A DNA stretch of 64,000 bases from Corallium rubrum (taxonomy: Eukaryota; Cnidaria; Anthozoa; Scleralcyonacea; Coralliidae): positions 16,537,161 to 16,601,160 of the forward strand of contig OZ036002.1 of NCBI GenBank assembly GCA_964035015.1. Reading direction: 5' to 3'. The notes beneath the pieces were generated by a model, which ran no database searches, had not been told where the DNA came from, and saw only the letters and a program-made list of their open reading frames with translations. Position 1 is the stretch's first letter, and the number at the start of each line of letters is the position of its first letter. The position numbers were made by a program, and so were the translations under genes. Below, piece after piece: positions 1 to 64,000 of this stretch.

Positions 1-2554
1 ATAACCCGTGGAACTTTGAAGAAAGTTGGCTTTCGGTTTATTGTATGTATATATATATATATATATATCTATATATAAAATATTATATGATGATGGTGCT
101 GATGATCAACTTTATTTAAACACACTGTCTTTTCAACAAACAACTGATTTCCAAAAGAGGTGTGCTAGTATTGAAAATTACAAATTGATAGTAAACTAAT
201 ATTAAAATATTTCTATGCTAATTAATTTCTATATATAATAACGAATATTTACTAACATAATTTATAACCTATAAGTAAATAACTAATTTCTAAAAACAAA
301 CTCGAAGAAAGCTTACGCACCAATCATTTGTTTCCCCCACCCTTGGGGGGCTGGGCACCCCCCCCCCCCCCCCGGGCACTTGACATTGGTGATTTTTTCC
401 AGTCACATTCCCCACCCTCAGGCAGGAAAAGCAAGTCAAATTCCCCACCCACATGTTTTAAAATTTTACCTAGGTTTCTACGGTTCACCGGTTGGCATCA
501 AAATATCTGGTTACACTTTGAGTGTTGCTTTTTTGCACAAATATTGATAATAGAAAGTTATATTCAGATTCGTACTTAGTGGATCCTTGCATGAAGCTGA
601 ATTTCCTTCGTTTGACATCAAGTTCATACAGTTAGTTATTTGAGAGTGTAGTATTACTGCTGTATTTACTTATCACTTGGCAAGATCAATCGAATACAAA
701 ATATCATTCTGGCAATTAGTCTTACCACATATTTACTTCCGTTCTGGAGATGAGAAATACATGTAAAAACACGAACATGTTAACGTGAGGCATTTATGCA
801 GAAGTAAACACTAAACAACATTATAATTATATAAACCTTATATTTGTTATCTTTTTATCTCTGCGTCATTCTCAAAGCAGACAAAATACTGACTATAAAT
901 TTAACACTGCATGTATACAAACGTTTGAATATGGCAAAGTAAACTTGAATTTGAATGAATGAATAATAATAAAATTAGCTTTGAAAATATATCTGATTGA
1001 CGAACATGAAAAAACTATTTCAGCCTTGCTGTACAATAGCAGTGGCGCCCAGAAATTTTATAGGATTGTTTGCGTGTAGTACTCGGACAGTGCGTGTAAT
1101 TTCTCCATGTAGTACACTCATGTTACACATAAACTACGCCCCATGATGTTAAAAAATAGGCATGTCTAGACATGCATGTATCTACGGCGTTCAATCATGC
1201 CTATAGCTACTATGGTAAAAACAATGTTGTAATTATATACTGTATGTACTTGTAGTGACCTTGTATTCAGAGCTGAACAAGATTTTTGTCGATGCTAGCC
1301 ATGCTGTGTTTTTACCTTAAGAAAGGAACTCAGAGTAACGCCTGCAAAGCACAGGATGTTGAGCACTATTAAACAACTCCACTCATATCTGGCACAGAAG
1401 CATGAGTCCCAAGCCCATGCAGATATGTGCATGGCCACCCATTCAAATATTAACTCAATCAAAATGGGCTTCATTTAGGTCCTCGTGGTGAGAGGCAGTG
1501 TGATAATAGCTTGACTATTAAAGCTATGGTACTATTTAAAACCTATGGTAATAAAGTATAGTTATTGTTTAGTAGGCCAATCAAATTTTGATACAATACA
1601 CCAATAACTCACAAAATTTGACGACTAAAGTACTTAAATAACTTTGTTGCAACAATTTGTCAAATAATAATGCAATCCACTTGGTAGGTAAAGGAAAATC
1701 GTTTGAGATAACGAGCATCTGACGTATGTCTGCTGTAAAGTTTAGAAATAATGAAGTTATGAACGAAGATCTCCAGCAATTGTCATCAAAAGTATGAAAG
1801 CAACTTAGCAACTATACATTAATTGTCCTTCAAGAGTAGACGTATACTGTATATGCATGCATGCAGTAAAAAGTAGAATAAATATTTGGCATTCACGTCA
1901 TAAATCGTTGCATGACATTGACAATTGCAGAATACAATTTAATTACCCCATTATAAATTAAAGACTTGCCGTTTCGGTTTCACTCTCTACAAAGCCTGTC
2001 ACTGACATTTGACTATTGTACAATATGTTATTTAATAGCATAATAATTTCGCTCGCGGACTACCACAGGTTTTGCTTGATCATGAAGCTAGTTTTGTTTT
2101 CTTAGAAGAAAATTTCATTTCTGTTCAGCAATGCACAGCCTTGTCAGTTTACAAAGCTCGATCAGACTGCCGAATACATGTAAACATGTTGGCCTCCAAA
2201 GACTATTATAAGAGGCTTTCAAAAACTTATCATCATTCCAACAACGCCTATAGTACATCACATTTAAAAATTGACTACGATTCAGACTTAAAATAGTTGT
2301 AAAGACTTCTATTCTTGAAATAAATCTTCTCGCTCCTTGAACTGATTTCGCTCCATGCTCCAATAGCATTAACTTACATGAAGTACTTCGTTTAAAATTT
2401 TAGCTTCGGCGGTTTGTCGTCAGTCAATCGTTTAATTCTATGTTTTGATTGGCTCCGAAGGCATTCTTTTGTTAACTTAAACTTACACGCACGACAGCAA
2501 TGTATCTACTCGCGCATGCGCAGTAGATACAAAAAACATTCTGGGCCACTGAAT
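1..2554. other. Gene-free AT-rich stretch
   Basis: I see no convincing gene here. Visible content is an (AT)n run at 47-68, a run of 16 C at 358-373 and a degraded SINE (listed separately). Text near 105-160 (ACTTTATTTAAACAC followed by CAACTGATTTCC-like sequence) resembles 19018-19060. That suggests two copies of one dispersed repeat whose simple-repeat end adjoins ACTTTATTTAAACAC. Short open frames here lack coding character; the one at 328-579 is produced by the poly-C tract. Confidence 0.5.
1335..1500 (-). repeat. Degraded 5S-rRNA-derived SINE
   Basis: Read on the minus strand, this segment has the same order of blocks as the better copy at 6641-6998: a CTGCCTCTCACCA-like head, a 5S-type block (TTAATATTTGAATGGGTGGCC, compare TTAGTGCTTGGATGGGTGACC), then GGGACTCATG, GTGGAGTTGT and CCTGTGCTTTG. 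The blocks are spaced as in the other copy but diverged, so this is an old insertion. Assignment rests on visible similarity between the two copies and to the 5S internal promoter. Confidence 0.65.
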
Positions 2555-2841
2555 CTATATGCATAAACTACAAAACCACCGTTTTGAAAAATTAACGTGT
2601 TCCACACACAACGCATGATACCATTTTCCACACTTGTCACATGCCAGCCACAATACTTCTTCAGAAGTTGAACTTTCTTCTAATGGTTCGGGAAGAAAAC
2701 ATGACTGGCAGACAGATTTTTGTAGACAGCTGTTACAATACCATATTCCTAAATTATCACTGCTTTCGATAGCCACACAATTCCTGTGAAAACATTTATG
2801 ACATTCGTCACAGCCTATCCAAGGTGTTCTTTCTAATGCGT
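2555..2841 (-). pseudogene. PHD-finger gene, 3' fragment (tandem PHD fingers)
   Basis: The frame encodes the C-terminal part of a tandem PHD-finger protein. The first finger has WIGCDECHKCFHRNC then WYCNSC; the second has CQSC, WLACDKCGKWYHALC and WFCSLC just before the stop. PHD fingers are Zn-binding modules that read histone H3 tails in the nucleus. The first finger lacks its leading CxxC. That pair is found 7.1 kb away at 9976-10030, beyond the 2842-9975 element, so the gene was split there. A start codon at 2863 lies inside the element's terminal repeat and is probably fortuitous. Whether the host gene belongs to the animal or to another older transposon is unknown; I recall similar PHD proteins as multicopy in cnidarians. 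Confidence 0.75.
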
Positions 2842-2863
2842 CATGGCCAGAAATCGCGGACAT
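2842..2863 (+). repeat. Left terminal inverted repeat
   Basis: This 22-bp sequence is perfectly inverted at 9954-9975. Similarity between the two ends stops right after the 22 bp. Confidence 0.85.
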
Positions 2864-3045
2864 TTGAGCCAGCGTTTGTCAAACAGCGGGTTATCACATA
2901 AATCCCAAGCGCTACGTTCTATCCCCTAATTACCCCTCATATCCTTCGTTGAAAATTTGAGCCAGCGTTTGTCAAACAGCGGGTTAATATCGCATAAATC
3001 CCAGGCGCTACGTTCTATCCCCTTATATCCTTTGTTGGCAACAGG
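2862..3045 (+). repeat. 93-bp direct duplication in the element's left subterminal region
   Basis: Two tandem units start at 2862 and 2955 (ATTTGAGCCAGCGTTTGTCA), followed in both by CAAACAGCGGGTTA, CATAAATCCCA and GCGCTACGTTCTATCCCC. They differ at a few bases and by a small indel. The second unit ends about 15 bp before the chromodomain start codon. The repeats therefore occupy the promoter and 5' leader of that gene and could also be subterminal transposase-binding sites. Confidence 0.8.
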
Positions 3046-3061
3046 CTAGTGTGTTCTCAAA

Positions 3062-4389
3062 ATGGCGGCTAGTTTAAAACGTGCTCGTGACATGGACTAT
3101 AAACAATTAAATTCCTTTTCGTCGGCGGTCCTGTACGATTCCGTACCAAAAAGAAAAAAGGAATCTAGATATTACGAGGTTGAGAGAGTCATCACAAGGC
3201 GACGTGTTCGTTATGTAAGTATTTATATAAACATTGTATTGATCTTAACCGATTCAACTCAAAAGTGTCTCAGTATGAACTCCTAGTATGTCCTAATTTT
3301 TTAATTGTTAATCTTATATGACTCGAATTTGTTTGTGTCTTTGCAGGACCATGACTATTTGATAAAATGGAAAGGATGGTCGTTGGAATTTTGCTCGTGG
3401 GAAACGTCGACAAACCTGACCCAGGATTTATTAACGTATGTTGTATCATTGACATTAGTAGTCTAGTATGGGCCATTCCACTTTATACCCAACCTCCCAC
3501 CATTGGGCTATTCCATTTTAAAGATGTATCCTCCTTATCGAGAACAAGGATTTTAAAATATCCCTGAGGAATTCCTGTCTTAAAACAGACCCCTGAAGAA
3601 TTCCTGATGACAGTGTCTTCCCCCTGAAGAATTTCATTTTTTACTCTTGACCCATGCAGAAATCTTAGTCTTTGAGATTAAAATGTTAGCCTACCCACTT
3701 GGATAAACATATTGGTATATCCTCTTGGATAAACTTGGTGTTCTTTGCCCCCACTCCTCCTTCCCCCAGGATATCCAGACCCTGGGCCTTAAAAAACTAC
3801 AAACCCTCTTGGATGTCTTGTCAGTTTTTCTAGCCCCATGCCCTGGCCCACTAGGGTATTATATACTCCATAACTATTTAACTCTGCTAGACTAGTGGTA
3901 GAAATTCTTTAAAATTACTGTTAACACAATTAATGTTAAAAATTTCTTTTTATCAAATATAGAAACTACAATAAACCAAGCATAAGTGATGAGAGGCTGC
4001 AAGATGCTTGTAGGGAGTTTTGTGCAGGGATTTTGAGCACGTTAAAAAGTTCATCATCGGCATCCGTGTATGCAAAAATAGATCTAGACATTTGGCGATA
4101 TGTCACATTTGGCAAAGGAGAGGCATCGCAGCACATCGGTCATTATTTATTCTGTAAAAATGATTTTGACAGATTAAAATACCTGCCCTCAAACCGGTGG
4201 TACCACATGAATGAAGATGGATCAGGAACTGCAGTGGATTTTCCACTGAAGATAAAACCAGTTTTGTCATGGTCACCATCAACATATGTCAAAAAAGATG
4301 GTCATTTAGCAAAGGCAAAAAGCTTTCCTATGGAAAAAATTTGCATAACTGCTATTCGACGAGCATGTAACATGGACAATATTATTTAA
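3062..4389 (+). CDS. Chromodomain protein, three exons (222 aa)
   Basis: Exons 3062-3214, 3347-3435 and 3963-4389 have GT..AG borders (donors GTAAGT and GTATGT) and keep frame (phase 0, then 2). Residues 38-80 or so form a chromodomain: YEVERVITRR, then DYLIKWKGWSLEFCSWET and NL. The aromatic-cage positions Y, W and W are present. Chromodomains bind methylated histone tails, so a nuclear chromatin-tethering role is expected. The remaining ~140 residues (from NYNKPSISDERLQDAC to the stop) form a domain I do not recognise. There is no SET domain and no second chromodomain. The gene sits between a 93-bp direct repeat and a poly-A signal at 4675, and converges on the transposase-like gene of the same element. 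The ATG follows TGTTCTCAAA and opens the frame MAASLKRARD. Confidence 0.8.
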
Positions 4390-4674
4390 TTTATACAATA
4401 TTTTTTAATTACTAGATCCTAGTTTTGTTTAGGTATAATTATAGAATACCCATCCACTTTCACAATTTGCATATCTGTTATGGTTAATATCAGGGGTAAA
4501 ATACAAAAAACTTCATCATATATCATTGCCTCGTTCTAGTACATACAATAAAAATCTTTGAAATTATATATTTTAAGTGGACAGGTATTCTATAATTGCT
4601 CCTTTGTTTACAATGTCACATTATTACTCTAACTTTTTTCCTGTTGTAAATTACTGTAAAAATATGGATATATA

Positions 4675-4713
4675 AATAAAATTTACTTTCAAGAATGCTC
4701 TAAAAACTTTATT
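4675..4713. terminator. Back-to-back polyadenylation signals of the convergent gene pair
   Basis: AATAAA at 4675-4680 (+) lies about 290 bp after the chromodomain stop. AATAAA on the minus strand (TTTATT at 4708-4713) lies about 150 bp after the transposase-like stop. Predicted transcripts would overlap or abut here. Confidence 0.55.
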
Positions 4714-4859
4714 TTACAATTTGCTTATATCTATAATTTTATTAAAGACAACGGCGGGAACATTCACAAGGACCAATCCAAGGACTATTTTGTTTGCTTC
4801 TTTTCGAGAAGTGGTGGCTCTTAAAAGAGCCATTTTTTATTTTGTTGATACGAACAACT

Positions 4860-7800
4860 TTAGTTCATAACACTTGGTGGGCAATTTTCTTTGTCTTTTA
4901 AAGTGTCAAGCAGGAGTGCCTTGAGCTTCTTAAGACACCGGTACCGAGTTTTCACACCCAAATCCTTCAGTTTTTCTTTTATTTCACCTGCTGTTAAGGA
5001 GTCTATTTCTGCAATTTCTGGCTCTACCTCTAGGACTTCTGCAGAGAGACGGTGTCGTTTGCTTCTTGATTCTTTAATTCCGCCCTCCCAGTAACAACTT
5101 GTTTGTTTTTTGTAGTTTCGTGGAACTCTTGCACATGTTGACAAATGCTCCACTCGCTTTCCAATGACAAGAATATCCTTCGGGGCATCCCACTTGTTTG
5201 ACCTCTGCAAGTGTATTCTTCGGCAATCGTCATTTAATTTTTCAACTCCTGTACCAAGTATAGAAATTTAAAAATTAAAAACAAATAATATACAGTGAAA
5301 TTATCATGGTACCACATTTTTCTACATACCTTGCCCTGTAAATTTCTTTATGCCTTTATGTATATGCATAAATCTTGGCACATGATACACCATAGCATGC
5401 ATATATGGTGTAACTGCTCTAGTGTATCCAAGAAGATTTCCATCAAGTGATGTGAGAAGAGTAATCCAACTGATTGCCTAAAAGATTAGAATAATTATAA
5501 AATGCATTATAAACTTAATGACAGCACTTGAAAACAGAATTGAAAAAGAACAATTCCAAAACATACCTTGTTAAAGAATTCAGTAATTTGTTGGTCAGTT
5601 TGATTCTGCTTTCTCATCAGTTCATACAGTTTATGGAAATCCTTGAGGAAAATTACATAATAATTATAAAGCAATGAATAAACATCTAAGTAGAACAGTA
5701 ATTTTAGCTTAACAACTATATATACCTGCCAGAGTTTAATGACTTTCTCACTGGTATCTGCTTGGATAATGCCTGGTAACTTTTTTGGAAGATTTTGGAG
5801 AAGTAATCTCTTGTCTGACCCCATCAAACTGGTGAATTCATGATGCCCACTCGCTTTTCCATCACCATCCATTTTCTCCCACACATTAAAAGACACCCCG
5901 CAACTGCAGATTGCTTTCACAAGATTCTGCAAATTTCTGTCACTTCTGTGCATGGGACGCTTGTTTAAATTTTCTCTTCTGTCATTTTCAATACTGTTGA
6001 GGACCAGATTTTTGGTGAGTTTATCTAAAATAACAATACAAAATATGAAAGTATTTATCACTTCCTTGATGGTTTTTGTTGTAAAAATGGTTATGGTTTT
6101 TATTGTAAAAAGAATTACCTGTTACACGCAACATCAAACGGAGCTCATCTAAAACCACATTACATAGAGGGATATCAAGAAGAGGCTTATGCTGACAAGA
6201 AAATGTGCTTTTCACAGCACACTCTTTGATCTCATCAATGCTTCTGGATATTTCTCCCCAATAAAAATCTTTGGCTTTTGTCATGTCACATCTATAATAA
6301 ACATGAGATTGCTGGATAGAGATTGCCCTGTGACTAGTAGATCTGTTATGACACAAAGATATGAATTTTATCTTGAAGTGGTGAAAATATTTCATTATTT
6401 TGCTCAGTCGTTAAATATTGTTTTCATTCCACCATATAATTTCCATGCATCTGTATAGTAAATTGTAATATGAATTACTTGTCTTTCTACATATTAATGA
6501 TTTACCTATCGTTCTTGTGGACCTTGCACCAGATACACGCATAATCTGATGTAGCAGATTTCATGCCCATAACAAGCAGAAGAAACTAAACAGATACAAG
6601 AGCTGCATTAGGATACTTCAAATTTTAAAAAGCTAAAATTGGGAGCATGGGTGGCGTGTGCTGTTAGCGCGCTGCCTCTCACCAAAAAGTTAAGTCCGGT
6701 TAGACGGGGTTAGTGCTTGGATGGGTGACCGCTTGGGAATGACCCCGTTGACGGTCTTGGACTCATGTGAGTGGAGTTGTAGTTGATCTCTCCTGTGCTT
6801 TGAGGGTTTTTCGCCGGGTTCTCCGGTTTTCCTCCCTCCATAAAATCAACACCTAACATCTTAGCTGTGATCCGTGGTCTGAACTGTGTCGTCGTCGGCT
6901 GCTTGGAGCGCTTTTGATATGCCTCGACACAGCCACATTGATCTGCGTCCTTAGCAATTCAGCCGCTGGCTGCAAGTAAGGATGATTAGCCACCCAGTCC
7001 TTTATCTTTTATATTCAAGTAATATTTTGAAAATGTCTTATTTACCTTATAATCTCCACCAAGGTATACCCTCACTGGGATATCTTGACCATTGATATTT
7101 ATTTTTTGAGCTTTAATCAAATCATTCACTTGAGCAAAAATTCCAGAGCAAGAACTTTGGATCAACTCGTACGACTCTTGCCCTTTGATGACTGCAACAG
7201 TGTGGTTACCTATCATTACATGAAAATTTGTTACATACAATAATACATGTACCTGTTATAATCACCCAGTGAAAACAAAAGAAAGCGAGACTATTATGGT
7301 ATTATAATAATACATTATATACCACACCTTTTGAAGACATGGCATCAGCCTGGTTATTTAGGATGGAAAATGAGACAACAACAAAGCTTGTCAACCTCGA
7401 CATTTTGGCCCCATCACCGGACACTTTAATATCCAACTTGAAATTTGGGTCTGTAATGTCCAACACAGTCTGAACTATCTGCAACAAAAAGTCAAAACAA
7501 CACATAAAAATTCTGCAAAATACTTCTGCTAAATCAAAATCAAATGTATTAACAAATTACAACTATATAATAACTGTAAGACAGTGTTGTTTAAATTTAC
7601 CATATTTTGGACAACTGATACCAATTCAGTTTTGAAATCCAGTTGAGCTCCTTGAGCTAATCCAGGGGTCCGCATGATGTAACACATCTTGTTCAAATCC
7701 TCTTTACACTGCTTGATCAGGTATGATCGTGGCAATTTATCCATCCCAGCAACCATTGTCAGCTCATGGTATGCTGCATCCCCGATACAAAATTTATCAA

Positions 7801-9339
7801 GAATAAACAACACATTTTGTACCTAAAAAATGACAAAATGATAAATAATGATTTATTTGCCACTAATATCATATGGGCAATTCCATGGTAATTATAAAAA
7901 AATAAAATTGTTAGGAACTGTAAAATAACAAGTTATTTTGGTAAAAATAACAAGTTATTTTGGTAAAAATAACAAGTTATTTTGGTAGCATACATATTCA
8001 GGGCCAACAGGAAAGTCATTTTGGATAAAATACTGCAATTGGATTGAATCGGCGCTATGTTCAATTATTTGATATCCAATGTACCAATATTCTAGTCCAT
8101 CAGAGAGAAGCAATCACCTACCCTTTTTCTCAGATGTTTATTAAATTTCTATTGCAAGTTGGTGTGAAACAACCTCCCAAGTCATAAACTCTTTAATAAA
8201 AAAACTGTAATCTTCTAATATTTTTTGATTTGTCAGCTACCGTTGTTTAAATTTGAGGTCATGACATGTAACATGAGTCACATGACATGAGGCACATATG
8301 TTATGTAACAATTCTTCCCATTGTAATCTAAAATTTAATTTATTTTTATGCATGTACTTTGCCAAACATATATATTAAATAAAAAGAAAGTTTAGCAAGG
8401 TACTATCAAGAGAACATGATTATACATCTAGTAAATATTTCAATATTCTATTCCTATATTCTGTTCTATTTCAATATTCTATACCTTTTGTTTATCGTCT
8501 GTGGATAAATCTTTATAAGAGGCCATTACATTTTCTGAGTAGGATAGGGACCGCTCCACACCGTCTTTATCACTAAAGTTTACAGATTCCAGTTGTAAAC
8601 CAAATGTTTGGGAAAACCACAATGCCTTTTCTACCTTCGTTTTCAACTCCTTCAACTTTCGTCTCTGTTGTCGCTCCCCCACCTCAGTCATTTTGCCACT
8701 GTTATTTTGGAATTCCAACTCCTGACCAAGTTTTTCAATATATTGATGAAGCTTTTGATTTTCCAAAATAATCTCATCATTTGCAGCATTTGCTTTCAAC
8801 AAGTCCTCATTGGCTAGTTTTGCAGCAGCTTTGGTTAGAGCAGCGTCTCTAGTCAAGAAGTCACAGTGGTCTGACAGAATTTTTTTGTCATCTTGGAGGT
8901 TTTTAATGACGGTGTTGTTTTCTTTCAAAACATTTTCCCCTTCCACAAGTGTTTTGAGATCATCTAGTTGAATGGCCACTTTCATTTCCTTTTCCTTTAG
9001 CTCTTTGTATGCCCTTCCACTCTTGCCAATAAATTTGGCTTTTATCGCACTGCAAGCCCTTCTCAGACGCCCTTCCACACGTTGCGAATCTTCTCTGACT
9101 TTCATTCCAGTTTTCTCAAGAAGAAAACCATTAAGAATCTCGACATAGCTACATGGGACTTCCAACTTCAAACGAGCTTGATGCCACTCGCACAATGAAT
9201 GGTAAGGCAGCGTCACTGTCAGAACAACTTGCTTTTCTGAAGTGCTCTGCTGTCGTATATATCGCAGAGAATGGCTATTGTCTACCCGAACATGGTTTTT
9301 GGATCTCTCAAAGTCTATAAACTCCCATACATTTGACAT
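4860..9339 (-). CDS. DDE-transposase-like protein, ten exons (851 aa), SAP-like C-terminus
   Basis: Ten exons on the minus strand keep one frame with GT..AG borders: 9339-8485, 7822-7601, 7478-7328, 7209-7046, 6585-6506, 6291-6119, 6024-5726, 5641-5567, 5477-5330, 5248-4860. An N-terminal segment is followed by a coiled coil (about residues 100-215). Next comes a likely RNase-H-like core: VSGDGAKMS (D about 381), EVN-like helix, LGGDYK (D about 462), then CIWCKVH (C481, C484, H487), an inserted zinc-like motif. Late blocks are TPYMHAMVYH, KKFTGQGVEK and SNKWDAPKD. The last 50 residues (LTAGEIKEKLKDLGVKTRYR) resemble a SAP DNA-binding motif. I recall this as a multicopy, uncharacterised cnidarian/sponge family. 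The catalytic assignment is inference from motif order; the third acidic residue is not identified. No frameshift or stop is seen, so it may be active. Confidence 0.8.
6641..6998 (+). mobile_element. 5S-rRNA-derived SINE in an intron
   Basis: A 5S-like RNA polymerase III promoter block (AGTTAAG, GGTTAGTGCTTGGATGGGTG, ACCGCTTGGGAAT) is followed by a second conserved block (CTCCTGTGCTTTGAGG, CGCCGGGTTCTCCGG, TTTTCCTCCCTCC) and a tail near GGATGATTAGCCACCC. This is SINE3-type architecture; the second block matches what I remember of the conserved central domain of cnidarian SINEs. It lies in the intron between exons 4 and 5 of the transposase-like gene, antisense to it, so it inserted after that gene acquired the intron. 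Confidence 0.8.
7926..7990 (+). repeat. 22-bp tandem repeat, three units
   Basis: TAACAAGTTATTTTGGTAAA recurs with an exact 22-bp period in the first intron of the transposase-like gene. Each unit includes the palindrome-like AACAAGTTATT. No function is evident. Confidence 0.85.
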
Positions 9340-9953
9340 TTTTAAACCTATCTTCGATCTTTACAGAATCGAGTAAAATTAAGCCTAGGGAAAGCAGGGA
9401 AAACATGGACAGCCAGGGGACTACCTTTCGCATCTGCTGACCAATAACCCCGCTGGCACACTGAAAAGCGTGTCGAAGGAAAGCAAAGCATTTGTGATTG
9501 TTGTTCATAACCTCTCTTGGAAAGACTTTTCCATCGAAAAGGAAAGGTTGTTATTTCGTTTACCGAAGTCTAACATTGCAGAATATATACATCAATTCCT
9601 TGTTAATAAGGAAGAATGGTGGCAACTAAGTATTGTTGTATACAAAAGAAGAAACAGCGTGATAAACAGACATTGCCGCGCCGGGCTGTTATGGTTTTCC
9701 TATACAAAAGGTGAGGCAAACTCTTCAACATTTATGTCTAAAAGGAAAGGTAAATGTGAATCTTATTGTGTATCTGTATTAACGATATTAATTCTGATAT
9801 TATTAAGAATTCAATACGATAGTGGCAACCTTTGACTATAATTTCGAATGCACATTAATTAGCGAATTAATAATTAGTCAATACATAAACAGATGCATCT
9901 TGTCAACATTTTCTCAGCATCTTGCCGTGAAATTTTGCGCACGCGCAATGTGT

Positions 9954-9975
9954 ATGTCCGCGATTTCTGGCCATG
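9954..9975 (+). repeat. Right terminal inverted repeat
   Basis: Perfect inverted copy of 2842-2863; ends GATTTCTGGCCATG. The PHD gene resumes at 9976. Confidence 0.85.
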
Positions 9976-10638
9976 CTTGAAGGTTATCCTGCAGACACTT
10001 ACTGCACGTAGCAGATGAATTATTGCTTCCCTGTTGTTTTCAGTGGTGTTACATATATAAAAAACACAAATATATCTCCATAAGCATTAACTATGTTATA
10101 CGGGCATATTATAGCATCTTAACACCTATGGCAGTTGTAAAACTTGATTTTCACTGGTGACAGAAACATCATGCAGGCAAAATGAAACATTTGTTAAATT
10201 AATAACGGAAATCAAACCATGTTAAATCAATACTGTACAATTTCTTGTTTCAAAATTAATATTTGAGAAAGAATAACTTTAAATCAGGAAACTAATGCAT
10301 TGTTGCTACAATAAGCATTTCTCAACTACAGTACTGCACCTTTAGTAGCTTTATTCTTCTTTGAATGTTTTCGGGTAACTGCTGCTTTTTTTGCACCTTT
10401 TCTATGGTGCTCTTGGACCGACTTTAGATGTTCTAACCAGAACGAGATATCAGATGGTTTTAACAGAACCTTTCATGCCAGTTGTTGGCATTCTTCATCG
10501 TTAAACAGCGATTGTCCCTTCTTGTTAAACTCGGTCTTGATAACTTCAGAAGGTGGAATACTCTCAGTTATCTTTTCGTTTTCTTTGCTAAATGCCACAA
10601 GTCTCTGGACGTAAATAATGTCCAGCACACACATCAGC
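9976..10638 (-). pseudogene. PHD-finger gene, 5' fragment
   Basis: Two exons can be read on the minus strand. The first, roughly 10638-10336, runs DIIYVQRLVAFSKENEK .. FNKKGQSLFNDEECQQLA, an in-frame TGA at 10475-10473, then SFWLEHLKSVQEHHRKGAKK and a basic stretch (TRKHSKKNK). The second, 10030-9976, supplies the missing TCSKC zinc ligands of the first PHD finger and stops at the 7.1-kb element. The (GATT)n tail of a CR1-like retroposon abuts the upstream side at 10639, so this gene was hit twice. The WLEHL..RKGAKKA segment preceding PHD fingers is something I recall from other multicopy cnidarian proteins. The donor after 10336 (GTACTG) is weak. Confidence 0.6.
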
Positions 10639-11210
<572 letters not shown>

Positions 11211-11444
11211 TTACTGACGTTTAATGTCAGTAAATCTGAAAATTGACATTTAAGTTAAAGTAAATTAAGTCAAAATTTGAGATTTGGGGGGATTTACATG
11301 CAGATGTAAATTCTGATTCAAACTCAGAATTTAGTGCTACTGAAATTTGTAGTAAATTATAGAAAATTTTGAATTTAAACAGATTTAATAGTGGCAGGAA
11401 ACTAGTTAAAATTTGGAAGCCGGTAAGTTCTAACAAATATCAAC

Positions 11445-11669
11445 TACCGTTGGCACCTAAGCGTGTACGCCGCCGGTCAAAACATGTTTTATGTCAACGT
11501 CAAAGTTAAATGTTTACCTTGCAAACGTATTAGGATTTCACATGAATGGGCTCTTAGCCAATCACGTCTCGCCAATCCCACGGTGTTGATTTCAAAACGG
11601 TTAACTTTGGCTTAAATTTAGAACAGGTTTTTGACGGGCAGTGTACACGCTTAGGTGCCAACGACTGTA
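11445..11669. mobile_element. MITE-like element, about 225 bp
   Basis: The ends are inverted copies: GTTGGCACCTAAGCGTGTAC at 11449-11468 and its reverse complement near 11643-11662, with weaker matches outside and inside (CGCCGGTCAAAA / TTTTTGACGGGC). No ORF. Confidence 0.7.
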
Positions 11670-11707
11670 ATGGCAATCAAACACAACTAATCTTAAGCTA
11701 AACTATT

Positions 11708-12052
11708 ACGGATGTCACCAAAGTGTCGAAACGTGAAAAAAATCGCACGACGATCACGCCTACAAATGTTGGCGTCCCCGCCCACAAACGTTAACGATCG
11801 TCAGCAATTACGTCAGACCCTTTGAAATATATTCTGTAAAGAAACATGATTAATACCCGCAAAAAACTATCTACATATCCTACTTGTTTGTCGGTAATTT
11901 TCTTGCGGTTAAACCAGCGTTGAGAAGTTTTAGTAGATATTCATTACCGTGTTTACTAATCTATTTTCAAGAGTTCTGGGTAAAACGTTAACGTTTGTGG
12001 GCGTGATCGTCGTGCGAATTTTTTCACGTTTCGACACTTCGGTGACATCCGT
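11708..12052. mobile_element. MITE-like element with ~50-90 bp inverted repeats
   Basis: Left arm starts ACGGATGTCACCAAAGTGTC and continues through CGAAACGTGAAAA and CGACGATCACGCC. The right arm is its near-perfect reverse complement ending at 12052. Beyond the right end the next bases make the terminus read CACTACGGATG on the minus strand, reminiscent of CACTA-type termini. It lies about 130 bp from the EnSpm-like transposase 3' end. Confidence 0.75.
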
Positions 12053-12182
12053 AGTGGCGGAGTAATTAAAATAATCTAATCAAGTAATACATGTAATCTA
12101 AGTTTAATGTCCCAAATTTAAATTTTATCTAACAATTGTACATATATATATGTATATATATAAGATCGAGTTACACTGTATG

Positions 12183-15165
12183 TTACACATGAACGATCCT
12201 ATGCATTGGAGTAACATACATAACTTTTCCAACCTCCCGGCATTGTCCAAATCCTGCAATAAAGTTGCACTTGATACGCTGTACTGGTAAATATGAAGCA
12301 GGTCCTCCTACTTCAAATGAAGATACACTCCATAATTCCACTGGCTTTCCATAAGAAGAACAAATTTCTTCTGGCAAACACTGGAACCATTTTACTTTGG
12401 CAAGCAAATGTGGATGGGAGGATTCATTAAACACCCGATAATGTAAAATATAGTACTGCACTTGGGCAGGCCGCTCACTTGCTTCAGGTGCTATTTCACC
12501 ATCAAATCCAATCCAAGATGCAATAACCAGTGACGATCGCTCTGTTGCAGATGCTTGTGAACCACAGTATTCCCCAGCAAATACACAACCCTTGTACTTC
12601 CAGAAAGACCTAGCTGATTGGTTGTTACTCAGTTCAGCAGCAATGTTTGGATACAAAGCCTTGTATACTTCTAACATTTCACGATGTTCATCTTCAGAAA
12701 ACATACGTCGCTGTTTTGGAAGTTGTAATTCGAAGATATTAAGATCACACTGCCAGTCTTCAATCTCACTGATAGGTAATGTTGCATAATTAAGTACACT
12801 GAGAACAGCATCAGGATCCGATAATGTTTCACTTAATGAACCTCTTGCATTGCTTTCATGGTGAAAGATTTGACTTAATTTTTCATTATATGCTTCGGGT
12901 AACTGCATGTTAATCACAATATTGTCACTCAAGAATTTTCGCATTAGTTGGGCCTCAATAGATTTTTGATTTGTTGGAAAATTCCCAAGAATGCCATTGT
13001 ACCTTTCATAACTAAACAACCAGAAAACATACACTGGACCATAGTTCAGTAGGCAACTGATCATATGACAATGCAAATGCATGTTTGGTGTTACATATTG
13101 TTCACCATAAAGTTCTTGAAATGTGGTACAAAATTTATGAAGAAGTTGGTCAGCTTCTTCAATATGACTCAGACGTAAAATACGGGATGTTAACAACCGT
13201 GAAGCTAACACAAAGTACCTCCAACACTCAAGATGCCTGGTTGGGAGAATACCTTGTAGGGCAAAAATCGAAAACAAGTTGGTCCAGTTCTTCCATTGAT
13301 CTGCTGTGAAACCACCGAAACTAGATGCAATCTTTCTGGGTATTCTTCCAACATCGCTTGCAGTCTGCACACTATCTACCCGGGCTTGAATATCTTTCAA
13401 CTGTTTCTCTGAAATTATGTTCAATTGCAGCCACAAATCTACCATGCGTTTTGCTGTACCTAAATAGAAGTTATGCATGGGATCAATAATTGTAAAGCGA
13501 ATAGGTGAGAAATAGCTTAACTCACAGAGAACAGATGATCGGATACCATAAGCAGTCTGTAGTCTATTAAGCTTCTTGAGTTTGGCATTGTTTCAGTTCC
13601 TCACATTTCTGTTTGTGGTCTTCGTCCGTTCGGTTTATCCAAAGGCTTCGGTTGAATCCACTATAATCTTTCTTTCCAAATTCACCAGGAAAAAGTTTTA
13701 AACATTTTGAGCAACCACGATTGGCATTGTGGCTCAAAAAACCAGCAACCTTTCTGGCAGCAGGCAAATCACAGGCAACACAAAGTAAAGCTGCCTTAAA
13801 TGTTACATCCTTGGCACTTGGTGGTTGTGTTAACTTGAAACCTACACCCCACAGTGTTTTTAGTTCTTCCACAAGTGGTTTCAAGAATGGATTTAGGGAA
13901 GTAGATGGATCAATTGGGGGAACAACCCCTACTAGTATAACATTTTCTGGTTTAAAACGCATTGTACGTGGCAAGTTCATTAACGTTATATACAAAACTC
14001 CTACAGAATATTTTCCATGTTTAAAAGGCTGGAAAAAATCAAAGTTAAGCATAAAACCATAATGTCCAGTATCCTTAAAAAAATCTTTAAACTCTTCCCA
14101 AACACGACCATCTGTGACATCAGTAAATAGTCCTGTTCTTTTTTGTCTTTGTCTCCATTTTTCACACGATTCAAGGAACCCATTTCGTTGCAAAAAAGAC
14201 TTCAATGTTTGAATGACACTCTTATAGCAATAAATCTTTCTTGGATAGAAAGTTTTTTTTCCATTTTGAAGGGTCACCTCCTTCATTAGAACTTCACTAC
14301 ATGGTTTTCTTCGCCATCTTTGGGGATGATTTGGAAACCGAATAAATGTACATTTTTTTGATTTTGTATGACCTCCTACACATATGACAGCATCTTCTAC
14401 TGCATAAAGGGAATTGCATGATGGACAAACAACATATTTTTTAAAATTCTCACGATCAATTTTCATGAATTTCCACAGCAAATACAATGAAGATGGCAAA
14501 GCTGCTGCTAAAGTTTTTACAAAAGTCGAATTCTCCCCAATTATCTCAAAAATTGCTTTTAAAAATTGCAGTAACCATAACACAGCTGCATCGGGTAAAC
14601 AACACACAGCTTGCCAGAAACATATGAATGTGCAGATCCATCTCAGCACCAGAAAAGTATTATTTCCCTGATTAGTGGGTGAATCTGGAGTCAAACAACT
14701 GAATAGATCTTTCTCAATCTCCTCATAGCTTACTTCATCCCACTGTTCAGCATAATCATTATCCAGCAAATTGTTTGTTTCATCTTCTGATACTTCTGGC
14801 GAGTCTTGAAACTGCAATAGATACTCAGGAAAATTATCTGCATCATCATCACTGTCCACATAATATTTAGCTTGGCTAGATGCGTGTTTCTCTTCTATTT
14901 TGGTTTTTAGGTAATCCAGATCAACATTTCCTGTATCCTCCTCACCACCACTCATTTGTAAGTCAACATCGTAGTCAAAACCAAAATGAAACTCCTCTGC
15001 ATCTGGTTCATGTGTTGGTGATGAACTGGAAGAAGCACACGACCAGGTTCCTGTATCATTATCAAAGTTTTTCTTTTTGTGATCATAGAAATATCGAGCC
15101 GAAAAAGATTGATTGCAACTAGGACACGTCTTACGAGCTCGTTTTTTGTCCATATTCAAAAACAA
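12183..15165 (-). pseudogene. EnSpm/CACTA-type transposase, single frameshift
   Basis: Two consecutive minus-strand frames (15165-13567 and 13478-12183) form one protein with a one-base frame change near 13575; the second frame reads back to about 13575 without a stop. N-terminus: CPSC-type motif (KKRARKTCPSCNQSF) and an acidic Ser-rich linker. Core: CPSCNSLY, FMLNFDFFQPFKHG, ILVGVVPP, CVACDLPAARKVAGFLSHNA, CSKC, then DPMHNFYLGTAKRMV, TPNMHLHCHM and FWLFSYERYNGILGNFPTN. This motif order is that of animal EnSpm (CMC) transposases, which catalyse cut-and-paste DNA transposition with a DDE active site. It is divergent from the accessory gene starting at 15448. The frameshift probably inactivates it, unless it is a sequence error. 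Confidence 0.85.
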
Positions 15166-15447
15166 TTAGTTTTGAACTACACTGTATAAAGCAAGGCTGC
15201 CAAAAGCCCAAATTGTTTAAACTATGGCAATTGCGATACTATTAAGGACATATATGTACCAGACGGGAACTTTGGATACCCAAGAGATGCGCAATAGCTC
15301 ATGCGCTGTATTACAAAGGCGGGAAAATTGTTCTGAACTTAGAAGATCGAACGAAGCAGGCTTAGTATTCCAGTATTTCTCTTTCCAAATATGCGTTAAA
15401 CGGTTAAAGATAAAAGAACTATAGAATATATACATTGCTGCTTGGTA
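15166..15447. promoter_or_regulatory. Shared bidirectional promoter region
   Basis: These 282 bp separate the divergent start codons of the EnSpm-like transposase (15165, -) and the accessory gene (15448, +). Both transcripts must start in or near it. I saw no clear TATA box. Confidence 0.5.
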
Positions 15448-18400
15448 ATGAGCCAGTGTAAAGAAAATCTGAGCGTTTCAGAAGAAGATGAGACTGATAT
15501 GGTGGTACCTTCTCCGATCAAGAAACATGCAAGACGCAGCCTATTCAGTCAAAGCCAAACACCACGCCAAACACCATCAAATGCCAAATCAAACACTTGT
15601 AAGCAACAAGCAACCACCTCGAAGGCTACTAGTGCAACAACCTCGAAGTCTACTAGTGCAACAACCTCGAAGTCTACTAGTGCAACAACCTCGAAGTCTA
15701 ATGCAACAACCTCGAAGTCCTCTGCTAATGGAGAATCTAGTAGCAAAAATGTTGGTGGTCGAAGACTGCGTGTTTCTCGCTCGCCCGATATGATACCTCT
15801 AGCAGGTAAATGTAAAATTTAACGTATTGTATTTATCCCTAATGTGCTGCCTATCGCCATAATATTGATACAGTCAGACACATGTAATTCCTTTGTTGTT
15901 TGTCAGAATTGTCAGGAAACCAAGAGTTGTTGAGGAAAATCTTAACAAATCAAGAAAAAATTTTGGAGCAAAATAATCAATTGGCAGAACATTATCAGCG
16001 AAGTCAAAGAGAGCAGGGAAGTAAGATCAAAGTTACTCCTGAGATACGTGTAAGTTGGCAAATTATAATTACATTTTTATGTAATATTTAAAACATGTGC
16101 AGTTGTTGTACTGTAACCAACTTGTAAGAGAATGTGTAATATACAGTATATATATATATACATAATCAATTAATAATAAATGGTCTTAGGCAACTAATTA
16201 AGGTGAAGACATGTAGAATGTCATGACAGAATGTGTTTAAAAACACATTGTTTCTTATTTTTCTGAAAACAACATGTTATTTCTCTAAAACACATGAGTG
16301 CAGAGTCATTGATATTATAACAGCAATGAAATATCTTTTAGAATCTCATACAAATAGAAGTCTTATTGTTTAAAATCTTTGTTTTCCACTTTTGTAAAAT
16401 GTAAATACCAGATGATTGTAAACCAAAACCGATGATGTGCAGCATGGCCCAAAAAGAAACATGTCATGATTTCTGCCAAAACATTAACAAATCCATCTGC
16501 ATTCCTTAGCCTTTGAAATTGACACTGTGAGATCACTGCAATATGATTGGCCCATTTGCTACTTTTGAATTCTGCAGCCAGAAAGGTTTAGGAAAGCAGA
16601 TGGATTTGTCAATGTTTTGGGCAGAAATCATGATGTGTTTTTTTGGGGCCATGCCATGCATCATCGGTTTTGGTAATATGAAGACTAACAAACCACACAA
16701 ATATTAATGGGGTGAATGTAGTATGAAATTTTCTGACATCCTGATTGCAGAAGACCCAAATTGGATTTTAATTTCTTATGATATTTAAAATATTCCTTTT
16801 GCATTTTCACTAACACCATTTACAAGGCAATTGTGTCATTGTGTGGAGACTTTCAGGCTGGCTTTCTTGACTCAGTCAGGGCTAAATATTCTTGTGTAAT
16901 AGGGTGCATTTTCAACTGTCCTACTCATTTATTAAATAATACATACACGTGGGAGAATCAGATGTTATTCACAGGTGCATTTTTTGGAAATGCAAGTATA
17001 CAGTAGCTTTACTAATTACTTTTGAGCACCTCTCATGGTACTACATGTACAGTAGATGCCTAATCAAGAGTTTAGCTAAGTGTCCTACTTGACACTGTGA
17101 AGATCAAAACCTCAAATCGGCAACATTTTTACTGATTATAACTTACTGTAGAAACAATGTTTCAAGTAAACTTGGGTAGAAATTTCTGAACAATTAATTG
17201 CCATGGCTGACAATTTAAATATGTGTTGACCACAACCAGAATAATATTCCCATGTCAACATCTGAAATTTAGTTTATTTTAATTTTCTTTTTTTTAATAC
17301 AATACATACTTTTCAATTAGTTGAAATATTTCATACAAGAAGAATACATCCTGGGTATTAAAATATTGAATTTTCACATTAATTTTTAGCAAGCTGTTCG
17401 GGAGGCATATTCGTATGTCATTGATCAGAATGAAGAGGAGGAAGCACAGTTCAAAAAATGGAACTTTAGACAAGGGTAAGAAATTTTTACAGCCAATATA
17501 CATACACTACAAACAGTAAAAACCTGTGTATAAAAAAAACTCTAGGTTTTTCCAAGTTACTGTAGCCTAAAAAGGTTCTTATATATTTTATGTTTACTGA
17601 GAATTTAGCTGTTCATGTTCTTAGAAAGATTCGTATTTGCTTAAGAAGAAAACACTTGTCAGTCAATACTGGAACTACAGTACCTCTATTCTACAGTACA
17701 CTGGTTGATAACTGTTACTGTTACTGTTACATTGATATTTGTATATTGTTATTGATAACACTTACTCACTGAAATTATATAAACCTATATAACCCTTTCC
17801 CTCCTAGGTGTTGTCACTTGATGAAAAAAATCATCAGGCGATGCATTAGACAGACTAACATAATAAATTGTCCAGTTTTGGGTGGCCTAATATGGAAAGG
17901 GTTAAGGATGACAGATGGGCAGATAGACCTGGTTAACCCTTTCCCTCCTAGGCTAGGGGTTCTCACTTGATGAGTAAAATTGTCTAGCTGGTTCTGGGTG
18001 GCGTAATAGGGAAAGGGATAATCGGTGTGTAGAGGCAATTATTTGTGTACAGCATATCAAAATTTTGTATTGAAATTGCAAGAGTTTGTCCACAGTCTGG
18101 TTGCCATATAAAAACAGTTTTTATCATTATTTTTCCCACTATTTTATCTTACTTTTCCAAATAAGAACCTGTTCCAGTTTTTAATCTCAACAGGTTCTTA
18201 TTCAGTGTATAATGGAAGTTTAAATGTCAAAACTTCAGCGTACAGGTTCTTAATCACTAGGTTCTTATATGTGGGTTTTTACTGTAGTGTATTACTAAGG
18301 CTGTTTCATACAAACATTTGGTAAAATTTTACATTTATAGTAGATATGTTTATTTACTGGTCTGGAGGTCCTTACTAAAAAATATTTCCCCAAAGTCTCA

Positions 18401-20203
18401 AAAACAGCTCGAGGCCACTGGCCAAGGGAAGAGTTTTTGAGACTGAGCTGAGATTTTTTGGGGGAAATCAATAATATCACTGAGGTTATAATAAACAACA
18501 CAACTGTTAATCTTTCTATACTTACATGTACATCAAAATTTAATTATTTTATATTGTAAGTTCTGAATGGGTTATTTTGACATGTTTATTCATCAAACTA
18601 ACTCCACTAATTTGGGGCATTTATGAAAATAACAAGGAATGTGGGCAGGCGTTCTCTCAGAATGCCTGCCCTGCAGGCACTGCGGCCCAAGTTATCCTGA
18701 AATACGGACTGCTACAGCAGCTAATCAAACGGCGGGAAAACTTAGGATTCCACCTGCGCAGGACTAAAATAAATAAATGTATTTTTTGCAGGCGTCGAGA
18801 TCCAGAAAATATCAAGACTTCAGAGGAAGTCCAGCGATGTGTGAAAGGATGGCACCCTAATACCAAAGCATGTGAAATAAAAGGTAGTTTTGAAATATTG
18901 TTTTTATGCTTATTACTAAGCAGGAAACAGCAAATTTTTCTCATGTCCTCACTTTATTAGGCCTCGCAAAAAGTTGTGCATTGCCTTAGCTTCTTGAACT
19001 AGATAGATAGATAGAAAACTTTATTTAAACACGCTGGCCCCGTCAACCGAAGCTGATTTCCACGAGGGATGTTTTTCCACTGGTGAACTATGAGCTCTCG
19101 ATTGGAACTAATTAAAAATCTATTCCAATCTATTCAATATTAACAAGAGAAACGTTGCCTAGCGCGAGAAAATTCGCCAGTGGAAAACCGGCTTAAGTAA
19201 TATATTAAACAATCGTCAGTGTTCTTCCTCTGATTTCGAAGTACAGCCAAACAGGTTGATAACACAAGGCAAAGCTGAGTTTTTTATCCAGCTTGGCAGT
19301 AGTGTATTCAAACATTGGAGCAAGAACACTCGTGTTTGGTATAGCTTCTCAAACGAATTTATATTTTAAGAAAAAATCGACAAAAAGGTTTGCTAAATTT
19401 TACCTTTATTGTCTTCCTCTGATTTCTAAATACTAATAAATTATTAATGGTTAGGGATTGTTCAAAAAAGGCATACAAACAATTTTTTTCAATGAAAAAA
19501 TTAGAAAATTTTGGTTAGTATTCAACAAGTTTTTAACATATATCTACTACTTTCAATAGTGGCCGTGGACCGGTACTACAGAAGCCTCTACGAACAACAC
19601 CTTCGTGTCAAAAACCGAACGGACGAAATACACAAGGCGAGGCAAAGGGTCTACGAACGGCGAAAACGCGTAAGTATTACCATCCAATTTATTTTAGAAA
19701 GAGGAGACTAACTCTAGGAAGCTAATCATCGCATGTAACAATTCTCACTCGCAGATTGGTCACATTCCATTGTGGTTGAAATACAATTCTTAAATCATGA
19801 ATAATTTATGAACGAAACGCAAAGGGAAATCATAACCGAGTCCGAAGTTCAATATGTGATCAAACACGTGCATTAATTAAGCTTTTACCTCAAATTTCTC
19901 TGTATATCAAACACTTGAAAGTCGTAATTTGAAAATGAAAATAAGTGCCCAGCAAATAACTTTTAGACAAGACATAACTTCAAAGATAAAATTTTAATTA
20001 GCTAACGTTTCGTTGCTTGAAGTGCAACATAATCAAAGCAGTGTGATTACGTTTCCCGCCTGGTATATCTATTGCAACAATACTTGAAAGTCGTGTTTAA
20101 TTGATATATAACACCTCGGAAGTTGGTTAAAAAGCCACGGCTTCGCCTTGGTTTTTCAAAACGCTCCCTGCTGTTTGATATCAGATAAAACACTCTCATA
20201 AAC

Positions 20204-20239
<36 letters not shown>

Positions 20240-20837
20240 GTCCCATAATGGTGTAACCATTTAATTGTGTGGCTTGAAGAACCTGCGTAAGCCATGGTCA
20301 CATCTGAATGGTCATGTATATATGTAATAATGGTAACAAATCAGTGGGCCAAACTGAAGCTCCAGTCTTTACGAAACGATTCTTAAATGTGCTTAAACAA
20401 ACGGATATATACAACAACCGTGCTCAGGCATCAAGTAAAAACATAATTAGATATGACAATATATATATGTTACAGTATGTAATTGTTTGTATTTTTAGAA
20501 ATTAAAAGCTCGATCTGGTGTCCTAGAAAAGACAAGTCAATTAAACGATGAGCAGAAAACTAAATACAGAAAAGTCCTCACAATGGACTACATGTCGTCT
20601 GAATACTCAGGAACGGATGAAGACAACTCCCAACTTTTTGTTATATCAAAATTAAGTTGGCGATCGGATGAAGTAAGCAAAATATTCTATGCCTTGGATG
20701 AGAAACATGAGTCCGCTCTGTCAAGATCATCACGTCGAATGCTGAACAGAAGGGCAGAAGGACAGGATGATTCAAAGAGAAGTCTTCCACGCAAGTTTCC
20801 CATCTTTTCTGTTAAGAAAAAGTTTCTTCCGGGTTAA
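15448..20837 (+). CDS. EnSpm-associated accessory protein, six exons (375 aa)
   Basis: Exons 15448-15805, 15907-16049, 17390-17475, 18792-18883, 19560-19669 and 20499-20837 keep one frame across all junctions. The N-terminus is Ser/Thr/Lys-rich with near-perfect repeats of ATTSKSTS. Exon 2 is a coiled coil (NQELLRKILTNQEKILEQNN). The C-terminus contains LSWRSDEVSKIFYALDEKHE and SRSSRRMLNRRAEG. I recall this C-terminal block as a recurring feature of uncharacterised cnidarian proteins. Divergent orientation from the transposase suggests the two-protein layout known for plant En/Spm (TnpA/TnpD), with this one as the possible DNA-binding or accessory partner. That role is inference. The chosen start is the first ATG (15448); a TTG six bases upstream is in frame. 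Confidence 0.7.
16422..16674. mobile_element. MITE with 79-bp inverted repeats in an intron
   Basis: Left arm 16422-16500 (ACCAAAACCGATGATG .. AAATCCATCTGC) and right arm 16596-16674 are inverted copies with few differences; weaker pairing continues inward to about 16515/16583. It lies in the second intron of the accessory gene. Confidence 0.8.
17790..17905. repeat. Short inverted-repeat element, TTAACCCTTTCCC type, copy 1
   Basis: Begins AACCCTTTCCCTCCTAGG and ends GGAAAGGGTTA; a sister copy follows at 17933-18020. Confidence 0.6.
17933..18020. repeat. Short inverted-repeat element, TTAACCCTTTCCC type, copy 2
   Basis: Begins TTAACCCTTTCCCTCCTAGG, shares TCACTTGATGA and GGGTGGC with copy 1 and ends GGGAAAGGGATAA. 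Confidence 0.6.
18384..18468. repeat. Imperfect hairpin
   Basis: AGTCTCAAAAAC (18394-18405) pairs with GTTTTTGAGACT (18433-18444), with ATTTCCCC/GGGGAAAT at the outside. It lies within the third intron of the accessory gene. Confidence 0.6.
20208..20234 (+). repeat. (AT)n microsatellite
   Basis: Uninterrupted AT dinucleotides inside the last intron of the accessory gene. Confidence 0.9.
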
Positions 20838-20885
20838 ACTTGACCCTAAGGTGCATGGTCGCTTACAAGAGAGTCAGATCAACTG

Positions 20886-22619
20886 TTAAACTGAAATGTT
20901 CATTTGTAGCATTGATGTTAATGACTTTGCATGACTTACGGTATACTTACGGTATAATTTACTTATGAAGTAAACCCAAATTTTCGCCCAGTGAAAGAGA
21001 AATACTCTCCTTTTTTCCAGGGTGTCCCATTTTAGTAATTTGCACCGATCTCCGTACGACATCTCACCCCGTTTTTGTTTCAGCGCAATTCTGGATCCTC
21101 TTCTTTGAATTTTCTCTATAGCCTCAGTATCTTTAACTAAATACGGTGACCATAATGGTGTTGCGTACTCAATTACTGGTCTCACCAATGTTTTGTATAA
21201 CATGGAAAATATTTCTGTATTTGACGTGCCAACTGTTCTCGTAATCAAGCCCAGTAATCTATTTGCTTTATTCACGGCAGTATTCACATGTTCACTCCAT
21301 GCTAAGTTACTTGACATTGCTATACCCAGATCTTTAAATAGTTTAACGACTTTAAGTGGTTTTCCTAGAAACGTATACGTAGGTTCCGAGAAATCGGATC
21401 GATGTGTAATCCTCATCACTTCACATTTTTTCTGGTTAAAACTCAATTGCCCGGTATCAGCCCAATCACTCATTCGATGGAGGTCCGATTGGAGAATTTG
21501 GGTATCTTTCTCAACATCAGATAGTTCTCGGTATACTTTTGTATCATCAGCAAAAAGCTTTGTACAACTTTTTATGCCATCGGGCAAGTCGTTTATATAT
21601 ATTAAAAAAAGGATGGGGCCGAGGATTGTCCCCTGAGGTACCCCGGATTTTACGTCTGACCAGCTTGAATATGAACCTCTAATCACTACCCTTTGCTTTC
21701 GTTTTGTCAGAAAGTTTCGAAGCCATAATAGTAACGTGCTACCTACCCCGTATTGTTTTAGCTTGTACAGTAAAGGTTCATGTGGGACACTGTCAAATGC
21801 TTTGGAAAAGTCCAGAAAAGCAACATCAGTTGGGTGATTTCTGTTTCTTGACTTTACCCAGTTATGGTAGCATAGTAATAACTGCGATACAGTGGATCTG
21901 CCTTTCAAATATCCAAATTGGTTTCGATTAAAAATTTGCCTTTCTGTCCAGAAATTTACCAATCTTTCTCTAACAATTCTTTCTCCGATCTTTGATATTA
22001 TGGACGTTAGAGAAACTTGTCTATAGTTTTCTCTTTTAGATTTCGATCCCTTTTTATGGATTGGTGCTATGTTTGCCAGCTTCCATTCTAATGGTAGTTT
22101 ACCTGTAGCAAAAGACTTCTTATACAAGTCGGCCAATGATGATGACAGGTAAACAGCACATTCCTTCAAAATAATAGACGGGATGTTGTCGGGACCAGGA
22201 GACTTATAGACGTCTAAATTTTTTAAGTGAGATTCAACTTCCTCTGCTGTGCACACTATTTGGTTCAGCTCGTCATCTACCATGCGATTTATTCTTGGAA
22301 ACTCCCCAAGAATTTCACTAGTGAACACGGATGCAAAATACGTATTTAAGTGTTCGGCAATGTCGAGATCGTTCGTGATTTCCTTATCTCCCTCTTTCAG
22401 GTGCACTACGTTATTTGTTCCTTTACGTTTGGAATTTACATATCTCCAGAATGGTTTAGCGTTATTTAACTTAAGCTTTCCTGTTAGGTCTGCGATGTAC
22501 TCCCATTTGGCTGCGTTACACTTCTTTTTAACCATATTGTTCAACTTATTGTAGTAATTCCAATCGCGATTTTTGTCAGATCGTTTTGCTTTTCTATAAG
22601 CAGTTTTCACAAGACGGAC
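20886..22619 (-). CDS. Non-LTR retrotransposon reverse transcriptase, 5'-truncated
   Basis: About 575 codons remain open to the stop at 20886. RT motifs appear in order: SPGPDNIPSIILKE, WKLANIAPIHKKGSK, NYRQVSLTSI, NQFGYLKGRST, DVAFLDFSKAFDSV (first catalytic Asp), SGVPQGTILGPILFLIYIND, LFADDTKV (catalytic Asp pair), LSFNQKKCEV, YKTLVRPVIEYATPLWSP and the C-terminal IEKIQRR block. This is the jockey/CR1-like group. No endonuclease domain precedes it. The upstream text belongs to another gene, so the copy is truncated at about 22620. It inserted into the minus-strand gene fragment at 22620-23233. Confidence 0.85.
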   Translation of the reverse strand, partial: VRLVKTAYRKAKRSDKNRDWNYYNKLNNMVKKKCNAAKWEYIADLTGKLKLNNAKPFWRYVNSKRKGTNNVVHLKEGDKEITNDLDIAEHLNTYFASVFTSEILGEFPRINRMVDDELNQIVCTAEEVESHLKNLDVYKSPGPDNIPSIILKECAVYLSSSLADLYKKSFATGKLPLEWKLANIAPIHKKGSKSKRENYRQVSLTSIISKIGERIVRERLVNFWTERQIFNRNQFGYLKGRSTVSQLLLCYHNWVKSRNRNHPTDVAFLDFSKAFDSVPHEPLLYKLKQYGVGSTLLLWLRNFLTKRKQRVVIRGSYSSWSDVKSGVPQGTILGPILFLIYINDLPDGIKSCTKLFADDTKVYRELSDVEKDTQILQSDLHRMSDWADTGQLSFNQKKCEVMRITHRSDFSEPTYTFLGKPLKVVKLFKDLGIAMSSNLAWSEHVNTAVNKANRLLGLITRTVGTSNTEIFSMLYKTLVRPVIEYATPLWSPYLVKDTEAIEKIQRRGSRIALKQKRGEMSYGDRCKLLKWDTLEKRRVFLFHWAKIWVYFISKLYRKYTVSHAKSLTSMLQMNISV

Positions 22620-23233
22620 ATTCTGTCCATCTGAAAGGACGCGCTGGATCAGGAATAGGAAGAGGTATAACATCAATTGTTGGGCCACCATCACACCAAA
22701 AAAGATCTTTCTCTGGCTTTCCCACTTGACAGATTGGATGTGGACAGCCATGTTTGTAACAGCAAACAAGATGGGAAATGTATCTCTGAGGAGCTGACGT
22801 GTTCACATGTGCATTGCAGACATCCTATATCAACTTGATTTCCTTGTATTCGTTTGGATGCTCCAATTCCAACTTAATTTTGTCTTTCTTTGTCCCACTT
22901 AAAAAAGTTTTAACGTGCTTGAAGCTAAGCTTGGGAATTAGATCCCTAAATAGACTAATTGCAGTCTCTCCACAAGGTGCCTGGTCAACCCTTGAAATAT
23001 ACACATCAGTAGCATCTGATATGTTTTTCTGTAACTTAACATTGTCAATCTCGCCAGATTCATCACAGTTTAGACCATTCAATGTCGAGGGGATGAATAG
23101 ATTTGATCTAGCTTTTACCTCGCATCCGTTCTGTAGTTCAACAAGGTTCAAATTGCTCCCACCGCTGTATCTACTTGTTACAAGCTGGACATGTGTTGGT
23201 CTTTCGACATGTCTCTTTGTTCACCAAAATTGA
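22620..23233 (-). pseudogene. Uncharacterised transposon-associated gene, interrupted by the RT
   Basis: A minus-strand frame (about 23233-22825) encodes SSL..SRYSGGSNLNLVELQNGC, RSNLFIPSTLNG, DVYISRVDQAPCGE and ends after KLELEHPNEYKEIKLI. A second frame (22806-22620) encodes CCYKHGCPHPICQ and PLPIPDPARPFRWTECPSC. I recall both blocks as belonging to one recurrent uncharacterised cnidarian family; several Cys/His pairs suggest zinc binding. The frame change and the RT insertion at about 22620 make it a pseudogene. Confidence 0.5.
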
Positions 23234-24162
23234 ATTTATTCGAAACAGGGTGCCTCATCACTTCCAGTATCAACCCTGATGCACAGCATAAATACTAAGC
23301 AGAAGGCCCACCCAGGGGTACGAAGTGTCCTCACTTTTTTAGTGTGCATGTCACACGCCACCATGTTGAAAGCAAGTAAACTCCTGGTGGATCAACAAGG
23401 AACAACATGGCAGAAAACGAAGTCGAGTCACCAAAATGGCTCTAGCTGGAAACGTTTTTGGACGATTTCCATTGAACTTGGGTATGGTGTGAAAAGAAGG
23501 TAAGACATTAATTTACTGGTGGTTGTAAGGTGTGTAAACAAATTTTCCACATGGAATTTAGCTCGCGATTACGATTGGCGGTGTGTCAAAACTGGGTGAT
23601 CACGTTTCCAATAAACAGTTTATTCATGAAGACTGAAGTGCCTTATTATCCTATTTTACAGAAATCAAAAATTTTAAATTGACAACTGCACGGTACGTAA
23701 AGTCTTTACAAATCGTACTGTTATCAAACAAATTATAGGCCAGATAAATGCCGTGAGATAAATGCTATAAATTCTTAGTTCAACTTGGTCAAGTTGAGTA
23801 GTTGGGTGAAAACATTTAATAACAAAAGCATTCGTTCGATTCAATGAGTAAAAATGAATTAAATAAATTATGACTTCTATCCTTTTTGTGTTTGCTGTGT
23901 TCTTATTGTCTTTAAAGTGTCACTGAGACGAAAAGCAACCATATCACTTTGCCTTTTCGATAGGGTAAAGTAGCAAATTACTAGCACTTTTACAAAATTT
24001 TAATTGATTTGGTCAAATAGATGCAGCGTTATGGGCTTTGAAACTTTTCAAAATTGCCGTCCGCCATTAATTTCTGCCATCTTGACCTTGATCTGTCGTG
24101 ACGTCATAGTCTTAACCCTCACAGCGAAGCAAAGCGGATAAACAACAGCTAACAAGGAGTTT

Positions 24163-24690
24163 ATGACTGTGCATCTGTTGTATACTGTGTCGGTTATGTC
24201 TACAACTAATAGTTCTTCTGCTCCCTGGTCTGATACAGAATCTTCTGAGAGATCATCTGTATATCTCACAGCGAATTCTGACGAGGATAACGCCGAACGT
24301 AGGATAAATATTAAATGCGTCGAACCATTAGCTTCGACTGAAGAAATCATCGAGTACGAGTCGACGAAGGCATGTAGTGAAGAGTGTCGTTGCTGTATGG
24401 AGATACAACAGTGTTGCAACAAAATGTTCGAGTATGAGAACGGGGAGAATAAAAAGTACGTTTTGGATCATCCAGGCTTTCACGACGTTTGTCTGAATGA
24501 GTGGGTGCCTGATATCGCTTCTTTGGGGTTGAAGACAAAGAACCGTAGAAATTTAATGCGCTGCTTCAGTTTTCAGAGAGGGTCAGAAGACAAGATCAGA
24601 GTAATAATTACGCATTATAATGAAATTAATAATATGAAAATGAGCAGGTTCTTGAACTGTCTCTTGGCTAGAAATAACATGATGTTTTAA
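24163..24690 (+). CDS. P2X7-receptor cytoplasmic-domain-like protein (175 aa)
   Basis: A single open frame starts at ATG 24163 (a second ATG at 24196, MSTTNSSSAPWSD, may be the real start). The N-terminal ~60 residues are Ser/Glu-rich. Residues ~70-150 match the pattern of the intracellular C-terminal domain of P2X7 receptors: CRCCMEIQQC, YVLDHPGFHDVCLNEWV, then RCFSFQRGSEDKIRVIITH. In P2X7 this domain binds zinc and guanine nucleotide. Here there is no channel part, so it is a solo domain. The gene is the only intact one in the TTAA-flanked element. AATAAA follows at about 24691. Confidence 0.8.
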   Translation: MTVHLLYTVSVMSTTNSSSAPWSDTESSERSSVYLTANSDEDNAERRINIKCVEPLASTEEIIEYESTKACSEECRCCMEIQQCCNKMFEYENGENKKYVLDHPGFHDVCLNEWVPDIASLGLKTKNRRNLMRCFSFQRGSEDKIRVIITHYNEINNMKMSRFLNCLLARNNMMF

Positions 24691-24929
24691 TAAATGTTGG
24701 AATTTTACATAAACGAATAATAAACTAAAACATATTGTGTTGGACTGGTTTTAAAGTCAGCATTGTGAGCTACTGTAAAATGTGAAATGGTAGTATTTTA
24801 TGATTCTTGATTTGCAATATTTTGGACCTTATTTTTTAAATCTATTTCCTCACTTTCAGGTATAGTGGGGTTTAGTTACTGCATTTCTTGCAGAACCTTA
24901 TGAATAAATAATCATAAATGCGCCATGAG

Positions 24930-25215
24930 TATTATGTTGCATGGTCTCCAGTCACATTATTATCCTCGTGGGTTGAAAGCACATGCTTGCCTTCATACGA
25001 CGACTTCTTGAACGTGTTTTGATCGATACCGCTCAGTTCCTCCATATGGTAGGTATAGCACCTGGGGAAAAGCGATCGGAGCAAACATAAACCGACGCTT
25101 TTTTCGAACAAATTTATTATTCCTTTGAAAGATTTGTCCGTTGGACTCTTATGCAAGGATATATTCCTGCCTGATGATCAGATTCACTGCTGCAATCCTG
25201 CGCAACACAGTGCGT
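24930..25215 (-). pseudogene. THAP-domain remnant
   Basis: On the minus strand, CVAQDCSSESDHQAGIS followed by LHKSPTDKSF is the start of a THAP zinc finger. Further on, FVRKKRRF-like and LCLLRSLFPRCYTYHMEEL-like pieces in different frames are its second half. Frames change at least twice. THAP fingers are the DNA-binding domain of Kolobok and P-element transposases. The orientation is opposite to the P2X7-type ORF. Confidence 0.45.
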
Positions 25216-25512
25216 TGATGGCATGTTGGTAAAATTTAATTTTAATGAACTAGTATAAACGTCGAATAGCGGCGAGATAGTGGCGAGATAGGTTTTGTTT
25301 ACGGCTGGGTTAAGACTATGACGTCACAGACGGTGTAATAAGAACTCGTCGCTTTTAATGGCGGCCGATAATTGTCAGATTTCTTTCTTAAATAACAACT
25401 TTATTTTTTTGACTATGAACATGAAACTTCGTCAGGTACGTTTCCGATACCGGTACTTTAAACTCGTGAAAAAAAAAGTTTGAAGAAAAATTTCGTCTCA
25501 GTGACACTTTAA

Positions 25513-26742
25513 ACTTTAGTTCGAAATATTAACAATGGTTCAGTATAACCACAGAATAAGAACTCGATTATATAAAATTAGAACATTTTGCATTTGTGAC
25601 TGTGTATTGGACAGGGTTTAACAATGTCAAATGAAAGTTTTTGATACTGATTTACCTATAGAAGACAGGTAGCTTTCCTTTAGCCATTTTTTTATATTTT
25701 GCACTTATGCTTTAAGTAGGTTAGTACACCAAGTTAATTTGGTATTAATTTGATTTTTCTTTTGTTTCTATTTAATTTTAGTGGATTCTGTGTTTTTATT
25801 TTTAAAAAAGCTTAAATTCAGCTAATTGGCATTGAAGAAACTTGACTGGAATTTTTTAACCCAAAATATCCTTCAAATCAGTTGGTCTGATTGATGTTAC
25901 TATTTGAACCATGGGTGACTTCTTCCATAATTTGCTGGTTATTAGACATTCAGTGCATAATTAATGATTTTGGTACATGTTCTGATGCCAAGAACGATGT
26001 AATAATAATAATATAAACTGTGTACATATATCACTAAAATTTTTATTCCATTGAAAGTATTTGTCAAATAAATGTTCTGTGCAAATCATGTGATATAAAA
26101 ATAGACAGAAAAGGTTTTTCAGAGGAAGAATTATTTAGAAAGGAAACTTTGAGTTCTCCCTATTTATGACTGAGTACAACAGGCAAAATATGCTTTTCTC
26201 AACATGTATCAACACCATCTTCATTAAGGTGGTGGAACTGGGGGTTTAATTTTTCTGCATATTTTAACGTAAGAATGGAGTAGAATGCATTTCAGAGCAG
26301 GAAGGTATCTTGTACCTCCCACACCCTTGGCAAAACCGCTCGGGTAAACCCACTTCACCAGCTGCAAATCCCATTATGCCCCCAATAATTTCTATCTTCT
26401 GCCACCCCTGTTTATCCAACTTAAACCAATTACAAAAATGATTTAAAAGGAAGACAGGTAATTAAAGTCTCAAAAGTGATTAAGTGGTTACTCTTAAGAT
26501 CTCAAGCTGTCACTAAACTTAAAACACAATCCTTTTGATGTAAAGGCTGTGGCATTGGTACAGTGCTTGACACTTTTTAAAAGAAATTATTTTTCAGAAA
26601 ATCTTAAAACTTGTGCCAGCCACTGCACGAAATTCCACCCTGTCACCACGTACAATTCTCAGAAAGTGTTCCCGGTTTTTTTTCCTCTCCTGATTTTTTA
26701 AACGTTTTTGTGGTCTCTGGTATTACATTTTGCTTCAAAAAA
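25513..26742. other. Gene-free stretch
   Basis: AT-rich sequence in which I see no coding frame, RNA gene or clear repeat. Confidence 0.5.
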
Positions 26743-29700
26743 ATGGCGGATCCGAAAGGTAAAGTCACATCAAGCGCACAGAAAACGCCCTGTTCAGCTG
26801 TGAACTGTTCAAACAGCAAGCCATCGCATCCAGATCTTAGTTTCTTTCAATTTCTGTCCGATCTAACAAGGTATGTTTTTGCTTTCTGTGTTATTGTTTC
26901 ACCTGTAAAGATTACATTATAGATATGATTGAAGATCATAACTCCTGGAAATTGGTAAAAATTTTAAAATCATTTAGATCAAAAGAATGGGTAGTACTGT
27001 GTCGATGCGAGGACCTTTTGGATAAGAGCGCAAAATATCTATACAATAATTGCAAATTATGTGCTGAACATTTTGAAGATTGTACGTTTTCCAACTTCTT
27101 GAAAAAACCGCCTGAAATGTGGCGCCAAAGCAACACTGTTCAACATCCCAAATCCGACAGCCAAAATCGGTCATAAACGATGAACAATGCAGAAGACAAC
27201 CGCAGTTAGTAAAGGTAACTGGACTTTTCAGTCATGTGCTTAATTAAACCCATGTCTATTTAAAATTATTTACTGAAAAAAATACATTTAAAAATATCCT
27301 TTTAAGAAAGAGGCTTAAATTGGATGAAAGTAGCAGTCTGGAAGGTATGTAAAAGTAAGAACAGCTACATGTACATAATCGGAAACTTTGCATAAAATAC
27401 CTCCCCCAAAAAAATATTTTGAAAATACTCAGTGTTTGAATGTTTCAGTGGGACATATGCTAGGAGAGTACATGTATGTTGAGTAAAAAAGGGGGGTCCT
27501 TCACCATGACCTCTTCCCCCTCGCACCCTTAGACATAAATGGAGAGGAATTAGGTGAGGGGGGCATGATATTCTCTACAGCCAACGAGAAAGTCAGGCTC
27601 ATCATCTGGGAGTGGCAGTAGGAGTGGAGATTGTGGTGTGGTGGGTGGTAAGACTCGATATTTTCAATGTTTCGTTACAAACCTCCACACCTCCTTCCCT
27701 AGCTGGAAATGTGTGACTTCCCTCTAAACTCAAACAAAAACTTCATTGACATTTTTACGCAATATCAATAGACAAAACTCCAAAAATGTAAACAAATCTA
27801 CTGTATATTTAACTGTAATTGTATGCAAGACAAGCCAACATTTTAAAACAATTATAGACCAAGATAATATACCTGGACAAGGAAGTTCTAGCAAGGAAGG
27901 CAACAATGAAGCACAAGATGTTGCTGATATTGAAAGTATAAAAATATTTTGCCATAACCCTTCAGTGGTGGATCTGGTCTGGGCAAGGGGGGGGGGGGGC
28001 AACCCTCAAAAATATTTTTGACAAAAAAATGAAAGCATTCAAAAATGCAGAAAATACAATTATAGCACCTTATGAAATCCATGGTACATATGCACATGCC
28101 CCCATCTGCCTATACATTTTTCACATTAAAAGCTGTTGCCACCCCCCATCCCACCCCCTACAAAACCCCAGGCTGGATTCACCACTGGTCGTTTATATAT
28201 GCTATAATTATCTTAAATTGGCAAGGAGTTCTCGCATATAATTAAGAATTTATCAAGTTCTTTTTTTCCGCTTCAGTGCATCAAGAATTTCTGACAACAA
28301 ACAACTTAAACGATTGCAGCACTCAGACAAGCCAACACCTTTCTAATAATACACCTAGAAGAGAAACAGAAAAAGGTTATTCAATCTCGGAGCAAGAAAA
28401 TCAAGCGACTGAAGACAGCACTTGGGGGTTATCAGGTTTCACGTGGGGAGAAATCCAGACAAGAACAAGCATTGGAAGAGGCACTGCAGAAGTTACCAGA
28501 AAATCTGTCTAATTTTGTTAAGATGCAGCTGGAATTAAATTCAAAAAAGAAACATGGAAGACGATACTCATCGCAGATGAAGTCAACAGCAATCTCTTTG
28601 TACCATGCCAGTGGGAAAGCATATCGGTTGTTATCCAAATTGTTTGTTTTGCCAACTAAATCCTCCCTTAAGAGATATATAATAAAAATGCCAACGGCCC
28701 CTGGTTTTCCCAAGCAGCGTTAAAAATAATAGAAAAGAAAGTAATGCAGATGGATCCAAAAGAAAGATTGTGTACACTGTACATGGATGAAGTTTCGTTA
28801 AAGACCAACCTGTACTACAACATATCTGCTGACAAGATAATTGGTCTAGAAGATTTTGGAGGAAATTACAGAGCCAACAAAGTGGCAACATCTGCTCTTG
28901 TGCTGCTGGTACGTAACATCTCTGGAAAATGGAAACAGCCCATTGGTTTGGTGAATGGAGGATGTCCTAGTGACCTCATGGAAGATTTAGTGAAAGAGGC
29001 AGTTGAAACGTTGGATAGCATTGGTTTGAATGTTGTTGTGGTCATGTTAGAGACATGGGGTCCAACGTTTACAGTTTATCCAAACGCCTGAATGTCACTC
29101 CTGAGAAGCCCTGGTTGATGCACAATAAGAAGAAATACTTCCTGATGTTTGACCCTCCCCATTTGTTAAAGTGTGTACGGAATAATCTAATGAAGTACTC
29201 CATCAAATTTGGTGAGCATATGGCCAAGTGGAAGGACATTGAGGATTTCTACAACAAAGATACAGCACTTTCCATCCGTTCAGCACCCACGTTAACAGAA
29301 AAGCACATACACCCAACCAACCAATTTCAATAAAATGAAGGTCAAGTTGGCAAGCCAAATTCTAAGTCACACTGTAGCAGCCTCACTTTGCATGTATGTT
29401 AGTCTGGGGGCCATTCCATCTAGTGCCATGGGAACAGCAGAGCTTCTTTTGAAATTTGATTCAATTTTTGAGTGTGTAAACAGCTCTACTGTATACTCCG
29501 CCAAAAAGTTTAAGTGTCCTTTTAGTGACAAGACCACACATCAAGAGTTTATGAAAGAGGCAATGACCTTGATAAAAGGAGCAAATGTTTTCGATGACGA
29601 CAATAAAAATGTAACAGGGAGAATTAAGTGCCTAAAGGGATGGTTGGTTACCCTCAATACAATTCTTTTAATTTGGAATCACCTCCGCACAAACCATGGT

Positions 29701-30450
29701 TTTAAGTTTCTCTTGACCAGAAGGCTAAACACTGACCCTTTAGAGAATTTCTTTGGTACCATACGGCAACAGGGAGGGAGTAATGACAACCCAACCCCAA
29801 CACAATTCACCAGTGCATTTAGGAAATTATTTTTTAGTTCATTTCTCACTTCCTCAGCTGGGAATTGCGCTGAAGATCTGGACAACCTTCTTGTCCAGTG
29901 TACAGAAACATCAACTTCACCAGTTCTAGTTACAACGCCAACTCAACCCAATACCCTGGCAATTGGACCAACTGACTACAAAGAGACAAACGTCAACATG
30001 AACATTATCAAAGATAATGCCATTGCATATTTTGCTGGTTACCTGCTCCACAAATGTATGAAGATCCACACTTGTCAAACATGTACAGAAGGCTTGGTTG
30101 CTAACAGTTTGGAAGATAACAAAAACCTACTGTGCTATTTCAAAGCATTTAACCAGGAAAAATCAACGTTTGGAGGCATGTATGCACCAACAGATACCTA
30201 CCTTCAATACATCATTCTGTTGGAAGATATTTTTGTCCAGAACGTTTAGGTTATACCAAGTGGAAGTGATATCTTACGGCTGCTGAAGAATGTACCAGTA
30301 GCACTCCAGTGCTGTGAAAAATTTCCAATTGACTTTCACCTGAAGTTGTTTCTGCGAATGCGAATTTATTACTCTTTGAAATTTGCAAATCGCAATCTTA
30401 AATCCACTAAAAGAAAAGATAGAAAATATCTGAAAGTGTCCCACCTTTAA
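26743..30450 (+). pseudogene. THAP + P-element-like (THAP9-type) transposase pseudogene
   Basis: Exon 26743-26871 and an exon starting at about 26976 form a THAP zinc finger (CSAVNCSN .. WVVLCRC .. LCAEHFEDCTF). Downstream exons from about 28277 carry the transposase: LYHASGKAYRLLSKLF, YMDEVSLKTNLYYN, GLEDFGGNYRANKVATSALV, KQPIGLVNGGCPSDLM, FDPPHLLKCVRNNL, LNTDPLENFFGTIRQQGG, and a final block ending at 30450. P-type transposases cut and paste DNA with an RNase-H-like core and a GTP-binding insert. I count frame changes near 27110, 28370, 28710, 29050 and 29325 and an in-frame TAG at 30247, so the copy looks dead. The THAP exon break lies in an A6 run. Confidence 0.85.
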
Positions 30451-31239
30451 ACAGTATTAACTCTGGCCAACCAAGCTTTAACTTCAAACCTCAACAACAA
30501 GAAGCACTCAAGACCTGCACTTTCCATTCAAATGAAAAATGGCTAAGGAGTAAAAAATGCCTGGTATTTCAATTCAAAGAACCTATAAAAACTGAAAACC
30601 TCAGAAGGACCTGGTATTTCAAATAGACTTCTTAATAACTCATAAGAGGCAGTGGCCTAACATTTCCAGTGATATGCCTTCATCACATACATGTATTATC
30701 AAAGAGAATAGAAACTTAAAGATCTGCGATTGGTAAACTGCTGTAATTTAAACAGTTACAGCAATATTATATGGAGATAAGTGTTAAATTGTCACCACAT
30801 GTTAATGAAAACTATCCACTTTTTAAGTGCTACAAACACATTCCCAATAGATTGGATAGCTCAACTGGTAGACCAAAACTCTAAATAAGTTTTCTAAATA
30901 TTAAAGTACTCGGGTTCTGATAATTGTAAGGTCTAAACACAACCTGCAAGCAATTCCAAAAGTATGCTACTCAGGCCGACTGTAATGGAGAAAAGCATAA
31001 CATTTCTAAAACTTTCATAGGGTCTGTAAATATCGAATACATTACTAGTATGTGTAAATAAATATTAAATGAAATAGCCAATTGTTTTATGGTTAAACTG
31101 CACGGCAGTGTTGGCAGACCGAGTTTCTTCTTGTTAAATCCATCTTCGAATATCTTGCCAAATTGCCGAAATTTCACAAAATATAATTGCTTCGTTCTTC
31201 AACACTACTCGTTCAATTCGGTAAAGCACAATAAATATC

Positions 31240-31387
31240 TGTGATTTCATCACAATAATTTATATTTAAACTGTGTTTAACAAGTTTCCAATCTTACTTC
31301 TGCCTGCAAATATTGTGATTTCATTACAATAATTTATATTTAAACTGTGTTTAACAGGTTTCCAATCTTACTTCTGCCTGCTAATAC
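31240..31387 (+). repeat. 74-bp tandem duplication
   Basis: Two units start at 31240 and 31314 (TGTGATTTCATCACAATAAT), differing at only a few positions, between the P-like pseudogene and the next gene. Confidence 0.9.
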
Positions 31388-31626
31388 AAGTTCAAAAGTG
31401 GAAGGGTGTGCAATAATCGCTCTCAAGTTGTTACAACGAACCTGCAAAATTGCTTGTTTAAACTTTGATAATTTCCTTTTTAACCACAATAAAAATGATC
31501 ACCTACCTTCTTTTTTGATGTCTTATCCACGGAGACAAAATCAACCACCAAAATTTTGAGTTATAGCCATTCAAACGATCAAAACGCACTTTTCGCCATA
31601 GTGTTTACTGTTGAGAGGAGCGGCTT

Positions 31627-33318
31627 TTACTTGCTTTCAACATAGCGGCCAACATTAAGAAGGCCTGTCTCCCCATGCTGTGATTGATTCTTGCTATGTA
31701 TGGCTGCACCCCTGACAACACCTGCACACAGTTCACCTTTATCGTTGGTACCAGTAAAGTTGTATGGCGTTGTTTCGAGAGTGCAGGGGCATTTCTGTTG
31801 ATAATTTGTCTTTGTTGATAAAGGAACTTTTCCTTTTATAGTGAGGGAAGCACCTTTGTAGTTTATAGCATTTCTCCGATGTGCATTTCTTGCAACGCAT
31901 AACTGAACTTAGCCTCAATGTGTTCCTTGATTCGGTTATAAGTGACCTTGTTAACTTTTACGTTGCCATCAAATGTTAGAACTCCAGTCCTTCTCCAAGC
32001 ATCTGCACCAACTCCACATTCCTCTACAAACTTTTCAATATCCTTTCCAATGTTTGGGCATTCTTTCAATATTTTCCCAACACTTTTGCTTCTTCTGTGC
32101 TTGAGGATCCTTTCACTCTCTTTTTCTTTAAATCCCTCTTTCCTTTTCTTTTAACTGACTCAATCTTCCTAATTAATAGTTCCTTTCCTTTATTACTGAG
32201 CGGATCTGAGATCTCATTCCAATTGACTGAGTGTGTAGGAAGTTCATCTTTGTCTGACAGCATCATGCCATCAGCAATATCTTCAGCATCTTTGTTTATA
32301 TTTTGTTGCTCATCAAATGCATCTTTGCTCTGTGCTACAAAGTGTAGTTCCTTCTCATTCAGTCCTAAGGATCCTATTTCTGTTGATAATTTGCACACCT
32401 GGAATTTCAGCTTTGACCATTTCTGACATAGCAAACCAGTTGAATTGACTCTTTACAAGAAGATCTTTACCAATGTTTTGCTCTATTGGAATTGGGGGTG
32501 ACGCTACATGTGCCTGTTCATCTGTGTTAGATTTTTCTTCAAAAAACTCGTCATCTGTATCTTGTTCATTGCCTTCGAACTTATCAGAATCTGGGTCTTC
32601 AAGTTTATCCGCATGGTTTTTGCTGAACACCAGAAGCCTTTCCAATGGCATACTTTAGGCAATCTCTTTCTTTGTCATAATTACACAATGAAATCAGTTC
32701 CTTGAAGTGTTCCTTTGATAAACAATTAGTTGAACCTTGTTTTATTGACTTCTCTAACAGACATTTCAGCATTGTTGTGTTAGCAGTAGCGTCACGGAGG
32801 TATGTGGAAAGGCCATCTATGGTTAAAGCTGCAACAGGCATTTGTAGCAGGAGTCTTTTAGCATGAGAGGGTTTGTAGGCAGAACTACTGTGATTTGGAA
32901 TTAGTCTAGGTACAGTTTCTTTTTCAGTTTCCCCAAAGCATGCATCACAGGGTTGAACGTGTTGGGTAACACAATAAAAGGCATCTTTTAGTTTCACGTA
33001 TCCATACTCGGAAATCCTGTTTGCAACATTGACAAACCCTTTACATCTACAATGTGGATTGCTATGATTACTCGGGCAGAAAGTTGACCTGGCTTTGACG
33101 TATTCTTGAAGACTTAGGGCAGTAAATTCAGAAAATGAAACATTACCTTTTGTTTTAAAATCTGCTAGCTTTTTCTTTGATTCGTTTCTATATATTTCTA
33201 CTAGTGCCTCCAATGTTTTCTCATTGGAGGGCATATCTAAAATGGTGCCCATCACTATAATTTGTACTGCTATCTTGATCTCTTGAAAGTTCAACAATGT
33301 CGCTTGAAAGTTCAACAA
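31627..33318 (-). pseudogene. Uncharacterised multicopy gene, frameshifted
   Basis: Minus-strand frames 33318-32605, 32651-32355, 32434-32066, 32069 to about 31880, and a final frame to 31627 run through one protein with several frame changes. Visible parts: a Cys/His-rich region (CPSNHSNPHCRCKGF, then HVQPCDACFGE), LTIDGLSTYLRDAT, LKYAIGKASGV, an acidic linker, RTGVLTFDGN, then CVARNAHRRN, TPYNFTGTNDKGELCAGVV and GLLNVGRYVESK. I recall the last blocks as a repeated family in coral and anemone proteomes, often transposon-linked. No catalytic motif is recognised. Confidence 0.55.
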
Positions 33319-33369
33319 TGTAACTTGTCATTCGTGAGGTAGACATTTTCGACCATGCTGCAGTTAATA

Positions 33370-33390
33370 TTAAAGGGGAACTCCACTCCA
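33370..33390 (+). repeat. Candidate TTAA-type transposon left end
   Basis: TTAA (33370-33373) followed by AGGGGAACTCCACTCC, about 300 bp upstream of a THAP fragment. I did not find the matching right end in the window. Confidence 0.3.
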
Positions 33391-33676
33391 AATACAAGTT
33401 AGGGTCAGTTAAGAACTTGTACTTACCTTATTAGTTCATTCCTGAAGTTTCTAAGCGTAATGATAAATACATGTTGGGAAATGGCGTGTTGAAGTTCGAA
33501 ATATTCGGTAGTTTTGGACGCCATGTTGTTCTTTTCCAAACAGACGCGGATTGTCAGCGGATTTCTTATCGTGACGTCACTGAGTGCTTCTGCTCGATTG
33601 CGGGAAATTAGAGTAACAACTCTGCGTGTCGCTTCTATAATTAAGCGCTAGTAAAATTGGTAAAATATCGCACTGC

Positions 33677-33979
33677 ATGGTTCCTTTGTGTACAAATGGA
33701 TGGTGAAAGACCAAAGGGACGAATATATGCCAACCGGACTGTTAAAAGGCACTTGGCTCAGAAATATCCGACGCGATAACCCACGCAAACCATGCCACTT
33801 GTTCATCAGCAGCGTGCACTTCACCACTGATTGCTTTCAACCAGCTATCGAGATATGTGGCCACAAGAAACCTAAATCATTAAAACCTTCTGCTGTCCCA
33901 ACACTTTTTGGTTTTGGCGAGAGGAAAAACAGCACCCGTCAGTCCAGTCTACAGCAAATCCGAAATCGAGAAAATAAGG
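33677..33979 (+). pseudogene. Degenerate THAP-domain exon
   Basis: An early frame gives CMVPLC (first zinc pair) then a TGA. A second frame gives W, the HLFISSVHF block and LKPSAVPTLFGFGER, the terminal THAP motif. The usual Cys before xHF is Ser, so a zinc ligand is lost. It ends at a GT donor (AATAAG|GTATAG). The 33980-35171 stretch after it holds nothing I recognise. Confidence 0.5.
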
Positions 33980-35171
33980 TATAGCAAATTATAACCTGTC
34001 CAAAATGCAATTAAAATAGCGACGCGGAAATGCACTATTTTAAAATATAATAGATAATAAAAAAAATAAAGAAATAAGTTTTATTTAACAATTTTAATAT
34101 GTTTTATATTTTTGAGAAAAATTACAAACTCAGAAAATAATATGAATATATTTACATGTATTAACAAGACTGCACACTATGATTTGATTATTTTGATATA
34201 TTTGAAGTTCACTATTCGATAATTTTGGTTGGTATTATAAAGCTCAGGTACATTAATGCCTGGGTCCAGTCTCCCTTGCAACAATGTGATTGTTTTTTAT
34301 AATTGTTATAAGGGTAAATTTATAGTAAAAATCACGCATTTTGAAACTTGACCCGCAGGAATGGATAATCATTCTCCCACGATTTTCTTTTGGTATATAT
34401 AGTAAATTCTAAGATTGGTCTTTAATGTTCAACCTTGAACCGATATAATTTCACCACTGATCACTAAGATAATTGGGGCGAAATGAAAACATCGCTGTAT
34501 TTCTAAGGAATTTGTCCATTTAAAGCTATTTACGAAATGTTAATGTAACTTTTACGGGTTGCGCAATGCAGTTGAATATATTTTCTAGCATTAAGTTCAT
34601 AGGGGTAATCGGTAAACGTAAAAAACCTTCCCGGCGAAGCCGTTGAAGTTAAACTTTTAGAACCTAAATACATTGTCGAATGCGCCATTTTTTAAGCTTG
34701 AGCCGAGGTACTTCTTTCAGGGGTGGAACCCAGTGCCATGGCAACTATGCAAGCTCAAAATGGCGATCAAAACAACTATAGCGCAGGGAAGCTAGTTTTC
34801 TTTCAAATATGCATTTTGGAACTTATTTAAGTCCAGAAAGTCATACGTTTTAATACAAATAGAAAAACGTTCTAATTTGGAATCATGATATTTAGTTTTC
34901 TTCAGTAGTTTAAACGAAGTCCGTATTTTTTATGCATCATTCTAGTGTACTATATAATTTTGTGTCACCACTGCGGCACTTGTAACTCTTATAAGTGCAG
35001 CTTTATAGAGGAAATATTGCAATATTATAGTGGTCTGACGTAGCTTGGACTGCGTTACGTCTTACCGACGCAATAACCTGTCAGAATAATGCGCGTGACC
35101 GCAGTTTAGGCGCCAGATTCAAAGTTCGCTCCGATAAGGGAAGAGTGTCGTATAAAGTGTGTTCATCATAA

Positions 35172-38100
35172 ATGATTTCTATTGCAAAGGACTCGTCCTT
35201 TATCATCATGGCTATTAGTCTCATTCACCGACATGCCTGTGGATTTGCTAAGACAGCAGTTTGGCAAGTCACAAAAGCGGTTATTGCCAAAATTAAACGC
35301 AATGCGAACGAGACGCCAAAGGAGCATCGAGCGCGCAGTGTACAGGAGATATACAACCACTTCACGCATACGCTAACTGGAAAAAAATTCGCAGTTGATC
35401 TGAAAACCTTCAAGAGAAAGCTACCAGATCTTCGCAAGAAGTTCAGTACTTTGGAATCCCCGCAAAATGCAGATAACTGGAAGAAGCTGTTGCCCGAACG
35501 AAAAGAAGAACACAGCTTGACGGATTGCCAAGGTTGCTTTCACAGGTATTCAGTCTTTCAGTCCTCCTTTCCTGTAACATGAAGGAATTCAAAGGTAGTT
35601 AAAGCAAAATCCATTGGCTGTTGCTCAAGATACTGCCTCCAAAACACGCGCAAATCCAATTCCAGTCCAGTGCAACCAACGAGAATACCAACGTGCTGCC
35701 CAAAAAGTGTATGACGACGCTCAATCCAGTGTTTGAACGGACATACAATGTCCCTTGGTGAAAGCATTCACGACGCTTGAGGAGTTGAACATTCAAACCA
35801 AGCTGTCCAGAGCTGATAAGAAAAAACAAAGGAGAAACAATGTGAGGAAAGCAAAATCCTGTTTGGAAGAACAATGGAAGAAGACATCAGTAATGAGGTA
35901 AAGTGGATGTTGACATTTAATATTTACCCGTCAAGTAATTAAACAATATTAAATAAGTAATCAACAATAAAATAAATAATAAAAATATGTTAATATAAAT
36001 AATAAAAAATAAGTAAATTTAAGCATAACCCTATATACTGACGTATTAATTTTATAAACACAATGCAACCCTGTAATATATATTCGACTGACTTAATTGT
36101 AAGCCAACTGTAGATTGAATCATAAATGATTGTTATTAACTACTCATAGTATTGTAGCCTGCATAACCTAAAATTTCTGTAGGTTAGGGGATGAGGTGGG
36201 TAATTGGAGCTTGTGGAGGCATGACTTCACCAACATCAAAAATTTCTGTCTGCACCCATGCTATATGGTATTAGACAGTACGTACACTACAGGTTGCTGT
36301 ACTGTAGTAAATTTTGTGATTAAACATTCTTTTATAGCTGCTGTAAATTAGGCTAGCTCCCAAGTCACTAGTTTCCAAATTTATTCTCCTAGGTGTTATG
36401 GTAACCACCAATCCCTGGCAGCGACCCAATGTTCCCGATGCCATGGGCTTTGAGAGCAAGGAAAGTGCTCAACAACGAAAATCTGCCCCTACAACTACAA
36501 GAAAAAGAAACCCTGTGTGAAATCTCAGCAATACTAGTTGGGACAAGGAGGCATTGAAAGAAGAAGTTGAAAATTATGCAGATGGTACAAAAGTTAACTG
36601 GTCAGATTTGGCATGGAGGCACAATATACAAAGCACAAAGGGTGAAATAGCAAAGCATGGTGGTCAGATAGCCCAAGAGTGGTTGAAATCTGTTGGTGCC
36701 AATGTGAACAGATTTAAAAGGCCAAATACAGGAACTGAGAATAGAATCAGAAGAACAAAGCTAAGCAGGGCAGGAAGAGAAATCACCATCGCAACCCCAC
36801 AAACCATTAGTAGTGTGAAAGAAGAGATGAAAAAGGTCATGTCAGGTGAATATACGGTTGGGCAGCAAATTGCACCTCGAAAGGTAATTAATCCAAATAA
36901 ATAAAATAATAACGAGTATAAAGAAGGAGAATGTGAAGATGAAATGCGAGCCCGTCTGAAGAAAATTGAAAGAACAAGGCATTTCAAAATATGGCATGAT
37001 CTGTCTACTGTTGTCAACCATGGTCATTTGGTATTTATGGTTTCGTGTCTTTATGATCCAGCCATACACAAATGTTGAGTACCATAGGATGACCAACATG
37101 ACTGAAGATATCCCAACTAAAATTGAATTGCCCGAGGTCTACATAGTTGCTAGGTCAGGAAGCTCAGATGTTGAACAGCTGGCCTATATCGACACTCGAG
37201 TGGATTGTCTGGAAGACATGGCAATTAAAGTAAAAACAGATTCTGGAACTAATATCACAGATATTATGTCCTTTTTTCATGTAGATAGTCCAGCTCGTCA
37301 GCTTGAATGTGGACAGAAGAAAGGCGGTAATTTTTACTGTTCTGGCTGTGGTGCAAATGCACACCGAGCTTACGAGCTGGACTATTGCTTTCACTGTCGT
37401 TACATGTCCTTGTCAGACCGACAGCAGTTAATTCTGAATGGGCCCTTTGGAAGAAAAAATTCTCTGGCAAAAGCTTACAAGCCATTGCAAAAGCTGACAA
37501 AGCAGGAACTGATTCGGGAGCTTAATGCTGATTCGGGAGCTTAATGCAAGAGGGATCTACGATGGGAAAACAAAGAAGGAACTTGAGAAGCTTTTGTCAG
37601 ATGAAATGCATGGTGTCCAAAGGGTGCCAGCACTGCTTTACACAAGACCAACAACCACAATGGAAGCTCTTTGTGGAAGCAATTGTGGAAGCTATGAAGC
37701 ACTCTCTTTTGAACCACTTCATGATGCTGGCAAACATATTGAAAATGTCCTAACTGAACTCCCAGCCCATTTACCCGAACAAGAGAAGCTAAAGCTGTAA
37801 AGGAAATAATCAACATGTCCATTGGTGGAATAGAAACAAAGCGAACATTCGACTACCAATGTGCACTGATTATCCTGACAAAGCACTCCACTCAGACCAT
37901 TTCTTCAGCCCAAGTCAAGCAACTTCTGCATTCCTTGGTAGAAATTCAAAGAATTGCCTACAGCTCTGATTGTGATTGAACTCCCAAATCAGTGCTTCGA
38001 CTATACAACATGGCTTGGTACCATGGGATGTTGTGCAGGGAGGTATTTGCTTTTACGCTGAAGGAAATGACAACCCGGAAGCTTTATGGCAATTACTTCC

Positions 38101-38400
38101 ATTACATAACATCTCATGCTGCTCTGCAGCATCGTCTGATTAGTGGAAATTCCTGCAATGTTGAAGATCAGGAGAGAGTTTTTAACACCATAACCAACAT
38201 CACCAAGTCCACATCTTCTTTTCACCCCAGTCATATTATTGGAAATATTTTTGTTAGATTGCAAGCTGAGAAACAGATGGAAGCTTCCAAAGCTCTTGTG
38301 TTTCCAAACAACAAGCATCTGTTTCTAAGCTTGCAGCATCACTACCTCCATATGGAAATACCATAATTCCACACAAGATGACAGAGAAGCATAGCAGCTC
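35172..38400 (+). pseudogene. Uncharacterised multicopy metazoan gene, decayed
   Basis: Pieces in order: 35172-35546 (AISLIHRHACGFAKTAVW, EIYNHF, FKRKLPDLRKKF, CQGCFHRY), about 35650-35898 (ECNQ.. basic helix), 36450-36900 (VNWSDLAWRHN, GGQIAQEWLKSVG, MSGEYTVGQQIAPRK), 36910-37550 (RTRHFKIWHDLSTVVNHGHL, PEVYIVARSGSSDVEQLAYI, CSGCGANAHRAYELD), 37525-37797 (ARGIYDGKTKKELEKLL), 37800-38400 (KLYGNYFHYITSHAALQHRL, VEDQERVFNTI). I recall this block order from uncharacterised proteins in amphioxus, molluscs and corals; its chemistry is unknown to me. Breaks include a 19-bp tandem duplication at 37509-37546 and in-frame stops near 36902, 37798 and 37979. Confidence 0.6.
37509..37546 (+). repeat. 19-bp tandem duplication
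   Basis: CTGATTCGGGAGCTTAATG occurs twice with no spacer. Nineteen bases shift the frame inside the pseudogene. Confidence 0.95.
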
Positions 38401-38798
38401 TCGGCAGGCTAACGCTTGTCATAAATGACCCCGAAAACGCCAGAGGATTTTGTCGCAATTTTTTGCCATTTCCGAGCGCATATTTTGGAAGACTGGTAAC
38501 GAAATTAATTATCGAAAAATGAGCTTTATTTCTGGGCTTATGTACCCTTTAGGATTGCCTTGAATCTCTTGAAAAATATACCGCGAAAATGGGGGACAAC
38601 CTTCGTCGATCTAAACCCTGTTGAGCAAAATATCGTCTTTATGCTCGCAGGCCGTAAATGTTGATGAATTTCGGCTTCAAATAACTTCTTGATTCTTGGT
38701 TATTAATTGCCTGTTTTTATTATTTTGCAAAGCCAAGATGCTTATTTAAAAACGTATGTTTTTTTGTTTTGGGAGTTTTGTTTTAAAATCGGTAAAAT

Positions 38799-41240
38799 AT
38801 GCCTTTGACGAAGGCTACTGATCACAAGCGTTTCAATGTTGGCGCTTATATGAAAACATTACGCCAGCAGTCGGAAACGATTGGTGTAAAAACTAAGGAA
38901 GTCCGAACTCAAGCTAAACGCCTTGAGCGTTTGGATGAAAAGGTATGCAAGGCTCGGTTCGATTGTGTAATATTTAATATTATATATACAGTATAACTTA
39001 AAACATGCTGTGTTGTAGGTAGCCAGTTTAGTGAATGAGATAGAAGATAGAGAAGATGTTAGAAACAGCTTACAAGGTGCCTGTACTAGCAAGAGTAAGG
39101 AGGGGTTTTTAAGCCAGAAAGCAGTCGCAATGAGAAGAAAGATGCCAACGGGTTCGAATAGCTGTAGTGCTTCAACTGGGAAGAAGAGGCGAGTAGAAAC
39201 TATGCAAGCAGCAAGCGAAATACATGGAGGAAGTAATGAAGATCAGAAGCCAGCAATGCAAGGGTTATTAGAAACAGTAGATAGAAAGTGTAGCGAGGCA
39301 GATATTGTTAATTGTATCGATAATTGTCGGAAGTTAAAAGGGCAGGTCTTTCCTAAGATATATAAGAAGGATCTAGGTCTATTGCTGTTTATTACAGTAG
39401 GGGGGTAATGGGAAGGCTTAAGTACAGATCAGTTTATAGAGCATCAGGCTACAAATATTTGCATGGTAGAAAGAGGTCTCGGCGCATATCAGTTGCTAAC
39501 TGTCCCACCCCGAGGATTGTACCATACCATAAATTAATGACATATATAAAGTCTATCGATATAGGTAAGTTGTACAGCGTTTGTGATATGCTTTGTACTG
39601 ATTTAGAAGAGAATGAGAAAGTGAATGGTTGTTATCGAAGCTTAGAGGAGCTTTTGCTCAAGTTGAGTGAGTTTTACCTTAACAATGCAGAGCAATATAA
39701 TCTTACGTTTTGTGGTGAACATAACACATTTCAGGTTTCTTTGGGTGGTGATGGGGCACCATTTGGTAAGGATGATTCAGCGTGTGCATGGCTGGTAAGT
39801 TTTTTGAATATTGGGCATGGGTTTAACGTTTTGAGTAGCAATGAAAATTTTCTCTTGTTTGGAGCTAATTGTAGTGAAAATTGTCCAGCAGTTGTAAATT
39901 TCATCAGAAAGCTAATGATTGAAATAAAAAGGATCGAGGCCAGTTCATATACTGTTTCCTGTAAAGGACAATTAGTAAGTGTTAAATTTATAGTATCTGA
40001 GTTGCCTAATGATATGAAAATGTTGGCATTTTTAGGTGGTGAGCTGAGTACCAGTGCAAAATATTTCTCCACATTTGGTGATGTTTCAACAGAAAATGCC
40101 AACAGCATTAATGGTACTTTTGGTCTGGAGGAGAGCAATACATGGAGGCCATGGAAATATAGTGAAAGGGTTAAAGTAGCTACTTCAGTTGAAAAAATGA
40201 AAATAATTTATTAATAAGTAAAAAAAAGATTTCTCAGACAACCAAGCGAACAAAGATCACAACATTTATTGCACAACAGAAAAGCAGACAGGAATTCATC
40301 CCACTGATTGGCAATCTTATTGACCAAGCTCATGTTGATCCTTTGCATTTAAAGAATAATGCTTGTGCTCTCGCTCACCATCATCTTTTGCACCTAGCAA
40401 TTGCCTTGTCTAATATTTCCAATTCTGTATCTTCTTTTTCTCAGATTTCTCCAAATTCTCCACTATTTAAGTATGTTGAAATATTAAGGTCAAAGTGTTC
40501 TCTTTCCAGGCTGGCGAAGAAAATAATAAAGTGGTTTAATGATACCAAGGCTAATGGGAAGGACTTTGACTATAGATTTACAGGTAAGGACTCTAGACTA
40601 TTTCTCTACAATTTTATGTTTTTGATTGATTTTCTCGAAGAAGGTACTACTGGGAAGCAAAAAGAAATCCTCCATGTTCATGCGTATCTCTGCCTTTTTC
40701 TGCGAAATAGTGTGTGTCTGTTCAGTCGTGTCAACATTACTGCTGAACAGGTAACTCAGTTAAAACATTATTGTCGGAGCTTCTTTCGTGGTTATTGTTT
40801 ATTTTTTAATGTTAACCCTACTATTTGGACCCTGGGCAATGTTGTCCCTTTGCATGTTGAGCAGATGAAAGCTAAGTATGGGCTGGGCCTAGGATTAAAT
40901 TCTATGGAAGGTAGAGAAGCCAAACATCTTGCTGTAGCTAAATACAGTAAAAACACTGCTTACCTTCATAGATGGGAACAGATATTCCAGCATGAATATA
41001 TATCACTAATAGGGGAGAAAGGTTATAATATTAACCACTTTTTTTGTTTCTGCTAAGCCAACTTATTTACCAAAACGTGTGCATGGTGAAAACGTGGAAT
41101 TTTGTATTTGTGGCCTAGGAAAGAGGCAACCATCTGATAGTGGATGCAGGTTTTGTAACGACAGCTTAAGAAGCAAAATAATGACAAGTATTGAAAAATG
41201 CAAAATACTTATTTTAATTAATTTCAGTATGTGCTATTAA
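38799..41240 (+). pseudogene. DDE-transposase-like gene, second family, three homopolymer frameshifts
   Basis: Exon 1 38799-38942 (MPLTKATDHKRFNVGAYMK) splices to exon 2 at 39019 in frame. The protein shows a basic N-terminus, RKLKGQVFPKIY, FQVSLGGDGAPFGKDDSACA, NENFLLFGANCSENCP, ELPNDMKMLAFLGGEL, KNNACALAHHHLL, WFNDTKANGKDFDYRFTGKDS, NPTIWTLGNVVPLHVEQM and a C-terminal CICGLGKRQPSDSGCRFC zinc-like motif. The order GGDGA .. NDMK parallels SGDGA .. GGDYK of the gene at 4860-9339, so I infer a shared RNase-H-like fold. Frame changes lie in a G6 run (39400-39405), an A4 run (about 40198-40201) and a T7 run (about 41040). No other damage is visible, so sequencing error is a real alternative to pseudogene. 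Confidence 0.7.
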
Positions 41241-41469
41241 TAGCTCCATGTAGTATCTTTACTGTAACCTTCATTTTTTTTGTTTGTGTTTGCCAGAGGT
41301 GGAGAGAGAGGAAGGAGAGTGATTTGTACTAAAGTTGGCTCAAGATACCAGTAATCTCTTGATTTCAGTAATTTCATGAGTTCAAAGATGCATTTAAATC
41401 TGTTCTCCCTAATTTGAAACTGTAAGTCTAAAATTATTCTGACTTGTAAACAATTAAAGTTGTGTTAAA

Positions 41470-41606
41470 TAAGCTGAGATTGTGTAAACAATGTTATCTT
41501 AAACAACTTTACCTTGACAGCTGCTGTCTAGGTAAAGTTGTTTAAGGTAACATTGTTTTGGCTAAACAAAGTGAAATTAATTAATTAATTACACAATCTT
41601 AGCTTA
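41470..41606. repeat. Nested imperfect hairpin
   Basis: Inner arms 41487-41513 and 41531-41557 are 27 bp with one mismatch. The loop itself contains GACAGC/GCTGTC. Outer arms 41470-41487 and 41589-41606 (TAAGCTGAGATTGTGTAA type) are 18 bp with one mismatch. The right side carries an extra ~31 bp including (TTAA)n-like sequence. Probably a foldback/MITE element. Confidence 0.85.
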
Positions 41607-41687
41607 GCTCACCTTGTAGTTTGGCAAGTATTCAACTCAAGTAAAACATATATCCAACACCCTAAAGTACCCTGGGGTGCCATCCAA

Positions 41688-41760
41688 GCCTCAGTAGCTC
41701 AATGGTTAGAGTGCGTGACTAGTGGTCACAAGGTTGCGGGTTCAATTCCCGTCTGGGGAC
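41688..41760 (+). tRNA. tRNA-Thr-like gene (anticodon AGT)
   Basis: 73 nt fold as a cloverleaf: acceptor GCCTCAG/CTGGGGA (6 of 7 pairs), A box TAGCTCAATGG, anticodon loop CTAGTGG giving AGT, B box GGTTCAATTCC with T stem GCGGG/CCCGT. The first acceptor pair and the outermost anticodon-stem pair are mismatched. T4 follows at about 41768. It could be a working tRNA-Thr, a pseudogene or the head of a tRNA-derived SINE. Confidence 0.55.
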
Positions 41761-42481
41761 TTGGGATTTTCTCCAAAAACTGACAACTTGACTAGCAAAT
41801 TAAAAACGTTAATTATTAAATCGTGCATTCTTCTTGATATTTTACACAGTCAGAATAATTTACAGACCATGTTTATATTCATATGCTAATTTTCCAGCAC
41901 CAGCATATGGGTTTTTCTATAATTAGTTTTGTAACCATGAAAAGAAATTCTTACCATTTTTAATTAAATTTTTCCTGTTTGTATAAAATGTGAGGTCAAT
42001 TATTATAATAAATTCAATTACGGAATTCTGAAAATTCAATAAATAATGGTACACTATATATCCTCTAGTCTAGAAGTTATTGCATTGTCTCTGTTTAGCA
42101 ATGATATGTGCACAGCCTTTTTTGTACCATAATCATATACAGCTACATGTATATTATATTCCAGCTTACATATATCTAAGTAGGGTATTTATAGTATACA
42201 CCGTATATTATTTGCCACATTTGGCGCTGCACTGGGAAAATGTTGCCCAATAATTATGTCTTGACTGAATGGACAGAGGCCAAGGGCATGTGAAGTAAAC
42301 ACTGACTACTGAGGGCCTGTTCACATGAGACAGAGTTATCTCGAAGGGTACAGATAAATTGGGGCTATATATAGTAGTATGGTCAATGTTGGCCCTGTAC
42401 ATGTTTCACATGATAAAACTCAACTACCAAATGAATTTACAGTATCTCTGACTCCTGAGATACTGCAGTACATATAACTCT

Positions 42482-42536
42482 AGCTTCATGTGAACATTTC
42501 ATTCCATTGCATGGGATGAGGTGTTCACATGAAGCT
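42482..42536. repeat. 15-bp perfect inverted repeat
   Basis: AGCTTCATGTGAACA (42482-42496) and its reverse complement (42522-42536). Related TTCACATGA text occurs near 42312 and 42407, suggesting a degraded element spanning about 42300-42560. Confidence 0.6.
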
Positions 42537-43495
42537 GTGGTTACCGTCTCACTCAGACTGAGTTATCTCTATCCCTCGGATCATCTCGTTCTCTAACATC
42601 GAGATATCCCAAGGGATAGGGATATACTGTAACTCGCCTGAGACATGCCCCCATTGTAACAGGACCTGAGGGTCAATGTTTTCCAATAGACTGACCATAT
42701 TTGGTAAATAACCTATATCCTTAATTATTTTCCCATGTTTGGCCATATTTTGTTTGCTGCAGGTTTTAGCTTTTTTATGGGTGGTTTTAGCCTGCAAGGT
42801 CTGTACACTAAAATTTCGGACTGCTTGTTAGCCAATCAGAAATCAAGTGGTCTAGCATTAACCAGAATGAAATGCTAAAGTGTGCCATTGACCTGTATGC
42901 ATAAATAGGTTAATTTACCAAATATTAGAATATACTTACTGGAAGTATTGTTTACTGTAATGCAGATATAATGAAAAACAATATAACAGACACAAACATG
43001 AAATGTTTAAAGAGTTTCAAAAATAGAAATTAATTTAATGAAACATTTTTCAGACTGTTGGAAACAATGCGAACTTTCAAGTTCTGCATATTACAGTATT
43101 ACAACAGCAAGGTATTCTCCCATTTTAAGCTAAACCTACAGTAATTAAAAGTAATGTAGAATAGGTTTTCAGCCATTTCTCTAATTTCCTGTAAGAATCA
43201 CCTTGTTTGTTCTTGGTGTTTTCAAGCTTTACAGTAATGTTTTTACAAAACACTGGGTCTACAGTACATGTATGTACCACTAAAATAAAGTTATATAAGA
43301 AAGAGATTTTACTACAAATGTCACAACATTTTGATCCACACCATGCAATCTTTTGGCCACCCTCTTTGCAACATGAAGCAACATAAAAATGGTGGAATAT
43401 TGTTGCCTGGTGTTGAATCGAAATTTATGTGATCCGGTAATAATTATATGTTACATGTACACAGAATAACATAATAATTTACAGCACCATGATAA

Positions 43496-43800
43496 TGCAC
43501 CTATCAATGTTAAGCCCCAGGCTGGGGGGGGGGGGGGCAGCACATGGGATTTTGACTGATCGGCATAGCCTGAGACAGGGAAATTTGACTTTCTTGACAA
43601 GCTCGAGGGATGGGTTTTTTGACATGTAACATTATCTTAATGCTATATTTTAGCATTTTATATTTCCCATGGAGGGGTATTTTGATCAACAAGGCTATTC
43701 TACTGCAGGGACAGCAGTCAAACCCAAAAAAGTCATTTCCCCGTGGTCCCCCCCCCCCCCCCCACCCCCACCCACCTGGGGCTTAACACTGATAGGTGCA
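43496..43800. mobile_element. MITE, TGCACCTATCA family, copy A
   Basis: Terminal inverted repeats TGCACCTATCA .. TTAAGCCCCAGG at 43496-43523 and the inverse at 43774-43800, flanked by TAA on both sides (possible 3-bp target duplication). G and C homopolymer tracts lie just inside the ends. No ORF. Confidence 0.75.
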
Positions 43801-43826
43801 TAAGTACGGTAGATTTGTATAGGTGA

Positions 43827-43978
43827 TAGCATGGTTTCGAGTGCAATTTGGAAAAAAACATGCATGAGTGAGTTTTTCAAAGACTATCAAAATTGCACGC
43901 GTCCGAAGGACTGCTATTATTTGAGGTCTTCGAAAAACTCATGTGTGTTTTTTTCAAATTGCACGAGAAATCATGCTA
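43827..43978. repeat. Inverted repeat, ~50-bp arms
   Basis: TAGCATGGTTTCGAGTGCAA at 43827 and the inverse ending 43978; pairing continues through AAAAAACATG..GAGTTTTTC. Likely a MITE. Confidence 0.65.
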
Positions 43979-44858
43979 TTACTTGAAAAAAATTATCATA
44001 AAGAGAATCTTTCTAATCAAACTGATTTGTTCAAATAACATACATGAAAAAAAATTAACAGGAGCTTTTTTTCTAGTAAAAAAATATTTTTGTGCAAATT
44101 TAAAAAATTACAAAATTTGCACTTTATTTCATTTTTCTGCACTGAATTACACTAAAATTGCACTCCTCTCTGCCAATCAGAACTCAGAAATTTTTTCATG
44201 TATTAATTATTAATTGTTATTAATATTGATCAGTATGACTTTTTTACCACTGTAAACTTAATTTTCTTAATATCCAATTAAGATATTTTGTTGAACTACA
44301 TTAATTCAAGTGACAAAAACTAAAAAAATAGCCACAGTTATTAGCGATAACCAGTTACTTCTGGTTTGTATTGATGACTCATCTTATGTTGCAATAAAAT
44401 GCTATATTCCTCAAATTTTCTTAGTATTGATTTTAGATACAGGACATGGAGTGCATGGTTTTGTTTTTAAATGTAATAATTAAGTCCTCACTCGTATATA
44501 TTTATACATAAATTTTTGTAACATGTCAACTTCACTGTGTATAGAATTTAATCTGGCAAAAAATTGTGACAGATCGAAGACAACAAACTCAAAAAAGCTG
44601 CTGCGTTCAACATTTGCACTTATACCAAGGGAAACCTTGCATCGAATAATTAAAAGAGTACATGTAAACTGATCATTGGTCAACATGCAATATTAGTATA
44701 AATACACGGGTGATTATAGAAAATCGCACATGCTGATTGGTCGAGCTACTTCGGATTAATTCTCGATAATCATCTACAGCATTATCCATAAGCTAAGTTG
44801 TCAATGCAACAGACGAGGAAATGAACAACTTTAAAGAAAATGTTGATCTTAAGGCCCT

Positions 44859-44918
44859 GTTTACACGATACCGGATGAATTCAAGACTGGTCTTGAATTC
44901 ATCCGGTCCCATGTAAAC
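44859..44918. repeat. Perfect 18-bp hairpin with 2-nt loop
   Basis: ACCGGATGAATTCAAGAC (44870-44887) and its exact inverse (44890-44907), with GTTTACA/TGTAAAC outside. Confidence 0.9.
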
Positions 44919-44954
44919 GTAGCCTAAAAGTAGGAAAATGTGTATTTATATTAA

Positions 44955-45060
44955 AACAATTATTTGCCTCAGGCTCAGTGAATATCAGTGGATAATAACC
45001 TCGAATTCGTCTCAGTTGTTATTCACCGATATTCACCTCGCCTTCAGCGAATAATTGTTA
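44955..45060. repeat. Inverted repeat, ~45-bp arms
   Basis: AACAATTATTTGCCTCAGGC at 44955 and its imperfect inverse ending 45060. Likely a MITE. Confidence 0.65.
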
Positions 45061-45105
45061 AATAATCCACACAGATTGTAATACTCAATTGTATCAATAC
45101 TACTA

Positions 45106-45440
45106 TGCACCTACTGTATGAATGTTGAGCCCCAGGGGATAGGTCAGGTATTCAGGTAAATGTGGGGCATTAAATTTTAATTATTTCCCATGCAAATTTT
45201 TGATGAAATTCTCCACTGTCAGGCTTGCAATGAATATTTGTTAAATGTAATCAAAGCATACCCTAACCTAAAAATATAAACTTATCCTTTCCCCATTATT
45301 TTAATATATCTAATCACTAGAAAATCAAATATCCTTAGCCTTGCCACTTAGGACCAGGATGTAAGAAAGAACGATATAGTCAAATGCCCCACATTTGACC
45401 GACTTCTCACCTAGAACTTAACACTGATATTGTAGGTGTA
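45106..45440. mobile_element. MITE, TGCACCTATCA family, copy B
   Basis: Starts TGCACCTACTGTATGAATG with TTGAGCCCCAGG and ends with an inverted AACTTAACACTGATATTGTA and GGTGTA. It shares terminal design and internal 'cccacatttg'-type text with copy A but is more diverged. Confidence 0.6.
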
Positions 45441-45576
45441 TTAATTCAAGCGAAGCAACTGTAGAATAGAAAAACGGTCAGTACTAGTACTGCTATTTGA
45501 TTTGACGTACTATCATGTATGTAAATCGATACAATTGTGTAAACAAAGAATACAATCTAATACAGTACAAACGATC

Positions 45577-46277
45577 TCACTGACAGTGTTGAGGAAATCC
45601 GTTTATGTTCCACTCCCCAAAGTTGAATCCAATGACCAATTTACCCTTTCTTTTGTTATAAACAAAGGCAAAATCTTTCTCTTCCGATACAATAAGTGCC
45701 ACCTTGTTTCCTTTTCTTGAACCCGATGCAAGCTTTCTCTTGAAATAACTCGCGACATTTTCGCCAGAAAGTCCAGATAAAAATGAAAACAACTCTTTCA
45801 CAAGGCGAATTGTCGTGAAGGAAATCACGTCCCTTTTTTGTTGTTGCTGTGGTAACAGAATGGCTCAACGAATCCCTCCATAACCCGCACTACCTTTGCG
45901 AGGACATCAAATATTTCGTAATTGATGTCCCGCACAATTTCACCATAAAATGGATTGCGTGGGCTGCGTCTCGCACAAAACCGCCGACTGAGGCCATTTA
46001 ACGACAAGAGAGACTCGCTTCGCAAAAGCACCCTTGCACGTATGTGCCATCTCGACAGCGTCAACGATGGCGATGCCCCTCCATGTGCCGCTTGGCTCAG
46101 CTGATACAATGGAACCAAAGCATCGACGCCTGATGCGACAAAAAAGTCCTTATCAAAGGCCTTTTTTAACGTTTCTTTAGGTTCCCATTCATTTCCATTT
46201 TTAGTGCTAGGTTCACTTGCCAGAATTTGGGCGAGTACCTGATCTCTGGACATTTTCAAATTACCCGCGGCTGCCAT
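45577..46277 (-). CDS. Uncharacterised small gene, one homopolymer frameshift
   Basis: A frame from ATG 46277 (MAAAGNLKMSRDQVLAQILA) runs 150 codons, ending near FVEPFCYHSNNKK. At an A6 run (minus strand, about 45836) the neighbouring frame continues as ISFTTIRLVKELFSFLSGLS, FKRKLASGSRKGNKVALIVS and ends GFPQHCQ at 45577. The total would be about 235 aa. I do not recognise the family. No transmembrane segment or signal peptide is evident; the protein is helical-looking. It is head to head with the plus-strand gene beginning near 46405. It is one of few candidates for an ordinary host gene here. Confidence 0.45.
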
Positions 46278-46404
46278 ATTAGATTAGTTATCCTAGACTA
46301 TAGCGGCACACCGCTGACCTCAATGCATGGTGACCTTTGGTGTTTTCGATGGCATTTTTGACAAGCGTGGCTCACCCACCTTGAAAGAATAAGTCATTTT
46401 CTTC

Positions 46405-46798
46405 TGATTGGTAAGGGAAACTGGTGGGTTCAGCATGAGAATGGTGATTTTGAATTTCAAGATGGAGAACAGTCCCAAGATGTTCATCCTCAAGGACCTC
46501 CTCTCCATCATTTTTGTTCCAGTAACTTTAATGATGAAGAGAAATATCTGCAAGAATGCTGGAAGAAGTGTTTAGCTCTTGGTGTCAAGCTGCCAGCAAA
46601 AACCATCGGAATTGAAGATGAACAAGGAAACATGAATATTAGACCTATGAATGTCATGGACAGCAGCATGGATAACATTGGAGTGGTCCAAAACAATGTT
46701 CAAGAAGAACCTGAGGATGATGAAGACACCGCCATGCCCACTACTCAAGAAGATGTCATTATCTCTTTCCAGTTGGCCCCTGACAACAATGCAGAGAT
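46405..46798 (+). pseudogene. Interrupted gene, 5' part of an exon
   Basis: An open frame encodes NWWVQHENGDFEFQDGEQSQ, HHFCSSNFNDEEKYLQECWK, KLPAKTIGIEDEQGNMNIRP and an acidic region (QEEPEDDEDT), up to FQLAPDNNAE, where a Ty3-type LTR begins. The exon resumes after the element at 51161. Family not recognised. The probable splice acceptor is near 46400-46415. Confidence 0.5.
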
Positions 46799-46940
46799 TG
46801 TAAGACGTTGTTCAGAGGTTAACTCGCAATAAGACGTTTATTACTTGCATTTACTCAACTATTTATACAGTTCGTTACACCGGAAGTCCACCGGAAATCC
46901 ATGCATCTAATTACAAGTAAATACATGTAAATCTATTACA
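46799..46940 (-). repeat. Ty3-type element, 3' LTR
   Basis: 142 bp, TG..CA ends, identical to 51019-51160. A polypurine tract (plus-strand TCTCCCTTTCTCCT at 46941-46954) adjoins it. Confidence 0.95.
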
Positions 46941-47125
46941 TCTCCCTTTCTCCTAAAATCTTTTTTCTCTTCTTCTAATTTATAAAGAAATTAAATATAT
47001 AAACATCTAGCTATCAATTCAATATAATTTAAAATTTTTTTGTCTCTTTTTCTCTAAGGTTTTAACGACGAAAATTTAATTCATTTGAACTTTATCCTAA
47101 TTTGTCTCCTTTTAACTAAGAAATT

Positions 47126-49666
47126 TTACAAATTTAATCTATCTGGTTCTTTAACAACTCTTCCCGACCTTGTAACTCTGCATGTAAGTTGTTTATCTGG
47201 CTGCGATAAATTCATGTTCTGGCTAGTTTCTCCAACAGATGGCTGGTCTTTTGATACATCTGATTCCTCTAGCTCTGTTGCTTGTTCATAAGGTTCTTCA
47301 ACTTTAAAAAGATGTCGTCGATTCCTTCGAAATTGTCCACCTTGCGACTGAACAATGTATGACCTTGGGTGTTCTGCTTCATTGACCACTACTGCTTTCG
47401 GACTTCCTTTCTGATCTTGTATTCTAACAACATCTCCTGGCTTCAAACCTGACAGGCTTTTGCTCCCCACGTCGTAATTTCTCTTTTGTTGCCCTTTATA
47501 AAAAGAAAGCCGCTTCTGAACATCCGCGGGTTTTATAACTTTTGGTTGAAGTTGCTCTTCCGTCACTGGAAGTACGGACTTAGTGCGACGGGACATCAAG
47601 CCTTGGGCAGGACTACCAAGAACACTATCTCGAGGTGTGTTGCGATGATTAAGCATAGACATGTGTGGATCTTTGCCGTCCTGTCGAGCCTTTATCAGTA
47701 GTATCTTTGCAACTTGCACTGCTCGCTCGACTCCTCCATTGCTCTGCGCGTACCTTGGAGAGCTGGTCACGTGCTGAAATCCCCACTGACGAGCAAAGTT
47801 CTGAAACTCAATACTAGAAAATTGCGGTCCGTTATCGCTGTGTACGAAATCCGGAATTCCGTAACGCGCGAAGTGAGTTTTCAGCTTTGCAATTACCATG
47901 GATGACATAAGCGAACTCAGCAAATCGATTTCAAACCACCCCGAATAGAAATCAGCTGTCAACAGATACTGCTTCTGCTCAAAATCAAAGATGTGGACGC
48001 CAATCCTTTGCCATGGTCTGGATGGAACCGGAAGAGATTTAAGAGGCTCTTTTTGTTGAAGCTTCTGGTTGCTATTGCATACAGCACACTGCTTGACCAT
48101 TTCTTCAATATCACCACACATGGTTGGCCAATATACGACTTCACGAGCTCTGCGCTTTGAAGCTTCAATTCCCAAATGTGGTTGGTGAACAGCCTCCAAA
48201 ACGACTAATCTCATGGACTTGGTTATAATCGTTTTATCTCCTTTGAAGACAATCTCGTCGTTGATGGATATCTCTTCTTTAAAATCCCAATACACACGAA
48301 TCTCGGGACTAACTTGGGACTTGTACTTTGGCCAACCATTTACAATGAGCTCTTTCAGTTGCTGGATATCTTTATCTGCTTTACTTTCCTCTGCTTTACT
48401 TTCCTCTTGCAACTGCTGTAGGCGTTCCTCAGACATAGGCAGTACAACATGCACTTCTAACTCTTCTTCTGGCTGGTCTTCTGGCTGGATGTCCAAATAT
48501 GCTCTGCTTAACGCGTCAGCGATATAAAGCTCCGATCCAGGCTTGTAGGAGACTTCGAGATCATACCGTTGGAGTCTCAGTAGCATTCTCTGCAACCTCA
48601 GCGGCGACTCATCCAATGGCTTTCTAAAGATTGCTTCGAGCGGCTTATGGTCGGTCTCTACTTGCACTTGCTTTCCATAGATGAAGTCGTGGAATCTCTC
48701 GCAACCAAAAACTATCGCCAAGAGTTCCTTTTCAATCTGCGCATACCGTTGTTGCGTATCTGTAAGGGCTCGAGACGCATAGGCTATGGGTTGATCGTTC
48801 TCCATACAGACAGCCCCCAAACCAGACTGACTGCTGTCCACAGAGATTGTGACAGGCTTATTCACATCATAGAATGCCAGTGTTGGTGGTTTGCTGCAGG
48901 CTTGTTTCAATTCGTCATACGCATCTTCGTGTTCATGGTTCCAAACCCAGGGCGTGTCTTTTCTCATTAAATCTCTTAATGGCTTGCTTTTTTCAGCTAG
49001 GTTTGGTATAAACTTTCCAAGATATTGAATCATTCCCATAAACCTCTGGATTTCTTGCTTATTCTTCGGCGTTGGCATCTCGAGAATGGCGGCAACCTTG
49101 CTTGTATCTGGCTTTACTCCATCTGAGGTAAGTTGATGTCCCACATACGTCACCGATCGGACTCTAAATCTGCATTTCTCTTCACGAAGCTTGAGACCAA
49201 CCTCTTGTACTCTCTCCATGACCCTTCTCAAATTCTCATTGTGGCTCTCTTCATCAACTCCCCACACAAGAATGTCGTCTGCTATGATTTCACATCCCTG
49301 TATGTCGTCAAACAGCTGGTGCATGGTGCGCTGAAAAATTTCGGGCGCTGACTTGATACCAAATGGTAGACGTTTGAACTCGTACCTTCCAAATGACTTA
49401 TTAAAACAAGTGAGCGATGACTCTTCGTCGAGTGGTATTTGCCAAAATCCACTTGCTGCGTCCAGTTTTGAGAAGACCTTCGCGTTGGGGAAACGTGACA
49501 CCACTTCCTCAACAGTTAACATCGGATAGTGTTCCCTTTTGATGGCTAAATTCAAATCACGCGGATCTAAACAGATTCTGAGCTTTCCTGGCTTTACCAC
49601 GGTGACCATGGACGAGACCCAGTCGGTCGGCTTGTTTATCTGACGAATGACGCCAAGTTTTTCCAT
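47126..49666 (-). CDS. Ty3-type polyprotein: RT, RNase H, integrase
   Basis: 846 codons. RT: WVSSMVTVVKPGKLRICLDP, FSKLDAASGFWQIPLD, LPFGIKSAPEIFQ, IIADDILVWG (catalytic Asp pair), GVIRQINKP at the start. RNase H: ISVDSSQSGLGAV, QRYAQIEKELLAIVF, ETDHKPL. Integrase: an H..H..CxxC zinc region (HQPHLG .. CAVCN), DFYSGWFE, HSDNGPQFSS and NGGVERAVQ for the D,D,E residues. The frame is continuous with the gag-protease frame upstream but separated from it by TAA at 49679-49681, so the start at 49666 is only the first Met after that stop. Confidence 0.9.
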   Translation of the reverse strand: MEKLGVIRQINKPTDWVSSMVTVVKPGKLRICLDPRDLNLAIKREHYPMLTVEEVVSRFPNAKVFSKLDAASGFWQIPLDEESSLTCFNKSFGRYEFKRLPFGIKSAPEIFQRTMHQLFDDIQGCEIIADDILVWGVDEESHNENLRRVMERVQEVGLKLREEKCRFRVRSVTYVGHQLTSDGVKPDTSKVAAILEMPTPKNKQEIQRFMGMIQYLGKFIPNLAEKSKPLRDLMRKDTPWVWNHEHEDAYDELKQACSKPPTLAFYDVNKPVTISVDSSQSGLGAVCMENDQPIAYASRALTDTQQRYAQIEKELLAIVFGCERFHDFIYGKQVQVETDHKPLEAIFRKPLDESPLRLQRMLLRLQRYDLEVSYKPGSELYIADALSRAYLDIQPEDQPEEELEVHVVLPMSEERLQQLQEESKAEESKADKDIQQLKELIVNGWPKYKSQVSPEIRVYWDFKEEISINDEIVFKGDKTIITKSMRLVVLEAVHQPHLGIEASKRRAREVVYWPTMCGDIEEMVKQCAVCNSNQKLQQKEPLKSLPVPSRPWQRIGVHIFDFEQKQYLLTADFYSGWFEIDLLSSLMSSMVIAKLKTHFARYGIPDFVHSDNGPQFSSIEFQNFARQWGFQHVTSSPRYAQSNGGVERAVQVAKILLIKARQDGKDPHMSMLNHRNTPRDSVLGSPAQGLMSRRTKSVLPVTEEQLQPKVIKPADVQKRLSFYKGQQKRNYDVGSKSLSGLKPGDVVRIQDQKGSPKAVVVNEAEHPRSYIVQSQGGQFRRNRRHLFKVEEPYEQATELEESDVSKDQPSVGETSQNMNLSQPDKQLTCRVTRSGRVVKEPDRLNL

Positions 49667-49678
49667 TCTGTCTAGCTC

Positions 49679-50713
49679 TTATTTAACACGCGACCGTAGT
49701 GCCACTGGTACTCGTCTCGGAGCGTGAATTACTGGTTTAACTGATTCATCTAACTGTATGTGATGTTTGACAGGTAAACATCCAATGTTATCAGCAGCGA
49801 AAACCTCCTGGAACTCGGCGACCATTTTGGACTGGAAATGTTCTTCCTGATGTTCTTCCTGTTTGAGACTTTGTACTCGTTGCAACAGACCAAGGTCTTC
49901 ACACGCTCTTAAGCCCAATAGCGGTTGTTTTGCCTGTTCCACGACAAAATACTGCATCATGTAGTCATCGTTTCGGTACTTGCTCTTTAGATAAACTTCT
50001 CCAGCCACAGCTATTCTGTTCCCGCCATAAGAAAAAAGCCTGGTCGTGGTCTTACTCAGCGGCGTCGAGGTTCCAATCTTTTCGAATGTCTTTCTTGGTA
50101 TAACACTGCATTTAGCGCCGGTGTCTAGCTTGAAGTTGGCATCTGTCCCTTCGACATTTAAGACGGCATGCCATTCCTCGTCTTTCGCTGTAACTTCGCC
50201 AACCACTTCGTTTTGATTGATCATTCCGATAAAGAGATCGTCGTGTTCCATAGTATGAACTGGCTTGCTTCTACACACTTTCGCGAAGTGATTTCTTTTC
50301 TTACAGGCGCTACAAACTTTACCAAAGGCCGGACATTTTCCTCGCAAATGTTGAAGCCCACAGTATTTGCATAAAGCTTGTTGATTCTCATCGTGGTACT
50401 CTTGGGATTTACCTCCTTTTCTCTTTTCAACACCATGAATACTTGTCTCGGATGACTTCAGGGCGGATATCTGACTCGACGAAACTTCTGCTGCTCGGCA
50501 AATATCAACCGTCTTCTGCAACGTCAACTCACTTTCTCTCAACAATCTGCTTCTCACCGTATCATCCTTCACTCCAACTACAATTCGATCTCGGATAAGT
50601 TCGTTTGTGAGCGACCCGAACTCACAATGCTTCGCTTGCAATTTGAGTTCGGTGACATAATTATCAATTGTTTCGCCGGTCGCTTGCATTCTTGTTAAAC
50701 ACATGTCTCTCAT
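49679..50713 (-). CDS. Ty3-type gag C-terminal half and protease
   Basis: 345 codons ending at the in-frame TAA. It contains the capsid end (GETIDNYVTELKLQAK), two zinc knuckles (CKYCGLQHLRGKC, CSACKKRNHFAKVC) and the aspartic protease (FKLDTGAKCSVIP), with LLGLRACEDLGL following. Zinc knuckles bind the RNA genome; the protease cleaves the polyprotein. The stop precedes the RT domain. Confidence 0.85.
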   Translation of the reverse strand: MRDMCLTRMQATGETIDNYVTELKLQAKHCEFGSLTNELIRDRIVVGVKDDTVRSRLLRESELTLQKTVDICRAAEVSSSQISALKSSETSIHGVEKRKGGKSQEYHDENQQALCKYCGLQHLRGKCPAFGKVCSACKKRNHFAKVCRSKPVHTMEHDDLFIGMINQNEVVGEVTAKDEEWHAVLNVEGTDANFKLDTGAKCSVIPRKTFEKIGTSTPLSKTTTRLFSYGGNRIAVAGEVYLKSKYRNDDYMMQYFVVEQAKQPLLGLRACEDLGLLQRVQSLKQEEHQEEHFQSKMVAEFQEVFAADNIGCLPVKHHIQLDESVKPVIHAPRRVPVALRSRVK

Positions 50714-50996
50714 ATGTTATATTCCTCTTTGGTATACAGTATTCTTCAAACTTTCGAATGACTTGTTCTGGATCATCAGCATCCTCATCGTCGCCAAAAG
50801 TGAACGTATTAAACACTTCAATTGCTTGTTCGCCAGCAAGGTTTAATAACATGCACGTCTTTTCTTTCTTTGATTTCCTCTCATATCCTGACGCTACTAT
50901 GAATATCGAATATCGCTGTTTAAACCTCCTCCAATTTTCAGCGACATTTCCTTCGAAAGACAGTGCATTCGGCTTTACGAATCTTTCAGCCATCAT
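50664..50996 (-). CDS. Ty3-type gag N-terminal part
   Basis: Starts MMAERFVKPNALSF with FEGNVAENWRRFKQRYSIFI, a typical capsid start, and overlaps the next frame by about 50 bases. The homologous reading moves to the other frame near 50690. Either programmed frameshifting or a one-base indel; no clear slippery heptamer was seen. Confidence 0.75.
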   Translation of the reverse strand: MMAERFVKPNALSFEGNVAENWRRFKQRYSIFIVASGYERKSKKEKTCMLLNLAGEQAIEVFNTFTFGDDEDADDPEQVIRKFEEYCIPKRNITYERHVFNKNASDRRNN

Positions 50997-51000
50997 CCTT

Positions 51001-51018
51001 GTTTTACCGCTGCCACCA
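51001..51018 (-). promoter_or_regulatory. Ty3-type element, primer binding site
   Basis: Directly inside the 5' LTR the minus strand reads TGGTGGCAGCGG. The TGG start, complementary to tRNA CCA ends, fits a primer site; the tRNA is not identified. Confidence 0.6.
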
Positions 51019-51160
51019 TGTAAGACGTTGTTCAGAGGTTAACTCGCAATAAGACGTTTATTACTTGCATTTACTCAACTATTTATACAGTTCGTTACAC
51101 CGGAAGTCCACCGGAAATCCATGCATCTAATTACAAGTAAATACATGTAAATCTATTACA
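51019..51160 (-). repeat. Ty3-type element, 5' LTR
   Basis: Identical to 46799-46940. It would hold the element's promoter. Confidence 0.95.
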
Positions 51161-51275
51161 GAGATATAACCATGTGAGCTTGATGATGTACATGTAGATG
51201 ACAATGTTGGTGAAGAACATAAGGATTTGTCCCCAGAATCTTGTTCAATTGACCAAAATAATGGCAGTGTTGGAG
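51161..51275 (+). pseudogene. Interrupted gene, 3' part of the exon
   Basis: After the target duplication the frame CELDDVHVDDNVGEEHKD and SPESCSIDQNNGSVG runs to a GT donor at 51276. In the pre-insertion sequence a TAA lies just after the insertion point in the same frame, so the gene may have been imperfect already or an additional indel exists. The exon at 52329 could belong to it. Confidence 0.4.
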
Positions 51276-51462
51276 GTATTATTACATTGTATTATAATTA
51301 TTATATTTGTCTGGTCATTTGTCTTTGCTGTACAAGCTAGCCGTTGAACAGTTATGGCTGAAATAGGGTAAATACATTACAATAATGCTAATTCGTCTAT
51401 ATAATTGTTGTATAACTTACTACAGTATATTAAAATAAGTTCCCATCTATATATATCTTTTA

Positions 51463-52249
51463 GGGATTTATGGTGAAGGAAAATTCGAGTGTACAGTATA
51501 TACATTATAAGACCAAACCGGGACCAGTTGCGAAAAATGCAACTACACAGGCCTTCCGGCAGGAATTGAACCCACGACCTTGCGATTCTAGTGCAATGCT
51601 CTGACCACTGAGCCACACAGGCCGTTGCCGAGTGCTTGATCGCGAGTTCTGTATACATTAAGGTGGTAATGCCAGGAGAGAATTGGGTTTATTAGAAGTA
51701 ATATTGGGCATTTCACTCGATTACATAGCATGTTCTAGGGATTTATGGTGAAGGAAAATTCGAGTGTAGAATATATACATTATAAGACCAAACCGGGGCC
51801 GGTTGCGAAAAATGCAACTACACAGGCCTTCCGACAGGAATTGAACCCACGACCTTGCGATTCTAGTGCAATGCTCTGACCACTGAGCCACGGAGGCCGT
51901 TGCCGAGAGCTTGATCGCGAGTTCTGTATACATTAAGGTGGTAATGCCAGGAGAGAATTGGGTTTATTAGAAGTAATATTGGGCATTTCACTCCATTACA
52001 TAGCATGTTCTAGGGATTTATGGTGAAGGAAAATTCGAGTGTAGAATATATACATTATAAGACCAAACCGGGACCAGTTGCGGAAAATGCAACTACACAG
52101 GCCTTCCGGCAGGAATTGAACCCACGACCTTGCGATTCTAGTGCAATGCTCTGACCACTGAGCCACGGAGGCCGTTGCCGAGAGCTTGATCGCGAGTTCT
52201 GTATACATTAAGGTGGTAATGCCAGGAGAGAATTGGGTTTATTAGAAGT
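51463..52249 (-). repeat. 275-bp tandem array with tRNA-like modules (2.9 units)
   Basis: Units start at 51463, 51738 and 52013, exactly 275 bp apart, and differ at only a few bases. Each holds, on the minus strand, a 74-nt tRNA-like sequence (51550-51623 in unit 1) with A box TGGCTCAGTGG, B box GGTTCAATTCC and paired GGCCT/AGGCC ends. A hairpin AGTTGC..GCAACT lies beside it. Best read as tandemly duplicated tRNA-derived SINE units. The anticodon loop CTAGAAT would give AGA, but no long variable arm typical of tRNA-Ser is present. Confidence 0.85.
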
Positions 52250-52328
52250 TTCTTATATATATTTTTATTGTTTGAGGTACATGTTCAAGTACACATCTGG
52301 CAGCGTTTAGGGTTATAGTGGTCAGTCT

Positions 52329-52697
52329 GTGGCCAGAAATAACAACCACGGCGGTAGTTCTCATTCATGCACAACAAAAATGGGGCAAGCAGTCCAATTT
52401 ATTTTGGGAAATACAACGGAGATTGTACAGTTCGACAAAGCCAGACAACGGCACAAACAGTTGCCCAAAAACAATTACTACTTTGAGGAGTACATGAACA
52501 AATTGGCAGTTATAGAAACAAGAGTTTCTAAACAGCAGCAAGAATTTCGAGACAAGCTTGGGGAATGGGAGAGAGAATTTTTCGTAAAGAACAACTGCAA
52601 AGTTGCTACTCAAAACGACATTGTATCAAGTCCAACCACAAAGCTCCTCGTGGACAAGATAAAGTACGCTAAAGCTATTTTGAAAAAGGCTAAATAA
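52329..52697 (+). CDS. Candidate terminal exon, basic coiled protein
   Basis: An open frame follows a possible splice acceptor (CTGTGGCCAG at about 52338) and ends at TAA 52695-52697, overlapping AATAAA. It encodes FILGNTTEIVQFDKARQRHK, YFEEYMNKLAVIETRVSKQQ, FRDKLGEWEREFF and KLLVDKIKYAKAILKKAK. There is no ATG near the start, which fits an internal or terminal exon. It may be the last exon of the plus-strand gene interrupted by the Ty3-type element. Family unknown. Confidence 0.4.
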   Translation: MARNNNHGGSSHSCTTKMGQAVQFILGNTTEIVQFDKARQRHKQLPKNNYYFEEYMNKLAVIETRVSKQQQEFRDKLGEWEREFFVKNNCKVATQNDIVSSPTTKLLVDKIKYAKAILKKAK

Positions 52698-53329
52698 ACT
52701 ACATGCCTGGCAGTCGGGAAGAGTTTTCAAAATACTAGATACTCGGCAGTCCCCAAATCAATCGAGTAAGTAAGATATACTAAGATATACCAAGGGCCCT
52801 TCATCGAAACGTTAGACTCCTACGTTCTCTTTTTCGGCAGTATATCTAACCTTACAATATTTCGATTGTTGTTTCTACTTTTATTATGCTAGTATTCATT
52901 TAGTTTCTGACTGCTGTGCTGGGCATGTAGATATGTAAATAATATAAATAAGTTTAAGTCAAGGAAAATACTGTAAAATAATGCACTTACCTCTTACATT
53001 CTTTATCCGTAGTACTTGACTACATTTCTTTAGTAAATGAAATAATATCACTATAGCTATATCCACAATATCCACGAGCATGTTTGGATACTCTGATCCA
53101 AACACGCGGGATGTTGCGAGACTTGAGAAAAGCGTAAAAACACGAGCTGCTAGGCGAGTGTTTTTAGCTTTTCGAAGGTCGAGCAACATCCCAAGTCAAC
53201 TAACCAATTACAGAGATCTATTTAACGGCCCCCTGTCGAGCAAATAGAGCCTCGAGGGAAGCATGATGTTTATTTTTAATATTAATAGACTTAATAAGAG
53301 CATTTTAAGACTTTGCAAGTAACTGTCAG
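52698..53329. other. Non-coding stretch with a MITE-like hairpin
   Basis: An imperfect inverted repeat at 53108-53192 (GGGATGTTGCGAGACTTGAG .. GGTCGAGCAACATCCC, arms ~36 bp) is the only structure seen. No gene. Confidence 0.6.
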
Positions 53330-54128
53330 ATTTCAGATTTCAGATTTTTAATAATTCCACAATATTAAGATCAGATACAAAGTAAAATTACGAAAAATAC
53401 AATTAACCACAATATTAAATAGCGAGTTATCAATAACATAATGTCCAGTAGTCAAAGTAGCAAAAAGCTTTCGAGTTGACTACTGTCTATTTGCAAATAT
53501 TAAACATTTGAGTAATAAAAAAGAGAAGAAAAAAAGAAAAAATTGTTTGTATAAATATTTTAGTTTAGTTTTTTTAAATTTAGTTATAAGTGGCACAGTT
53601 AAAAATGCTCAAGAATAATTTTGTGTTGCTTTCATGCATTGGATATTCAAATCTACACTGCATTGTCACCACTACCAACAAAATTGTTGAGAGCGATGAC
53701 AACACATTGTACTATACATAGATGTAATAACTTAAAGATGAATAATAGAGGTTTTAGGACAATAGTTAAGATGTTAGAAGTGATATCAACACAGATGCAA
53801 GAAAACAAGATAAAATAATACAGATTACATAGCAAATATATTCCATTCAGTTTAATTTGAATTTTAATCATTGCTTTGTTGGTTTTGCAGATACAACACG
53901 TATGCTTGTTTGAATGATTTATATGGGAGAATTTTTAAGCTAAGTGGTACAGTTTCCCAAACAATTGAAGAATAATACTTAAAGGTAAACTTGCCATAGT
54001 TAGTTCTAACCTTTCGTCTGTAATAACTACTTTTTGATGAAAGTCTTGTGTTGTAGTTGTGTACAGCCGATATTGGCTTAAGAAAATCAGAAAATGCTGC
54101 TGGAATGGCAGATGTATTATTGCTGATA

Positions 54129-55703
54129 TTATGTACAAAAAATGCAACTTTTAGTTTTAATGATATTTTCTAACTTACGTATACCAAGCATTTCATAGTA
54201 AGGATTTAGATCTTCTCTGCTGCCAGCAAAGAAAATACAACGAACACACTTGTTTTGTTTTGTGTAAATTTTCGTTAATTTGCTTTTATATGTATTACTC
54301 CAACTCATGACAGCATAATTCATATATGGATAAATTAATGAATAAAAAAATTGTTTTAGTGTTTTTAAATCAACATAATATCGCATTTTATATAAAATTC
54401 CTAGATTCTTTGCAATTTTACAGTTAACATGGGTAATTTGATTTTCCCAGTTTAAATGTTCATCTATATATATCCCTAGGTAATTTATGTAACGCTTTTG
54501 TTCAAGGTTAAAAATATTAATTTGTCTTACTTTCTTTTGTGGTGAAGTTATTAACATATAATAAGGTTTTTTTTAATTAACAGAAAGTTTGTTGATAGTA
54601 CAGTATCGATAGACAAACTGAAGCTCATTATTCATAACAGTTTCTGGGTCATGAATATTTTTAGATGCAAAAAATAAATTGGTATCATCAGCAAATATTC
54701 TAAAGGACAATTTAGATTAAGAGTTTGGCATATCATTTATATATAAAAGAAATAATAGAGGCCCAAGTGTTGAGCCTTGTGGTACACCACATATTATCCT
54801 CTGAGGTTTTGATTCATTATTTCCTCTTTTAGCATACTGGGTTCGATTTTTTAAGTAGCTAGTAAACCACTTAAGAGGAGTTCCTCTTATACCGTATTTG
54901 TAAAGCTTCTTCAATAGGATATCATGGTTTACCATACCAAAAGCTTTGGAAAAATCAAGAAATACCCCACATGTGATAAATTTGTTGTCAATTGCTGTTT
55001 TTAAATTGTCACTTAACTCAAGAATTGCTTGCTCAGTTGAATAACCTTTTCTGAATCCGAATTGATATTTATATAAAATATTATGCTTCTCTAAATATGA
55101 AATAAGTTGGTCATACATAATTCTTTCCAGAATTTTACTAAATGGTGATAATATAGCTATTGGTCTATAATTACCAGGTTCAGTAATTGTACCATTTTTA
55201 AATATAGGTATTACTCTTGAAACTTTAAAAGCATCAGGAACTATACCTGTTAAAATTGATTCATTGTAAATATGAGTAAAAGGAAGAGAAAGAGGTTGAG
55301 CAGCAATTCTAATTAGTTTATTTGGAATATTTAGTGATGATTTGTTATCATTTAATTTTGAAAAGAGATGATAAACATTTGCTTCCGACACTGGGGATAA
55401 GAATAAACTTGATTTAGGTATATTGGTAATATATTTTGTAGGCTCATCATTACTATGTTCAATTGAATTAGCTAAATTTGGCCCTATATTTATAAAGTAG
55501 TTATTAAATTGCTCGGGAACATCTTGTTGGTTACTATAGGTTTTTCCATTAACTACAAGTCGTGATGGATATACTTGGTCTTTGGATTTACGCTTAATCA
55601 GTGTTCCAATAAGTTTCCATGTGTATTTCAGGTTACTTTTGTATAATGGAAAATACTTAGTATAATAATCTTTCTTGCTTTTGCTTTTGAGTCGGTTGAG
55701 CAT
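54129..55703 (-). pseudogene. CR1/L2-like reverse transcriptase domain
   Basis: RT motifs: VSRVIPIFKNGTITEPGNYR, YQFGFRKGYSTEQAILEL, CGVFLDFSKAFGMVNHDILL, CGVPQGSTLGPLLFLLYIND, then FADDTNLF after an in-frame TAA at 54717-54719. A second in-frame stop lies near 54575. The C-terminal part (YLGIYIDEHLNWENQI, YPYMNYAVMSWSNTY) ends at about 54129. Motif A has Gly where AFD is usual, a further sign of decay. The frame differs from the endonuclease frame upstream. Confidence 0.85.
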
Positions 55704-55716
55704 ATTAGAATATTGC

Positions 55717-56952
55717 TTATATTTTTGAATTGTCTTTTTTTCCAGACTGAAAGTAAGTCTGATACATTTTTTGTTTTACTTTAATTGATTTTAAAATGCC
55801 AGTTGTTATCCAGGGTTTTGTTAATCGTTTAGCTTTACTATTAGAAGCAGACTTTTTTGGAACATGTTTGTTGACAACTATTTTAATTTCATTTATAATA
55901 TTTGTTGCCTTTTCATTCAAATCCTTACCTTTACTAAAAATATCAAGCCAATTAATTGAATACATATCAGCCAAATATTTATCTTTATCAAATTTGCGGT
56001 AGTCTCTTAGATAAACTTTTTTCCTCTGTATTTTAAGTTTTGTATTAAACAAACAAAAGATTGGAAGATGATCAGAAATATCCACCATACCAATTCTAGC
56101 AGTAATTTTCTCAATTGATACATTTGTATAAATATGATCTATTAAAGTTGAAGCATGATTAGTGATTCGAGTTGGTTTTGTAATTACTGGAAGAAGATTA
56201 TTCATGAAAAGCATATCAAGATATTCCCCAGTATATGTGTGTTCATTATATTTAAAGAAATCAATGTTAATATCACCCAATATAAATACTTGACATTTTT
56301 GTTGATTTAGTTGCTTAATAATTTTTTCTAGTTGTAAAATAAATTCAGGAAATTTAGCTTTTGGATGTCTATAAATACATCCAATCACAATACTAGGTTT
56401 TCCAGCATCTGTCTCAATCTCAGTCCAACATGACTCAACCAGTGGCATTAAAAATTTTATGTCTGGCCTAGGAGTATAATTTAAGTAAGAGGATATGTAT
56501 ATTCCAGCTCCACCAGCCTTTGTTACAGAGTCAGTATGAATAAAGTTATAATTAATTAAATCAATATTAGTTATTGTTTCACTATTTAGTTTAGTCTCAG
56601 TCACAGCTACAATATCTGGTTTTCTGTTAAGAGTATAGAGCAAGTCATTTAAAAGAGATAAATTTTTAGGCAGGCTTCTAACATTACAATGATAAAGAAA
56701 CAAGTAGTTTGATTTACAATTGTCTGGGCTATGTTTGTTTGTTTGAGGTGTAGTATAATAATTTGAAACAGGTGTGGTTAATGTAAGATCTGGATCTATG
56801 TCATGAAATTTATCAGGATTTGGGATTAAGTTATACAAGTCTTTGTTTAAATCTACATCATTATACCAGGAGCCATTTAGGGCTCCCAGTTCCCTATCAT
56901 CTAGATTATAAAAAGGTAAATATAGCAAATTGTTTGAAGTTGAGTCTTCCAT
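55717..56952 (-). pseudogene. CR1/L2-like endonuclease domain
   Basis: Endonuclease/exonuclease/phosphatase motifs: YHCNVRSLPKNLSLLNDLL, DIVAVTETKLN (catalytic Glu), GGAGIYIS, VIGCIYRHP, FILGDINIDF, THE SDHLPIF (terminal His). The frame ends at 55717 just before the RT frame begins, so one frame change separates the two domains. It nicks target DNA for target-primed reverse transcription. Confidence 0.85.
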
Positions 56953-57005
56953 TAACAGAAAAGAAAAGGTATATAGTTAACTTACTTCAAATAAGTCATT
57001 TTTCA

Positions 57006-57840
57006 TTAAGAATGAATAGAACTAGAAAAGTCTTGAAATTCACCTTCATGGGTAAAACTACATGTTGTGGATGAATCTGATTTTCTGAGGTAGATCTTGC
57101 CATTTGCAGTCCGTAAGTACTTGTAATTATTTTCTCTCTTAAATGCATGAATCATGGAAAATAATTTCTTGCGAGTTGCTGTTAGCGATTCGTTGATATA
57201 GATTCTACTTGAACTCTGCTGACTTTGTGTATTACTTCCAGACTCATTCATGAACGAAGATAGGTTACTTGAGGTCTTTCCAACAAGTTTAGATCGACTT
57301 CTATAAAATTCCTCTCTTTTATCTCGAGAAATGAATTTTACAATGATGCGATTCTTAACTTTCTTGGTATCAGGAAGCCTGTGTGCTGTTGATATTTGAT
57401 CTTCTATTAGATGCACTCCAATCTGTGAAGCCACTTCAACCATCAGCTGTTTAGGTCGTTCTCCAGGGAGCAGTGGTATTCCTATTACTTCTAGACAGTC
57501 TCTTTTGGTATTGCTGAATTTCATCAATAGCGTTTTCAATATCAGCTGTACGCTTGAGAACCTGGGATGTTGTTTTCTCCTGTTCTTTAGAGCTATTTTC
57601 CACGTAGACCATTCGTTTTTTTGTCGTTTGAATTGACTCAAGTATCTTGTCATATTTATCTGAAATAAATTTCTGGGATTCTTCTATTTTATCAAGTCGG
57701 TGGGTCACGTTCTTGATGTCGTCATAAAACGAAGACATTTCAGACTTGATTTCTTTTCGTATGCTGGGTAAAAGCTCAGTTTCCCACAGCGTTTTAAACT
57801 TATTAACGGTCAAGTTGGTGTTGCCACTCATACTAAGCAA
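57006..57840 (-). pseudogene. CR1/L2-like ORF1 (coiled coil + RRM-like), frameshifted
   Basis: N-terminal part 57840-57451 has a long coiled coil (KIEESQKFISDKYDKILESI). The C-terminal part up to 57006 has CLEVIGIPLLPGE, HRLPDTKKVKNRIIVKFISR and IYINESLTATRKKLFSM, the pattern of the L1 ORF1p-like RRM/CTD nucleic-acid chaperone. The frame changes near an A4 run at about 57505. Confidence 0.75.
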
Positions 57841-57982
57841 TAATATTTTGTAGATGAGACAAATTTAACTCAAATATTTAATAATTTTGACAACTTTAAC
57901 GAAGCTTTGTAGGACACGTCTGCTCAGTCTCGTTGAGCCCGCGTTCCCCCTGTACAGTCAAGTAGGGAAAACAAGTTCAAAA

Positions 57983-58279
57983 TCACTGCTGCAGATGGAA
58001 ATTTACATTTACATTCCCAATGGAGCAACTGCTAAACAGGGAACCAAACTGAGGAAGATTTTCGATCTGAATGTTTGAAGTCTGCAAAGTGATCATTGTT
58101 GTTGGGGCATTTGACTTGGAATTGGAAACAAGCTGAAGGACGCGTCTTCGTTTTGCTGCTTGATGCCCATCTGAACATTCGTCACCAAGAGCTTGTGAGA
58201 GGACATCGCTGCAATGCTTGAGTTGTGGTGTTGATGGTCTTCGGTTGTAACCATTACAAAAATAAACTGTAGTTTTCAT
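57983..58279 (-). CDS. Unassigned ORF with NVNVNF C-terminus
   Basis: Open frame of 98 codons with a basic patch (AAKRRRVLQLVSNSKSN) and a C-terminal LFSSCSIGNVNVNFHLQQ. I recall similar 'NCxxxNVxVNx' ends in uncharacterised cnidarian proteins. It may be the last exon of a minus-strand gene interrupted upstream by the palindrome array or the copia element. Weak support. Confidence 0.25.
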   Translation of the reverse strand: MKTTVYFCNGYNRRPSTPQLKHCSDVLSQALGDECSDGHQAAKRRRVLQLVSNSKSNAPTTMITLQTSNIQIENLPQFGSLFSSCSIGNVNVNFHLQQ

Positions 58280-58600
58280 GCCAGAAACTATAGTTTTCCA
58301 TCCAAAACTATAGTTTTCAATAAAAAACTAAAGTTTTTCAGCAAAATACTATAGTTTTCGTTCAAACTATAGTTATAACTAAAGTTTACTTGGCCAATGA
58401 ACTATACTTTCCCCTCCAGAAACTTTCGTTATTACCTGATTACTATAGTTTTCATAAAAACTATAGTTTTTAAGATAAAATTATAGTTACTATGCAATAA
58501 CTATAGTTGTTTACAGCTGAACTATAGTTTTCCAACTGGAAAATATTAAAGAGACTTTCGTTTGTTTTGACAAATATAGTTTCTAAAGAAACTATAGTTT
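58264..58600. repeat. Phased array of AACTATAGTT palindromes
   Basis: About 16 exact or one-mismatch copies of the self-complementary AACTATAGTT lie at roughly 58264, 58286, 58306, 58326, 58347, 58365, 58377, 58400, 58420, 58441, 58459, 58480, 58499, 58520, 58572 and 58590. Spacing is mostly 18-22 bp, near two helical turns. The DNA between the motifs is unrelated, so this is not an ordinary satellite. Confidence 0.8.
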
Positions 58601-58780
58601 TTAAAATTCAATAGTATTTATCTGTGAATTATGGCGAAACTATGAAAAGTAAAACAGTAAGATATCAATTGGTATAAACTCACAAATCTTATCTATTCAT
58701 TTTATACCTGCTGGTTAGGCAATTGTTAATTGAACTATGGTGACTTCTATCAACTAAGACAAAAACTGAAAAGTGTAAAA

Positions 58781-58961
58781 TGTTGAGTTTTGTGTTTCTT
58801 TTAATAACAGCTTCAAATAACAATAGATAATTTACATAATATAATCTAGTAACAAATGTCAATACATAGCCATGTTTTTCTCTTCTGAAAGAACATTTTA
58901 TATAGTTCATGTAACACTAATTATAGCTTAACATTACTGACGTAATACTTGAATGTCAACA
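58781..58961 (-). repeat. Copia element, 3' LTR
   Basis: 181 bp. A purine tract (minus strand AAGTGGGAG, 58962-58970) adjoins its start. Confidence 0.95.
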
Positions 58962-59052
58962 CTCCCACTTAATGTGAGCTATGATTATAACTGAATAACC
59001 CTCTTTAAATACGAAAACGTCTCTCTTTCGTCTACCCTTAAACTAGATTTCT

Positions 59053-60036
59053 TTAACGTTTAAGATGTCTCTGAATTTTTGAAAAGTTTGTCTTGGTAGA
59101 CTCTTCGTCATAATATCTGTCATTGACTTTCTCTCGAATAAAGTGATATGCCACGTCAGTGTGCTTAGTACGGTTATGGAATCGTGGATTTTTAAATAGT
59201 TCTATGGCTCCTTGATTATCTTCATTCATAACCGATGGTTGATCTTGTTTTTCTCCGATGTCGTTTAGTAATCTTCTTAACCACACAAGCTCTTGTGTTG
59301 CATGACTGAGCGCCACATACTCGGCTTCGGTTGTTGATCTGGTAACGCATGGTTGTCTTTTGCTGCACCAGCTTATAGTTGATCCATTTATCTGGAAGGC
59401 ATATCCAGATGTTGATCTTCTTGTATCCAAGTCGTTTGCCCAATCTGCGTCTGAATAACCGACTATAGAACATGTTGCACTTCTGCCTTCGAACACTAGA
59501 CCATAGTTCATAGTACCTTTGATATATCTTAGGACTCTTTTTGCACCAACCCAATGTTCTTTGCTTGGTTTCGCCATGAACTTTGATAGTATGCCAACTG
59601 CGGAGGCTAGATCTGGTCTAGTTGCGGTGGTCACATAGGTTAGACATCCTATGAGCTTCTGGTATTCGTTAGTATTTGTGGGATTTTCATCTTCTGGCAA
59701 TTCTTGAAAATGTTTCCCAGGCTCTAGAGGAGTTGACACAGGTTTGCATTGCTCCATACTGAATCGCTTTAGAATACCTTCTAAATATTTGGTTTGACTG
59801 ATCGTCATCTGTCCTCTTTCTCTATCTCTTTTAATAAGCATTCCGAGAATATGCTTCACTTCTCCCATATCCTCAATCTTGAACTTCGAACCGATTAACT
59901 TCTTCTCTTCATTTAGCATGGATAAGTCATTGGAAAACAGCAGTATATCATCGACGTGGATTGATAGAATAACAAAATTGATAATTCCATTCTGATCTTT
60001 GATAGATTTCATATACAAACATGGATCAGGGTTCAT
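59053..60036 (-). pseudogene. Copia RT C-terminal half and RNase H
   Basis: MNPDPCLYMK, LSIHVDDILLFSND (HVDD in place of the usual YVDD), FKIEDMGEVKHILGM, then RNase H with VGYSDADWANDLDTRRSTSG, TTEAEYVALSHATQELVWLR and NRTKHTDVAYHFIRE. Open to the stop at 59053; the upstream junction to 60097 is broken. Confidence 0.9.
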
Positions 60037-60096
60037 TTGTTTGTATCCACTTGACTTTAGAAAGGTGTCGATGGCGTTGTTCCAGCATCTCGCGGA

Positions 60097-60447
60097 TTAT
60101 TTTAATCCATAAATACTTTTCATTAGCTTACAGACGTGGTTTGGACATTCCTTGCTAACATAACCGTCTGGTTGTCGCATATATACTTCTTCTAGGTTTC
60201 CTTGCAAGGATGCTGATTTGACGTCCATTTGGTCGACTTCCCAATTCTTAGCACTTGACAGAGCTAGTAATGATCGAATCGTTGTACTTCGCACTACAGG
60301 TGAAAATACTTCCGAGTAGTCGATTCCTTCGGCTTGAGTGTAACCTTGGGCCACTAGTTGAGCTTTATATCTTTGTACACAGCCGTTTTCATCTCTCTTT
60401 ACTTTGAAAACCCATTTGCTGCCTACAACATGCTTGCCTTCGGGCAA
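60097..60447 (-). pseudogene. Copia RT N-terminal half
   Basis: SKWVFKVKRDENG, YKAQLVAQGYTQAEGIDYSE, FSPVVRSTTIRSLLALSS, DQMDVKSASLQGNLEEVYM. It ends after LMKSIYGLK at a stop, short of the HVDD motif in the next frame. The 60448-60933 stretch before it is the integrase-RT linker in broken frames. Confidence 0.9.
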
Positions 60448-60933
60448 CGGAACAAGTTCCCAGGTGTCGTTTTCAATTAAGGAATTGAATTCTGAATCGG
60501 TAGCTTTCTTCCATTCTGTTGAATATTCTCCGGAGAAGGCTTCTTTAAGATTAATTTTTCATTTATATCAGCAGTTATATCGTTCGCTAGATAACATTCC
60601 TCATCGAATCTATTGGGTGGTTTTCGTATTCTTCGTCCATCGACGTTTCGAACTTCATTCATGAACGTCTCCTCGAAGGTTGCTCCCACTTGCTGGTCAT
60701 CAGCTCGTTGGTTTGGTTCGACATTCTCTGCGACTCTTTGATTAGGAACTTCGTTTTGTTCTTGACTTCCGTCAGTAAGAATTTCTTCAATCGCTAATGG
60801 AATGTCAGAATCTGTGCGATCATCAAATTTGGTTGAACTTTGGACATCAAAGTCATGAAATTTCTTCTCAGAAATATGACATCACGACTGCGAGTAAATT
60901 CGCGAGAAATAGGATCGTATAACTTATATCCTT

Positions 60934-61695
60934 TCACATCCTCGGGGTATCCCACGAAAACGACTTTCTGGATTTTGGGTCCAGCTTCTTTCTCTGGTTG
61001 TCAGGAATATGCACGTATGTAACACATCCGAATACACGTAGATTCGACACATCAGGTTTCTTCTTGAACAAGCATTCATACGGAGTGATACCAGTTAAGG
61101 CTGTCATTGGGCTGCGGTTTCGGACGTAAACCGAGGTTCTGGCTTCTTCGGCCCAAAATTCATTTGGCATCTGTGCATGGGATAACATGGATCGTGTTGA
61201 CTCTACGATGGTGCGGTTCATTCTTTCCGCTACGCCATTCTGTGCTGGGTTGTATGGTACGCTTAGTTGATGAACGATACCATTACTCTTCAGGAAAGAC
61301 TCGGATTCTTTCGAGGAATATTCTCCATTATCCGAATGTAGAATCTTGACTGGATTTACTCCAACGTTCATAGCATAGGCATGGAACTCTTTGAATTTTT
61401 CCAAGACTTCGCTCTTATTCTTCATGAAATAAACAAACGTGTACCGTGAGTAATCGTCGATGAAGGTTACATAATATCGTGATCCACCAAGAGACGATAC
61501 GGACATTGGACCACAGACATCACTATGGATAAGTTCGAATGGCTCACTAGCACGATAATCAGCAGTCTTCGGATAAGGACAGCGATGTTGCTTCCCTTTG
61601 GTGCACGCATCACAGAATCGATCCTCATTTGTCTTGCTTACACCGTCCATTCCACTTACCATACCTTCGTCAATGAGTTTGTTCACATTGTTCAT
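60934..61695 (-). pseudogene. Copia integrase
   Basis: Zinc part CDACTKGKQHRCPYP, catalytic core HSDVCGPMSVSSLGG, YVTFIDDYSRYTFVYFMK, KILHSDNGEYSSKE and NPAQNGVAERMNRTIVE (D, D, E), then VFGCVTYVHIP. The GAG-pre-integrase block (WHCRFGHLG) lies just upstream in another frame. The frame fails at about 60960. Confidence 0.9.
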
Positions 61696-61766
61696 CCGAG
61701 GTGACCAAATCTACAGTGCCATATATACCGATCTGCATTAGGTTGTTGCTTGGCGACGTTCACATG

Positions 61767-62638
61767 CTATTTCATAATCTTCAAGACATATAACTTTCCT
61801 TGGACCTCTCCTTCAGCTAAAATCTTTGACTTCCGGGAAATTTCAAACCTGTTTTCTTTAAAGGTAACTGTTGCGTTTACCATTGCATTAACTGACAGCA
61901 AGTTGTTCTCTAACTCTGGCAGGTACAAAACTTCTTGCAATGCTATCTTTTGAGTATGGTCATCCACAGCAGCTTTCACATGACAAGTTCCTTTTCCATG
62001 TGCAAGGATTGATCTATTACCACCGAGATTCACTGTGCATGGTTTGTTAAATTCCACATAGTTGACAGACAATTTCTTTCGAATGTCATATGTTGGGTCG
62101 CCCGTGAGTCGATAATCAATCCGCATTTATCTTCATTCTCAGATATATATAATGCTGCTTCATCATGATTATCTTGCTCATTTTCCCCCTGTGCTAAGGA
62201 AGCAGATCTTCTTCCTTTGCTTTGATTACCACCACGTTGTGAATTATTACTTCGTTTAGGACAGTTACGTGCAAAGTGTCCTTTCTCTTTACAGTTATGA
62301 CAAGTTCCATTGAATTTCCGACCAAACTTAACTTCATTACCTTTCTTAGTTGGCTCTTTCGGCTCATATTTTCTTCTGTTGTATGGTCGTTGAGCAGAAT
62401 ATGCATCTTCAACTTTCTTCGAATCAGAAATTCTATCGGCATCATTTAACAACATAGCTTTCACTTTCTTAAAAGTGACCTTTTTCTCTCCAACAGCATC
62501 TAATGCAGTAATGAGTGGCTTGAATTCATCCGGGAGACTTCCAAGCAAGGTCATAGCTAGTTCTCCGTCATCAATGTTCGCACCCATTTCTTTTAGCTGG
62601 TCATGAAGGGACTTCAGATGGTTCATATGCTCCAGCAT
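61767..62638 (-). pseudogene. Copia gag C-terminus and protease
   Basis: Two overlapping frames (62638-62030, 62126-61767). Zinc knuckle CHNCKEKGHFARNC, then protease IIDSRATQHMT, in which the DSG/DTG active-site Gly is Arg, followed by LYLPELENNLLSVNAM. The frame changes near 62070. Confidence 0.85.
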
Positions 62639-62734
62639 ATTTCCACCACTTTGAAATTTACTTGAATAGTACTTTTGGCGTAATCTTACAGTCTGAGGTA
62701 TTGAGATTCTAGCAAACTGGTTTTTCAGGGCATC

Positions 62735-63025
62735 TCAGGCCTCTTTAGCCGTAGTTGTGTTCCTTACATGGATTTGTTGATCGGGTTCTACCCCCAAACA
62801 AATGTATGTCCAGGCCTTTTTCGAAGCAGACTTAAATTCTTGCTTTACCTTTTCAGACGCATCTTCAGCAGGAACTTCAGCTGAACCGTCAACATGCTCA
62901 AATAAATCTAAACTTTCGAGATACAGGCGCATATTAAATGTCCAGTCGCGATAGTTTGCTCCATTTAATTTCTGAATCTTAAAATCCGTCGTCAACGCCA
63001 TTTTTGCCATTTCGCATGCGGTCAA
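62735..63025 (-). pseudogene. Copia gag N-terminus
   Basis: FKIQKLNGANYRDWTFNMRL is the typical copia gag start. An in-frame TGA at 62737-62735 separates it from the same-frame continuation at 62638. Confidence 0.85.
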
Positions 63026-63098
63026 GTTAGTCCGTAGCTAATCCGTCTTCAAAAAAATACATCACAACATTTCAGTCGCTTCAGGCACATGAAATGTC

Positions 63099-63112
63099 CT
63101 GGGCCCATAACC
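63099..63112 (-). promoter_or_regulatory. Copia primer binding site, initiator tRNA-Met anticodon region
   Basis: The minus strand reads GGTTATGGGCCCAG directly after the 5' LTR. It is complementary to CTGGGCCCATAACC, the anticodon stem-loop of eukaryotic initiator tRNA-Met. This matches the half-tRNA primer known for Drosophila copia. Confidence 0.85.
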
Positions 63113-63293
63113 TGTTGAGTTTTGTGTTTCTTTTAATAACAGCCTCAAATAACAATAGATAATTTACATAATATAATCCAGTAACAAATGTCAATACATA
63201 GCCATGTTTTTCTCTTCTGAAAGAACATCTTATATACTTCATGTAACACTAATTATAGCTTAACATTACTGACGTAATACTTGAATGTCAACA
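63113..63293 (-). repeat. Copia element, 5' LTR
   Basis: 181 bp, about 4 differences from 58781-58961. Confidence 0.95.
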
Positions 63294-63298
63294 TAAAA

Positions 63299-63808
63299 AA
63301 CGTTTTTATTATAATATACATAATTCCAGTAATTAGAATAACAAACGAACAAAAAGTTCCTTTTAATTAATACTATCTAGATATACGGTATTTAATTTAC
63401 ATATATAGTATTACATATTAAACTCGTACACTGTTTAAAACTTTATATCTATACTTAAATGTGCATGAAGTAATTCCGAATCAATATGTGAGTAATTTCG
63501 AAACGGAATTAGCATATCAGAATTCAGAAAGAAAGGCTACAGGTAATAAAATTTTTGGCCCCATCTGGACAGTGTCGTACCCAGCCCCCAGGCGCATGCT
63601 CCGCGCAGCAAGCGCGCATTGATACTTGGGATAGCGTCATCCCATCTCAGTGCACCATGTTTGAAATTCACTTGTGATGGACGCATGGTGTTTTGAGATT
63701 CAAGCTACATAAACCCTTGGAAATAAGACTTTTTGTTTGCAAAGAGATCAGGAAGACAGTCTTCACCGAAATAACATGTTCTTCTACGGAAAGATTTAAC
63801 TAAAAGCC
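63299..63808. other. Intergenic / promoter region
   Basis: AT-rich first half, then a GC-richer part with GCGCGCATTG near 63610. No gene seen. It probably includes the promoter of the gene starting at 63809. Confidence 0.4.
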
Positions 63809-63870
63809 ATGGAAATAGAGTTGAACCAAGAAAGTCCTAGAAGCTTCGCTCGCACGAGGCTACGAGCAAG
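63809..63870 (+). CDS. First coding exon of a gene leaving the window
   Basis: ATG (in CCATGG) opens MEIELNQESPRSFARTRLRA and meets a good donor (GCAAG|GTAAAG) at 63871, phase 2. Only 20 residues, so function is unknown. The frame and donor quality are the only support. Confidence 0.4.
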
Positions 63871-64000
63871 GTAAAGAGTTTGGCATTTATCGTTTGTTTT
63901 CTATTGTCCTACTTATTGTAATGTGAAATTTTCTCTGGCTCTCGTTGTCAATTTCCTGTTTGATTGTCCAATACAACCCTCTGAAATCATTCTTTCTTTT

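Follow-up and report, generated by a model that had tools for sequence, protein, structure and literature searches.

A putative RAG1/Transib-kind transposon with a transposase gene and a convergent chromodomain gene in Corallium rubrum

An unsettled point in the evolution of adaptive immunity is how a one-gene transposon gave rise to the RAG1-RAG2 pair and for what reason it gained a histone reader. In RAG transposons the genes RAG1L and RAG2L converge, the ends begin with CAC, and the target duplications measure 5 bp (PMC7204232); PMC9435367 also describes the convergent arrangement. RAG2L carries kelch repeats followed, in protostomes but not in amphioxus, by a PHD finger, and the PHD fingers of sea urchin and mouse RAG2 bind methylated H3K4 (PMC7204232). 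According to PMC9435367, the RAG2-binding helices belong to the zinc-binding region from early on and were lost in some Transibs; RAGL transposons, with RAG2L on board, are also reported there from some corals. More broadly, the CMCT clade comprises EnSpm/CACTA, Mirage, Chapaev, Transib, Plavaka, ESTA, and Lanisha, whose shared features include C(2)C and H(3-4)H motifs, CA..TG ends, and duplications of 2 to 5 bp (Kojima 2025, PMC12730594).

Mobile elements that bring their own chromatin-related domains are also known outside the RAG lineage. Among LTR retrotransposons, chromoviruses and algal Gypsy elements supply a chromodomain that is thought to direct integration, as the element described here may do; there, however, the domain is fused to the integrase, whereas here a DNA transposon encodes it as a protein in its own right (PMC12477816). 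Certain fungal DNA transposons likewise have a separate chromatin-related gene aboard, of the TET/JBP type, but its product is an enzyme that works on DNA methylation rather than a histone reader (PMC12730594).

In a 64-kb window (the whole stretch of DNA that was analyzed), we observed two convergent genes, for a transposase and a chromodomain accessory protein, in an element that is probably an intact cut-and-paste transposon related in kind to RAG1/Transib (CMCT) and potentially autonomous (Table 1). The anatomy proposed by the first-pass annotation, a DNA transposon with inverted ends, convergent open genes, and a PHD finger divided between its two flanks, was borne out. Like RAGL/ProtoRAG elements, it combines a RAG1-core fold, a DDE triad, and a CxxC/HxxxxH zinc site at the same spacings with a layout of two convergent genes within terminal inverted repeats, and its second gene encodes a histone-reader domain, as does that of many RAGL elements (the RAG2 PHD finger). 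It differs from them in that a chromodomain takes the place of the PHD finger, no kelch or RAG2 match occurs in the element, and its ends are CATGG rather than CAC, with no 5-bp target duplication. Transib, as described in passages of PMC7204232, has a single gene, CAC ends, and 5-bp duplications, none of which we found here. The CxxC and H(4)H motifs between the second D and the E of the transposase agree with the CMCT clade, as do 5'-CA..TG-3' ends, provided that the element truly terminates at its inverted repeat; in contrast, with such ends a duplication of 2 to 5 bp is not seen, and the word "chromodomain" is absent from the main text of PMC12730594. By these feature comparisons the element is neither a RAGL nor a Transib element; we think that it works like one.

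Table 1. Features of the element and of its insertion site (window coordinates)
Feature	Position	Strand	Remark
Interrupted PHD-finger sequence, 3' part	2558..2841	-	insertion target
Left terminal inverted repeat	2842..2863	+	CATGG..., 22 bp
Subterminal direct repeat, left end	2862..3026	+	32-nt and 39-nt blocks, spacing 93-96 bp
Chromodomain gene exon 1	3062..3214	+	ATG
Chromodomain gene exon 2	3347..3435	+	
Chromodomain gene exon 3	3963..4389	+	C-terminal conserved domain, stop
Histone-type 3' stem-loop	4792..4836	-	Rfam RF00032, just below cutoff
Transposase exon 10	4860..5248	-	catalytic E725, SAP-like end, stop
Transposase exon 9	5330..5477	-	HxxxxH (H700, H705)
Transposase exon 8	5567..5641	-	
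Transposase exon 7	5726..6024	-	
Transposase exon 6	6119..6291	-	acceptor picked by homology
Transposase exon 5	6506..6585	-	CxxC (C481, C484)
Transposase exon 4	7046..7209	-	second catalytic D (D462)
Transposase exon 3	7328..7478	-	first catalytic D (D381)
Transposase exon 2	7601..7822	-	
Transposase exon 1	8485..9339	-	ATG; helical, coiled-coil-like N-terminal part
Right terminal inverted repeat	9954..9975	-	22 bp, identical to left one
Interrupted PHD-finger sequence, 5' part	9976..10030	-	

The two arms of the terminal repeat (22 nt each) are 100% complementary, and with up to 3 mismatches allowed the end sequence occurs at just these two sites within the window. Chance alone would produce perfect inverted repeats of 22 bp or longer about 5e-4 times per window, and the longest one in simulated windows (n = 20) was 18 bp. 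The window is rich in repeats, with 24 perfect inverted repeats of at least 16 bp, one of them 23 bp long; only 3 of these 24 have arm starts 2 to 15 kb apart (22, 18, and 16 bp). The perfect inverted ends noted earlier were therefore confirmed by their full complementarity, their rarity by chance, and their restriction to two sites in the window. Beyond these arms, the outer 260 bp of the two ends have no same-orientation words of 10 nt in common. The 22-bp end had no exact match in the viral (viral_contigs) or prokaryote (genome_contigs) collection, and no additional copy of either gene was detected elsewhere in the window at E 1.

When the flanks of the element are joined with no bases added, they form an open PHD exon that matches Pfam PHD profile positions 1 to 47. 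The joined sequence scores 39.2 bits against 40.3 bits for the left part alone, i.e., without gain, and in both cases the match falls in two stretches. The letters beside the element are ATGCGT and CTTGAA, and no 2- to 5-bp target duplication is visible at this locus with CA..TG ends. If the CATG palindrome were taken as a 4-bp target duplication, the ends would become GG..CC and the PHD frame would have been broken before insertion; the exact closure of the PHD exon leads us to favor the CA..TG ends. Farther upstream, a stretch that by eye resembles an earlier exon of this PHD sequence contains a stop, and the insertion target may therefore be a decayed repeat rather than a working host gene. 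The proposal of a host PHD finger split exactly at the element's ends holds in that the joined flanks reopen a PHD exon, whereas its status as a working host gene is less certain given the upstream stop.

The gene on the minus strand (9339 to 4860; 10 exons) encodes a protein of 851 aa. A first splice choice gave 868 aa; the alternative exon 6 acceptor gives the 851-aa version, which aligns to relatives without a gap at the exon 6 junction. All introns in both genes are GT..AG and both readings are free of stops and frameshifts, in agreement with the earlier description of two convergent spliced genes without breaks. The transposase contains the series D-D-CxxC-HxxxxH-E with RAG1 spacing, the first D lying outside the printed RAG1 alignment. 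In the predicted structure of a close relative, rather than of the spliced window protein itself, the catalytic core superposes on RAG1, with about 15% identity in structural alignments; the model of relative P0001 also includes a long helix. On its own, the 851-aa protein has no Pfam match, including to Transposase_21 and RAG1, and in the transposase alignment the Pfam RAG1 family (PF12940) matches 2 of 32 members at E <=0.1, one of which is above the cutoff. We found no sequence-level match of the transposase to a named CMCT member other than RAG1. Motif content and structural prediction together establish the large protein as a predicted transposase with a complete RAG1-type catalytic core. 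Sequence and profile evidence, together with the fold predicted for a relative, thus upholds the earlier suggestion of a DDE-type transposase, RNase H fold included; the view of it as an unnamed kind gives way, in that a RAG1 catalytic core was found and the protein belongs near the CMCT/RAG clade. The CxxC-to-HxxxxH distance is 216 residues, compared with 207 in mouse RAG1, and so may leave room for a docking site.

The plus-strand gene (3062-4389; 3 exons) encodes a protein of 222 aa, in which residues 38 to 85 match Pfam Chromo (45.5 bits against a cutoff of 25.1; E 7e-12). The domain aligns about equally with the HP1 and Polycomb CBX types, and CBX6 is the best match for the chromodomain relative P0119; the chromodomain claimed for the second gene is therefore genuine. 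Y38, W59, and W62 line up with Y, W, and F of HP1 at the positions of the aromatic cage, and by this alignment the cage is intact. The remaining 140 residues represent a separate conserved family with a confidently predicted fold (mean pLDDT 95); neither Pfam nor the PDB offers a convincing match to it, and no known fold resembles it at any meaningful level. No Pfam family besides Chromo was detected in the small protein, and kelch and RAG2 matches are absent from it.

We recovered 87 relatives of the transposase, and 10 named species hold one; 56 of the 87 are not in the 32-member transposase alignment, and 8, mostly short or partial, were left out of another. Relatives of the small protein numbered 8 by single-sequence search and 78 by profile search, and 74 of the 78 cover at most 64% of the query. 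The family alignment consists of 41 relatives from both searches, and by eye the cage residues are kept in the rows that cover them. A complete relative (51% identity over its full length) is present in Paramuricea clavata, and more chromodomain-bearing pieces occur there as well as in Acropora cervicornis and one further record. Searches with the transposase profile gave 57 pattern matches in viral_contigs and 56 in genome_contigs, and with the small-protein profile 64 in viral_contigs, with 0 relatives in each case. The searches behind the 87 transposase and 78 small-protein relatives are limited by shared words, annotation, and gene calls that split intron-bearing genes.

By analogy with its family, the transposase would nick the DNA and form hairpins at the CA..TG ends and then join the ends to target DNA. 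The C-terminal domain of the small protein may dock on the transposase, while the chromodomain would anchor the complex to methylated tails of histone H3 and thereby influence the choice of integration site. The chromodomain protein would then be an independently acquired functional counterpart of the RAG2 PHD reader.

The chief rival to this reading is that the chromodomain protein acts against silencing, occupying H3K9me or H3K27me on the element itself and displacing HP1 or Polycomb without any choice of target. The intact cage and the about equal alignment with HP1 and Polycomb CBX types would suit such a role, and the TET/JBP dioxygenases of fungal transposons have been proposed to remove silencing marks (PMC12730594). 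We nevertheless consider it unlikely, as simple competition would make the strongly conserved second domain superfluous, and the gene sits across from a RAG1-type transposase in a place like that of RAG2. That domain's want of a convincing Pfam or PDB match also means that it bears no enzyme signature. A still less probable explanation is that the gene is a passenger, i.e., a host gene captured once and without a role in transposition. The element was seen as a single copy, the pair of genes and the ends being known from this locus alone; 8 of the 10 named species with a transposase yielded no named chromodomain relative, and, judged by the length of the longest contig, the 87 transposase and 78 small-protein relatives have no contig in common. 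Because the searches need shared words and gene calls are split, this overlap of species and contigs is weak evidence either way, and some of the chromodomain relatives are unnamed. On the other hand, the chromodomain-plus-domain family occurs in the species with the closest transposases (both species with a named chromodomain relative also have the two closest transposases), and it includes the full-length P. clavata relative, with the cage residues retained, by eye, in the rows that span them. With a divergent family of its own, the protein is unlikely to be a recent passenger.

Repbase could already list the lineage of this element within a known superfamily such as Chapaev, Mirage, EnSpm, or Transib, with only its chromodomain gene undescribed, and members of the CMCT clade do have CxxC, H(3-4)H, and CA..TG termini (PMC12730594). 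We regard this, too, as unlikely: the window protein lacks Transposase_21 and RAG1 matches, the window's CACTA-like gene, compared as a single sequence with the transposase profile, gave no significant alignment (E 0.3), the ends read CATGG and not CAC, and the gene pair is absent from the literature among the matches listed. The earlier remark that no named superfamily has this pair was thus sustained in full-text literature, among those matches. It is possible that the element represents a new superfamily. As for the transposase transcript, a histone-type stem begins 28 nt past the stop codon on the sense strand and is the sole match to the histone 3' UTR stem-loop in 64 kb. It has the consensus six-pair stem, a UUUA loop, ACCA, and then purine-rich AAAAGAAG; such a purine-rich stretch is required in the 3' end of replication-dependent histone genes. 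That it is a chance hairpin behind which the mRNA is simply polyadenylated seems somewhat doubtful. Its RF00032 score is slightly below the curated cutoff (32.4 against 34 bits), and three AATAAA motifs on the transposase strand (4841, 4743, and 4713) leave polyadenylation possible. Against chance stand the E value of 1.9e-5 over the whole window, the correct strand and position with the purine-rich stretch after it, and a 19-nt core that occurs once in the window (<=3 mismatches) and in 0 of 100 shuffles. Moreover, tblastn with H2A, H3, and H4 showed no histone gene in the window, its just two matches spanning 11 and 22 residues (E 5.2 and 9.7).

If our preferred reading of a transposase guided by a chromodomain protein is true, a second, independent pairing of a RAG1-core transposase with a separate histone reader would give the RAG1-RAG2 union, so far a single event of history, an experiment to be compared with, and it would let us ask whether reader proteins serve activity, site choice, or restraint. 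It would also offer a naturally occurring combination of transposase and reader for chromatin-directed integration. The stem-loop in the transposase 3' UTR may couple expression to S phase, presumably the time when cut-and-paste elements can gain copies; if it is used, transcripts of the transposase gene would be produced in S phase and would terminate in the manner of histone mRNAs. Among the matches listed, no paper on histone-type ends of transposase mRNA was apparent from titles and the beginnings of abstracts. We know of no earlier transposase gene with a histone-type, cell-cycle-coupled mRNA ending, and this would be the first case if the 3' end is real.

One extra frame without a Pfam match, 148 aa from stop to stop, lies inside the element at 9389-9835 (+).

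Mobile elements are highly abundant in the window: its retroelement regions comprise one that is Gypsy-like, one that is Copia-like, and a pair resembling LINEs. The CACTA-like gene matched Transposase_21 (E = 2.1e-12), with a DUF4218 match below the cutoff. The DDE-looking frames had no Pfam match at E 0.01; judged by eye, their protein possibly represents an additional family resembling RAG or the CMCT transposases (the clade including EnSpm/CACTA, Mirage, Chapaev, and Transib).

Mobile-element features in the window
Feature	Positions	Strand	Basis or content
CACTA-like gene	12183-15165	-	Spans two overlapping reading frames
LINE-like retroelement region	20886-22802	-	Pfam on one frame, remainder by eye
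P-element-like transposase piece	29296-30249	+	TNP-like RNase H and GTP-binding insertion domains
DDE-looking protein	39366-41056	+	Two overlapping frames; GGDGAPFGKDD ... VPLHVEQM ... NSMEGREAKH
Gypsy-like retroelement region	47126-50716	-	Pfam on one frame, remainder by eye
LINE-like retroelement region	54717-57683	-	By eye
Copia-like retroelement region	59053-62734	-	Pfam on one frame, remainder by eye

A perfect 23-bp inverted repeat (23911 / 25491, arms 1.6 kb apart), longer than the 22-bp repeat of the main element, contains nested 21-bp arms (24098 / 25307), and both pairs enclose an ORF at 24142-24690 for which no Pfam match was found. This structure is perhaps another small transposon.

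According to PMC7204232, a CCGHC tail is a feature of RAG1L, the RAG1-like protein of RAG-like transposons, in invertebrates. Four distant relatives of the transposase (P0077, P0078, P0084, and P0085) carry a C-terminal CCHC-like zinc knuckle in place of SAP, and Pfam zf-CCHC_2 appeared, below the cutoff, in 2 of the 32 sequences searched.

Within an intron of the transposase gene lies an insertion (6640-7010) which, by eye, we take to resemble a 5S-rRNA-derived SINE; no 5S match was listed there by Rfam at E 0.1. The transposase stop codon is directly followed by a histone-type 3' stem-loop (4792-4836, minus strand), the sole such match within the window.
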